This document shows, one piece after another, positions 1-36,248 of a DNA stretch of 36,248 nucleotides. Source of the stretch: Metabacillus niabensis. Lineage in GTDB: Bacteria > Bacillota > Bacilli > Bacillales > Bacillaceae. The position numbers and the translations under genes were made by a program. Each line of letters starts with the position of its first letter. Position 1 is the stretch's first letter. The DNA lies in NCBI RefSeq assembly GCF_902829255.1, contig NZ_CADEPK010000360.1, positions 1 through 36,248 on the forward strand, written 5' to 3'. The notes below the pieces were generated by a model, which ran no database searches, was not told where the DNA came from, and saw nothing but the letters and a program-made list of their open reading frames with translations.

Positions 1-334
1 ATTCAAGTCCTTTCCCCCTATGTAAATTAAATGCTTCTCTTTATCTCTATACTAATTTTTTGACTTTCCCCTTATCCTTTTCAAGAAAAAATGATTCAAC
101 AGAAGTTCCCTTACATGTATAATTTTCCCTATTTCGCAAGTTAACATGAATACTTTATCCTATCTTCCTCACAATTACAATATAATTCCAATTACAAAAT
201 TATTTTTTATTACAATAAAAAAATTTGATGGGTTTTTTTGCTTGATAGGGATTCATTGGTAAAGGTTGCCCAACTATATGACGTAACAATTTGGGAAATG
301 TTACAAAACTTGTAGAATTTTTGTGGTAGTATTT
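1..334. other. Gene-free AT-rich stretch
   Basis: No coding region, RNA gene or clear promoter could be supported here. The sequence is strongly AT-rich. A 65-codon open frame on the minus strand (200-397) has no convincing ribosome site and runs through the palindromic doublet at 335-378, so it was not accepted. Confidence 0.6.
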
Positions 335-378
335 GGGGACAGTCCCCCGCCGCGTTAAAGCGATGGGGGACTGTCCCC
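335..378. repeat. REPIN-like doublet, class 1
   Basis: Two copies of the island palindrome in inverted orientation: GGGGACAGTCCCCC at 335-348 and GGGGGACTGTCCCC at 365-378, separated by 16 bases that end in TTAAAGCGAT. The flanking TT and AA extend the outer pairing, so a single strand could fold into one long hairpin of about 16 bp. The same 14-16-14 layout with the same spacer end recurs at 1871-1914. The doublet ends 20 bases before the -35 box of the antisense RNA promoter. Confidence 0.9.
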
Positions 379-398
379 AATTATTCGCTTTTATCAAA

Positions 399-427
399 TT
401 GATATATGGGGAGTTATTGATTATAAT
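399..427 (+). promoter_or_regulatory. Sigma-A promoter for antisense antitoxin RNA
   Basis: TTGATA at 399-404, a 17-base spacer and a perfect TATAAT at 422-427. The expected transcription start is about 434. There is no open reading frame downstream on this strand, but a strong intrinsic terminator follows at 508-566, so the product is predicted to be a short untranslated RNA running convergently into the 3' end of the toxin gene. Confidence 0.75.
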
Positions 428-438
428 TTATTTATATA

Positions 439-467
439 TAAAAAAATCAGGTGTTAGGGCACCTGAT
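439..467 (-). terminator. Terminator of toxin mRNA
   Basis: On the minus strand ATCAGGTG pairs with CACCTGAT around a 6-base loop (stem 446-453/460-467), followed by a run of six further T residues. It lies 83 bases past the toxin stop codon and would end the toxin mRNA near 440. Confidence 0.8.
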
Positions 468-507
468 TAAGACAACTACTTAGCTGTTTCATATTGCGGC
501 TAACCCG

Positions 508-566
508 AAAAAGAAGTAACTTCCATTGCCATGGGTGCGGTTGGGGAGTTTACTTCTTTTTATTTT
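508..566 (+). terminator. Terminator of antisense RNA
   Basis: AAAAAGAAGTAA at 508-519 pairs with TTACTTCTTTTT at 550-561. The stem continues inward (CTTCC 520-524 with GGGAG 544-548) past one bulged base, giving about 17 bp. A T-rich tail follows (to 566). The distal arm includes the toxin stop codon region. Confidence 0.7.
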
Positions 567-660
567 GATTCAACATGATCACAATTGTCAGTGCACCAAT
601 CAAAACTAAGTTTGAATTAAATACAATAGAGATTGCTTCGTATGTTGTTATATTATCCAC
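550..660 (-). CDS. BsrG/TxpA-type small membrane toxin (holin-like toxin family)
   Basis: A 36-aa protein, too short for ordinary gene calling. It starts at GTG 660 with a GGGAGG ribosome site seven bases upstream. The protein begins VDNITTYEAIS, continues with one hydrophobic membrane segment of about 18 residues, and ends in a lysine-rich tail (NQNKKK). The T-x-Y-E-[AS] start, single transmembrane helix and basic C-terminus are the hallmarks of the BsrG/TxpA family of type I toxins, which disturb the membrane. Nearby are an extended -10 upstream, a terminator downstream and a convergent antisense RNA. The family call is by motif recognition; toxicity is inferred. Confidence 0.78.
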   Translation of the reverse strand: MDNITTYEAISIVFNSNLVLIGALTIVIMLNQNKKK

Positions 661-718
661 CTCCCGTCCTCCCAGGAAGTGATTAACCGCATTATTCGCC
701 TATGTAGTTGTTTCCATC

Positions 719-747
719 ATTTTAGCATTTTTACCAATGTAAAACTA
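719..747 (-). promoter_or_regulatory. Extended -10 promoter for toxin gene
   Basis: On the minus strand TGCTAAAAT (719-727) is an extended -10 with the TG motif; the -35 region (about 742-747, TAGTTT) is poor. The start would fall near 712, giving a toxin mRNA of about 270 nt, close to the roughly 300 nt of B. subtilis bsrG. Confidence 0.5.
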
Positions 748-892
748 GAGGAAATACGAATATATGTTCTGTTTTGGTTCAAGAGTACTATGAAACGAGA
801 CAGCGTCAAGGTCGGTTTAGGACATGGGATTAGAAGGTGTTTTTTATATGACTGAAGACTTTATTAGCAGCTAGGAAGCTTGGTCTAAACAT

Positions 893-942
893 AAAAAAGG
901 TGTCTTTTGTGGGGGACTGTCCCCAGCATGAGACACCTTTTT
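893..942 (-). terminator. ROK kinase terminator with a palindromic repeat in its loop
   Basis: AAAAAGGTGTCT (894-905) pairs perfectly with AGACACCTTTTT (931-942), a 12-bp stem ending in T runs on both strands. The stem starts 11 bases past the ROK kinase stop codon. The 25-base loop carries one complete island palindrome (911-924), so the structure is a hairpin within a hairpin. Confidence 0.85.
911..924. repeat. Island palindrome, single copy
   Basis: GGGGGACTGTCCCC, T-centred, inside the loop of the terminator at 893-942. Confidence 0.9.
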
Positions 943-952
943 CGTTGCGTGT

Positions 953-1846
953 TTATTTTGGTAAGAGTCCTGCTCCAATTAAACCTGCTTTTTGATCGAG
1001 TAATGCTGGTTTAATTATGAGGGAATCTCTTAGACTTGGGTAAAGGTAATTTCTTGTTTTTTCTATTAAAGGCTGAAGAATTAAGTCTTTTGATTTCATG
1101 ACACCGCCACCGATGACAATTACTTCAGGGTTGACTGTATGGACGATGTTTGCAAGTCCGATAGCAAGATAGTTGATCGCTTCATCTAGAATGTCCTGCG
1201 CCGCTTTGTCACCTTGTGAAGCTAGCTCGAATACTCCTTGGGCACCGTTTGTAATCCCGAGGCGTTCTTTGCCAATTCGTCCAATTGCTGTTCCACTTGC
1301 AAGTCCTTCAAGCGCACCTTTATTTAAGCCAGGTCCTTGGTAGGCATCTGGGCTTGGATTAACGATCATGTTGCCAATCTCCCCACAGTTTCCTTGGGCA
1401 CCTGAAATAAGCTCACCATTGTTGACATATCCGCCACCGACGCCTGTGCTAACGGTTACATAGAAAACACTCTTTGCCCCTTTGCCTGCACCAAGTGTCG
1501 CTTCGGCAAGTGCTGCTGCATTTGCATCATTTTCTAGCTTAACTGGGATTCCAGTCTTTTCTTCTAGCATTTTCACTAATGGCACATCCACCCAGCCTGT
1601 GAGGTTTGGCGGCTCAATGATCACACCCTCATACGGATCTAATGGGCCTGGTGAGCCAATGCCTACTGCTTTAATCTCATACTGCTGCTTTAATCGATTA
1701 ATAACCTCCTGCATATTGTTCACTGCAAATTCCGGCCCCTTTTCCGCTTCTGTCGCGCGGCTATACTCCTCTACTATCTCTCCCTGTTCATTAAAAAGAC
1801 CGATGCGCAGGTTTGTCCCACCTAAATCAATGCCAATTGTGTACAT
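953..1846 (-). CDS. ROK-family sugar kinase
   Basis: A 297-aa cytoplasmic kinase of the ROK family, expected to phosphorylate a hexose or related sugar with ATP. The N-terminal phosphate-binding motif DLGGTN is at residues 7-12, ENDANAAALAEA holds the catalytic aspartate near residue 105, and a glycine-rich GVGGG segment follows. The usual GEIGH and CxCGxxGC zinc-binding signature is absent: the protein reads GEIGNMIVNP and has no cysteine cluster, so it belongs to a zinc-free branch. The ATG at 1846 has an AAGGAGG site eight bases upstream. It lies downstream of the sugar ABC transporter on the same strand but is separated by a terminator and about 350 bases, so it may have its own promoter. 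Substrate unknown. Confidence 0.85.
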   Translation of the reverse strand: MYTIGIDLGGTNLRIGLFNEQGEIVEEYSRATEAEKGPEFAVNNMQEVINRLKQQYEIKAVGIGSPGPLDPYEGVIIEPPNLTGWVDVPLVKMLEEKTGIPVKLENDANAAALAEATLGAGKGAKSVFYVTVSTGVGGGYVNNGELISGAQGNCGEIGNMIVNPSPDAYQGPGLNKGALEGLASGTAIGRIGKERLGITNGAQGVFELASQGDKAAQDILDEAINYLAIGLANIVHTVNPEVIVIGGGVMKSKDLILQPLIEKTRNYLYPSLRDSLIIKPALLDQKAGLIGAGLLPK

Positions 1847-1870
1847 AATGCTTCCTCCTTGTATTTGGGC

Positions 1871-1914
1871 GGGGACAGTCCCCCAATGCTTTAAAGCGAT
1901 GGGGGACTGTCCCC
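1871..1914. repeat. REPIN-like doublet, class 1
   Basis: GGGGACAGTCCCCC (1871-1884) and GGGGGACTGTCCCC (1901-1914) in inverted orientation with a 16-base spacer ending TTAAAGCGAT, identical in plan to 335-378. It begins 25 bases upstream of the kinase start codon, so it lies in the 5' region of that gene. Confidence 0.9.
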
Positions 1915-2160
1915 AGTCTTACTGTTAGTTTAACGGAATTTAAAGTATGTGTGAAGAATTTCATTTAATATTTTTACTTAATCGATAAGGTCTGTTTTTA
2001 GGTAATTTTCATCAAGGATAACTAGAGAGGCTTTTTCAATGTGAAGGATAATCAAATTATTACTTTGGAGAATTCAAAAGAGACGAACAAAAACATGAAT
2101 GCACTACTCTAAAAATCTAGCTAATAAATACAGGTTCTACCCTCTATTAGCTTAAAACCA
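1915..2160. other. Gene-free interval between kinase and transporter
   Basis: No gene seen. It holds an 8-bp inverted repeat AGCTAATA (2119-2126) / TATTAGCT (2145-2152) of unknown role. A promoter for the kinase would be expected here, but no convincing -35/-10 pair was found. Confidence 0.5.
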
Positions 2161-2195
2161 AATGAAAGACCCCCACCCATTTGTGAGTGAGGATC
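2161..2195 (-). terminator. Terminator of sugar ABC transporter operon
   Basis: On the minus strand GATCCTCACTC (2195-2185) pairs, with several G-U pairs, with GGGTGGGGGTC (2178-2168) around a six-base loop. A T-rich tail follows. It lies just past the second permease gene. Confidence 0.65.
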
Positions 2196-2202
2196 CCTCT
2201 CC

Positions 2203-3024
2203 TTACCCTTTTACCGAACCTGCTAACAATCCTCTTACAAAGTATTTCCCAAGTAATATATAGACTAGTAGAGTTGGTAATGCCGCTAATAGAGCACCTG
2301 CCATTTGGACGTTCCAATGGACGATCTGACTGCCTGATAGATTTTGTAGTGCGACCATGATTGGCTGCTGGTCAGATGTGGTAATCGTGACGGCGAAAAG
2401 AAACTCATTCCATATGTTTGTAAATTGCCAGATTGCCACAACAACGAAGCTAGTAATCGATAATGGAATCATGATGTGACGGAAAATCCCGAGAAATCCT
2501 GCGCCATCAATTTGTGCGGATTCAATCATTTCATCCGGAATATTCGCATAGAAATTTCGAAACATTAACGTTGTAATCGGTAAGCCGTAGACGACGTGGA
2601 CAAATACGAGTCCTGGAATCGTGTTATATAGACCGATTTCCCGCAAAAATTGAATTAACGGAATTAAGATGCTTTGATATGGGATAAACATCCCGAATAG
2701 GATAATCGTAAATAGCGTATTTGCACCTTTAAATTTCCATTTTGATAAGACATAGCCGTTCATCGCTCCTAGCAAGGCAGATAAAATCGTTGCTGGAATG
2801 ACTAAATAAAATGAATTTAAAAGATTTGGCGCTAATTTTGAAAAAGCCTCAGAATAGCCGCTTAAGTCAATCGCTGTTGGCAGCTGCCACATTGTTGCAA
2901 GTGTCACTTCATCATACGGCTTTAAGCTTGTCACAACCATGACATAGACTGGCATGAGGAAGAAAAGACTCATTGCGATTAATAAAAGGTAAATCATTGG
3001 TCTGCTTAGTCGCTTTAGAACCAT
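2203..3024 (-). CDS. Sugar ABC transporter permease (MalG-like)
   Basis: A 273-aa inner-membrane permease of the carbohydrate uptake family CUT1, with about six membrane segments. The cytoplasmic EAA loop that contacts the ATPase is visible at residues 168-190 ([13 protein letters not shown]). The ATG at 3024 has a GGAGG site six bases upstream. The gene begins one base after the stop codon of the partner permease, so the two are translationally linked. No ATPase gene is present; CUT1 systems of bacilli often share a housekeeping ATPase (MsmX/MsmK type), which is the likely arrangement here. The exact sugar cannot be told from sequence. Confidence 0.9.
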
Positions 3025-3025
3025 A

Positions 3026-3994
3026 TTATGCCTCCGCCTTTCTACTATTGATTAAGTAAGGGACGATGAAGATTGCAACAGATACAAGCATAATAATCGC
3101 AATCGCTGCTCCATTTGCATAATAGTTGCCACGGAAGGTTGTTTCAAACATGTACACCCCAGGGACATCGGTAACGAAATTTGCCCCAGGCCCTGTCATC
3201 GCATAAATAAGGTCAAAGATTTTTAACGAAATATGAGCCATAATAATGATGACACTCACTGTAATTGGACGTAATAACGGTAAAATAATTTTTCGATAAA
3301 TCATGATTTCTGAAGCTCCGTCCATCCGTGCCGCTTCCCGTACTTCATCAGGAATTCCCCGCAGCCCTGCTAAATACATCGCAAGGGAGAAGCCTGTCAT
3401 TTGCCAAACGGCTGCAATGACAACAGCAATAAGCGCAGCCGGTATGCCAAATTCTATTTTTCCCCAGCTAAAGCCTGCTAAAACATTCGTATCTGTATAC
3501 CATTTTGCGTTAAGGCCAAGTTTGTTCAAAAATAGATTGACCCCTGTTGAAGGGTTTAAAAGCCATTGCCAAACAACTCCTGTCACGACGAATGATAACG
3601 CCATTGGGAAAAGAAATAAGTTCCGGAAAAATGGCTCCCCTTTAATTTTTTGATCAAGCAAAATCGCAAGCAGCAACCCACTGATAATGACAAACCCGAT
3701 AAATAATATCGTAAAAAAGAGCGTATTCCGTAAATCCGCCTGGAAACGGAAGTCTTGAAATAAGTATATATAGTTTTTCAAACCTGCAAATGAGAAATCA
3801 GGCACGAGTGAATTCCAATTGCTGAATGACACATAGCCGGTCCATCCGATAAACCCATATACAAAGATTAAAATGAGTAGAAATGATGGCAAAATAAAGC
3901 CGATGGCCATCAGATGGTCTCTCGAGATTTTTTTCCTTTTCCGTACGGCGGCAACTGGCTTTTGTTGTAGATCTGTTGGTTTCGCTGTTTCCAT
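3026..3994 (-). CDS. Sugar ABC transporter permease (MalF/UgpA-like)
   Basis: A 322-aa CUT1 permease with a basic N-terminal tail ([12 protein letters not shown], residues 18-29) followed by about six membrane segments. The EAA loop is at residues 220-243 ([11 protein letters not shown]). The ATG at 3994 has a strong GGAGG site. It forms the heterodimeric channel with the product of 2203-3024 and follows the sugar-binding lipoprotein gene after an 86-base interval that holds two GC-rich stem-loops. It was probably co-transcribed from the cre-bearing promoter near 5415. Confidence 0.9.
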
Positions 3995-4032
3995 CTCGTT
4001 CTCCTCCTTTTAAGGGTAAGACCCCTCATGTA

Positions 4033-4076
4033 AGGGGACCTACCCCTAAGAGGGGGAAGGGAAATCCCGTCCCCTC
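4033..4076 (-). promoter_or_regulatory. Intercistronic stem-loops after binding-protein gene
   Basis: On the minus strand GAGGGG pairs with CCCCTC with an inner GGGA/TCCC stem (4050-4076), followed by AGGGG/CCCCT around a five-base loop (4033-4047). Neither has a T run, so they are not typical terminators. Structures in this place in binding-protein operons (for example malE-malF) protect the upstream message from decay and favour binding protein over permease. That role here is inferred. Confidence 0.55.
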
Positions 4077-4080
4077 GTGT

Positions 4081-5370
4081 TTATTTAAGTTCTGCCGCAG
4101 CTGCTACTAATGAATCTGTAAATTGCTTCACATCTTTTTGCGTTACAAAGATGTTGACGCTTTGGTTTACCTTCGTTAGGAAGCCTTCTGATGCTGCCGA
4201 TCCGTGCGCTAAGCTTGGTGCTAACTTTCCTGATTTAAAGTCTTGCATCGTGTCTTTTCCATATTGGTCATATTTCATAATGTCTGCATCAACACGTGCT
4301 GGAATCGAGCCTTTTAATGGATTAAATGCATCCTGACCTTCTACAGATGCTAAAACGCTTAAGAATTTTTTCACACCTTCTGGATTTTCAACACCTTTTG
4401 GTAGCCCAAATGTATCTGTAATTACTTGGAACATGCCGTCCGTACCAGGTGTTGGCACATAGCCGAAGTCTTCATTCACCTTTAGCTGCAAATCATTGAC
4501 AAGATACCCTTTTGCCCAGTCACCCATTACATTCATTGCCGCTTCACCGTTTGCGACTAATTGTGAAGCATCCTGCCAATTGCGTGATGCATGGTCTTCG
4601 TTCATATAGCTAAGCATTTTCTTGAAAATTTCTGCCGCTTCGACTACTTTTGGATCATCGAACGATAATTCACCTGTCCAAAGCTTTTTATATTCATCTG
4701 TACCCAATACCCCTAAAAGGACAGTTTCATAAAGATGTGTTGCAGCCCATGGCTCTTTATCACCGAGTGCAAGTGGAGTAATGCCCTTTGCTTTTAATGC
4801 ATCTGCTACTGTAAAAAACTCATCAAATGTTGTTGGTGCTTTTAAGCCGTTTTCGTCGAATATTTTTTTGTTGTACCATAGGACGTTAGCCCGGTGGATA
4901 TTGACTGGTACTGAGTAAATTTCGCCATCCTTGCTAACCATTTCAATTAAGTCCTCTGGAAATTTATCCATTAGCTTTTCTTCTTCGTAAAAGTCATTTA
5001 ACGATTCCATTTTCCCTGCTGCTACCCAGCCTTCATTAAGCTCGGCTCCACCATGAACCTGGAATGTTGCCGGCGGATCATCTCCTTGCATCCGACTCGC
5101 TAGTACGGCTTTTGCATTTGTTCCCGCTCCACCAGCGACAGCGGCATTTTCAATCGGAACATCTGGGTGTTTTTCCTCGAATAACGCTAATAGTGCTTTT
5201 AAGCCGTCTTCCTCACCAGCACCTGTCCACCAGCTGAATATGTCTAATGTTGCTTGTTTATCGTTACTGGAGCTGCTTTCTTTTTTCTCACCTGAGCTCG
5301 AATCTGAGCCACAGGCTGATACGATTAATGAAAAAACAAAAAATAGTGCTAAAATCAAACTCTTTTTCAT
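4081..5370 (-). CDS. Extracellular sugar-binding lipoprotein of ABC transporter
   Basis: A 429-aa solute-binding protein of the CUT1 group (SBP family 1). It has a lipoprotein signal peptide: a hydrophobic stretch ends in the lipobox VSAC with the lipidated cysteine at residue 20, then a serine-rich linker. The mature part begins LDIFSWWTGAGEE, typical of oligosaccharide or monosaccharide binding proteins. It captures sugar outside the membrane and passes it to the two permeases encoded next in the operon. The ATG at 5370 has a GGGGGA site. The upstream promoter region has a perfect cre match, which suggests carbon catabolite repression, and the adjacent three-component system is the likely specific activator. 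Confidence 0.92.
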   Translation of the reverse strand: MKKSLILALFFVFSLIVSACGSDSSSGEKKESSSSNDKQATLDIFSWWTGAGEEDGLKALLALFEEKHPDVPIENAAVAGGAGTNAKAVLASRMQGDDPPATFQVHGGAELNEGWVAAGKMESLNDFYEEEKLMDKFPEDLIEMVSKDGEIYSVPVNIHRANVLWYNKKIFDENGLKAPTTFDEFFTVADALKAKGITPLALGDKEPWAATHLYETVLLGVLGTDEYKKLWTGELSFDDPKVVEAAEIFKKMLSYMNEDHASRNWQDASQLVANGEAAMNVMGDWAKGYLVNDLQLKVNEDFGYVPTPGTDGMFQVITDTFGLPKGVENPEGVKKFLSVLASVEGQDAFNPLKGSIPARVDADIMKYDQYGKDTMQDFKSGKLAPSLAHGSAASEGFLTKVNQSVNIFVTQKDVKQFTDSLVAAAAELK

Positions 5371-5393
5371 CTTACATCCCCCTTTTGTTTCAT

Positions 5394-5419
5394 TGAAATC
5401 GTTTACAACTTTGATTATA
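5394..5419 (-). promoter_or_regulatory. Promoter -10 and cre site of sugar transporter operon
   Basis: On the minus strand TATAAT lies at 5414-5419 and TTGTAAACGATTTCA at 5394-5408 fits the CcpA-binding consensus WTGNAANCGNWNNCA at every position. The cre overlaps the predicted transcription start, a repressing position. No good -35 is present at 17 bases, in keeping with a promoter that needs an activator. Confidence 0.7.
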
Positions 5420-5477
5420 TAGGGTTATGAAAGAATTCTTACCAAGTGATTTCAGCACTATTTTATTAATTTCTGTA

Positions 5478-6947
5478 TTATTTTGTGGTCGTCATATCTA
5501 ACGTGCGATATTGCTTTGGTGAGACATTTGTCCATTTTTTAAATACCCTGCTAAAATAATTCGGGTCTTTATAGCCTATTTCATAGGAAATTTCCTTTAG
5601 GCTTAGCTTCGTGTTGAGGAGCAGCTCCTTCGCCTTTTCAATTCGGTATTCTGTTACGTAGTCTATAAAGGTCTTTTTTGTATGCTCCTTAAACATTTTT
5701 GTGAAGTAGGTTGGTGTTAATCCGACGTATTCTGCAACATCCTCTAGACTAAATGACTCTTTGTAATGAATTTGGATGTATTTTTTCGCCATTATGACCG
5801 CATTGTGCTCTTCCTTTTGCAGGATGACCTTTTCACAAAATTGCTTGATAATGTTTAGAAAGTCTTCCTTTGTTGTTGGGTCTGAAAGCTTATGGTCATC
5901 AATGTATAGTCCATGCTGTTCTAGCTGCTGCTTAAGACGGATGCCCCCTTCTTTAAGCAATTGGTCGAGGTTTTTCTCCTCTGCCTTCTTTTTTAAGTGC
6001 TCATAATAGAGTTCAAAGTAATCATTTGCTTGTTCGAGCCTGCCTGCCCGAATTTCATTTATGAGTGATTTTTCTAGCTTTGCCTTCGTTTCATCTTCAT
6101 TTGCTTCCTTCGTTATCGGGTAGCCGTACGATACATTTGCGTTCATTGCTAATTGTGTTGAGGCTAGCAATGCTTGCTGGTAGGATACCGATAGCTTGCT
6201 TAGCTCTGCGTATGGATTGCCAATCCCGATTGTCGTTTTTGGAAGGTGTCCGCTCATTGTGCGCGCGAATTTGAGCGCATCTGCCTTGACGTGATGGGCG
6301 GACTTTTTGTCTGTGATGAAAAGAACGACAAGCTTGTCACCAACCTCCTTTTGTATGTAAGGATATGGCGCTTTATTTGGTAAAGGATTTTCCACTTGAC
6401 CAAACGGCGTATAAACTTGGAAAAACGCTAAATTTGCTTGTGGAAATTGCTTTTTATATAAGTATGTTGTTTCCATTGTTATTTCGTTTTGAATAATTGA
6501 TGTGATAATTTGTTGATTTGCTAGCTTCACCGTCTCCATTTGCTGCTTTGTCGTCAGCTCAGCAAGCCGCTTTTCTTCGTTGAGCTCTTTTTCTATGCGC
6601 ATAAGCGCTTCAAGCGTTTCCTGCTTGTTGCTCGGTTTAAGGATATACTCCTTTACCCCATGCTTCATCGCCTCCTTCGCATATTCAAATGAATCATACG
6701 CAGAGAGGATAATAAACTTTGTCCGCGGCAGGTCAAGAAGGATTCGTCTTATCGCCTCAAGCCCGTCAATTCCAGGCATGCGAATATCCATGATGATCAC
6801 ATCAGGCGTATGGCGCTTCGCCTCCTCAATCGCCTTCCGTCCATTCGCCGCTTCCCCAACAACCTTAATCCGCGAAAAACTCTCCTCAATAAACCGCCGC
6901 ATCGCCTTCCTCTCGATCATTTCATCATCAACAATTAACACATTCAT
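5478..6947 (-). CDS. YesN-type response regulator (REC + AraC DNA-binding)
   Basis: A 489-aa cytoplasmic regulator. The receiver domain occupies about residues 1-120, with the acidic pair DD at 7-8, phosphoacceptor D54 (IIMDIRMPG) and the conserved lysine in ILKPSNK. A variable middle segment follows, and the C-terminal 100 residues form an AraC-type double helix-turn-helix (VAEYVGLTPTYFTKMFKEH, then ISYEIGYKDPNYFSRVFKKW). The open frame continues upstream to 7019, but the ATG at 6947 has an AAAGGAGGT site ten bases away and begins the canonical MNVLIVDDE, so it is the start. It is paired with the kinase at 7071-8534 and probably activates the sugar transporter promoter near 5415. Confidence 0.9.
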   Translation of the reverse strand: MNVLIVDDEMIERKAMRRFIEESFSRIKVVGEAANGRKAIEEAKRHTPDVIIMDIRMPGIDGLEAIRRILLDLPRTKFIILSAYDSFEYAKEAMKHGVKEYILKPSNKQETLEALMRIEKELNEEKRLAELTTKQQMETVKLANQQIITSIIQNEITMETTYLYKKQFPQANLAFFQVYTPFGQVENPLPNKAPYPYIQKEVGDKLVVLFITDKKSAHHVKADALKFARTMSGHLPKTTIGIGNPYAELSKLSVSYQQALLASTQLAMNANVSYGYPITKEANEDETKAKLEKSLINEIRAGRLEQANDYFELYYEHLKKKAEEKNLDQLLKEGGIRLKQQLEQHGLYIDDHKLSDPTTKEDFLNIIKQFCEKVILQKEEHNAVIMAKKYIQIHYKESFSLEDVAEYVGLTPTYFTKMFKEHTKKTFIDYVTEYRIEKAKELLLNTKLSLKEISYEIGYKDPNYFSRVFKKWTNVSPKQYRTLDMTTTK

Positions 6948-6973
6948 AGCTAGCGAACCTCCTTTGATGTTTT

Positions 6974-6987
6974 GGGGACTGTCCCCC
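6974..6987. repeat. Island palindrome, single copy
   Basis: GGGGACTGTCCCCC in the leader of the response regulator, nine bases upstream of its AAAGGAGGT ribosome site. Confidence 0.9.
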
Positions 6988-7041
6988 ATTCCATCATCCC
7001 TTTGACCTACAACGCTCATGTGGCAAGGGGTGAGCGTTTGT

Positions 7042-7054
7042 GGGGACTGTCCCC
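7042..7054. repeat. Island palindrome, single copy
   Basis: GGGGACTGTCCCC in the short gap between kinase stop codon and response regulator start, 16 bases past the kinase stop. Confidence 0.9.
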
Positions 7055-7070
7055 AAATGGTGATGTTGGT

Positions 7071-8534
7071 TTATGATATTGTATTCGTTGTGCCTACTTG
7101 GGGACTGTCCCCCGTAGGGTGTAGGGTGATTCGGATGGTGGTGCCTTTGTTTGGTTGTGAGATGATGTCTAGGATGTTTTTCGTTTTGTAGACGAGTTCT
7201 AGGCGTTTTATGACGTTGCGCAGGCCGATGCCTGTTGAGTGCCCATGGTGTTCTTCGTTTAGATTTATCGGGTCCTGTGAGAGGATCCTTTGTTTTGTTT
7301 GTTCGTCCATTCCCTTTCCGTTGTCGGTTACTTCGATGATGATGTTTTCACCATCCCGATAGATAGCGAGGCTTATCATCCCTCCCTCCTCAAGACCTTC
7401 TACTCCATGGATGAAGGAGTTTTCGACTAACGGTTGCAGGGTAAGAGCGGGAATTTTTACATCTAAGCAGTCTTCATCAATTTTCGTTTGAAAGGAAATT
7501 CGTTCTGCAAACCTTGTTTTTTGAATGTAAAAATACTCCTGGACGACGTTTGTTTCCTCTCTAAGGGAAACAGATTTATTTATATCTCCTAGACTTGAAC
7601 GTAGCAAGGTCGAGACTGATTGAATGAGCCTTGATGTAACATTTGCCTCCTCTAAATACGCCATTCTTGATATTGTGTTTAGCGTGTTAAATAAAAAATG
7701 CGGATTGATTTGATTTTGCAAATGCTTTAGCTCAAGTTCCTTCAAAAGCTTATCTAGCTCTGACTTTTCCTTTATTTCTTTAATATATTGTTTGATATCT
7801 TCACGCATTTGCAAAAATGATTCGCTTAGAACCTTGACCTCGTCGTTCGTTTTCATCTTAACGACCTGCACGTCGAAGTTTCCTACTGACATTTCCTTTG
7901 CAGCCTTTGATAAGTCACGGATCGGTCTTGTTAGCCCACGGGAAAACCAAATCGCCGCAAATAAGGCAAAAAGCAGAGTCGAGCTAAAAAGACTAATTGT
8001 GAACCACCTAAATGCCTTTTGCCGGTCTTCCATTTCTTGATAAAACAGTTGATAATCAGCTAATTCCAAATTGAGCAGCTGTAACGTCGATTCTAAAATA
8101 TAGGATGAGATGCTACGGACCTCCATCGCATGTGCAGTATACTGGTCCAAATTGTTATAGCGCACCGCTTCAATCGTAATATCACTTTCAGAAATAAGGC
8201 TTGCAATCATCCGTTGGTACTTTTTAAGCTCTACTTGGTTAATCCCTGTCATCGCCTCATCTGTTAGTCGACGATTGTTTGCCAGCAAGTGTTTTTTTAC
8301 CTTTTCGTATTCTTCCAGGTAAAGCGGATCCTTTTCAACAACGTAGGCATTAATTTTTTCATACACTGTTGTTGATTGCTGTGTAATTTCGTTAAAAAGT
8401 AAAAATCGTTCAAAGCTCGTACGATACTCGTTAACAAATTTTGAACTGCTGAAATAAATTGAGTAGGAGACAACGTTAAATAAGACGACAAATGCTAGAA
8501 AATATAATAATAGCTTGTTGCGAATACTGTTCAT
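7071..8534 (-). CDS. YesM-type sensor histidine kinase
   Basis: A 487-aa membrane kinase. It has membrane segment 1 at about residues 9-28, an extracellular helical domain (29-176), membrane segment 2 (177-197), HAMP (198-250), a His_kinase domain with phosphoacceptor H279 in QINPHFLFN, and a C-terminal ATPase domain with LVENSFIHG and DNGKGM motifs. The last 15 residues (PTGDSPQVGTTNTIS) come after the normal family end (TTIRITL) and are partly encoded by an island palindrome at 7100-7113. The ATG overlaps the sensor-protein stop codon (ATGA), so translation is coupled. It is predicted to receive the sugar signal from the 8531-9562 product and phosphorylate the response regulator. Confidence 0.9.
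   Translation of the reverse strand: MNSIRNKLLLYFLAFVVLFNVVSYSIYFSSSKFVNEYRTSFERFLLFNEITQQSTTVYEKINAYVVEKDPLYLEEYEKVKKHLLANNRRLTDEAMTGINQVELKKYQRMIASLISESDITIEAVRYNNLDQYTAHAMEVRSISSYILESTLQLLNLELADYQLFYQEMEDRQKAFRWFTISLFSSTLLFALFAAIWFSRGLTRPIRDLSKAAKEMSVGNFDVQVVKMKTNDEVKVLSESFLQMREDIKQYIKEIKEKSELDKLLKELELKHLQNQINPHFLFNTLNTISRMAYLEEANVTSRLIQSVSTLLRSSLGDINKSVSLREETNVVQEYFYIQKTRFAERISFQTKIDEDCLDVKIPALTLQPLVENSFIHGVEGLEEGGMISLAIYRDGENIIIEVTDNGKGMDEQTKQRILSQDPINLNEEHHGHSTGIGLRNVIKRLELVYKTKNILDIISQPNKGTTIRITLHPTGDSPQVGTTNTIS
7100..7113. repeat. Island palindrome inside kinase coding sequence
   Basis: GGGGACTGTCCCCC, located within the last 15 codons of the histidine kinase; in that frame it encodes the residues GDSPQ. 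Confidence 0.9.
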
Positions 8535-9562
8535 GGTTGCTGTCCTCCACTCATTGTAGCAGGATCCAACGGCAAGTCTTCTTTATGGACAATCTTTGTG
8601 TCTGTGTGCTGTAAAGGCTGTAGCTCCTTTCCTTCATTTAGTTGGATAAGCCGTTCCACTGATTCGTATCCCATCTGGTAGGGAAATTGGACAACGGTTG
8701 CTTCAATGAGTCCATTTTCAATGTATTCAAGTGTTTCGGACAGGATGTCAAAGCCGATGATATAAATATTGTCTTCTGCTTTAAGATTGCTGACTACCTT
8801 TGCAATTCCGATGCCGTCTAGCGCACTTGTCCCGTAAAAGGCTGTTACAGACGGGTATTGCTTGAGAATTTTATGAGCGGCTTCAGATGCACCGATTTCA
8901 GTAATATTTGATTCCTCGACGGTTAGTACCGAAATTCTTTTTTCCGTTGCGATTGCATCCATGAAGCCTTGAACCCGAAGCTTTTGATGTGGGGCATCGT
9001 GGCGCCCTGTAACGATTGCGACATGCTGTCGTCCTGTTGTATCGTTTATGATTGCTTTGCCAGCGATGAATCCCGAGTAGTAATTATCGGTTCCAACATA
9101 GACGGCACGCTCACTTTCGGGGGCGTCTGTATCAATCGTGACGATCGGAATTGATTTTTCCTTTGCCTTTGTTACGAGATGATTAAATTGCTCCTCGCCA
9201 ATTCCCTGGGTAATGATGCCATCTACCCTGCCCGCTATTGCCATATCTATCGTTTTGAGGTGCTCAGCTGTATTTGCCTGCTTCGGACCGAGATACTCCA
9301 AATACACATTATGAAACTTCGCAGCATCGCGCGCCCCTTGCTCAACAAGCCGCCAATAATCATTATCAAGCTCCTCTGGAATGAGGACGAAATGATGCTG
9401 ATAGTTGTTGTGGTGGGTGTTGGGGACAGTCCCCTGTGCTTGGGTGGGGACTGTCCCCGTTTCAAAGTGAAAGGTCTCTTTGCCATAGTATAAGGTTAGA
9501 ATACTAGTAAAAATGAATACAAGAAACGTAGAAAAATAGAGAAAACGTCGAAAATAGCGCAT
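8531..9562 (-). CDS. Membrane-anchored sugar-binding sensor protein (RbsB/LacI-like fold)
   Basis: A 343-aa protein with an N-terminal membrane anchor (about residues 5-24), a linker, and a periplasmic-binding-protein type 1 domain of the ribose-binding group (for example IPIVTIDTDAPES, YVGTDNYYSG). Its place directly upstream of a YesM/YesN pair matches known three-component systems such as AraPST of Geobacillus and XylFII-LytS-YesN of clostridia, in which the binding protein presents sugar to the kinase. The frame opens at 9574, but the ATG at 9562 has a GAAGGA site 11 bases upstream and is preferred. The linker GTVPTQAQGTVP is encoded by two island palindromes (9422-9458). Confidence 0.85.
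   Translation of the reverse strand: MRYFRRFLYFSTFLVFIFTSILTLYYGKETFHFETGTVPTQAQGTVPNTHHNNYQHHFVLIPEELDNDYWRLVEQGARDAAKFHNVYLEYLGPKQANTAEHLKTIDMAIAGRVDGIITQGIGEEQFNHLVTKAKEKSIPIVTIDTDAPESERAVYVGTDNYYSGFIAGKAIINDTTGRQHVAIVTGRHDAPHQKLRVQGFMDAIATEKRISVLTVEESNITEIGASEAAHKILKQYPSVTAFYGTSALDGIGIAKVVSNLKAEDNIYIIGFDILSETLEYIENGLIEATVVQFPYQMGYESVERLIQLNEGKELQPLQHTDTKIVHKEDLPLDPATMSGGQQP
9422..9458. repeat. REPIN-like doublet, class 2, inside sensor gene
   Basis: GGGGACAGTCCCC (9422-9434) and GGGGACTGTCCCC (9446-9458), inverted, spacer TGTGCTTGGGT of 11 bases. It is read in frame as GTVPTQAQGTVP in the linker between membrane anchor and binding domain. The same spacer recurs at 9646-9682. Confidence 0.9.
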
Positions 9563-9585
9563 TGAGTAATCCATCCTTCGTATTT

Positions 9586-9609
9586 AGGTAAGCGTTTTCT
9601 TTTATTGTA
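9586..9609 (-). promoter_or_regulatory. Candidate promoter and imperfect cre for sensor operon
   Basis: On the minus strand TACAAT (9604-9609) is a possible -10, followed by a cre-like sequence at 9586-9600 that matches the consensus core GNAANCGNWNNC but differs at two outer positions. The -35 is weak. Confidence 0.4.
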
Positions 9610-9645
9610 TTCGATTTAATAGGGATTTGGTAGTGGGTGGTTTTT

Positions 9646-9682
9646 GGGGACTGTCCCTTGTGCTTGAGTGGGGACTGTCCCC
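9646..9682. repeat. Palindrome doublet, class 2, downstream of RAYT
   Basis: GGGGACTGTCCCT (9646-9658) and GGGGACTGTCCCC (9670-9682) in direct orientation with spacer TGTGCTTGAGT, nearly identical to the spacer at 9435-9445. It ends 20 bases past the RAYT stop codon. Confidence 0.88.
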
Positions 9683-9702
9683 AAAATTACTCAGCCTTAA
9701 AA

Positions 9703-10248
9703 TTATGTTTCGTCAGGGGATTCCTCGGTATATTGCTTGAAAAATTGAATATTAGAATTTGTAAAGTAAGAGAGTGTTCTTTCTGTTGTGACAAGCGGGT
9801 TTTTGTTTGGGGTTACATATGTAGAATAGCTACTCCACGGATAATCCTCGGGGGTTGAGACAAGCTTTGCTTCTACAGGGTTACGATGAATGTAGCGGTT
9901 AACAGTAAGGAAGTAATTTGCGTCAAGTATGAGCTTTGCCCCATATCTTCCTTGGAAAACATGCCCTACTAACGAATATCGTTTGTTTAAATAGATTGCA
10001 TATCTTGTATGGAGAACTTTGATAATCTGACTAGTTGAGGTGTCTTTCGTTTCTAGCTGGAGATGGATGTGGTTATTCATTAAACAGTAGGCGTGTAAAT
10101 CAAAGGGGTATTTTTCCTTTGTTTCCTTTAAAATTTCCATGTACTTACGAATGTCCTGGCTATCATGAAATAGCTCACTCTTACGATTTCCTCTTGCTGT
10201 AATGTGATACGTTGCTCCAGGAAACCAGATTCTGTTTTGTCTTGCCAT
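9703..10248 (-). CDS. REP-associated tyrosine transposase (RAYT, Y1_Tnp family)
   Basis: A 181-aa HUH-superfamily single-strand DNA transposase. The metal-binding HUH motif is at residues 58-62 (NNHIH, H60 and H62), and the candidate nucleophile tyrosine lies in NYFLTVNRYIHRNPVEAKL (Y112 or Y119; choice not certain). The opening HITARGNRK and the trailing DYPWSSY are typical of the IS200-like TnpA group called RAYT. RAYTs are usually single, non-mobile genes that cut and rejoin REP palindromes. The gene is flanked by island palindromes on both sides (9646-9682; 10332-10436), which supports that pairing. The ATG at 10248 has an AAAGGTG site. The gene appears complete; activity is untested. Confidence 0.92.
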   Translation of the reverse strand: MARQNRIWFPGATYHITARGNRKSELFHDSQDIRKYMEILKETKEKYPFDLHAYCLMNNHIHLQLETKDTSTSQIIKVLHTRYAIYLNKRYSLVGHVFQGRYGAKLILDANYFLTVNRYIHRNPVEAKLVSTPEDYPWSSYSTYVTPNKNPLVTTERTLSYFTNSNIQFFKQYTEESPDET

Positions 10249-10331
10249 AGTTATTCACCTTTCCTTATTTTTTTATGAGGGCTATGCCCGGTCATAAGTA
10301 GATTCGTCGTTAACAGGTGAATCCCTTCTTT

Positions 10332-10345
10332 GGGGACAGTCCCCC
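10332..10345. repeat. Island palindrome, upstream of RAYT
   Basis: GGGGACAGTCCCCC, A-centred, about 84 bases upstream of the RAYT start codon, flanked by T and A as in the consensus. Confidence 0.9.
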
Positions 10346-10399
10346 AAAATTGTGGTTTTTTATTTTTTCCTTTTGAAAATTTAATTTTGAAAATGAGAG

Positions 10400-10436
10400 A
10401 GGGACAGTCCCCAAAACGTTGCGGGGGACTGTCCCC
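10400..10436. repeat. REPIN-like doublet next to phaC
   Basis: AGGGACAGTCCCC (10400-10412, one arm mismatch) and GGGGGACTGTCCCC (10423-10436), inverted, 10-base spacer. The second copy ends four bases past the phaC stop codon. Confidence 0.88.
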
Positions 10437-10440
10437 AGTA

Positions 10441-11496
10441 TTATTTCGATCTCTTTGCTAGCCATTTTGATAGATAGTCCGGTATTGTGCCGGTGAGGGC
10501 GAGGGAGGCGTGGCCACCTTGGACTTCGAGGTAGGTTTTGTCCTTGCTTGAGATATGGTTCATAATTGGTTTTATTTGTTCTGCAGGTACGAGTCTATCG
10601 TATGCTGTTGCTACTGTTAAAAGATTTGCTTTAATATTTTTTAGTGATGCTCCTTTGTTGTTAATCATTTGTTTGTTTCGTATTAGCTTGTTTTCTTTTC
10701 CAAGGTCGTTTAGTAATTGCTTTAAGGTTGCACCCGGAAGCGGGATGTGCCCCTCTGCCCACATATTGATTCTTCGCCACCGCTCAACGTGTGAGTCATC
10801 ATAACTTTTTTGAAGCAGGGTTGCCTGGGGGCTAAAATAAAGCGGCGAGGTAATAAGACGCATGCCTGCCTTGATAACTTGAGCAGGAATGAGTCCCATT
10901 GCATCGATTATTTCTTCCATATTGAAGCTTCCATCCTTAATCGCCTTTGCCCACTCATCAAAAACAGGAGTTTGACTAAAGTCTACCGGGGTTGCAAGCA
11001 AAACGAGATTTTTGATCGGTACTTTTGTTATCGCGGCAAACATTGTCGCAAGTGTGCCCCCAAGACAAAAGCCAATGACAGTGATTTCTTTTGCATTAGA
11101 ATGAGCTAATACACGTTCAGATGCAGGCTCTATATATTGCGAAAAATAGTCATCAAGAGTCATATCCTTATCTTCATAGCCCGGGATGCCAAAATCTATT
11201 AAGTATACATCATAGCCTTCCTTACCAAATGCCTCAATCATACTCATGTTAGGCCCCAAATCAAGAATACTCGGCTGGTTCACTAGTGAATAGATAAGAT
11301 AGAGTGGTACGCTAAATCGTTTATTCGGAGATGGATAGTACCAAAGTGTCGCCTTGTTTTTCTTCCAAATCGCTTCTTTTGGCGTTTGCCCTATTTCAGG
11401 GAGCCTTTCGCTCCATTGCCGATTGTACCCTCGCCACCTTTTCAATTCATGCTCTACTAGTTCATACTGTGCTTGGTTTAATTCGTTGTTAGCCAA
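10441..11496 (-). CDS. phaC: Class IV polyhydroxyalkanoate synthase, catalytic subunit PhaC
   Basis: A 351-aa alpha/beta-hydrolase-fold enzyme that polymerises (R)-3-hydroxyacyl-CoA into storage polyester on granules. The lipase-like box GFCLGG places the catalytic cysteine at C144; aspartate D300 (AYDRLVP) and histidine H329 (GGHAS) complete the triad. Spacing and length fit class IV enzymes of Bacillus (about 361 aa, C151/D306/H335). Translation appears to start at TTG 11496, which lies within the 3' end of phaR (8-base overlap) with a GGAG site about 11 bases upstream. PhaC of this class needs PhaR for activity. Confidence 0.9.
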   Translation of the reverse strand: MANNELNQAQYELVEHELKRWRGYNRQWSERLPEIGQTPKEAIWKKNKATLWYYPSPNKRFSVPLYLIYSLVNQPSILDLGPNMSMIEAFGKEGYDVYLIDFGIPGYEDKDMTLDDYFSQYIEPASERVLAHSNAKEITVIGFCLGGTLATMFAAITKVPIKNLVLLATPVDFSQTPVFDEWAKAIKDGSFNMEEIIDAMGLIPAQVIKAGMRLITSPLYFSPQATLLQKSYDDSHVERWRRINMWAEGHIPLPGATLKQLLNDLGKENKLIRNKQMINNKGASLKNIKANLLTVATAYDRLVPAEQIKPIMNHISSKDKTYLEVQGGHASLALTGTIPDYLSKWLAKRSK

Positions 11497-12079
11497 TGTT
11501 TTTCAATCTCCGCTTTAAAACTTCGATAGGCGCTTCCTGTGTCTGGTTATTTTCTGCTTCTTGTTGATCGTTTAGTGGCTGTCTATTCACCCCTACATCT
11601 ACTTGCTCTCTTAGAAATGCGAGAATATTTTCTCGAGGGTTTGTTGTAGTATCCGGTGATGATGATGACTTTTCACTTTGTTTTTGGCTTAAACTAGCTA
11701 CGGAAGCTTTGCTTTTATTTAATCGTTGAGAAACAGAGGATTGCTCACGATTTGATACAGCTTGTGTCGCTACTGGCGCATTTTGCAGCTGTCTTAAATA
11801 ATCCTCTAGTAAGTCCATTTTCTCTTCTAGCTGTAAAACTAGCTTAGCTACGTTTGCAACATCATCCTTTGTCGGGATTCTTAAAGCAGTCGTTATGATT
11901 TCCTGATACCTTTGTAGTTGTCTTAGCACCTCTCCGGTAACTGCTGATTGATCTGCCGCAAGCTTCACTAAACTCTCATTGTTAAGCTGATTTTGAATGA
12001 ATTCATTAATTCTCGCCTCACCACCTTGGGCAAGCTTTTTTAGTTCTTTGTATAATTGATCTGTAAGTTTGCTAGACAT
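11489..12079 (-). CDS. phaR: Class IV PHA synthase subunit PhaR
   Basis: A 196-aa hydrophilic, Gln/Ser-rich and largely helical protein. Residues 1-105 form amphipathic helices (KLTDQLYKELKKLAQGG; LQLEEKMDLLEDYLRQLQNA), followed by a low-complexity serine/threonine linker and a short C-terminal basic part. Size, composition and position directly before phaC with overlapping frames identify it as PhaR, the accessory subunit of class IV synthases. The frame opens at GTG 12088, but ATG 12079 has an AGGAG site eight bases upstream and is preferred; the GTG would overlap that site. Confidence 0.82.
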   Translation of the reverse strand: MSSKLTDQLYKELKKLAQGGEARINEFIQNQLNNESLVKLAADQSAVTGEVLRQLQRYQEIITTALRIPTKDDVANVAKLVLQLEEKMDLLEDYLRQLQNAPVATQAVSNREQSSVSQRLNKSKASVASLSQKQSEKSSSSPDTTTNPRENILAFLREQVDVGVNRQPLNDQQEAENNQTQEAPIEVLKRRLKNIG

Positions 12080-12110
12080 ATTATTCACTCCTATTATTGG
12101 GAATTTTTTT

Positions 12111-12141
12111 GGGGACTGTCCCTCTTTGGGGGACTGTCCCC
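12111..12141. repeat. Palindrome pair in direct orientation upstream of phaR
   Basis: GGGGACTGTCCCT (12111-12123) and GGGGGACTGTCCCC (12128-12141), both T-centred, four bases apart. They lie 32 bases upstream of the phaR start. Confidence 0.88.
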
Positions 12142-12205
12142 AAACAGGCCTTATTCCTTTTGAAAGCTAGAGTAGAATCCTTTTGTAGCAATGTTTCCTG
12201 GGTGT

Positions 12206-12219
12206 GGGGGACTGTCCCC
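12206..12219. repeat. Island palindrome, single copy
   Basis: GGGGGACTGTCCCC in the interval between the dehydrogenase and phaR. Confidence 0.9.
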
Positions 12220-12263
12220 AATTTGTTAGTTGTGTCTCCTTATTTGTTGTAAACTCATTTATT

Positions 12264-12278
12264 GGGGGACTGTCCCCC
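12264..12278. repeat. Island palindrome, longest arms
   Basis: GGGGGACTGTCCCCC, T-centred, with flanking T and A: the longest perfect pairing of the family here. It ends 15 bases before the last codon of the dehydrogenase gene and partly overlaps an 11-base direct repeat (12276-12286 / 12290-12300). Confidence 0.9.
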
Positions 12279-12293
12279 ATTAAGCTTCTCCCA

Positions 12294-13070
12294 TTAAGCT
12301 AGTGCTGAGGTGCCTCCGTCGATTGTTAGGATGTGGCCGTTGATGTAGTTGGAGGCTGGGGATGCTAGGAATAGGATGGCGCCTTTTAGGTCGTTTGGGT
12401 GGCCGATTCGTCCTGCTGGTGTGCGGGCGATGATTTGTTTGCTGAAGTGGTCGATGACAGGTTTTGAGAGTTTTGTTGGGAAGAATCCTGGAGCGATTGC
12501 GTTGACTTGGATATTGTGTGGTGCGAGCTTAACTGCTAGGTCTTTTGTGAAGGTCATGACGGCTCCTTTACTCGTGTTGTAGGCTGTTGTGTTCATAAAG
12601 GTGTCCATTGTGCCACCAAATCCTGATATTGATGCGATATTGATGATTTTTCCGGATTTTTGCTTTGTCATTACATTTGCAACGGCTTGTGAGAAGAGGA
12701 ATGTTCCTTTGACATTAACAGCCATGACTTTATCCCATTTGTCTGCAGGCATTGTTAGGATCGGTGCAATCCATGATGTTCCGCTATTGTTTACTAATAT
12801 ATCGATCGTTCCAAACTGTTTGACTGTTTCTGTGACAACATGTTCAACCTCAGCTGGTACTGTTACATCACATTCAAACGCAAGGGATTGGACCCCTTTG
12901 TCTTTTAGAGCTTTACTTACTTCTAGACATGCAGCGAGATCACGAGAGCATACGACGACATTTGCACCTGCCTCAGCTAATGTATGTGCCATGATTTCTC
13001 CTAGGCCTCTACCACCACCTGTAACAATTGCCGTTTTGTTGGAAACATTGAATAATTCATTTACTAACAA
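12294..13070 (-). CDS. Short-chain dehydrogenase/reductase (SDR), possibly linked to PHA synthesis
   Basis: A 258-aa classical SDR using NAD(P)H. The cofactor motif TGGGRGLGE is near residue 17, NNSG near 94-97, and catalytic residues are S147, Y164 and K168 (YNTSK). It ends in IDGGTSALA. The fold resembles gluconate 5-dehydrogenase and 3-oxoacyl reductases. In other bacilli phaR and phaC accompany phaB, an acetoacetyl-CoA reductase of this superfamily; this gene lies upstream of phaR on the same strand and could serve that role, but it does not look like typical PhaB. A TTG at 13079 abuts the AGGAGG site, so TTG 13070, ten bases from it, is the likelier start. Confidence 0.8.
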   Translation of the reverse strand: MLVNELFNVSNKTAIVTGGGRGLGEIMAHTLAEAGANVVVCSRDLAACLEVSKALKDKGVQSLAFECDVTVPAEVEHVVTETVKQFGTIDILVNNSGTSWIAPILTMPADKWDKVMAVNVKGTFLFSQAVANVMTKQKSGKIINIASISGFGGTMDTFMNTTAYNTSKGAVMTFTKDLAVKLAPHNIQVNAIAPGFFPTKLSKPVIDHFSKQIIARTPAGRIGHPNDLKGAILFLASPASNYINGHILTIDGGTSALA

Positions 13071-13126
13071 AGTCTTCAATCCTCCTAAACTGTTAGCTAT
13101 CGGATATTTATCCTATCACTCTTTTT

Positions 13127-13168
13127 TATCCGTACTTTAGTATAAACGGATACGTTAGAAGTTGTGAT
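13127..13168 (-). promoter_or_regulatory. Promoter with overlapping palindromic operator
   Basis: On the minus strand ATCACA (13163-13168) and TATACT (13139-13144) form a candidate promoter with 18-base spacing for the dehydrogenase. The -10 lies in the centre of an interrupted palindrome TATCCGT (13127-13133) N12 ACGGATA (13146-13152), which looks like a repressor operator. The regulator is not identified. Confidence 0.5.
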
Positions 13169-13298
13169 AGAAAATAGTTTTTTCGCTTACGCCTGATTTT
13201 CATATACATGAATTAGTAGATTTAACTATTGCCAAAAGGAATTGGGGGAATATAGGCGAATTAATAGAATACGTATTTTTCAGAAAAAGGAGTATATC

Positions 13299-13823
13299 AT
13301 GATGCGAATGTTAACCTATTCTCCCCCTAAGCTGAAGCCGTCAACTGCATCCACACAGGTTATCGATGAGCTTGGACAGGTTGTTTGTACGTTTAAGCGA
13401 TCGTATAAAAACATTTGGTTCCGTATTGCCGATGTCTTTTTAGATCATCATTATTTTGTTCAAGTTGATGTTTATTCAACTAATGGGGAATTACTCTATC
13501 AAGGGAAAAAAATTCCACGCTGGGGGAAAACTCAATATAAAGTGATCAATTGCAAAACGACTGAACGCTATCACATCACCTACAAATCGATGCAGGTTGT
13601 TGTACCTGAGTTCATGATTTCATCGAATGATGGGCAGTTTATCGTTAAGCGGGAGCTGATGGATTGGGCAGGGTTTTATTATAATGAACAAGAAGTTGCT
13701 AGATGGAGGATGAAAACAACCGAATTGTTTAAAACATATTTGCAAATTGAGGATGCTTCACCTATAGAGGATCCAGCGTTCTTTGTTTGTCTGTTTCAAT
13801 TGATTTTTTATTATGGTGAATAA
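13299..13823 (+). CDS. Tubby C-terminal-domain-like protein
   Basis: A 174-aa protein, mostly beta-strand, with repeated patterns such as ELGQVVCTFKRSY and STNGELLYQGKKIPRWGKTQY. This pattern resembles the tubby/LURP-one-like barrel proteins of bacilli (YxjI type), whose function is not established. No signal peptide or membrane segment is evident. The frame opens at 13242, but ATG 13299 has an AAGGAG site six bases upstream (a second ATG follows directly), so the shorter form is chosen. It is divergent from the dehydrogenase gene and ends before a bidirectional terminator. Family assignment is moderate. Confidence 0.65.
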   Translation: MMRMLTYSPPKLKPSTASTQVIDELGQVVCTFKRSYKNIWFRIADVFLDHHYFVQVDVYSTNGELLYQGKKIPRWGKTQYKVINCKTTERYHITYKSMQVVVPEFMISSNDGQFIVKRELMDWAGFYYNEQEVARWRMKTTELFKTYLQIEDASPIEDPAFFVCLFQLIFYYGE

Positions 13824-13834
13824 ACTTCCCAAAT

Positions 13835-13868
13835 AAAAAATGCGAATACCTAAGGCATCCGCATTTTT
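13835..13868. terminator. Bidirectional terminator
   Basis: AAAAATGCG (13836-13844) pairs with CGCATTTTT (13860-13868) with further partial pairing inside. It lies between the tubby-like gene (plus) and the small gene at 13876-14019 (minus) and serves both. Confidence 0.8.
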
Positions 13869-13875
13869 CGTATTT

Positions 13876-14019
13876 TTAAGAGGCATATACTTTCTTTATT
13901 TGTGAAATCAAATCTTGCAATAATTCATTCGTTGTAATATCTGCTGTCTTCTCGCCTTTATCATGTGCGCGTAACAGAATTTGTAGCAGCTCTTCTTGTT
14001 TTAGCTGGCTTTCTTTCAT
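13876..14019 (-). CDS. Small hypothetical protein, 47 aa
   Basis: Short gene with an ATG at 14019, an AAAGGGA site about nine bases upstream, and the shared terminator 8 bases past its stop codon. The product is charged and helical (MKESQLKQEELLQILLRAHD at the start, LLQDLISQIKKVY near the end) with no membrane segment or cysteine. It is not recognised. The ribosome site, compact amphipathic composition and terminator support a real gene. Confidence 0.6.
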   Translation of the reverse strand: MKESQLKQEELLQILLRAHDKGEKTADITTNELLQDLISQIKKVYAS

Positions 14020-14188
14020 TTATACAAATCCCTTTCTTTTTTTACATATTCAGACAATATGAAACTATTATACTTTTTGCCATTTAAAAATGCAAGATGG
14101 AATAATCCCCCTAAAGTATTTCCCTTTTCTCCAAACATCACCAATTCCCTTCCTCCATTCAAACCTTTTTGATGGCTCAAGAATGAGT

Positions 14189-14288
14189 TATAATAGAAGA
14201 ATTAGGGTTTCTTCCACAATCGTTCTGTGGGAATTAAGTACGGTACAGCTGATTAGTTGAATGTTAGCTGTGAAAGGAGTTCATTTAT
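14189..14288 (+). promoter_or_regulatory. Possible promoter and structured leader of ywqB
   Basis: TATAAT at 14189-14194 without a clear -35. The leader holds CCACA/TGTGG and ACAGCT/AGCTGT inverted repeats before the AAAGGAG site of the next gene. A regulatory role is only a possibility. Confidence 0.35.
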
Positions 14289-15911
14289 ATGCTTGGTCGG
14301 GAACTTAGTAAGGAGCTTGTGCTTGGTGCCGGTGAACAAATTAAACAATTGCTATCTCCTCATGATGAACATGACCGGAATTTAATTAAAAAAGGTCTTA
14401 TATTGTTTCGTCAAGGTAGTATATATAATGTAAACGCAATAGATCATACGGTTTCTGCACGTGTGCAGGACGTAACGAGTGTTCAGGTCGAGATAGATTT
14501 GGATGATTTTGTGATGAGTACATGTACATGCCCATCTGAATCGATTTGTCGGCACCGTATTGCCACTTTCCTATATGTATATGCAAGTGTCGACCGCGTT
14601 GGAACGTTTGTTGACCTATGGAAGGAAGAGAAACCAGTTGATGCGATTTTAAAGCAGCACGTTCGAAAAGCAAGCTCGTTTTTTACAGAGGAAAAGGAAT
14701 ATGAGGATTCCTCGTTAGCAAGCTGGATTGCGTTTTTTGAACGCGAATATGAAAATTGGTATGAGCAGGTTTCCTCTCCACATCAGATATTTCAAGGTCT
14801 CTATCATCAATATTATTCGAGACTGAAGCAAAAAGCACCTAAGTCTCCTGAGATGAAGCAATTTTTTATCGTTCAATCGTCTGTCACGGTTCTTTTAAAA
14901 ATGGTACAGCTCCTTAATGAGACGAACCCAACTGAATATATGCTACAAAATATCGTTTATCCATACATTGATCAGCTAATTGATAATACTAGTGCAGCAA
15001 TTCGGGAAATGAAGCGGTATGCATTGCCGTTTGCCCTTGATCCATTGCTCGTTGATAGTGTTGAGCGGTTTCGTGAGCTACTCACTACTAGTAAACATTT
15101 CCACTTCCAGCAAATCCAGCTTTACCAATTGCTCTGGGTTGAACTGCTGCGTCGTGACAAATTTATTACGATCGAGCGAGAATGGCTTGAGGAGCGGTTA
15201 ACCTATGAGGAGGAGTATAAAGCCGAATTGGAAATAGCGCTTATGCATATGGATTTTCTCCAGTCTCGAGATGAGCAGGTCTTTGCTTATTTAAAGGAGC
15301 TAAACTCAACTGCGCTCCCGCTTTCTTTTTATTGGGTAGAGGACATTCTGAAGAAAAAAAATTGGAAGCGACTTTCTAGCTGGCTTTCATTCCTCATGAA
15401 CAATATGGCGTCTTATATGAATAGTGACTTGCCATTTCATGAAAAACGAGAAACGGCAAATTATCTTTTACAAATCATGAAGCAGCATGCCGACTCAACA
15501 GGTAATAGCCAAACTTATGAAAAAGCTTGTCGCAGCATGCTTCCATATAGTTATGCTGAATACAATGAGTATCTTTTAAATAAAGAGGAATATAGAACAT
15601 GGATTGAGCTGCAAACATTGCTTGGTTTTTCACTCGATGACTTTAATAGCTATGTATTAAAGGATATTGAAAAGCGCGATCCAGGTGTGCTTCTGCCGTT
15701 GTATGTTAAATCGGTTCAAGAGGAAATCCGCATGAAAACAAGAGAAAATTATAAAATGGCAGTTCGTTATTTGAAGCGGATAAAAGCGCAATATAAGAAA
15801 ATGAAACGTGAAGAGGTTTGGGAAAACTATATTCACCAACTATCTGAGGAGCATAAACGATTACGTGCCTTCAAGGAAGAATTAAAGAAAGGAAAGCTCA
15901 TTCATGATTAA
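14289..15911 (+). CDS. ywqB: SWIM zinc-finger protein (YwqB-like)
   Basis: A 540-aa protein with an N-terminal SWIM zinc finger: C79 and C81 (CTC) followed by C87 and H89 (CRH), the CxCx(n)CxH signature. The rest is helical and acidic/basic mixed without a recognised enzyme domain. SWIM proteins often accompany SWI2/SNF2 ATPases, and here the helicase gene overlaps by eight bases, so the two are very likely co-translated partners. In B. subtilis ywqA and ywqB are neighbours in the same way. The ATG at 14289 has an AAAGGAG site. The cellular role is unknown; a DNA transaction is inferred. Confidence 0.85.
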   Translation: MLGRELSKELVLGAGEQIKQLLSPHDEHDRNLIKKGLILFRQGSIYNVNAIDHTVSARVQDVTSVQVEIDLDDFVMSTCTCPSESICRHRIATFLYVYASVDRVGTFVDLWKEEKPVDAILKQHVRKASSFFTEEKEYEDSSLASWIAFFEREYENWYEQVSSPHQIFQGLYHQYYSRLKQKAPKSPEMKQFFIVQSSVTVLLKMVQLLNETNPTEYMLQNIVYPYIDQLIDNTSAAIREMKRYALPFALDPLLVDSVERFRELLTTSKHFHFQQIQLYQLLWVELLRRDKFITIEREWLEERLTYEEEYKAELEIALMHMDFLQSRDEQVFAYLKELNSTALPLSFYWVEDILKKKNWKRLSSWLSFLMNNMASYMNSDLPFHEKRETANYLLQIMKQHADSTGNSQTYEKACRSMLPYSYAEYNEYLLNKEEYRTWIELQTLLGFSLDDFNSYVLKDIEKRDPGVLLPLYVKSVQEEIRMKTRENYKMAVRYLKRIKAQYKKMKREEVWENYIHQLSEEHKRLRAFKEELKKGKLIHD

Positions 15912-18669
15912 TACTATTCATATTGTCGTACATGCTGAACAAATTGAGAATTATCATTTTTATGTGTATTGTACGTCTGCGCATGATGATAGCCCTATTC
16001 CTGTCAATGAATTCTCCCGCTATCTTTTCACATGGCATGAGTCGTCCTTTTTCGGAACAAATTTAAAGGATATAAGCTATATCGGAATGCCTTCAGTGCT
16101 GCTGTCACCATGGATGATGGTCGAGTTACTAGGGAAGGAAACCTATAACTCACTTGCTACGATTACGTTATCAGATGATACGCAGCAGCTGGCAAATCAA
16201 GCCCAGGTTATTTACGAATTGATCGAAAACAAGCAGTACGTTCCTGACTTCGAGGGCTGGAAGCATGGTCTACTCCGTTTCAAGGATGTAAATGAGGAAT
16301 TAGAAGGATTTGCTCTAGATTGGTTTTCCGCAGCAATGACAGATTTAATCGAACAGGATGCCGTTCTAAAGAACGCTTGGACAGAAATTGTAAATGAGTA
16401 TCCTGTCTTAACAACGTTTGATGGTCATTTTATTGATGAGACTGACTTTCTTGAAAAAATCGGCTGGCACTTAGATGTAACGCCATTCACTGTCGGCCTC
16501 CGCCTAAACGAGCCTGAAATTGATGGTGAGGATTGGCAGCTCGAAATTTTGCTGCGCAATAAAAGCAATGAAGAAGAAATCATTCATTATCAAGGGGCAT
16601 CAAGCCTTCCTAAAAAATGGACGCCTTATTTAGATAAAATTGCGCGCGAGCAGGAAAGATTTTCTGAAGTTGTCCCTTGGCTTAGCTTTGAAACAGGAAC
16701 GACGTATATTACCGAGGATGAAGCATGGTTATTTTTGACAAGTGCAAGTGAAACGTTGATCAATATGGGTGTTGAAATTTTGCTTCCATCATGGTGGCAG
16801 GTCGTCAAAGAGTCGCAAATGATGCTGAAGGCAAAGGTTTCCTCTACTCCTAGAGGACAGTCATTTGTCGGAATGAATTCGCTCATTGATTTTAACTGGC
16901 GCTTTGCAACAAATGGGGTTGAGATGAGTGAGGAGGAATTTCTGGCACTTGTCTCACAAAAGCGACGCCTTGTGAATTTCCGCGGGCAATGGATTAAGCT
17001 AGACCCTGCGTTTATTAAGCAGGTCCAGGCAATTTTGAAAAGAGCGGATCGCGAGGGCTTGCATTTATCAGATATATTGCATCAGGAGCTAAATGCAAAG
17101 GATATTGATGCAGATGATGACGATGTTGTTGATACACGAGCATTTGCCAATATTCAAATTGAGCTAAATCAGCAAATGAAAAAAATGCTGAAAAAGCTAA
17201 CTGATACGAGTGAATTACCAACTCATCAAATACCTGAAGAGTTTCTTGGCATACTGCGACCTTATCAGCAAAACGGGGTTGATTGGTTATTGTTTTTACG
17301 CAGTGTTGCCTTTGGGGCTTGTTTAGCTGATGATATGGGATTAGGAAAAACGATTCAAATGATTGCTTACTTCTCTTATGTGAAAAAGCATGAGAAGCCA
17401 GAGCAGCCTGCCTTAATCATCGCGCCTACCTCTGTTCTTGGTAACTGGCAAAAGGAATTTGAAAAGTTTGCCCCACATCTGCGGGTTAAGCTTCATTATG
17501 GACCAAATCGCGCGAAGGAAGAAAGGTTCACTGCTTCCATTCAGGAGGCTGATGTTGTCTTAACTTCCTACGGCTTATCACATGCTGATTTTGAAGAGCT
17601 TTCATCACTAACATGGAATACGGTTTGTCTCGATGAAGCGCAAAACATTAAAAATGCACATACAAAGCAGTCACGTGCGATTCGTAAACTCAAGGGTCAG
17701 CACCATATAGCGTTAACAGGTACACCGATGGAAAACCGTCTTACTGAGCTTTGGTCAATATATGATTTCTTAAATCGCGGTTATTTAGGAAGCTTGCATA
17801 GCTTTCATAAGCGCTATGTCCTGCCGATTGAAAAGGATCGCGATGTTGAGCAAATCGAACAGCTGCAGCGTTACATTAAGCCGTTTTTATTAAGAAGAAC
17901 AAAACGGGATGAACAGGTTGCCTTAAATCTCCCTGAGAAGCAGGAGCAAAAGGAATATGTGCCACTTTCTGTTGAGCAGGCATCCCTTTATGAACAGCTT
18001 GTCAAGGATACGTTCGAACAGGTAACCTCACTTGCTGGGATGCAGCGGAAGGCATTAATTTTAAAAATGCTTGGCAAGCTAAAGCAAATTTGCAATCACC
18101 CTGCCTTGTATTTAAAGGAAGAGGATCCAAAGCAGCTTATTACACGTTCACATAAGGTTGAAAAGCTATTAGAGCTAACAACTTCAATACATGAGCAGCA
18201 GGAAAGCTGTCTTATTTTCACACAGTATATCGGAATGGGCGAAATGATTAAAAGGCTTCTTGAAAAGCAATTCTCTGAAAAGGTGTTGTTTTTAAACGGA
18301 AGTGTCATGAAGGCAGAACGGGATCGCATGGTTGAATCATTTCAAAATAAAGATTTCCCATTTTTAATTCTTTCTTTAAAGGCCGGCGGAACTGGATTAA
18401 ACCTTACTGCGGCTAACCATGTTATCCATTTTGATCGCTGGTGGAATCCTGCAGTTGAAAACCAAGCGACAGATCGTGCTTATCGAATTGGTCAAGAGCG
18501 GTTTGTCCATGTGCATAAGCTAATTACAACTGGTACGATTGAAGAAAAAATTGATGATATGCTTGAGAAAAAGCAATCACTAAACGATGAAATTATTCAA
18601 AGCGAAAATTGGATTACAGAGCTTTCATCTGATGAGCTTGAAGAGCTGTTTACGTTGTCGATGAGTTAA
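15904..18669 (+). CDS. ywqA: SNF2-family DNA-dependent ATPase/helicase (YwqA-like)
   Basis: A 921-aa SWI2/SNF2 superfamily-2 ATPase. About 440 N-terminal residues form the bacterial SNF2-associated region. RecA-like lobe 1 has Walker A DDMGLGKTIQM (about residue 476) and the DEAQ box (about 576), followed by ALTGTPMENRLTELWS. Lobe 2 carries AGGTGLNLTAANHVIHFDRW and the arginine-finger motif QATDRAYRIGQ (about 860). All motifs look intact. It probably remodels protein-DNA complexes, with the SWIM protein encoded just upstream. The start overlaps ywqB by eight bases with an AAAGGAAAG site. A 13-bp inverted repeat follows the gene at 18686-18727. Confidence 0.92.
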   Translation: MINTIHIVVHAEQIENYHFYVYCTSAHDDSPIPVNEFSRYLFTWHESSFFGTNLKDISYIGMPSVLLSPWMMVELLGKETYNSLATITLSDDTQQLANQAQVIYELIENKQYVPDFEGWKHGLLRFKDVNEELEGFALDWFSAAMTDLIEQDAVLKNAWTEIVNEYPVLTTFDGHFIDETDFLEKIGWHLDVTPFTVGLRLNEPEIDGEDWQLEILLRNKSNEEEIIHYQGASSLPKKWTPYLDKIAREQERFSEVVPWLSFETGTTYITEDEAWLFLTSASETLINMGVEILLPSWWQVVKESQMMLKAKVSSTPRGQSFVGMNSLIDFNWRFATNGVEMSEEEFLALVSQKRRLVNFRGQWIKLDPAFIKQVQAILKRADREGLHLSDILHQELNAKDIDADDDDVVDTRAFANIQIELNQQMKKMLKKLTDTSELPTHQIPEEFLGILRPYQQNGVDWLLFLRSVAFGACLADDMGLGKTIQMIAYFSYVKKHEKPEQPALIIAPTSVLGNWQKEFEKFAPHLRVKLHYGPNRAKEERFTASIQEADVVLTSYGLSHADFEELSSLTWNTVCLDEAQNIKNAHTKQSRAIRKLKGQHHIALTGTPMENRLTELWSIYDFLNRGYLGSLHSFHKRYVLPIEKDRDVEQIEQLQRYIKPFLLRRTKRDEQVALNLPEKQEQKEYVPLSVEQASLYEQLVKDTFEQVTSLAGMQRKALILKMLGKLKQICNHPALYLKEEDPKQLITRSHKVEKLLELTTSIHEQQESCLIFTQYIGMGEMIKRLLEKQFSEKVLFLNGSVMKAERDRMVESFQNKDFPFLILSLKAGGTGLNLTAANHVIHFDRWWNPAVENQATDRAYRIGQERFVHVHKLITTGTIEEKIDDMLEKKQSLNDEIIQSENWITELSSDELEELFTLSMS

Positions 18670-18685
18670 AGGATATAGAAAATGC

Positions 18686-18727
18686 TGTCTAGCTCCTATT
18701 TCAATTTTGACCTCTAGGAGCTAGACA
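18686..18727 (+). terminator. Perfect 13-bp inverted repeat downstream of ywqA
   Basis: TGTCTAGCTCCTA (18686-18698) pairs with TAGGAGCTAGACA (18715-18727) with a 16-base loop and no T run. The arm GGAGCTAGACA is identical to the end of the dispersed element at 20654-20757, so this may be a remnant of that repeat family acting as an mRNA 3' structure. Confidence 0.6.
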
Positions 18728-18772
18728 AGATAAAGGTTTATACCTCTTATAATTAAGAAAGGGGAGCAATAA

Positions 18773-18874
18773 ATGGCAACAAAACAAAAAACGAACCGTA
18801 AAGCAACGTCAGAGAAAAAATCACCGCAATGGGAGAAGCTAGTAAAATTAATTGAAAAAAAAGTATCAAAGTAA
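18773..18874 (+). CDS. Small basic hypothetical protein, 33 aa
   Basis: ATG at 18773 with an AAGGGGAG site six bases upstream, and an intrinsic terminator four bases past the stop codon. The protein is very lysine-rich (MATKQKTNRKATSEKK, then QWEKLVKLIEKKV), with a disordered basic N-terminus and a short amphipathic helix. It is not recognised. Ribosome site, terminator and biased composition make it a credible short gene, possibly nucleic-acid binding. Confidence 0.6.
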   Translation: MATKQKTNRKATSEKKSPQWEKLVKLIEKKVSK

Positions 18875-18877
18875 TAG

Positions 18878-18904
18878 CGACAGTTTTTGAGACTGTCGTT
18901 TTTT
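18878..18904 (+). terminator. Terminator of small basic gene
   Basis: CGACAGT (18878-18884) and ACTGTCG (18892-18898) form a seven-base-pair stem followed by six T residues. Confidence 0.85.
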
Positions 18905-18920
18905 CTTTGCAATCCTCTTA

Positions 18921-18960
18921 AAAAAATCGGCTGATTAACGAGGGGAGATTTAATCAGCCG
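18921..18960 (-). terminator. Terminator of ssb gene
   Basis: On the minus strand CGGCTGATTAA pairs with TTAATCAGCCG (18950-18960 / 18928-18938), 11 bp, followed by a run of T residues. Confidence 0.88.
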
Positions 18961-19018
18961 TAAACGTGGGGAATGAAGAGGATTTGCTTGGATTTTCTCT
19001 TTTCAGGAGGACTGGTTT

Positions 19019-19366
19019 TTAGGCTTCCTGTTCCACGAGTTCACGAGGTTTGCCGCTCATAAAGCGAACGGAGTCTGCGACAACTTCTGTAACGTAAACA
19101 CGTGTCCGTTCCGCACTTTCATAGCTTCGAGTTTGAATCCGACCTATTACACCTACAATGGAGCCCTTTCGACAGTAGTTTGCTGTGTTTTCAGCTGTCC
19201 GCCGCCAAAGGGTGCAGTTCACAAAGTCGGTATCAATTTCACCGGCATTGTTTCGAAATTGTCTGCTTACTGCAAGAGTAATATTTGCAACAGGAGCACC
19301 ATCTGCTGTATAACGAATTTCCGGATCCTTCGTTAGACGGCCTACTAGTATGACTTGATTAATCAC
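19019..19366 (-). CDS. ssbB: Single-stranded DNA-binding protein, SsbB-like
   Basis: A 115-aa protein made almost only of the OB-fold domain (MINQVILVGRLTKDPEIRY at the start; DTDFVNCTLWRRTAENTANY in the core). It lacks the Gly/Gln linker and acidic tail of the replicative SsbA that recruit partners. The size matches B. subtilis SsbB (113 aa), which protects incoming DNA during competence. It starts at GTG 19366 with an AAAGGAGG site six bases upstream. A ComK-type box was looked for upstream; only an AAAA-N8-TTTT arrangement was found, so competence control is not shown. Confidence 0.88.
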   Translation of the reverse strand: MINQVILVGRLTKDPEIRYTADGAPVANITLAVSRQFRNNAGEIDTDFVNCTLWRRTAENTANYCRKGSIVGVIGRIQTRSYESAERTRVYVTEVVADSVRFMSGKPRELVEQEA

Positions 19367-19525
19367 CTTTTCCCTCCTTTCCTTTCATGTACAACTGTAT
19401 TGTAATTGATTTGTCCTATTTGGAAAAACGTGTAAATTTTCATTTTGCATGGATTACACGGATAAGTTTGACCTTTGTTTTTATCTTTTGTCGTTCATAG
19501 GTTTCATTTATTCATTTGTATTTTA

Positions 19526-19939
19526 CTAATTTAATAAATCTTTTAATCTTTGAGGAGGATTCACGATGTATGAGAAATGTTTTTTTCCAGAGAAGCTTAT
19601 ACCTTGAAGGATCCTTTGAAAGGAAGAGGATTTAATGATGTCTTGTTCAAGAGGTGCCCCAAGGTAACATTGCTTTTCTTCGTTCCATTGATAATAATGA
19701 ATCGATAAATCCGGATTAGTGATATGAAAAATAAGTCTCAACAATCCCTTAGGCTTTTCAATTTCATAATGAATTTCAACTGTTGCTTTGAGAGGAACTC
19801 GGAAATGATGATAGTTAAATCGTCCCTTCTTCTCACCACCTACCCGCAATGTAACTAGTTCATCTGAATTAGCCTCGTTTCCTTGAAGCTTATTCGTTTC
19901 ATCCTTTTTCAAATAAACACATTTTAATTTAATGTTCAC
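19526..19939 (-). CDS. Hypothetical protein upstream of ssbB
   Basis: A 137-aa soluble protein with no signal peptide or membrane helix, predicted mostly beta (LVTLRVGGEKKGRFNYHHF; VEIHYEIEKPKGLLRLIFHI). GTG start at 19939 with a GGGAG site. Its leader (GGGAGAAAAGGTGA) closely resembles that of ssbB (GGGAAAAGGTGA). In B. subtilis ywpG lies beside ssbB and encodes a protein of similar length, so this could be its counterpart by position, but the sequence was not recognised as such. Function unknown. Confidence 0.65.
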   Translation of the reverse strand: MNIKLKCVYLKKDETNKLQGNEANSDELVTLRVGGEKKGRFNYHHFRVPLKATVEIHYEIEKPKGLLRLIFHITNPDLSIHYYQWNEEKQCYLGAPLEQDIIKSSSFQRILQGISFSGKKHFSYIVNPPQRLKDLLN

Positions 19940-20213
19940 CTTTTCTCCCTCACATTATTATTTTTTTACACTCGTAGTATAGCTTACTACTAATTTTTTC
20001 AAAATTCCTCCAATCATTTTATTAGGTGGATTTTAACTAAATTTCAGGAAATTTTACCCTTTTTCTCTTTAAATCTTCCATTTTTTTCAGTATGCTTTTT
20101 ATAGGTCAAAATATCTATAAATGATTAATTTTCGTACAAATAGGAAAAAGTTCTCAAGTTGGACTTTGCTGGCATTTGGATGTAGGGGAACCAGATAGAA
20201 AGGGAATGGTTCT

Positions 20214-20624
20214 ATGAATGAGTTGGAGAAATTTAAAATGAATATGAAGTATTACCGTGAGTTAAACGGCTGGTCTCAACAGCAATTAGCAGATAAGCTA
20301 TGTGTTTCCCGACCGGTTATTACACGGCTTGAATCAGGAGAGCAAGTGCCTGACCTCAGCTATATTCTTTCACTATGCAAGGCATTTAATATCCAAATCG
20401 AGAAATTACTCGGAGCTACACATCAGACAACTGACAGTATTTTTGAGGAATCTATGAACTATACAATTGAACATCCACTGACACCAATCGTTGACTATCT
20501 CTGTAAACAGCCTCGATTGGTAGCTAGCATTCAAACATTGCTTAAGCTTAAAGCAAAGGAACGTAGAATTATTGAGGATCTAATCATTACAACGATAGAG
20601 AAATCTGCAAAGCTGGCAGAATAA
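20214..20624 (+). CDS. XRE-family transcriptional regulator
   Basis: A 136-aa cytoplasmic protein. Residues 9-62 are a Cro/CI-type helix-turn-helix (YYRELNGWSQQQLADKLCVS, then RPVITRLESGEQVPDLSYI). The C-terminal half is helical, probably for dimerisation, with no cofactor motif. The ATG at 20214 has an AAAGGGA site. No target operator could be recognised, and the gene is a single unit between the ssbB group and two dispersed repeats. The specific role is unknown. Confidence 0.85.
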   Translation: MNELEKFKMNMKYYRELNGWSQQQLADKLCVSRPVITRLESGEQVPDLSYILSLCKAFNIQIEKLLGATHQTTDSIFEESMNYTIEHPLTPIVDYLCKQPRLVASIQTLLKLKAKERRIIEDLIITTIEKSAKLAE

Positions 20625-20653
20625 GCTAGTGAGCGCTATGATATAATGTTATA

Positions 20654-20757
20654 AGAAAAGCGGAGGCGCCTTGAACAGCTCCGACAAGCACAAGACGTAT
20701 GGAACTGTAATTCCTATATCGATTGTGACTCGACGGGCTTGGCGCTGGAGCTAGACA
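20654..20757. repeat. Bacillus-type dispersed hairpin element A
   Basis: GC-richer block that begins AAAAGCGGAGGCGCC and ends GGCGCTGGAGCTAGACA, with inner pairing arms AGCTCC/GGAGCT and AAGC/GCTT. Elements with these ends occur between genes in many Bacillus genomes. A related copy lies at 33194-33279, and its end motif recurs at 18686-18727. Origin and function are unclear. Confidence 0.65.
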
Positions 20758-20761
20758 ATTT

Positions 20762-20857
20762 AGAAAAAGCGGAAGGCATGAGACTCCTACTTAAAGAAGC
20801 GTGTCAACCTCCCGGACGGCCGCCCGCAAAAGGCGAATGCCTGAAGCAGAAATCAAC
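20762..20857. repeat. Bacillus-type dispersed element B
   Basis: Directly follows element A: starts AGAAAAAGCGGAAGGC, contains a GC-rich core (CGGACGGCCGCCCG), and ends AAGGCGAATGCCTGAAGC plus AAATCAAC. The AAGGCG-GCCTGAAGC end is familiar from intergenic repeats of bacilli. Together with element A it fills the spacer before the ywpF-like gene. Confidence 0.55.
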
Positions 20858-20908
20858 AATCAAGTGTAACAGAGCGTTTTAAAAAAACTTACGTGCTTAA
20901 AGAGGGTG

Positions 20909-21355
20909 ATGATCATAAAAACATTCAAGCTAGTCGATTTAAAAGTTGAACATGAAGCTGAAGGTGAAAAGAAGCTACTTGCGATCCCTTTGAAGGATGG
21001 CTTAGTGCTTAATCGAGAGGATGGGGAAAACTCGTGGCTAATTGAGGCTTTAATCGATAAGGATTTCCAGCCAATCTTTGAGCAATTATATGATGCAAAG
21101 GCACAAATTCGAGCCTTTGTCACGATCTCGAAAAAAACGAATACACCGGCACAAATCGTTGGGAAAATCAAAACGATTACGCCATTGGAGCAGGATTTAT
21201 CGATTCTAATTGATGGCCGACTTCATGCCTCAAGGCGATTACACGACCCAGAGGTATTGCTTAGAACCTTAATGGGTCAAGGACTTACTGGCGATGCTCT
21301 GATTGAGGCATTTACCGAGAACGTAAACATTAAGAAGGATACGACAAGATTATAA
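20909..21355 (+). CDS. ywpF: YwpF-family protein
   Basis: A 148-aa soluble protein that opens with IIKTFKLVDLKVEHEAEG and contains IPLKDGLVLNREDGENSWLI, the conserved core of the YwpF family of bacilli; function is not established. It lies near the ssbB-like gene as in B. subtilis. The start is unclear: AGAGGG (20901-20906) overlaps a GTG at 20906 and is only two bases from ATG 20909. ATG is chosen. It ends at a strong bidirectional terminator shared with the cotJ operon. Confidence 0.78.
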   Translation: MIIKTFKLVDLKVEHEAEGEKKLLAIPLKDGLVLNREDGENSWLIEALIDKDFQPIFEQLYDAKAQIRAFVTISKKTNTPAQIVGKIKTITPLEQDLSILIDGRLHASRRLHDPEVLLRTLMGQGLTGDALIEAFTENVNIKKDTTRL

Positions 21356-21361
21356 AATATG

Positions 21362-21398
21362 AACAGGACTTGGCATTCTCGGGTAGCCAAGTCCTGTT
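21362..21398. terminator. Bidirectional terminator between ywpF and cotJC
   Basis: AACAGGACTTGGC (21362-21374) pairs perfectly with GCCAAGTCCTGTT (21386-21398), a 13-bp stem, with T-rich flank on the plus strand. Confidence 0.9.
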
Positions 21399-21403
21399 TG
21401 CTT

Positions 21404-21973
21404 TTAGAAAAATTTCTTTTTATTTCGCTCCTCTTTTAAAATTTCAACTGCTTCCCTAAACCGTTGTGAGTGTACAATTTCTCTTTCTCTTAAGAAGGCA
21501 AGGCCATCATTCAAATCAGGATCATCTGACATATTAATAATCCATTGGTATGTAGCGCGTGCCTTCTCCTCTGCCGCGATATCCTCATAAAGATCAGCGA
21601 TTGGATCGCCCTTTGCTTGGATATACGTCGCAGTAAATGGTACACCATCTGCATTATGATAAAAGAGGGCCTTGTCATGATCGACGTAGTGTGGAGCAAT
21701 TCCTGCTGCTTTTAGCTGTTCAGGTGTTGCGTCCTTTGTTAGCTTATAAATCATCGTCGCAATCATTTCTAAATGAGCAAATTCCTCTGTACCGATATCG
21801 TTTAACAGCCCGATGACCTTATCTGGTATTGTATAGCGTTGGTTTAAGTAGCGAAGGGCTGCCGCTAATTCTCCATCAGCCCCACCATATTGCTCAATTA
21901 ATAATTTTGCGAGAAATGGATTACATGTACTTACCTTTACTGGATATTGCAGCTTTTTTTCGTAAATCCACAT
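21404..21973 (-). CDS. cotJC: Spore coat protein CotJC (manganese-catalase family)
   Basis: A 189-aa ferritin-like protein of the manganese catalase family, laid in the inner spore coat. Two metal-ligand regions typical of the di-manganese centre are visible: GTEEFAHLEMI (E and H) and AAEEKARATYQ with EREIVHSQRFREA later. It is the last gene of cotJA-cotJB-cotJC, each with its own ribosome site (GGAGAG before ATG 21973). Known in B. subtilis to be made in the mother cell under sigma-E. Confidence 0.93.
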   Translation of the reverse strand: MWIYEKKLQYPVKVSTCNPFLAKLLIEQYGGADGELAAALRYLNQRYTIPDKVIGLLNDIGTEEFAHLEMIATMIYKLTKDATPEQLKAAGIAPHYVDHDKALFYHNADGVPFTATYIQAKGDPIADLYEDIAAEEKARATYQWIINMSDDPDLNDGLAFLREREIVHSQRFREAVEILKEERNKKKFF

Positions 21974-21993
21974 TCAATAACACTCTCCTCTCT

Positions 21994-22260
21994 TTATACT
22001 TGCCATGGCCATGGAGCTCTTCCCCAGCTCCAATTTGCATCTGCAAAGCTGCCGCCAAAATGCTGCAGCATCCCAAATTTTGCTTCAAATTGCTGTTTTA
22101 GCTGCTTGCTGTAAGCCGTACATTGGTTAAATTGTTGAATTGCTTGAACATCATTCGGATGGGTATCTAAATAAAGGGTTAGCTCGACAAGAACAAAGTC
22201 AATCGCTTGGATTTCCTCTAATAGCTGATAATATTCATCAGGTAGTTGATGTTTGCTCAC
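21994..22260 (-). CDS. cotJB: Spore coat protein CotJB
   Basis: An 88-aa helical, Gln-rich protein ([29 protein letters not shown]) of the CotJB family, which acts with CotJA and CotJC in coat assembly. GTG start at 22260 with a GGGGG site about eight bases upstream. It follows cotJA by one base and precedes cotJC by 20 bases. Ends in [11 protein letters not shown]. Confidence 0.9.
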
Positions 22261-22261
22261 A

Positions 22262-22516
22262 CTACTTTACCCCCTTTTTTCCTTTATACGGATTTTTATA
22301 AGGGTCATATAAGGCTGGCCAAAGCGTTCCTTTTCTCAATGCTTCCTGTGGTGAAAACTGCGGTAAATTTGGTGGTTGAAAACCCATATATAGATGCGGA
22401 GGTGTTGAATAATACTTCAATCCGATTGGTGGGCACGGGTCAAAACGACTGTGAAACGGCTGATAGCTCTTAACTCTGGTGAAGGCTGGCTGTTGTTGCT
22501 CTTGAGGACCTTTCAT
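22262..22516 (-). CDS. cotJA: Spore coat-associated protein CotJA
   Basis: An 84-aa proline- and tyrosine-rich protein with the CotJA pattern [20 protein letters not shown]. First gene of the cotJ operon. A GTG at 22525 opens the frame, but ATG 22516 has GAGGTG about six bases upstream and is preferred. A sigma-E promoter is expected upstream; none could be named with confidence. Confidence 0.88.
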
Positions 22517-22660
22517 CTTTATCACCTCTTTTTTAAAGTGAGCATTAGCATTATTGGGCTACGCTACACTAGCCATTTTTTTGCTAATCTATTACTATCC
22601 TATTCTTAATGATTTGATACTTATGCCTGCTAATCTTAAAAATTTATAAGCTGCAGTTTC

Positions 22661-22764
22661 AGTGTATTTGTCAACTTTTATTAAAAATTTGTCAACTTTC
22701 GGAGAAAATCTCCTAACTTTTGCAGAAAATTTGTCAACTTTCGGGAAAAATCTGTCATTCGACA
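22661..22764. repeat. Degenerate 21-base tandem repeat, about five units
   Basis: Successive units of about 21 bases share AAAATTTGTCAACTTTCGG or variants (units at about 22661, 22682, 22703, 22724 and 22745). The period equals two helical turns. It lies in the 308-base gap between cotJA and the lipoprotein gene, upstream of cotJA. Confidence 0.7.
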
Positions 22765-22785
22765 AGATTCGACCGCTCTTTTAAC

Positions 22786-22815
22786 TAAAAAAAGGCTAAC
22801 ATCCATGTCAGCCTT
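22786..22815 (-). terminator. Terminator of lipoprotein gene
   Basis: On the minus strand AAGGCTGAC pairs with GTTAGCCTT (22792-22815) followed by a run of T residues. Confidence 0.85.
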
Positions 22816-22824
22816 CTCCATTAG

Positions 22825-23124
22825 TTATTTTTCATCTTTCTTTTCTTCATCATTTGGTTCTAAATCATTGTTGTTTTCTTCATTCGTGCCATCTAAGATG
22901 TCGCCTGCATCATTTCCATTGTTTTGAACTTCATCATTAATATCATTATCATCATTGCCATTTCCAGTTGTATCTGTATTTTGTCCTCCATCTTCACCCG
23001 GTTGGTTGTTATCCATGTTTTCTTCTTGTGGTGCTGGATCCGGGTCATCATTTGTTGCACAGCCCGTTACGAGCATCGCTGCAAGCAGTGAACCGACTAA
23101 CATTAATAGCCATTTTTTACTCAT
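22825..23124 (-). CDS. Small acidic lipoprotein
   Basis: A 99-aa secreted lipoprotein. It has a signal peptide with lipobox VTGC (lipidated cysteine at residue 22), then a low-complexity region almost only of Asp, Asn, Glu and Gly, ending in EEKKDEK. The frame continues upstream to 23142, but ATG 23124 has an AAAGGAG site eight bases away. No domain is recognised. The acidic, disordered tail suggests a cell-surface spacer or cation-binding role; this is inference. Confidence 0.75.
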   Translation of the reverse strand: MSKKWLLMLVGSLLAAMLVTGCATNDDPDPAPQEENMDNNQPGEDGGQNTDTTGNGNDDNDINDEVQNNGNDAGDILDGTNEENNNDLEPNDEEKKDEK

Positions 23125-23343
23125 GCTGTTTTCTCCTTTCAAATTTAGATAACATATTTTTACACATGTCCTTGAATAGCTTTTCCAAAAATAAAAAAAT
23201 CATTACATAAATTTTCAAAATACTACTTATATATAGAAGGCTGTTTTGCAAACTTTGTTGCTCTTTTACAGTGTAGTCGTTCGGGGCTGATTTACGCTTC
23301 AGTACTAAACCCTTATATAGTTAGTACTATTTAGAAAAAAGCC

Positions 23344-23387
23344 ATAAAAAAAGGACAATTCAACCTAAACTTGGTCAAATTGTCCTT
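23344..23387 (-). terminator. Terminator of fabZ operon
   Basis: On the minus strand AAGGACAATTTGACC pairs with GGTTGAATTGTCCTT (15 bp with two G-U pairs; 23351-23387), followed by a T run. Confidence 0.9.
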
Positions 23388-23393
23388 GAATTT

Positions 23394-23828
23394 TTATTCT
23401 TCTTTTGCACCTAATGCGAACATCATTTCAGCTTCACAAGCAATTTCTCCATCAACAGTTGCTCTACCTGTAGCTTTGACGATTGAGCCTCTTGCACGAG
23501 TTACCTCAACCTCTAGTCTTAGCTGGTCACCTGGCTTTACTTGTCTTTTAAAACGGCAGCTGTCAATTCCTGTGAAAAATGCGATTCTGCCACGGTTTTC
23601 CTCTTTTTGTAACATTGCTACTCCTACAACCTGGGCCATTGCTTCAACAATAAGAACCCCTGGCATTACAGGATAGTCTGGGAAATGTCCGTTAAAAAAT
23701 TCCTCATTCGCTGTAACATTTTTAATTCCTACTGCATGCTTTCCTTCTTCTACTTCGATAATTCGATCAACGAGTAGAAAAGGATAACGATGCGGGATAA
23801 TTTCTTTAATTTGTTGAATATCTAACAT
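23394..23828 (-). CDS. fabZ: 3-hydroxyacyl-ACP dehydratase FabZ
   Basis: A 144-aa hot-dog-fold dehydratase of fatty-acid synthesis that converts (3R)-hydroxyacyl-ACP to trans-2-enoyl-ACP. Signature [11 protein letters not shown] at 12-22; catalytic H48 in [12 protein letters not shown] and E62 in VEAMAQ. The frame runs upstream to 23900, but ATG 23828 has an AAGGAG site and gives the normal family length. In B. subtilis the same gene (ywpB) is near the flhO-flhP pair, as here. Confidence 0.95.
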
Positions 23829-23932
23829 ATGTATTTTTCTCCTTATAATTAAATTTACATAAAGTCTTACGTATGTATACGACAAAAGGAAGGCATACAC
23901 CTTCCCAATTATTAATAGTATACTCTTTTTGA

Positions 23933-24214
23933 TTATTCTTTTTCAACTAGGTCGATGATGTGTTGCCATGTTGATTTGTCGAGTGCGTCTGAGGCCTTTC
24001 CATCGCCAATTACTGCATAGCCTACGATAACACCGACAATTGCACTAACCACCATGAAAATAAGAACAAGCAATACTCTTATCCATATTGGAATTAATCT
24101 GATACGGATCCGTTTCTTTCCCTTTTGATCCGTTCCTTCTTGTACCTTCTTGGCTTTTTTTGCTTTTTTCATTTCTTCTCGGCTAGTAACTTTCATCGTT
24201 TCCTTCGCAACCAA
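23933..24214 (-). CDS. EpuA-like small membrane protein (annotated as RNA polymerase beta-like in bacilli)
   Basis: A 93-aa protein: a highly basic cytoplasmic N-terminus ([24 protein letters not shown]), one membrane segment (residues about 48-70), and a short extracellular tail ([13 protein letters not shown]). This matches the EpuA/DUF4810-type family often labelled DNA-directed RNA polymerase subunit beta in bacilli; the label is probably misleading. Start: TTG 24214 with AGGAG nine bases upstream, or ATG 24196 with AAGGA four bases upstream. It follows flhP by 12 bases. Confidence 0.7.
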
Positions 24215-24226
24215 TAGACCTAACTC

Positions 24227-25063
24227 CTATCTAACACCGTTTATTAACCCCATCATTTGATCACCCATTGTAATCGTCTTTGCATTCATTTGGTATGAAC
24301 GCTGGGAGACCATCATATCAGTCATTTCCTTTGATAAATCGACATTTGACATTTCTAATGCACCTTGCTGCATTGATACTTCACCACGTAGGGCACCTTC
24401 AAGATATGTGAAGATTTCATCCAATTGTACATTACCTAGGTTTTCACTTAGGCTGTAACGATTATTTCCTGCTTGAACGAGCAATTGTGGACGGTCTACT
24501 TGCACAACACCTAATCCAAATACTTGTGGCAGGTCATTGTCATTATTTGGTACAGCTGTAATCGTTCCATCCTGAGAAATTTGAATTTCCTTGAAATTTT
24601 CTTCAAAAATAATTGGATTTCCGTTTTCATCAAGGACATTTCTGCCTTCAGCTGTTGTTAACTGCAAGCGATTCGTCCCATCAGCTGTTGGCGATAAATA
24701 AAGAGAACCGTCTCTTGTATATTGCGTTTCACCATCAACATCAATTTGCAGAAGCTGATTTGGTGATGTAAAGGCAATATCAAGTGAACGCCCTGTTTGC
24801 TTAAGTGTTCCTTGGCTAAATACTAAGCTGCTATTGAGCCTTGCACCAGTGCCTTGTGTAATGCCTAGCTCTGTTCCAAAGCGGCCAATTTCTGCCTCGG
24901 CATCTGTTTGATTATTGAACTGCTGTCTCACAAGCTCTGAAAAAGCTGTTTGCTCTCTTTTATAGCCTTGTGTATCGATATTTGCTAAGTTATGGCCAAT
25001 TGTATCAAGCTGCTTTTGAAGCTGGCCCATTGTATTTGTTGCTGTAATCATCGAGCGTAGCAT
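24227..25063 (-). CDS. flhP: Flagellar hook-basal body protein FlhP
   Basis: A 278-aa rod/hook protein of the FlgG/FlgF family. The N-terminal ATNTMGQLQKQLDTIGHNLA and ANIDTQGYKREQ form the family's helix and NxANxxTxGYK motif. The C-terminal VDLSKEMTDMMVSQRSYQMN and TMGDQMMGLINGVR complete the coiled ends that pack in the axial rod. ATG 25063 with a GGGGGA site. It follows flhO by 15 bases; the pair lies beside mbl as in B. subtilis. Confidence 0.93.
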   Translation of the reverse strand: MLRSMITATNTMGQLQKQLDTIGHNLANIDTQGYKREQTAFSELVRQQFNNQTDAEAEIGRFGTELGITQGTGARLNSSLVFSQGTLKQTGRSLDIAFTSPNQLLQIDVDGETQYTRDGSLYLSPTADGTNRLQLTTAEGRNVLDENGNPIIFEENFKEIQISQDGTITAVPNNDNDLPQVFGLGVVQVDRPQLLVQAGNNRYSLSENLGNVQLDEIFTYLEGALRGEVSMQQGALEMSNVDLSKEMTDMMVSQRSYQMNAKTITMGDQMMGLINGVR

Positions 25064-25078
25064 TGTTTGTTCCCCCTA

Positions 25079-25885
25079 TTAACCTATCCGGCCAATTTCG
25101 TTTGCGGCCTTTTCCATGCTTTTATCATATGCTTGTAATACCTTTTGATTTGCTTCAAATGAACGATAAGATGTCATCATATCTGTATAAGAACGAGCAA
25201 TATCAACCGTTGAACCTTCGAGATAATTTTGCTTTAAGCTATATTGAACCTCGCCGTTACCTAGTGCTGTTGGGATGTTTGTATTATCAGCTGTTCTGTA
25301 CAATCCATTGCCTTCCTTTACAAGGTTGCGGACATCATCCTCAAAGCGGACATCGATTTGTGCGATAAATTCTCCCCCTGCAAAAATGTCACCATCTTCA
25401 GTAATTTGATAATCATTTGCTAGAATTTGAATCGGTTGTCCTGCTGTTGAAAGCACAGGGTTGCCACTTGATAAAAGTGTTCCATTTTCATCAAGTGTAA
25501 AATTACCATTGCGTGTATAGCGTTCTTCCCCAGCTTGATTTTCGACAGCAAAGAGGAGGAATCCCTTTCGATTTGTTTCAGGATGTATTGGAACATTTTG
25601 CTCAACAAGTGCTACATCGCTTAATAGTCCTGTTTCACGAATATCGCCTTGATTGTATTTATTATTGATTTCCTGTACGTATGCACCAGTATTGATTGAA
25701 CCAACTGTAGATGGGATTGGTTGGTTATCGATTCTCTTTAGTAGCATTTCAGGAAATGCGCGGACAGAGGCTTGGTCTGCTTTATACCCAGCTGTGTTGG
25801 CATTTGCGATATTATTTGAAAGCATTTCTGTTCTTCTTTGTTGCGCCACCATACCAGCTGTAGCTGTATATAAACCTCTTAACAT
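25079..25885 (-). CDS. flhO: Flagellar hook-basal body protein FlhO
   Basis: A 268-aa paralogue of FlhP and FlgG. N-terminus MLRGLYTATAGMVAQQRRTE and NNIANANTAGYKADQ; C-terminus DIARSYTDMMTSYRSFEANQ. The frame extends to 25924, but ATG 25885 has GGTGGAG six bases upstream and begins at the conserved MLRGLYTA. First gene of the flhO-flhP unit; a sigma-D promoter was not identified with confidence. Confidence 0.93.
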   Translation of the reverse strand: MLRGLYTATAGMVAQQRRTEMLSNNIANANTAGYKADQASVRAFPEMLLKRIDNQPIPSTVGSINTGAYVQEINNKYNQGDIRETGLLSDVALVEQNVPIHPETNRKGFLLFAVENQAGEERYTRNGNFTLDENGTLLSSGNPVLSTAGQPIQILANDYQITEDGDIFAGGEFIAQIDVRFEDDVRNLVKEGNGLYRTADNTNIPTALGNGEVQYSLKQNYLEGSTVDIARSYTDMMTSYRSFEANQKVLQAYDKSMEKAANEIGRIG

Positions 25886-26049
25886 ATATATCTCCACCTT
25901 CGTAAAATAATTCTTGCCGGACAAATTGAATTCTTTTTCGACAGAATTCCCTAATTACCATTATAAAGGAGAAGGACAGTTTTCTCATTACATTTTTTTA
26001 GGAAAAGAATGACTATTTCGTGTGAGGGATTTAAACAATTGAACATATG

Positions 26050-26079
26050 AAAAAAGAGTCATCTAGGAGACTCTTTTTT
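26050..26079 (-). terminator. Terminator of mbl
   Basis: AAAAAAGAGTC (26050-26060) pairs with GACTCTTTTTT (26069-26079), an 11-bp stem with T runs on both strands, located 10 bases past the mbl stop codon. Confidence 0.9.
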
Positions 26080-26088
26080 CGTCATATA

Positions 26089-27090
26089 TTAGCCAAGTTT
26101 TTTGCGTGGTAATTTGTCCATGTTGTCTAGCATAATGCCTGTGCCGATCGCAACACAATCCATTGGTGCCTCTGCAACTAATACTGGTAATTTAAGCTCT
26201 TCTGCTAATAATAAATCAAGTCCGTTTAGCAGAGCGCCGCCTCCAGTTAAAATAACACCGCGATCAATAATGTCAGCTGAAAGTTCAGGTGGCGTTCTTT
26301 CAAGAACACTTTTCGCAGCTTGTACAATAACAGCAACTGATTCACGAAGTGCCTCTTCAATTTCTTTTGAATTCACTGAAATTGTGCGTGGTAAACCTGT
26401 GACCATATCTCGTCCACGTATTTCAATTTCTTCAGAACGTGCGCCTGGGAATACCGTTGCAACATTTATTTTAATGTCTTCAGCAGTACGTTCACCAATT
26501 AATAGCTTGTACTCACGTTTAATATAATTTAAGATTTCAGAGTCAAACTTATCCCCTGCCATCTTAATTGATGAGGCGGTGACAATATCGCCCATAGATA
26601 ATACAGCGACATCTGTAGTTCCACCGCCTATATCAACGACCATATTTCCATAAGGTTGGAAGATGTCCATTCCCGCACCAATCGCTGCGACCTTTGGCTC
26701 TTCCTCAAGAAATACATTTTTACCGCCGCTTTTTTCTGCAGCTTCTCTAATAGCTTTTTGCTCAACAGAAGTAATATTAGTTGGGCAACAGATAAGCATA
26801 CGTGGCTTCGTAAATAAACCCTTTACATCAAGCTTATTGATAAAGTGCTTGAGCATTGCCTCTGTTACTTCAAAATCCGCAATGACTCCATCTTTTAAAG
26901 GACGAATAGCAACAATATTCCCAGGAGTACGCCCTACCATGCGTCTAGCCTCTTCACCAACCGCAAGAACCTTTCCTGTGTTTTTATCTAATGCTACAAC
27001 CGATGGCTCATTGAGTACAATTCCTTTCCCTTTCACGTGGATCAGCACATTAGCAGTACCTAAATCTATACCTATATCCCTTGCAAACAT
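26089..27090 (-). CDS. mbl: MreB-like cell-shape protein Mbl
   Basis: A 333-aa bacterial actin that guides cell-wall synthesis along the cylinder. Actin-fold motifs: phosphate 1 DIGIDLGTANVLIH at 5-18, phosphate 2 VVDIGGGTTDVAVLS, and adenosine motif ILTGGGALLNGLD. Length equals B. subtilis Mbl (333 aa). The open frame extends to 27156, but ATG 27090 has an AAGGAGG site and gives the canonical MFARDIGID start. It follows spoIIID as in B. subtilis and is probably co-transcribed in part. Confidence 0.95.
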   Translation of the reverse strand: MFARDIGIDLGTANVLIHVKGKGIVLNEPSVVALDKNTGKVLAVGEEARRMVGRTPGNIVAIRPLKDGVIADFEVTEAMLKHFINKLDVKGLFTKPRMLICCPTNITSVEQKAIREAAEKSGGKNVFLEEEPKVAAIGAGMDIFQPYGNMVVDIGGGTTDVAVLSMGDIVTASSIKMAGDKFDSEILNYIKREYKLLIGERTAEDIKINVATVFPGARSEEIEIRGRDMVTGLPRTISVNSKEIEEALRESVAVIVQAAKSVLERTPPELSADIIDRGVILTGGGALLNGLDLLLAEELKLPVLVAEAPMDCVAIGTGIMLDNMDKLPRKKLG

Positions 27091-27243
27091 TCTATCTATA
27101 TCCTCCTTGCAAATCTTCATTCCCAGAATATCTAACCTAATTAAATATTGTATCATAAAATGAAAAAAATAGTATGATTTTGTAAAATAATTTAGTTTGA
27201 TTATGTAGGGATTTGTCGATTTACAATGAATTAGATAGTCTCA

Positions 27244-27519
27244 TTATTTTACAGGCTCTTCTTCTAAAATTTCATCCTTCTTGTACTTAAGCTTTGTTGC
27301 CTCTCCACCACGCAAATGTCTAATTGATTTATGGTAATCAAGTATTTCCTTTACTTCATTCGCAAGATCAGGGTTTATTTCTGGTAACCTCTCCGTTAAA
27401 TCTTTGTGGACAGTACTTTTGGAAACGCCAAACTCCTTCGCTATGACACGAACTGTTTTCCTTGTCTCCACGATATATTTCCCAATCTTGATTGTGCGTT
27501 CTTTGATGTAATCGTGCAC
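27244..27519 (-). CDS. spoIIID: Sporulation transcription factor SpoIIID
   Basis: A 91-aa mother-cell DNA-binding protein that represses and activates sigma-E genes. A classic helix-turn-helix is at about residues 20-42 (TVRVIAKEFGVSKSTVHKDL), followed by a basic C-terminal extension used in DNA contact (LRGGEATKLKYKKDE). Starts at GTG 27519 (HDYIKERTIKIG follows) with a GGGAGG site nine bases upstream; the longer frame to 27576 is not needed. A candidate sigma-E promoter lies at 27612-27640. Confidence 0.95.
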   Translation of the reverse strand: MHDYIKERTIKIGKYIVETRKTVRVIAKEFGVSKSTVHKDLTERLPEINPDLANEVKEILDYHKSIRHLRGGEATKLKYKKDEILEEEPVK

Positions 27520-27611
27520 ACCACTCGACCTCCCTAATATGGATGTGAGAAGTGTGAAATGAGACTCGCATGCCAAGACACTTTGTCGGTTTTCTCTTAG
27601 ATGAATGAATG

Positions 27612-27640
27612 ATGCCTATGCTACTGCGATTAGAATATAC
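27612..27640 (-). promoter_or_regulatory. Candidate sigma-E promoter of spoIIID
   Basis: On the minus strand GTATATTC (27633-27640) and CATAGGCAT (27612-27620) with 12-base spacing resemble the sigma-E -35 (ATATT core) and -10 (CATA) elements. Match is partial. It would give a leader of about 85 nt. Confidence 0.4.
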
Positions 27641-27879
27641 ACTCACGATCCCTCACCTCAAACACTCTCTTTGATAGGTTTGTAACATTTTATTAGCTTG
27701 GTTGATGGAATATGCAAGAAATGTCAGGAGGGACAAGGGTTTATTTCTTTTTTTTATATTTTCTTAGGAAATAAGCAGATGATTCCCTCGTTATTTTCAT
27801 GAATATTTCCCGAGAAATTTGTCGATAAAATGGAAATATATAGGTATTTGTTGCGTATATTGGCAAATTAATCCAAGTA

Positions 27880-27909
27880 AAAAAAGACGACCATGTATCC
27901 ATGATCGTC
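27880..27909 (-). terminator. Terminator of symporter operon
   Basis: On the minus strand GACGATCATG pairs with CATGGTCGTC (27900-27909 / 27886-27895), followed by seven or more T residues. Confidence 0.9.
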
Positions 27910-27920
27910 CAGAAGCGATG

Positions 27921-29570
27921 TTAATCCATCCATACATCTCCATCTTTATATGTCATTTGCTCTGGATAGCGTAAATTAATAACCTCCTCCTGTTTTTCAA
28001 TTGATGGAGCTTTTGTTGATAATGAGACAAGGATATTTGTGACGATACCAGCAAAAGCTCCAAATACCCCTGCCCCGGTATCGATAATTCCCGCTATCGT
28101 AAAGCCGCCGTATTTTGAAGCAAAGATATAAATTAACGTAACTGCTAAGCCAACGATCATTCCTGAAATAACCCCTGGCGTATTTGACCGCTTCCACCAT
28201 ACACCGATTAGTAGCGCAGGGAAAAATGTTCCTGATGCAAGTGCAAAGGCCCATGCAACGATTTGGGTAATCGCTCCTGGAGGGTCTAGAGCGATGACAC
28301 CGGCTAATAATGTCGCAATAACGATTGACCAGCGAGCGACCGCTAAACGGTTTTTCTCGCTTGCCTGAGGCTTTAAAACACGATAGTAGATATCATGTGC
28401 GAAAGAAGATGATATCGCAATCATAAGCCCTCCTGCAGTTGAGAGAGCTGCTGCCATCGCCCCTGCAGCAACTAAGCCGATTACAAACATCCCTAAATTA
28501 GCAATTTCCGGTGTTGCCATGACAACAATATCATTGGAAATAATTAATTCATTCCATTGTAAAATTCCGTCACCATTGCCATCAGCGATTTGTAGCTTTC
28601 CTGTATGAACCCATGTCTCTGTCCAGGCAGGCAGTTCAGAAAGCTTTCTTCCAGCAACATTAGTCATTAGAATAAATCGTGAAAATGCTGCATATGCAGG
28701 AGCTGATAAATATAAAAGCCCGATAAATAAAAGTGCCCAAGCTCCAGACCATCTTGCAGCCTTCATCGTTGAAACCGTATAAAAGCGAACGATAACATGG
28801 GGAAGCCCTGCAGTACCAGCCATTAAGGTAAACATCAATGCAAGAAACTGCCATTTTGTATCATTCGTAAACGGTGCGAAGTATTCCGAGATTCCTAGCT
28901 GTCTGTCTAGCTCCCCCATTTCCTCGACGATTTTTCCATAGGAGAGCCATGGTGCGGGATTGTTAGTAATTTGTAATGACATAAAAATAACCGGTATGAG
29001 ATACGCGATTATGAGAATGATGTATTGAGCTACCTGTGTCCATGTAATGCCCTTCATTCCCCCAAAGGCTGCATAAAAGGCGATTAGGATGACGCCAATC
29101 ATCGTACCGATTTTTACATCAATCTCAAAGAGGCGGCCGATAACGACTCCAGATCCAGATAATTGGCCGATCGAATACGTAAAGCTAATAATAATCGTAC
29201 AGATAGCTGCAATGACACGAGCCAAATGACTATTATATCTGTCACCAATAAATTCAGGTACCGTGTAACGGCCATATTTCCTTAGCTGTGGCGCAAGTAA
29301 GAATGTTAATAATAAATAGCCGCCAGTCCACCCCATAATATAAGCAAGACCATCATAGCCAAGAAGCATGATCGTTCCAGCCATCCCAATGAATGATGCT
29401 GCACTCATCCAGTCAGCTCCGATTGCCATCCCATTAAAAATCGGCGGTACCCCACGGCCAGCTACATAAAAATCTGATGTTTGTTTCGCTGTATTATAAA
29501 TGGCGATGCCAATATATAGTGCAAAGGTTAATAAAATAATCGTTAACGAAACGATAAATTGTGCATCCAT
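27921..29570 (-). CDS. Sodium/solute symporter (acetate-permease-like, ActP/YwcA group)
   Basis: A 549-aa integral membrane protein of the solute:sodium symporter family with about 13 membrane segments. Signature stretches include FYVAGRGVPPIFNGMAIGAD near residue 34 and GTAGLPHVIVRFYTV near 252. An extramembrane loop contains DGNGDGILQWNE (residues 330-341), which fits a 12-residue EF-hand calcium loop. It follows a DUF4212 small-subunit gene and a 62-aa membrane protein, an arrangement of carboxylate (for example acetate or lactate) symporters. ATG 29570 with a GGGGGA site. Substrate not proven; the perfect cre upstream fits a carboxylate transporter under CcpA. Confidence 0.88.
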   Translation of the reverse strand: MDAQFIVSLTIILLTFALYIGIAIYNTAKQTSDFYVAGRGVPPIFNGMAIGADWMSAASFIGMAGTIMLLGYDGLAYIMGWTGGYLLLTFLLAPQLRKYGRYTVPEFIGDRYNSHLARVIAAICTIIISFTYSIGQLSGSGVVIGRLFEIDVKIGTMIGVILIAFYAAFGGMKGITWTQVAQYIILIIAYLIPVIFMSLQITNNPAPWLSYGKIVEEMGELDRQLGISEYFAPFTNDTKWQFLALMFTLMAGTAGLPHVIVRFYTVSTMKAARWSGAWALLFIGLLYLSAPAYAAFSRFILMTNVAGRKLSELPAWTETWVHTGKLQIADGNGDGILQWNELIISNDIVVMATPEIANLGMFVIGLVAAGAMAAALSTAGGLMIAISSSFAHDIYYRVLKPQASEKNRLAVARWSIVIATLLAGVIALDPPGAITQIVAWAFALASGTFFPALLIGVWWKRSNTPGVISGMIVGLAVTLIYIFASKYGGFTIAGIIDTGAGVFGAFAGIVTNILVSLSTKAPSIEKQEEVINLRYPEQMTYKDGDVWMD

Positions 29571-29634
29571 GAAAATCCCCCTTATTGCCTGATTTTGAAA
29601 AATAATCTATCGTTACCCCTTTTATTTTTGTTTA

Positions 29635-29937
29635 TTAATGATCAAGCGTTTTTTCTGCACCAAGCTGTTCGTTTCGTTTTTCATCAATTCCATATTTTTG
29701 ATCGACGGAATCACTTACTTTTGCATTTATAAATAATAAAAGAATAAAAATGACGACGGCGCCCTGTGCTCCCATGAAGTAATGGAAAGGAAGTCCGTTT
29801 ATTGAAAACCCACTTAATGGCTCAGCAAATAAAACGACTCCAAACGAGGATAAAAACCCTATAAGTAAATAAATCATAATATTGCGTGTACGCTCCTTAA
29901 AATAAGCATCAGCTTTCCTTTTATCAATTTTCTTCAT
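29635..29937 (-). CDS. DUF4212 small subunit of symporter
   Basis: A 100-aa protein with two membrane segments and the DUF4212 pattern: charged N-terminus (AYFKERTRNIMIYL), FAEPLSGFSINGLPFHYFMG between helices, and a C-terminal DQKYGID. Members are nearly always encoded beside a sodium/solute symporter and are thought to be its accessory subunit. ATG 29937 with a GGAGGTG site. 64 bases separate it from the symporter gene. Confidence 0.88.
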   Translation of the reverse strand: MKKIDKRKADAYFKERTRNIMIYLLIGFLSSFGVVLFAEPLSGFSINGLPFHYFMGAQGAVVIFILLLFINAKVSDSVDQKYGIDEKRNEQLGAEKTLDH

Positions 29938-29967
29938 TTAGCACCTCCGAGATAATGTCACATAAGG

Positions 29968-30156
29968 TTAAGACAAACTAAAAATAAATTTTACCGTTTC
30001 GAAAAATGGTGCTGGGACTAAAGCTATTTGTACGATGAAGTAGATTAGTAGCGATAAGATTGGTATAAGTAAAAATTGAGGCTTCCGTTTACGTATGCAG
30101 ACAACTAGAGAAAAACTTGTAATGACTAGCATGATCATAAAGAAAATCAAGCTCAT
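29968..30156 (-). CDS. Small two-helix membrane protein
   Basis: A 62-aa hydrophobic protein with two membrane segments separated by a basic hairpin (VVCIRKRKPQFLL). The AAAGGAG site is only two bases from ATG 30156; TTG 30150 with eight-base spacing is an alternative start. It is the first gene after the cre-bearing region and lies 30 bases before the DUF4212 gene, so it is probably part of the symporter operon. Not recognised. Confidence 0.6.
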   Translation of the reverse strand: MSLIFFMIMLVITSFSLVVCIRKRKPQFLLIPILSLLIYFIVQIALVPAPFFETVKFIFSLS

Positions 30157-30171
30157 TTCTCCTTTCTTTTT

Positions 30172-30186
30172 TTGTAAGCGTTATCA
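30172..30186 (-). promoter_or_regulatory. Perfect cre (CcpA) site
   Basis: TTGTAAGCGTTATCA on the plus strand fits WTGNAANCGNWNNCA at every position. It lies between the upstream promoter region (possible -10 TAAAAT just beyond, near 30188-30193) and the first gene of the symporter operon, a place where CcpA would block transcription. Confidence 0.75.
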
Positions 30187-30340
30187 TTTTAGAGCAGATC
30201 TCCACCTCCAGCCTGTATTTAGGTGAGAGTTTAACAGTCTTTATTATGAAGTGGTCGTTGATGATGGTCAATAGAAAACAAGCGCCACTATTGATTTTTT
30301 GCTCGACATAATTCGAACGACTAGTTGAAATTTGTCACAA

Positions 30341-30377
30341 AAAAAATCGAGGTCGCTCTCTTATTGAGACAACCTCG
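30341..30377 (-). terminator. Terminator of spoIIQ
   Basis: On the minus strand CGAGGTTGTCTC (30377-30366) pairs with GAGAGCGACCTCG (30360-30348) with small mismatches, followed by eight T residues. Confidence 0.85.
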
Positions 30378-30386
30378 TATTTTTTC

Positions 30387-31373
30387 TTATGAATTTATTG
30401 TATTATTAGATGCTTCAGGCTCGTTTGATTGCTCGCTTCCTTCTGTTTCAGTTTCTCCATTTTTAGCATCTTTATTTGCATCTGGAGTTTCTTCAGTAGA
30501 CTTATCTCCTGCTTCAGCATCTTTATCTTTAGATTCTTCACTGCTTGAGTCTTCAGTTGTTGATTCTTCCTCAGTCGTTTGCTCTTCGGAAGTTTGTTCT
30601 TCTGTTGTTGATTCCTCTTCAGTCATTGGTTCCTCTGAAGTTTGCTCATCAGCTGCTGATTCTTCTGTTGTTTCTTCTTGTGCTGGTTCATTTACGGATG
30701 TTACCGGCTTATCCATAAATGTTAAAGGATTCATCGCAACGCCATTTTTGCGGATTTCAAAGTGAACATGGACACCATCTTCTTCATTGTAAAGGCTTTT
30801 ACCTGCTTTACCGATTGGTTGACTTTGTTCTACCTTGTCTCCTTCCTCAACAGTTGCTGATGATAATGATTGATAAACTGTAACAACTTCATTTTCATGC
30901 TCAATTTCTACAACATAACCTAAAATTGGATCCTTTTCAGCCTTTGTTACTGTACCGCTTAGTGATGCAACAACATCGAATTCCTTTTGGTCTTCTCTTG
31001 CAAGGTCAATCCCTTTATTCATGCGGTATGAATTTTCATAATACACTAATGCTGCTTCTTGCTCCTCTGTTGACGCATTAGGGTCATAGAACTTCTTCAC
31101 AACATTAACTGAATCTGGATCTAAAGCAGGCATTTTGAAGTTTTCTTTAAGTGCATTTACTTCAACTGCTTCTTGATCCCCTATTGCATTTTCTCCTTGC
31201 TTAGGAGTTTTTAAATCCTCTGCTACATCATTGCTAATATTTTGGTACCATAAAACTGCTGTAAGGATAACTGCTGCACTCATTAGGTAAATTGCCGGAA
31301 ATACCCAACGCTTTCTAAAAAATTTTTGAAATTTACTATTTTGAGAAGTACGTTTCTTTTCTTCCTCTCTCAT
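30387..31373 (-). CDS. spoIIQ: Stage II sporulation protein SpoIIQ
   Basis: A 328-aa forespore membrane protein. One membrane segment at about residues 24-43, then a LytM/M23 peptidase-like domain (about 115-220) that binds SpoIIIAH to join the two engulfing membranes. The first zinc ligand of active M23 enzymes (HxGxD) is replaced: here NKGID, asparagine at 119; HVH at 202-204 is kept. This degenerate state is also known in B. subtilis. A 108-residue acidic, repetitive Glu/Ser/Thr tail follows, longer than in B. subtilis (283 aa total). ATG 31373 has GAGGTG and is preferred to the upstream frame start at 31394. Confidence 0.92.
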   Translation of the reverse strand: MREEEKKRTSQNSKFQKFFRKRWVFPAIYLMSAAVILTAVLWYQNISNDVAEDLKTPKQGENAIGDQEAVEVNALKENFKMPALDPDSVNVVKKFYDPNASTEEQEAALVYYENSYRMNKGIDLAREDQKEFDVVASLSGTVTKAEKDPILGYVVEIEHENEVVTVYQSLSSATVEEGDKVEQSQPIGKAGKSLYNEEDGVHVHFEIRKNGVAMNPLTFMDKPVTSVNEPAQEETTEESAADEQTSEEPMTEEESTTEEQTSEEQTTEEESTTEDSSSEESKDKDAEAGDKSTEETPDANKDAKNGETETEGSEQSNEPEASNNTINS

Positions 31374-31391
31374 TCTTATCACCTCAGACAT

Positions 31392-31421
31392 CATTCTGAA
31401 CAGATTCGAGAGATTATATAC
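31392..31421 (-). promoter_or_regulatory. Candidate sigma-F promoter of spoIIQ
   Basis: On the minus strand GTATA (31417-31421), a 15-base spacer and GTTCAGAATG (31392-31401) closely fit the sigma-F pattern GYATA-N15-GGNNANANTR with one mismatch. The transcription start would fall near 31385, right at the ribosome site, implying a leader of only about 12-14 nt. Confidence 0.5.
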
Positions 31422-31513
31422 ACGTAAAAAAAATTTTTTTTAAATTTAGTTTGTGCATTGTTTATAATAATATGTATTGTTTTTAAAATTTTTTTTGGAA
31501 GGAATGTCTAAGA

Positions 31514-31894
31514 ATGAAAAAAACGATCATCACGTTACTTCCCCTTTTATATATGGTGCTTATTTGGATCCTGTCTAGTAACCCTGCAGACGCGATAGTT
31601 AAAACTCCCTTTTCATTTGATGCTTTATTAAAGGAATCGTTGCATTTAATTGAATTTGCTATTCTCTATTGGCTTATCGCCTTCGCATTTATGGCCCATA
31701 ACAAATGGAGTGAGCGCGCTAGCATCCTTGCAGCAATTATCGCTATATTGTATGGACTGACGGATGAGATCCATCAATCATTCGTTCCATCTCGTTCTGC
31801 AACTGTGATTGATTTTGTTAAAGATACGATTGGTGTTGCAGTATCGTATTGGATCGCAAAACGGAAGTATTTTACAGGAAAAGCGAAAAAATAA
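31514..31894 (+). CDS. VanZ-family membrane protein
   Basis: A 126-aa protein with about four membrane segments and the VanZ motif: KLSHLxEF-like ESLHLIEFAILYW, then YGLTDEIHQSFVPSRSATVID. VanZ-like proteins occur widely; the founding member gives low-level teicoplanin resistance, but the role of this type in bacilli is not known. ATG 31514 with a GGAAGGAA site. It is the only plus-strand gene in this part, and shares a terminator with spoIID. Confidence 0.88.
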   Translation: MKKTIITLLPLLYMVLIWILSSNPADAIVKTPFSFDALLKESLHLIEFAILYWLIAFAFMAHNKWSERASILAAIIAILYGLTDEIHQSFVPSRSATVIDFVKDTIGVAVSYWIAKRKYFTGKAKK

Positions 31895-31918
31895 AAAGGA
31901 ACCTGATGGCTCCTTTTT
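31893..31918. terminator. Bidirectional terminator between vanZ-like gene and spoIID
   Basis: AAAAAGGAACC (31893-31903) pairs with GGCTCCTTTTT (31908-31918) with one mismatch and a tight loop; T runs on both sides. It overlaps the stop codons of both genes. Confidence 0.8.
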
Positions 31919-32934
31919 TATTTTTGGGCTGTATATTTAGTTAAAAAAGGCTCTGCTTCTGCTACCTTTGTTCCTTTGTAATAATAGGAAACGATATCTT
32001 TATATGATTTTCCCGATTCAGCCATGAAGTTTGCTCCATATTGACTCATTCCTACACCGTGACCGAATCCCTTTGTTTCGATAACGACAGAGTCACCTTT
32101 TATTTCCCAAGTGAAATCAGAGGATTTGAGCTCAAGCTTTTCTCGTATTTCTCGACCTGTAAATTCCTTACCCCCAACTTCAACCTTTGCTACACGTTTA
32201 CCTGGTGTAAGCTCTTTGATTTCACCAATCGATTTGTCGATATCAACTCCAAGCTTACTTTCAAATTCTGCGATCGGGATAACCTTTTGATCATAAAATT
32301 TTGGGGATTCCTCATCCCATTTGCTTTCAACACTTCTTAAATAAGGAATCGATTCCTTCCAATATGCTTCAGAGTTTTCCGTATAGCCATTGCTTGTCGA
32401 GAAAAAGGATGCATCAATCGGCTTGTTATCATATGTAAGAATTTGGCCTTGTGTCGCTGCTACCGCCTCGGTTATTTTCTCTAGCTTCCACGTATAATCA
32501 TCTCCCCAGACTTTCTGGAGTTCTTCCTTATTTTTAAATACTTGGTGCATTTGCGTGTCCGTCACAACTGAGCCTTCTGGCGCGCTTAATGTTTGCTCAT
32601 TCATTAATTGCTTCGTAATATACGTTCTCGCTGCCAATGCCTGTGCCTTTAGAGCTTCTGTCTCAAATTCTGCAGGCATTTCTGACGCTACGACACCTAT
32701 GACATACTCTTCTAAAGGAATGTTTTCAATTTGCTTTGATTGACTCCGATATACTGGAACTGCTACTGGAGATTCGGCTAATGTGGGAACTTCCTCTTTC
32801 TTTGTAACCGTAACCTCCTTACCTAACTTCCCTTTGGATTCATCCATAAACGGGGTTACTAATAGTGTTGGAATGAGTAGAATGATGATAAATAAGCTTC
32901 CTAGTGCAAATAGAACTGGTTTCATTTGATTCAT
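31918..32934 (-). CDS. spoIID: Stage II sporulation protein D, peptidoglycan lytic transglycosylase
   Basis: A 338-aa mother-cell enzyme that, with SpoIIM and SpoIIP, degrades septal peptidoglycan during engulfment. One N-terminal membrane anchor (residues 5-27), then the SpoIID domain: VIGVVASEMPAEFETEALKA with the catalytic glutamate (ASEMP), and the C-terminal GFGHGVGMSQYGANFMA. ATG 32934 has a GGAGG site seven bases upstream; the frame start at 32970 is not supported. It follows murA in the same order as B. subtilis. Confidence 0.95.
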   Translation of the reverse strand: MNQMKPVLFALGSLFIIILLIPTLLVTPFMDESKGKLGKEVTVTKKEEVPTLAESPVAVPVYRSQSKQIENIPLEEYVIGVVASEMPAEFETEALKAQALAARTYITKQLMNEQTLSAPEGSVVTDTQMHQVFKNKEELQKVWGDDYTWKLEKITEAVAATQGQILTYDNKPIDASFFSTSNGYTENSEAYWKESIPYLRSVESKWDEESPKFYDQKVIPIAEFESKLGVDIDKSIGEIKELTPGKRVAKVEVGGKEFTGREIREKLELKSSDFTWEIKGDSVVIETKGFGHGVGMSQYGANFMAESGKSYKDIVSYYYKGTKVAEAEPFLTKYTAQK

Positions 32935-32980
32935 GTATAAGCCTCCAATAAGATTTAGAGTAAGTATCACTCTCTAGTCC

Positions 32981-33010
32981 ATCTTATGGGCTTGGACAAG
33001 CATTTATGAC
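32981..33010 (-). promoter_or_regulatory. Candidate sigma-E promoter of spoIID
   Basis: On the minus strand GTCATAAAT (33002-33010) and CATAAGAT (32981-32988), 13 bases apart, resemble sigma-E -35 and -10 elements. spoIID is a known sigma-E gene. Match is partial. Confidence 0.45.
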
Positions 33011-33193
33011 TGTTTGTTTGATTGTTTTGGAAAAGTTGTTTTTGTATTAAATTTTCTACATATATTAAAGTATTTTTTAAAATAAATGTATAAAATCTAA
33101 CAGAAAAAGGTACTCTAGTAAAGTCTTTATTTTACAATTACAGTAAGCCTATTTCATGTCTTAATCGAGGGGCATAGTGAGGAGCTTTCTTTC

Positions 33194-33279
33194 TCTAGCT
33201 TCAGCTCCTTGCGCCTCTAAGTCACAAGCCTATTATGCCACTTGGCTTGTTGGGGCTAAGCAAGGAGCTTCCGCTTTTC
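33194..33279. repeat. Bacillus-type dispersed hairpin element (copy of A)
   Basis: On the minus strand it begins GAAAAGCGGAAGCTCC and ends GAGGCGCAAGGAGC plus TGAAGCTAGA. Arms AGCTCCTTGC/GCAAGGAGCT and ACAAGCC/GGCTTGT pair, so it can form a long hairpin. It lies between murA and spoIID. Confidence 0.65.
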
Positions 33280-33298
33280 TTTGTTTTTAGGGAAAATT

Positions 33299-33337
33299 AA
33301 AAGAAGCAGGATAGCCATTAAGACTCCTGCTTCTTTT
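33299..33337 (-). terminator. Terminator of murA
   Basis: AAAAGAAGCAGGA (33299-33311) pairs with TCCTGCTTCTTTT (33325-33337), 13 bp, 24 bases past the murA stop codon. Confidence 0.88.
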
Positions 33338-33361
33338 ATGAAGGCATTATAATGTTTTTAA

Positions 33362-34666
33362 TTAATCTGAGACAGCAGCTTGCTGTTGGTCAGAAGTTTC
33401 GACGATTTCTTCTTTCACTCGTTCGATGTCAGCACCGATGCTCGCAAGTTTTTTATGGAAGTCTACATAGCCTCTATCAAGATGCTTAAGTTCCGTAACT
33501 CTTGTATGACCTTCTGCACATAAACCTGCAAGTATGAGGGCTGCACCAGCACGTAAATCAGTCGCTGCAACTTCTGCACCTTGTAAACCAACAGGTCCAT
33601 TAATGATGACAGAGCGTCCTTCGATTTTAATATCTCCATTCATGCGTCTGAATTCTTCAACATGCATAAAGCGATTTTCGAAAACTGTTTCTGTGATCAT
33701 ACTAGTACCATTTGCTTGTAGCAACAATGCCATCATTTGTGATTGCATATCTGTTGGAAAGCCTGGGTGTGGCATCGTTTTAATATCAACGGATTTTAAA
33801 GTTTCTGGTCCAATTACACGCAGACCATCCTTCTCTTCAATAATCGTAACACCCATCTCTTCCATTTTCGCCACAAGTGATGTTAAATGTTCTGGCACTG
33901 CTCCTTGTACTAATACATTTCCACCAGTAATAGCAGCAGCAACCATAAACGTACCAGCTTCAATGCGATCAGGAATAATCGTATGATATGCCCCTTTTAG
34001 CTTTGAAACTCCTTCGATTCGAATTGTTCCAGTACCAGCACCACGGATTTTTCCGCCCATTGCATTAATATAATTAGCAAGGTCAACAATCTCTGGTTCT
34101 TTCGCTACGTTTTCAATAACGGAAGTTCCTTCTGCTAAAGCAGCCGCCATAATAATGTTTTCTGTTGCACCAACACTTGGGAAGTCTAAATAAATTTTAG
34201 CGCCTTTTAATCTTCCCTTTACTTCAGCGTCAATAAAGCCATTTCCGACTTTAATTGTAGCGCCCATTGCTTCAAAGCCTTTAAGATGTTGATCGATTGG
34301 ACGTGAACCAATTGCACAGCCACCTGGTAATGCAACACGTGCACGACCCTTTCTAGCCAATAGTGCTCCCATGACTAAAACAGAGGCACGCATTTTTCTT
34401 ACATATTCAAATGGTGCTTCAGTTGATAGCTCTTTTGATGCATCTACAATAACTTGATTATTTTCAAAATGGACATCTGCACCTAAATGACGCAGAACTT
34501 CGTTAATTGTATACACATCGGAGAGCGTAGGTACATCATTGATGATACTTTTTTCTTCACTAGCTAACAAAGATGCAGCGATGACAGGTAAAACGGCATT
34601 TTTTGCTCCCTCTACTTTTACAGTACCGTTTAACTTACGACCGCCGCGGACGATGATTTTTTCCAA
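33362..34666 (-). CDS. murA: UDP-N-acetylglucosamine 1-carboxyvinyltransferase MurA
   Basis: A 434-aa cytoplasmic enzyme of the first step of peptidoglycan synthesis, transferring enolpyruvate from PEP to UDP-GlcNAc; target of fosfomycin. Catalytic C117 in [10 protein letters not shown]; substrate residues K22-N23 in EGAKNAVLP; later [12 protein letters not shown]. Starts at TTG 34666 with a GGAGGGG site about six bases upstream. It follows ywmB by 32 bases as in B. subtilis (murAA). Confidence 0.96.
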
Positions 34667-34698
34667 AGTATTCCCCTCCGCGTCCCAATTTCTCTATA

Positions 34699-35424
34699 TT
34701 AATATTCAGACGTAATGATTGGTGTTCCTATAACGACCGTAGTACTATCGCCCAATCCGTCAGTTCTCAATGCAAGTTGCAAGTTCATTTCATCGTTAGT
34801 TGTTGGAATAAAATCTTCCCATAATGCTGTTTTGGCTGATACTGAGAGAAAATTCTCCTCTTGAAGCTTCTCTACAGAATGAGCTTTAAACTGTTTTAAA
34901 AATTTATTAGCATTGTTATTCAAACTAACTTCAATCATATCATCAAATGTTCCATTGATACAAGCGAAAATTGTGGGATTTTCATGAAAAATGTCGAATG
35001 CATTTTCCTTAAAGTCTTGTTCAATTTCGTCCCAGTTTGATTGCACACCTACACCTTTAACCTCATAAAGGATATACGTTTGCTCCATTTCATTTTTGAG
35101 GGTTGTTATTAATTGAAGTTTTTCAAGCTTTTTTTCTTTTTTATTGTCAAATACACCGATCGCTTTAATCTTTTCTTCATCTTGCTCATACGTCCAATTA
35201 TAATGACGATATTGCTCTGTAAATAGTTTCATTTCTTCTATCGTTTTTTTCTCGACATTCTTCTTTGCATATAAAGTCCAATCGTCGATTTGAACGCTTT
35301 GCTCTTGCATAGCTTCTGCAAGTATAGATAATTTTGATTCGTTTTCAGCTACTCCTCTATTCGTCACCAAAGTGAATACAAGCATCATTGTAAATATAAT
35401 AACTGCTATTTCTCTTTTTTTCAT
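34699..35424 (-). CDS. ywmB: YwmB-family (DUF1779) secreted protein
   Basis: A 241-aa protein with an N-terminal signal/anchor segment (EIAVIIFTMMLVFTLV) and a mixed alpha/beta extracellular domain (EGQYR-like LFTEQYRHYNWTYEQ; IFACINGTFDDMIE). The family has a TATA-box-binding-like fold; function unknown. The frame opens at GTG 35433, but ATG 35424 has GGAGAGGA ten bases upstream and is preferred. Order ywzB-ywmB-murA matches B. subtilis. Confidence 0.85.
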   Translation of the reverse strand: MKKREIAVIIFTMMLVFTLVTNRGVAENESKLSILAEAMQEQSVQIDDWTLYAKKNVEKKTIEEMKLFTEQYRHYNWTYEQDEEKIKAIGVFDNKKEKKLEKLQLITTLKNEMEQTYILYEVKGVGVQSNWDEIEQDFKENAFDIFHENPTIFACINGTFDDMIEVSLNNNANKFLKQFKAHSVEKLQEENFLSVSAKTALWEDFIPTTNDEMNLQLALRTDGLGDSTTVVIGTPIITSEY

Positions 35425-35692
35425 AACGGTCACTTCCTCTCCTTAATAACATTGTTACCGGATTAGGAAATGACATACGTGGAAATAGTCGTCATTATTA
35501 GACAGAATCCTTTGTCTATGTAGCCAAGTACCTGGACATAAGACCTATAAACAGCTTTTATCAAGACGATGCTCTCCATTTAAGAAGGAATAGTGCAGAT
35601 AATTTCTTTTATAGCAATGACTCCTTGTCGTTTAACCTTTGTTACTATAAAGCGGCGTTAGCCACATTTAACCAAGAAGAACATCGCTCATT

Positions 35693-35923
35693 TTAAAATA
35701 AAAAAGGGAGTTGTTGAGACCATAACAAATAATCAAGAAAAAAATTACTAACAATTGATCCTATAGCAATCGTCAAAAGTATTAATAATGTTCTTGCTTG
35801 TATTACTTTGCCCGGTTTTATCCATTTTTCAATATTCAATGCCTGTAAAGCCCACCAGGTGATAATCATAAAGGCAAGACTTACAACCATACTAATAAGA
35901 GCCATATGGCTATAATCGGGCAT
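35693..35923 (-). CDS. ywzB: YwzB-family (DUF1146) membrane protein
   Basis: A 76-aa protein with two membrane segments (SMVVSLAFMIITWWALQAL and LLILLTIAIGSIVSNFFLDY) joined by NIEKWIKPGK, as in the DUF1146/YwzB family (77 aa in B. subtilis). The frame opens at TTG 35986, but ATG 35923 has a GGAGG site nine bases upstream and gives the normal length. Function unknown. Confidence 0.85.
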   Translation of the reverse strand: MPDYSHMALISMVVSLAFMIITWWALQALNIEKWIKPGKVIQARTLLILLTIAIGSIVSNFFLDYLLWSQQLPFLF

Positions 35924-36248
35924 CCCTTCATCCCTCCAATAATGATGATTAATCTGATCCATTTGGATGGAATTAATCCCTGTCAATTATGCATGTTTGA
36001 ATCAAATTCAACAAAGCAAATTACATCATACAATATTTTTCTAAAAATACAAGCATAATTTGACCTACTGGGTAAAACTTCATTTTTGTGGATTATTTTA
36101 CTTTTTACATAAATCAAATAATCCTAAGTTTTTCAAGCTTCTATAATACGAAGAATTTGTATAAGAACCTTTTTACACTTGGTATATACCCTTGAATAGT
36201 ATATATAAAATTTCTTTTAACATGATTGATTTTTAAATTTATCAAAAA
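35924..36248. other. Gene-free end of window
   Basis: AT-rich region upstream of ywzB. No coding region, RNA gene or palindromic repeat was seen. The ywzB promoter is probably here but no clear -35/-10 pair was chosen. Confidence 0.5.

What the first reader, a model, noticed from the sequence alone, without database searches (positions are those of the whole stretch)
335..12278. Gram-positive REP/REPIN island with its own RAYT
Nineteen copies of a 13-16 bp palindrome (consensus TGGGGGACTGTCCCCA; arms GGGGAC/GTCCCC around a single central T or A) lie between 335 and 12278, and none was seen in the following 24 kb. A complete RAYT gene (9703-10248) sits inside the cluster with copies on both sides. 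RAYT-REP pairing is established in proteobacteria; here the palindrome and host group differ. Inference: the RAYT mobilises or maintains these repeats, and the cluster marks a zone of recent spread within a carbohydrate/PHA region.
Basis: partly seen in the sequence, partly recalled or inferred. Interest (0 to 1): 0.8.

Follow-up and report, generated by a model that had tools for sequence, protein, structure and literature searches.

The report
Gram-positive repeats paired with a transposase
A Bacillus relative carries over a hundred copies of a tiny 13-letter DNA palindrome that cluster around, and across relatives change together with, the gene of a domesticated transposase, extending a repeat-and-transposase partnership best known from Gram-negative bacteria to Gram-positive bacteria in a form that lacks its usual recognition tag.

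Summary
GGGGAC[A/T]GTCCCC occurs 19 times at 335-12277 with at most one mismatch (16 exact; 0.01 expected) and not in the other 24 kb. The genome holds 118 exact copies against 0 for the reversed control, so the window is a dense part of a genome-wide family. The protein at 9703-10248 is a REP-associated tyrosine transposase (RAYT) with HUH and Tyr motifs.
The pairing is well supported. At 76 of 110 related loci the RAYT is accompanied by a palindrome of the same plan, GGKGNC-W-GNCMCC, with varying letters (252 sites against 1). The letters follow the RAYT tree, largely predict which family fills a genome and differ between two RAYTs of one cell. Pairs 31 bp apart share a spacer core across genera.
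"Recent spread" is not supported for most copies: 13 of 19 lie in intervals also occupied in two relatives, 6 do not. G017 has 83 copies and no RAYT.
There is no GT[AG]G guide, so it is not a canonical REP; it is closest to TIRYT/TIRtrons (GGGGWSAS), without their C-terminal helix-turn-helix.

The parts
9703..10248 (-). RAYT / TnpAREP-like HUH-Y1 transposase, 181 aa; HUH = H60-I-H62, Y119, N123
   Evidence: PF01797 1.9e-15; NF047646 88.7 bits over cut-off 80; residues invariant in an alignment of 16; AlphaFold model pLDDT 92.6, best PDB match 4er8, REP-associated transposase with REP hairpin, E 3.4e-10
335..378 (.). 44-bp REPIN: REP 335-347, 18-bp spacer CGCCGCGTTAAAGCGATG, REP 366-378
912..924 (.). 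REP at the tip of a terminator-like inverted repeat (aaaaaaggtgtct / agacaccttttt)
1871..1914 (.). 44-bp REPIN: REP 1871-1883, spacer CAATGCTTTAAAGCGATG, REP 1902-1914; a pair with the same 31-bp spacing lies in the same interval of G008
6974..6986 (.). REP just upstream of the response-regulator gene
7042..7054 (.). REP, intergenic
7100..7112 (.). REP inside the 3' end of the histidine-kinase gene; the C-terminus there differs from the eight orthologues aligned
9422..9458 (.). REP pair (9422, 9446; 24 bp apart) in frame in the N-terminal linker of the sugar-binding protein gene 8531-9574
9646..9682 (.). REP pair downstream of the RAYT gene (9646 with one mismatch, 9670)
10332..10344 (.). REP upstream of the RAYT gene
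10400..10436 (.). REP pair upstream of the RAYT gene (10400 with one mismatch, 10424)
12111..12141 (.). two REPs 18 bp apart (12111 with one mismatch, 12129)
12207..12219 (.). REP
12265..12277 (.). REP
10441..11496 (-). PhaC-like synthase, neighbour of the RAYT in G000, G008, G012 and G018

Best explanation
This is a REPtron-like system. The RAYT is the enzyme that recognises this genome's 13-bp palindrome as a single-stranded hairpin and has copied it, partly as inverted doublets (REPINs), into sites mostly between genes, preferentially near its own gene. Shown: family identity of the protein; the repeat family; co-diversification of RAYT and palindrome; each of two palindrome families clustered around its own RAYT in one chromosome; a conserved REPIN spacer core; many copies old. 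Inferred: binding of the hairpin while single-stranded during replication, HUH-Tyr cleavage and rejoining beside the hairpin, and the 44-bp REPIN (REP, 18-bp spacer near C-R-N-Y-GC-KTTAAM-GC-R-N-Y-G, REP) as a main moving unit, with isolated 13-mers as older or partial products. The RAYT gene itself is present once and kept at one place beside phaC.
For: Genome-wide family: 118 sites, control 0. Genus, 21 genomes: the four with this RAYT clade (own, and 67-73% identical in three) hold 118, 74, 54 and 54 copies; of the other 17, one holds 83, seven hold 1-7 and nine hold 0. Second family in the genus, GGTGACAGGCACC: all six genomes with the RAYT clade flanked by it hold 8-24; of the other 15, three hold 6-10 and twelve hold 0. 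G008 and G012 carry both RAYTs, each with its own type. 24 genomes picked by me, from the 80 loci, for a readable type: GGGGACWGTCCCC gives 54, 96, 7 and 39 in the four hosts of that type, 1 in one other, 0 in 19. GGTGTCAGGCACC gives 44-193 in the six hosts labelled TT|TC and 54 in L103's; of the other 17, 173, 57, 12, 9, 4 and 2 in six and 0 in eleven. GGGGTCWGACCCC gives 6-28 in the seven hosts of that type, 1-29 in nine others, 0 in eight. Three of the off-type counts (G111 173, G123 29, G103 7) go with a second RAYT flanked by that type. Tree: 14 label changes against 28.8 shuffled (0 of 200); with rows under 70% identical 7 against 13.2 (0 of 500). Clustering: G008 has 12 of 54 copies within 10 kb of the RAYT, 0.19 expected; 5 of 20 merged clusters within 100 kb, p = 5e-4; family two has 10 of 14 within 100 kb of its own RAYT. 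Spacer core GC[GT]TTAA or TTAA[AC]GC: 16 of 16 distinct spacers of 31-bp pairs, 23 of 29 of 39-bp pairs, 0 of 27 of 24-bp pairs. Between orthologous copies inner arm letters differ at 5 of 650 positions, flanks at 336 of 3598 (copies were chosen as perfect in one species and with at most 3 mismatches in the other, which lowers the first figure).
Against: G017 has 83 copies and no RAYT. Off-type populations without a matching RAYT flank in the loci seen: G116 57 GGTGTCAGGCACC, G121 12 and G123 9 of the same, G102 12 and G106 6 of GGGGTCWGACCCC; G118 has 18 of the latter and one RAYT with mixed GGGGAC/GGGGTC flanks. G007, G014 and G015 hold 6-10 GGTGACAGGCACC copies without that RAYT clade. 34 of 110 RAYT loci show no such motif, the seven of the Rossellomorea-type clade among them. 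No insertion was seen directly: no clean empty site in the stretches compared. Most isolated copies share no flanking sequence, which a simple copied REPIN would not predict.
Confidence: 0.85

Rival explanations
1. The palindrome is a binding site of a host DNA- or RNA-binding protein, or a selected mRNA hairpin, kept by selection at useful places; the RAYT is a bystander.
For: Inner arms are conserved far above the flanks; copies avoid coding sequence; a few sit inside terminator-like hairpins; G017 keeps 83 copies without a RAYT.
Against: The letters change with the RAYT clade, including between two RAYTs of one cell; copies pile up around the matching RAYT; some copies lie inside genes; a tandem array differs in unit number between G008 and G012.
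Confidence: 0.1
2. The repeats spread by another mobile element or by replication slippage and template switching, and the RAYT merely binds or was captured by them.
For: The 35-bp tandem array differs in unit number between G008 and G012; no insertion event was observed; the centre base is swapped A/T in 5 of 65 orthologous copies.
Against: It does not explain why a RAYT lies with its own type at 76 of 110 loci or the type-by-type match across genomes.
Confidence: 0.12
3. It is an ordinary IS200/IS605 insertion sequence with its subterminal hairpins.
For: Same PF01797 superfamily; the genome also has a separate, much better-scoring PF01797 match on contig C70, so IS200-like elements occur.
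Against: The NCBIfam IS200 model scores 23.7 against a cut-off of 55 while the REP-transposase model passes; this RAYT has one match in the genome, beside phaC in four genomes, with 118 dispersed hairpins.
Confidence: 0.02

Closest known systems
TIRYT / TIRtron (Di Nocera et al. 2013, PMC3733652)
   Same: Y1 transposase flanked by inverted repeats with the motif GGGGWSAS; GGGGACAG and GGGGTCAG fit it; repeats can be self-complementary, dimeric and dispersed (section 16 read).
   Different: Here each repeat is a 13-bp odd palindrome in up to 193 exact copies per genome, with many letter variants that follow the RAYT tree. In the main text the word Firmicutes does not occur and Bacillus occurs twice, once in a list of MITEs; figures were not seen.
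TnpAY1 subclass 2.1 (Quentin et al. 2018, PMC6006769), to which that paper assigns 291 of 292 RAYT group 1 sequences of Bertels et al. 2017
   Same: The window protein is 43% identical to L154, a protein with the Bac_DnaA_C C-terminus named as typical of that subclass.
   Different: The window protein is 181 aa and has no C-terminal helix-turn-helix; the paper found no REP-like sequences at subclass 2.1 genes. Assignment with the paper's own profiles was not possible.
E. coli REPtron / REPIN-RAYT systems (subclasses 2.2 and 2.5)
   Same: Best structural match 4er8; dispersed REPs, inverted doublets, RAYT-REP specificity, REPs near the gene (for the published side).
   Different: No GT[AG]G guide. 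Of five E. coli residues discussed for GTAG contact only Q95 is kept; W94, E100, H101 and R104 read F, A, K and L in a weak pairwise alignment (E 0.002).

Membership tests
REPtron / REPIN-RAYT system (general) | HUH-Tyr Y1 protein of the REP-transposase family | tested here: met
REPtron / REPIN-RAYT system (general) | gene flanked by palindromes that are dispersed in many copies | tested here: met
REPtron / REPIN-RAYT system (general) | inverted doublets (REPINs) | tested here: met
   doublets 31 bp apart with a common spacer core; only a minority of copies
REPtron / REPIN-RAYT system (general) | each RAYT has its own REP family | tested here: met
   exceptions are populations without a matching RAYT (G017, G116 and smaller ones)
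Canonical GTAG REP | 5' GT[AG]G tetranucleotide at the hairpin foot | tested here: not met
   8 of 190 copies examined, about 3% expected by composition
REPtron / REPIN-RAYT system (general) | enzyme cleaves and rejoins single-stranded REP | not testable with these tools
   needs purified protein
TIRYT / TIRtron | flanking repeats with motif GGGGWSAS | tested here: met
   GGGGACAG at 10332 and others; motif
TIRYT / subclass 2.1 | C-terminal helix-turn-helix (Bac_DnaA_C, HTH_23 or HTH_28) | tested here: not met
   181 aa, only PF01797; longer relatives show it: L154 Bac_DnaA_C over its cut-off, L055 HTH_23 below its cut-off
IS200/IS605 insertion sequence | transposase and ends move as one multi-copy unit | tested here: not met
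   one match of this RAYT in the genome; NF033573 below its cut-off

The most novel reading that the evidence does not exclude
A guide-less REPIN class of Bacillales and other Firmicutes: the RAYT reads two half-sites GGKGNC around one A/T, half-site letters and RAYT co-diversify, and a separate 18-bp inner module (core GC-KTTAAM-GC) is kept constant across genera and half-site types, so recognition and copying are split between two modules. Residue 85 of the RAYT (mostly I or M with GGGG types, mostly K, N or R with GGTG types) is a candidate reader of base 3, and some copies land in the tips of pre-existing hairpins.
Probability: 0.4. Interest if true: 0.78.

Novelty: new variant of a known kind. 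Interest (0 to 1): 0.62.

Why it matters
REPIN-RAYT partnerships are a well-studied case of a transposase domesticated with its repeats, and the experimental work seen here (passages of PMC8266576) uses Gram-negative models with a GTAG guide. A Gram-positive family with dozens of naturally varied RAYT-palindrome pairs, sometimes two per cell, gives a ready matrix to find out how a RAYT reads its hairpin without the guide. The nearest published subclass was reported to lack REP sequences, yet these relatives have large repeat populations.

Tried and rejected
Recent island of spread: not supported for 13 of 19 copies, left open for 6. The comparisons of G008 with G012 and G000 with G017 are biased: on both sides I fetched stretches because they hold repeats, so a site empty in one species would mostly appear as 'not in one alignment' (11 of 73 and 41 of 69 copies); two G008 stretches (L229, L230) found no partner. 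Of the 62 G008 copies inside one alignment 53 have the repeat in G012 with at most one mutation and 9 fall on alignment gaps, among them L220:12377, which is largely missing in G012. Of the 28 G000 copies inside one alignment 25 have it in G017 and 3 fall on gaps. The output was cut in the middle, so G012-to-G008 was not fully read. Clean empty sites: none found.

Known RNA family: no Rfam match in the window at gathering scores. Hairpin-tip targeting as a general rule: rejected. Flank complementarity of isolated copies exceeds mis-paired flanks in G000 (36 copies, 4.82 against 3.81, largest of 200 shuffles 4.27) and G008 (33; 4.85 against 3.86, largest 4.41), but not clearly in G017 (48; 3.97 against 3.58, largest 4.30) and not in G018 (16; 3.91 against 3.92). 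In-place inversion from the centre base: 5 of 65 A/T swaps, only suggestive. Residue 85 as the specificity residue: hydrophobic in 35 of 40 and polar or basic in 24 of 27, but only 2 supported independent pairs. The 110 loci include the window itself, some near-copies, two pairs of identical RAYTs, fragments and one doubtful relative (L062, 29% identity). Rows dropped: three truncated RAYTs from the tree (107 rows, 75 with a type); also L062, L154, rows without a motif and rows of mixed type (67 left, 43 under 70% identity); two fragments of 27 matches.
Full report
Observation. GGGGACWGTCCCC with at most one mismatch occurs 19 times in the window, all within 335-12277, against 0.01 expected from shuffles. 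The whole genome (4.99 Mb, 462 contigs) has 118 exact copies and none of the reversed control. The window, under 1% of the genome, holds 16 of them: an enrichment, not the whole family. Outside the 13 bp the letters are mostly free, with a weak T[T/G] before and [A/C]A after. Three of 19 copies lie in genes where 85% of the stretch is coding.

The protein. 9703-10248 (minus) encodes 181 aa: PF01797, NCBIfam REP-associated tyrosine transposase over its cut-off, HUH residues H60/H62 and Y119/N123 invariant in an alignment of 16. An AlphaFold model (pLDDT 92.6) matches the REP-associated transposase bound to a REP hairpin first (4er8, E 3.4e-10). It has one match in its genome (a second PF01797 match on contig C70 scores far higher with that model, as IS200-type proteins do) and lies beside phaC in G000, G008, G012 and G018, which points to vertical inheritance. 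The genus is probably Metabacillus: two genus members have RAYTs identical to those of named M. crassostreae and M. litoralis loci.

Does the repeat track the RAYT? In the genus (21 genomes) the four genomes with this RAYT clade hold 118, 74, 54 and 54 copies; of the other 17, G017 holds 83, seven hold 1-7 and nine hold none. A second RAYT clade in the same genus is flanked by GGTGACAGGCACC, and all six of its genomes hold 8-24 copies; three others hold 6-10 and twelve hold none. G008 and G012 carry both RAYTs, each with its own palindrome next to it, so host background alone cannot explain the match.

Beyond the genus. 110 RAYT loci (30 from the genus, the window included; 80 from the named collection) were scanned for the plan [GA]G[GT]GNC[AT]GNC[AC]C[CT]: 76 have at least one, 65 within 350 bp of the gene; 252 sites in all against 1 when the sequence is read backwards. 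Types include GGGGAC, GGGGTC, GGTGAC/GGTGCC, GGTGTC/GGTGCC and GGTGCC. The G-or-T letter at base 3 needs 14 changes on the RAYT tree against 28.8 in shuffles, and 7 against 13.2 when near-copies are removed. For 24 genomes that I picked because a type could be read at the RAYT locus, genome-wide counts largely follow the type. GGGGACWGTCCCC is the cleanest: 54, 96, 7 and 39 in the four hosts of that type, 1 in one other, 0 in 19. GGTGTCAGGCACC: 44, 193, 101, 90, 138 and 99 in the six hosts labelled TT|TC and 54 in L103's, but also 173, 57, 12, 9, 4 and 2 in six others, 0 in eleven. GGGGTCWGACCCC is the least clean: 6-28 in the seven hosts of that type, 1-29 in nine others, 0 in eight. Twelve of the 24 were searched again for RAYTs and 25 of 27 matches examined: three off-type counts go with a second RAYT flanked by that type (G111 173, G123 29, G103 7); G118's 18 go with a RAYT of mixed flanks; G116's 57, G102's 12, G121's 12, G123's 9 and G106's 6 are not explained.

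Arrangement. In the complete chromosome of G008, 12 of 54 copies lie within 10 kb of the RAYT (0.19 expected); after merging neighbours, 5 of 20 clusters lie within 100 kb (p 5e-4); the second family has 10 of 14 copies within 100 kb of its own RAYT. Neighbouring copies prefer start-to-start distances of 24, 31, 35, 39 and 57 bp. Those 31 bp apart share an 18-bp spacer close to CRNYGCKTTAAMGCRNYG: its core (GC[GT]TTAA or TTAA[AC]GC) is in 16 of 16 distinct spacers, from different genera and different half-site types (a few are orthologous); 39-bp pairs have the core in 23 of 29, 35-bp pairs in 4 of 13, 24-bp pairs in 0 of 27. The window has two such 44-bp units (335-378, 1871-1914).

Age. Laying the genes of the window on G008 and G012 (DNA about 70-86% identical to G008 in the alignable pieces), 13 of the 19 copies lie in intervals that also hold copies there: ROK to the ABC genes, inside the sugar-binding protein gene, both sides of the RAYT, and phaR to phaB (of G012 the first of these intervals has one copy). 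Six do not: 335, 366, 912, 6974, 7042 and 7100. Those may be gains in this lineage or losses in the other. G008 and G012 in turn share copies upstream of another gene that the window lacks. The pair in the sugar-binding protein is in frame in G000, G008 and G012, while the orthologues of G006, G010, G013 and G015, genomes with 0-7 copies, have another linker. Between the closer pairs G008/G012 and G000/G017 (about 6% apart) most copies that could be compared are shared (53 of 62 and 25 of 28, the rest on alignment gaps), but both sides were chosen for holding repeats, so empty sites would be missed. Inner arm letters differ in 5 of 650 comparisons and flanks in 336 of 3598 (conditioned on a perfect copy in one species). 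So many copies are old and kept; a recent burst is not shown.

Against the reading. G017 shares copies with G000 and has no RAYT hit with the protein or with PF01797. In the 20 stretches fetched there are three 100-base gaps and no RAYT remnant. Loss or an assembly gap are both possible. Populations without a matching RAYT also exist in G116, G007, G014, G015 and, smaller, elsewhere. 34 of 110 RAYT loci lack the motif.

Known kinds. The GT[AG]G guide of canonical REPs is absent (8 of 190 copies, about the 3% expected), and of the E. coli guide-contact residues only Q95 is kept (alignment, residues). The repeat fits the GGGGWSAS motif of TIRtrons (PMC3733652, section 16); 20 of 26 of those proteins belong to subclass 2.1, reported without REP-like sequences (PMC6006769, sections 20 and 12). 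That subclass has a C-terminal helix-turn-helix, which this protein lacks. I therefore call it a guide-less, TIRYT-like REPIN-RAYT variant.

Literature seen: PMC6006769 (outline, passages, sections 10, 11, 12, 20); PMC3733652 (passages, section 16); PMC8266576 (passages); PMC8049555 (term search without hits); PMC4847372 and PMC9693769 (one passage each, tables that count RayT genes in Geobacillus); PMC6542083 and PMC6776889 (term searches, where RAYT was only part of personal or company names). Bertels et al. 2017 was not held and is known here only through PMC6006769. The six 13-mers occur in two papers of the library, neither about bacterial repeats by title. Searches for RAYT with REPIN, Gram-positive, Firmicutes or Bacillus terms listed no paper whose title or opening abstract describes this; most listed papers were not opened, and the library holds only openly licensed papers.

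Noticed in passing
window 912-924; L183:1002; L190:1080; L219:985; L208:12692; L231:3993: Some isolated repeats sit in the tip of a longer inverted repeat, terminator-like in the window case, as if inserted into the loop of an existing hairpin. Above the shuffles in two of four genomes tested.
   Followed up: partly
L245 (G012) and L219 (G008), tandem arrays with 35-bp period: The same array has more units in G012 (8 exact copies in a row) than in G008 (4), so repeat number also changes by tandem expansion or loss.
   Followed up: partly
orthologous repeats: The central base is swapped A/T in 5 of 65 orthologous copies, more than A/T changes elsewhere (about 2% of A/T sites), with no other change at the centre.
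   Followed up: partly
RAYT residue 85 (P0001): Hydrophobic in 35 of 40 GGGG-type and polar or basic in 24 of 27 GGTG-type RAYTs; a candidate specificity residue, confounded by phylogeny.
   Followed up: partly
L055, L056, L061: Longer RAYT relatives (210-256 aa) in the genus are flanked by inverted repeats with ACA[G/T]GGGGACAGGT, another GGGGACAG variant; L055 has a weak C-terminal helix-turn-helix match.
   Followed up: no
window 14289-18669: SWIM zinc-finger protein followed by an SNF2-family helicase.
   Followed up: no
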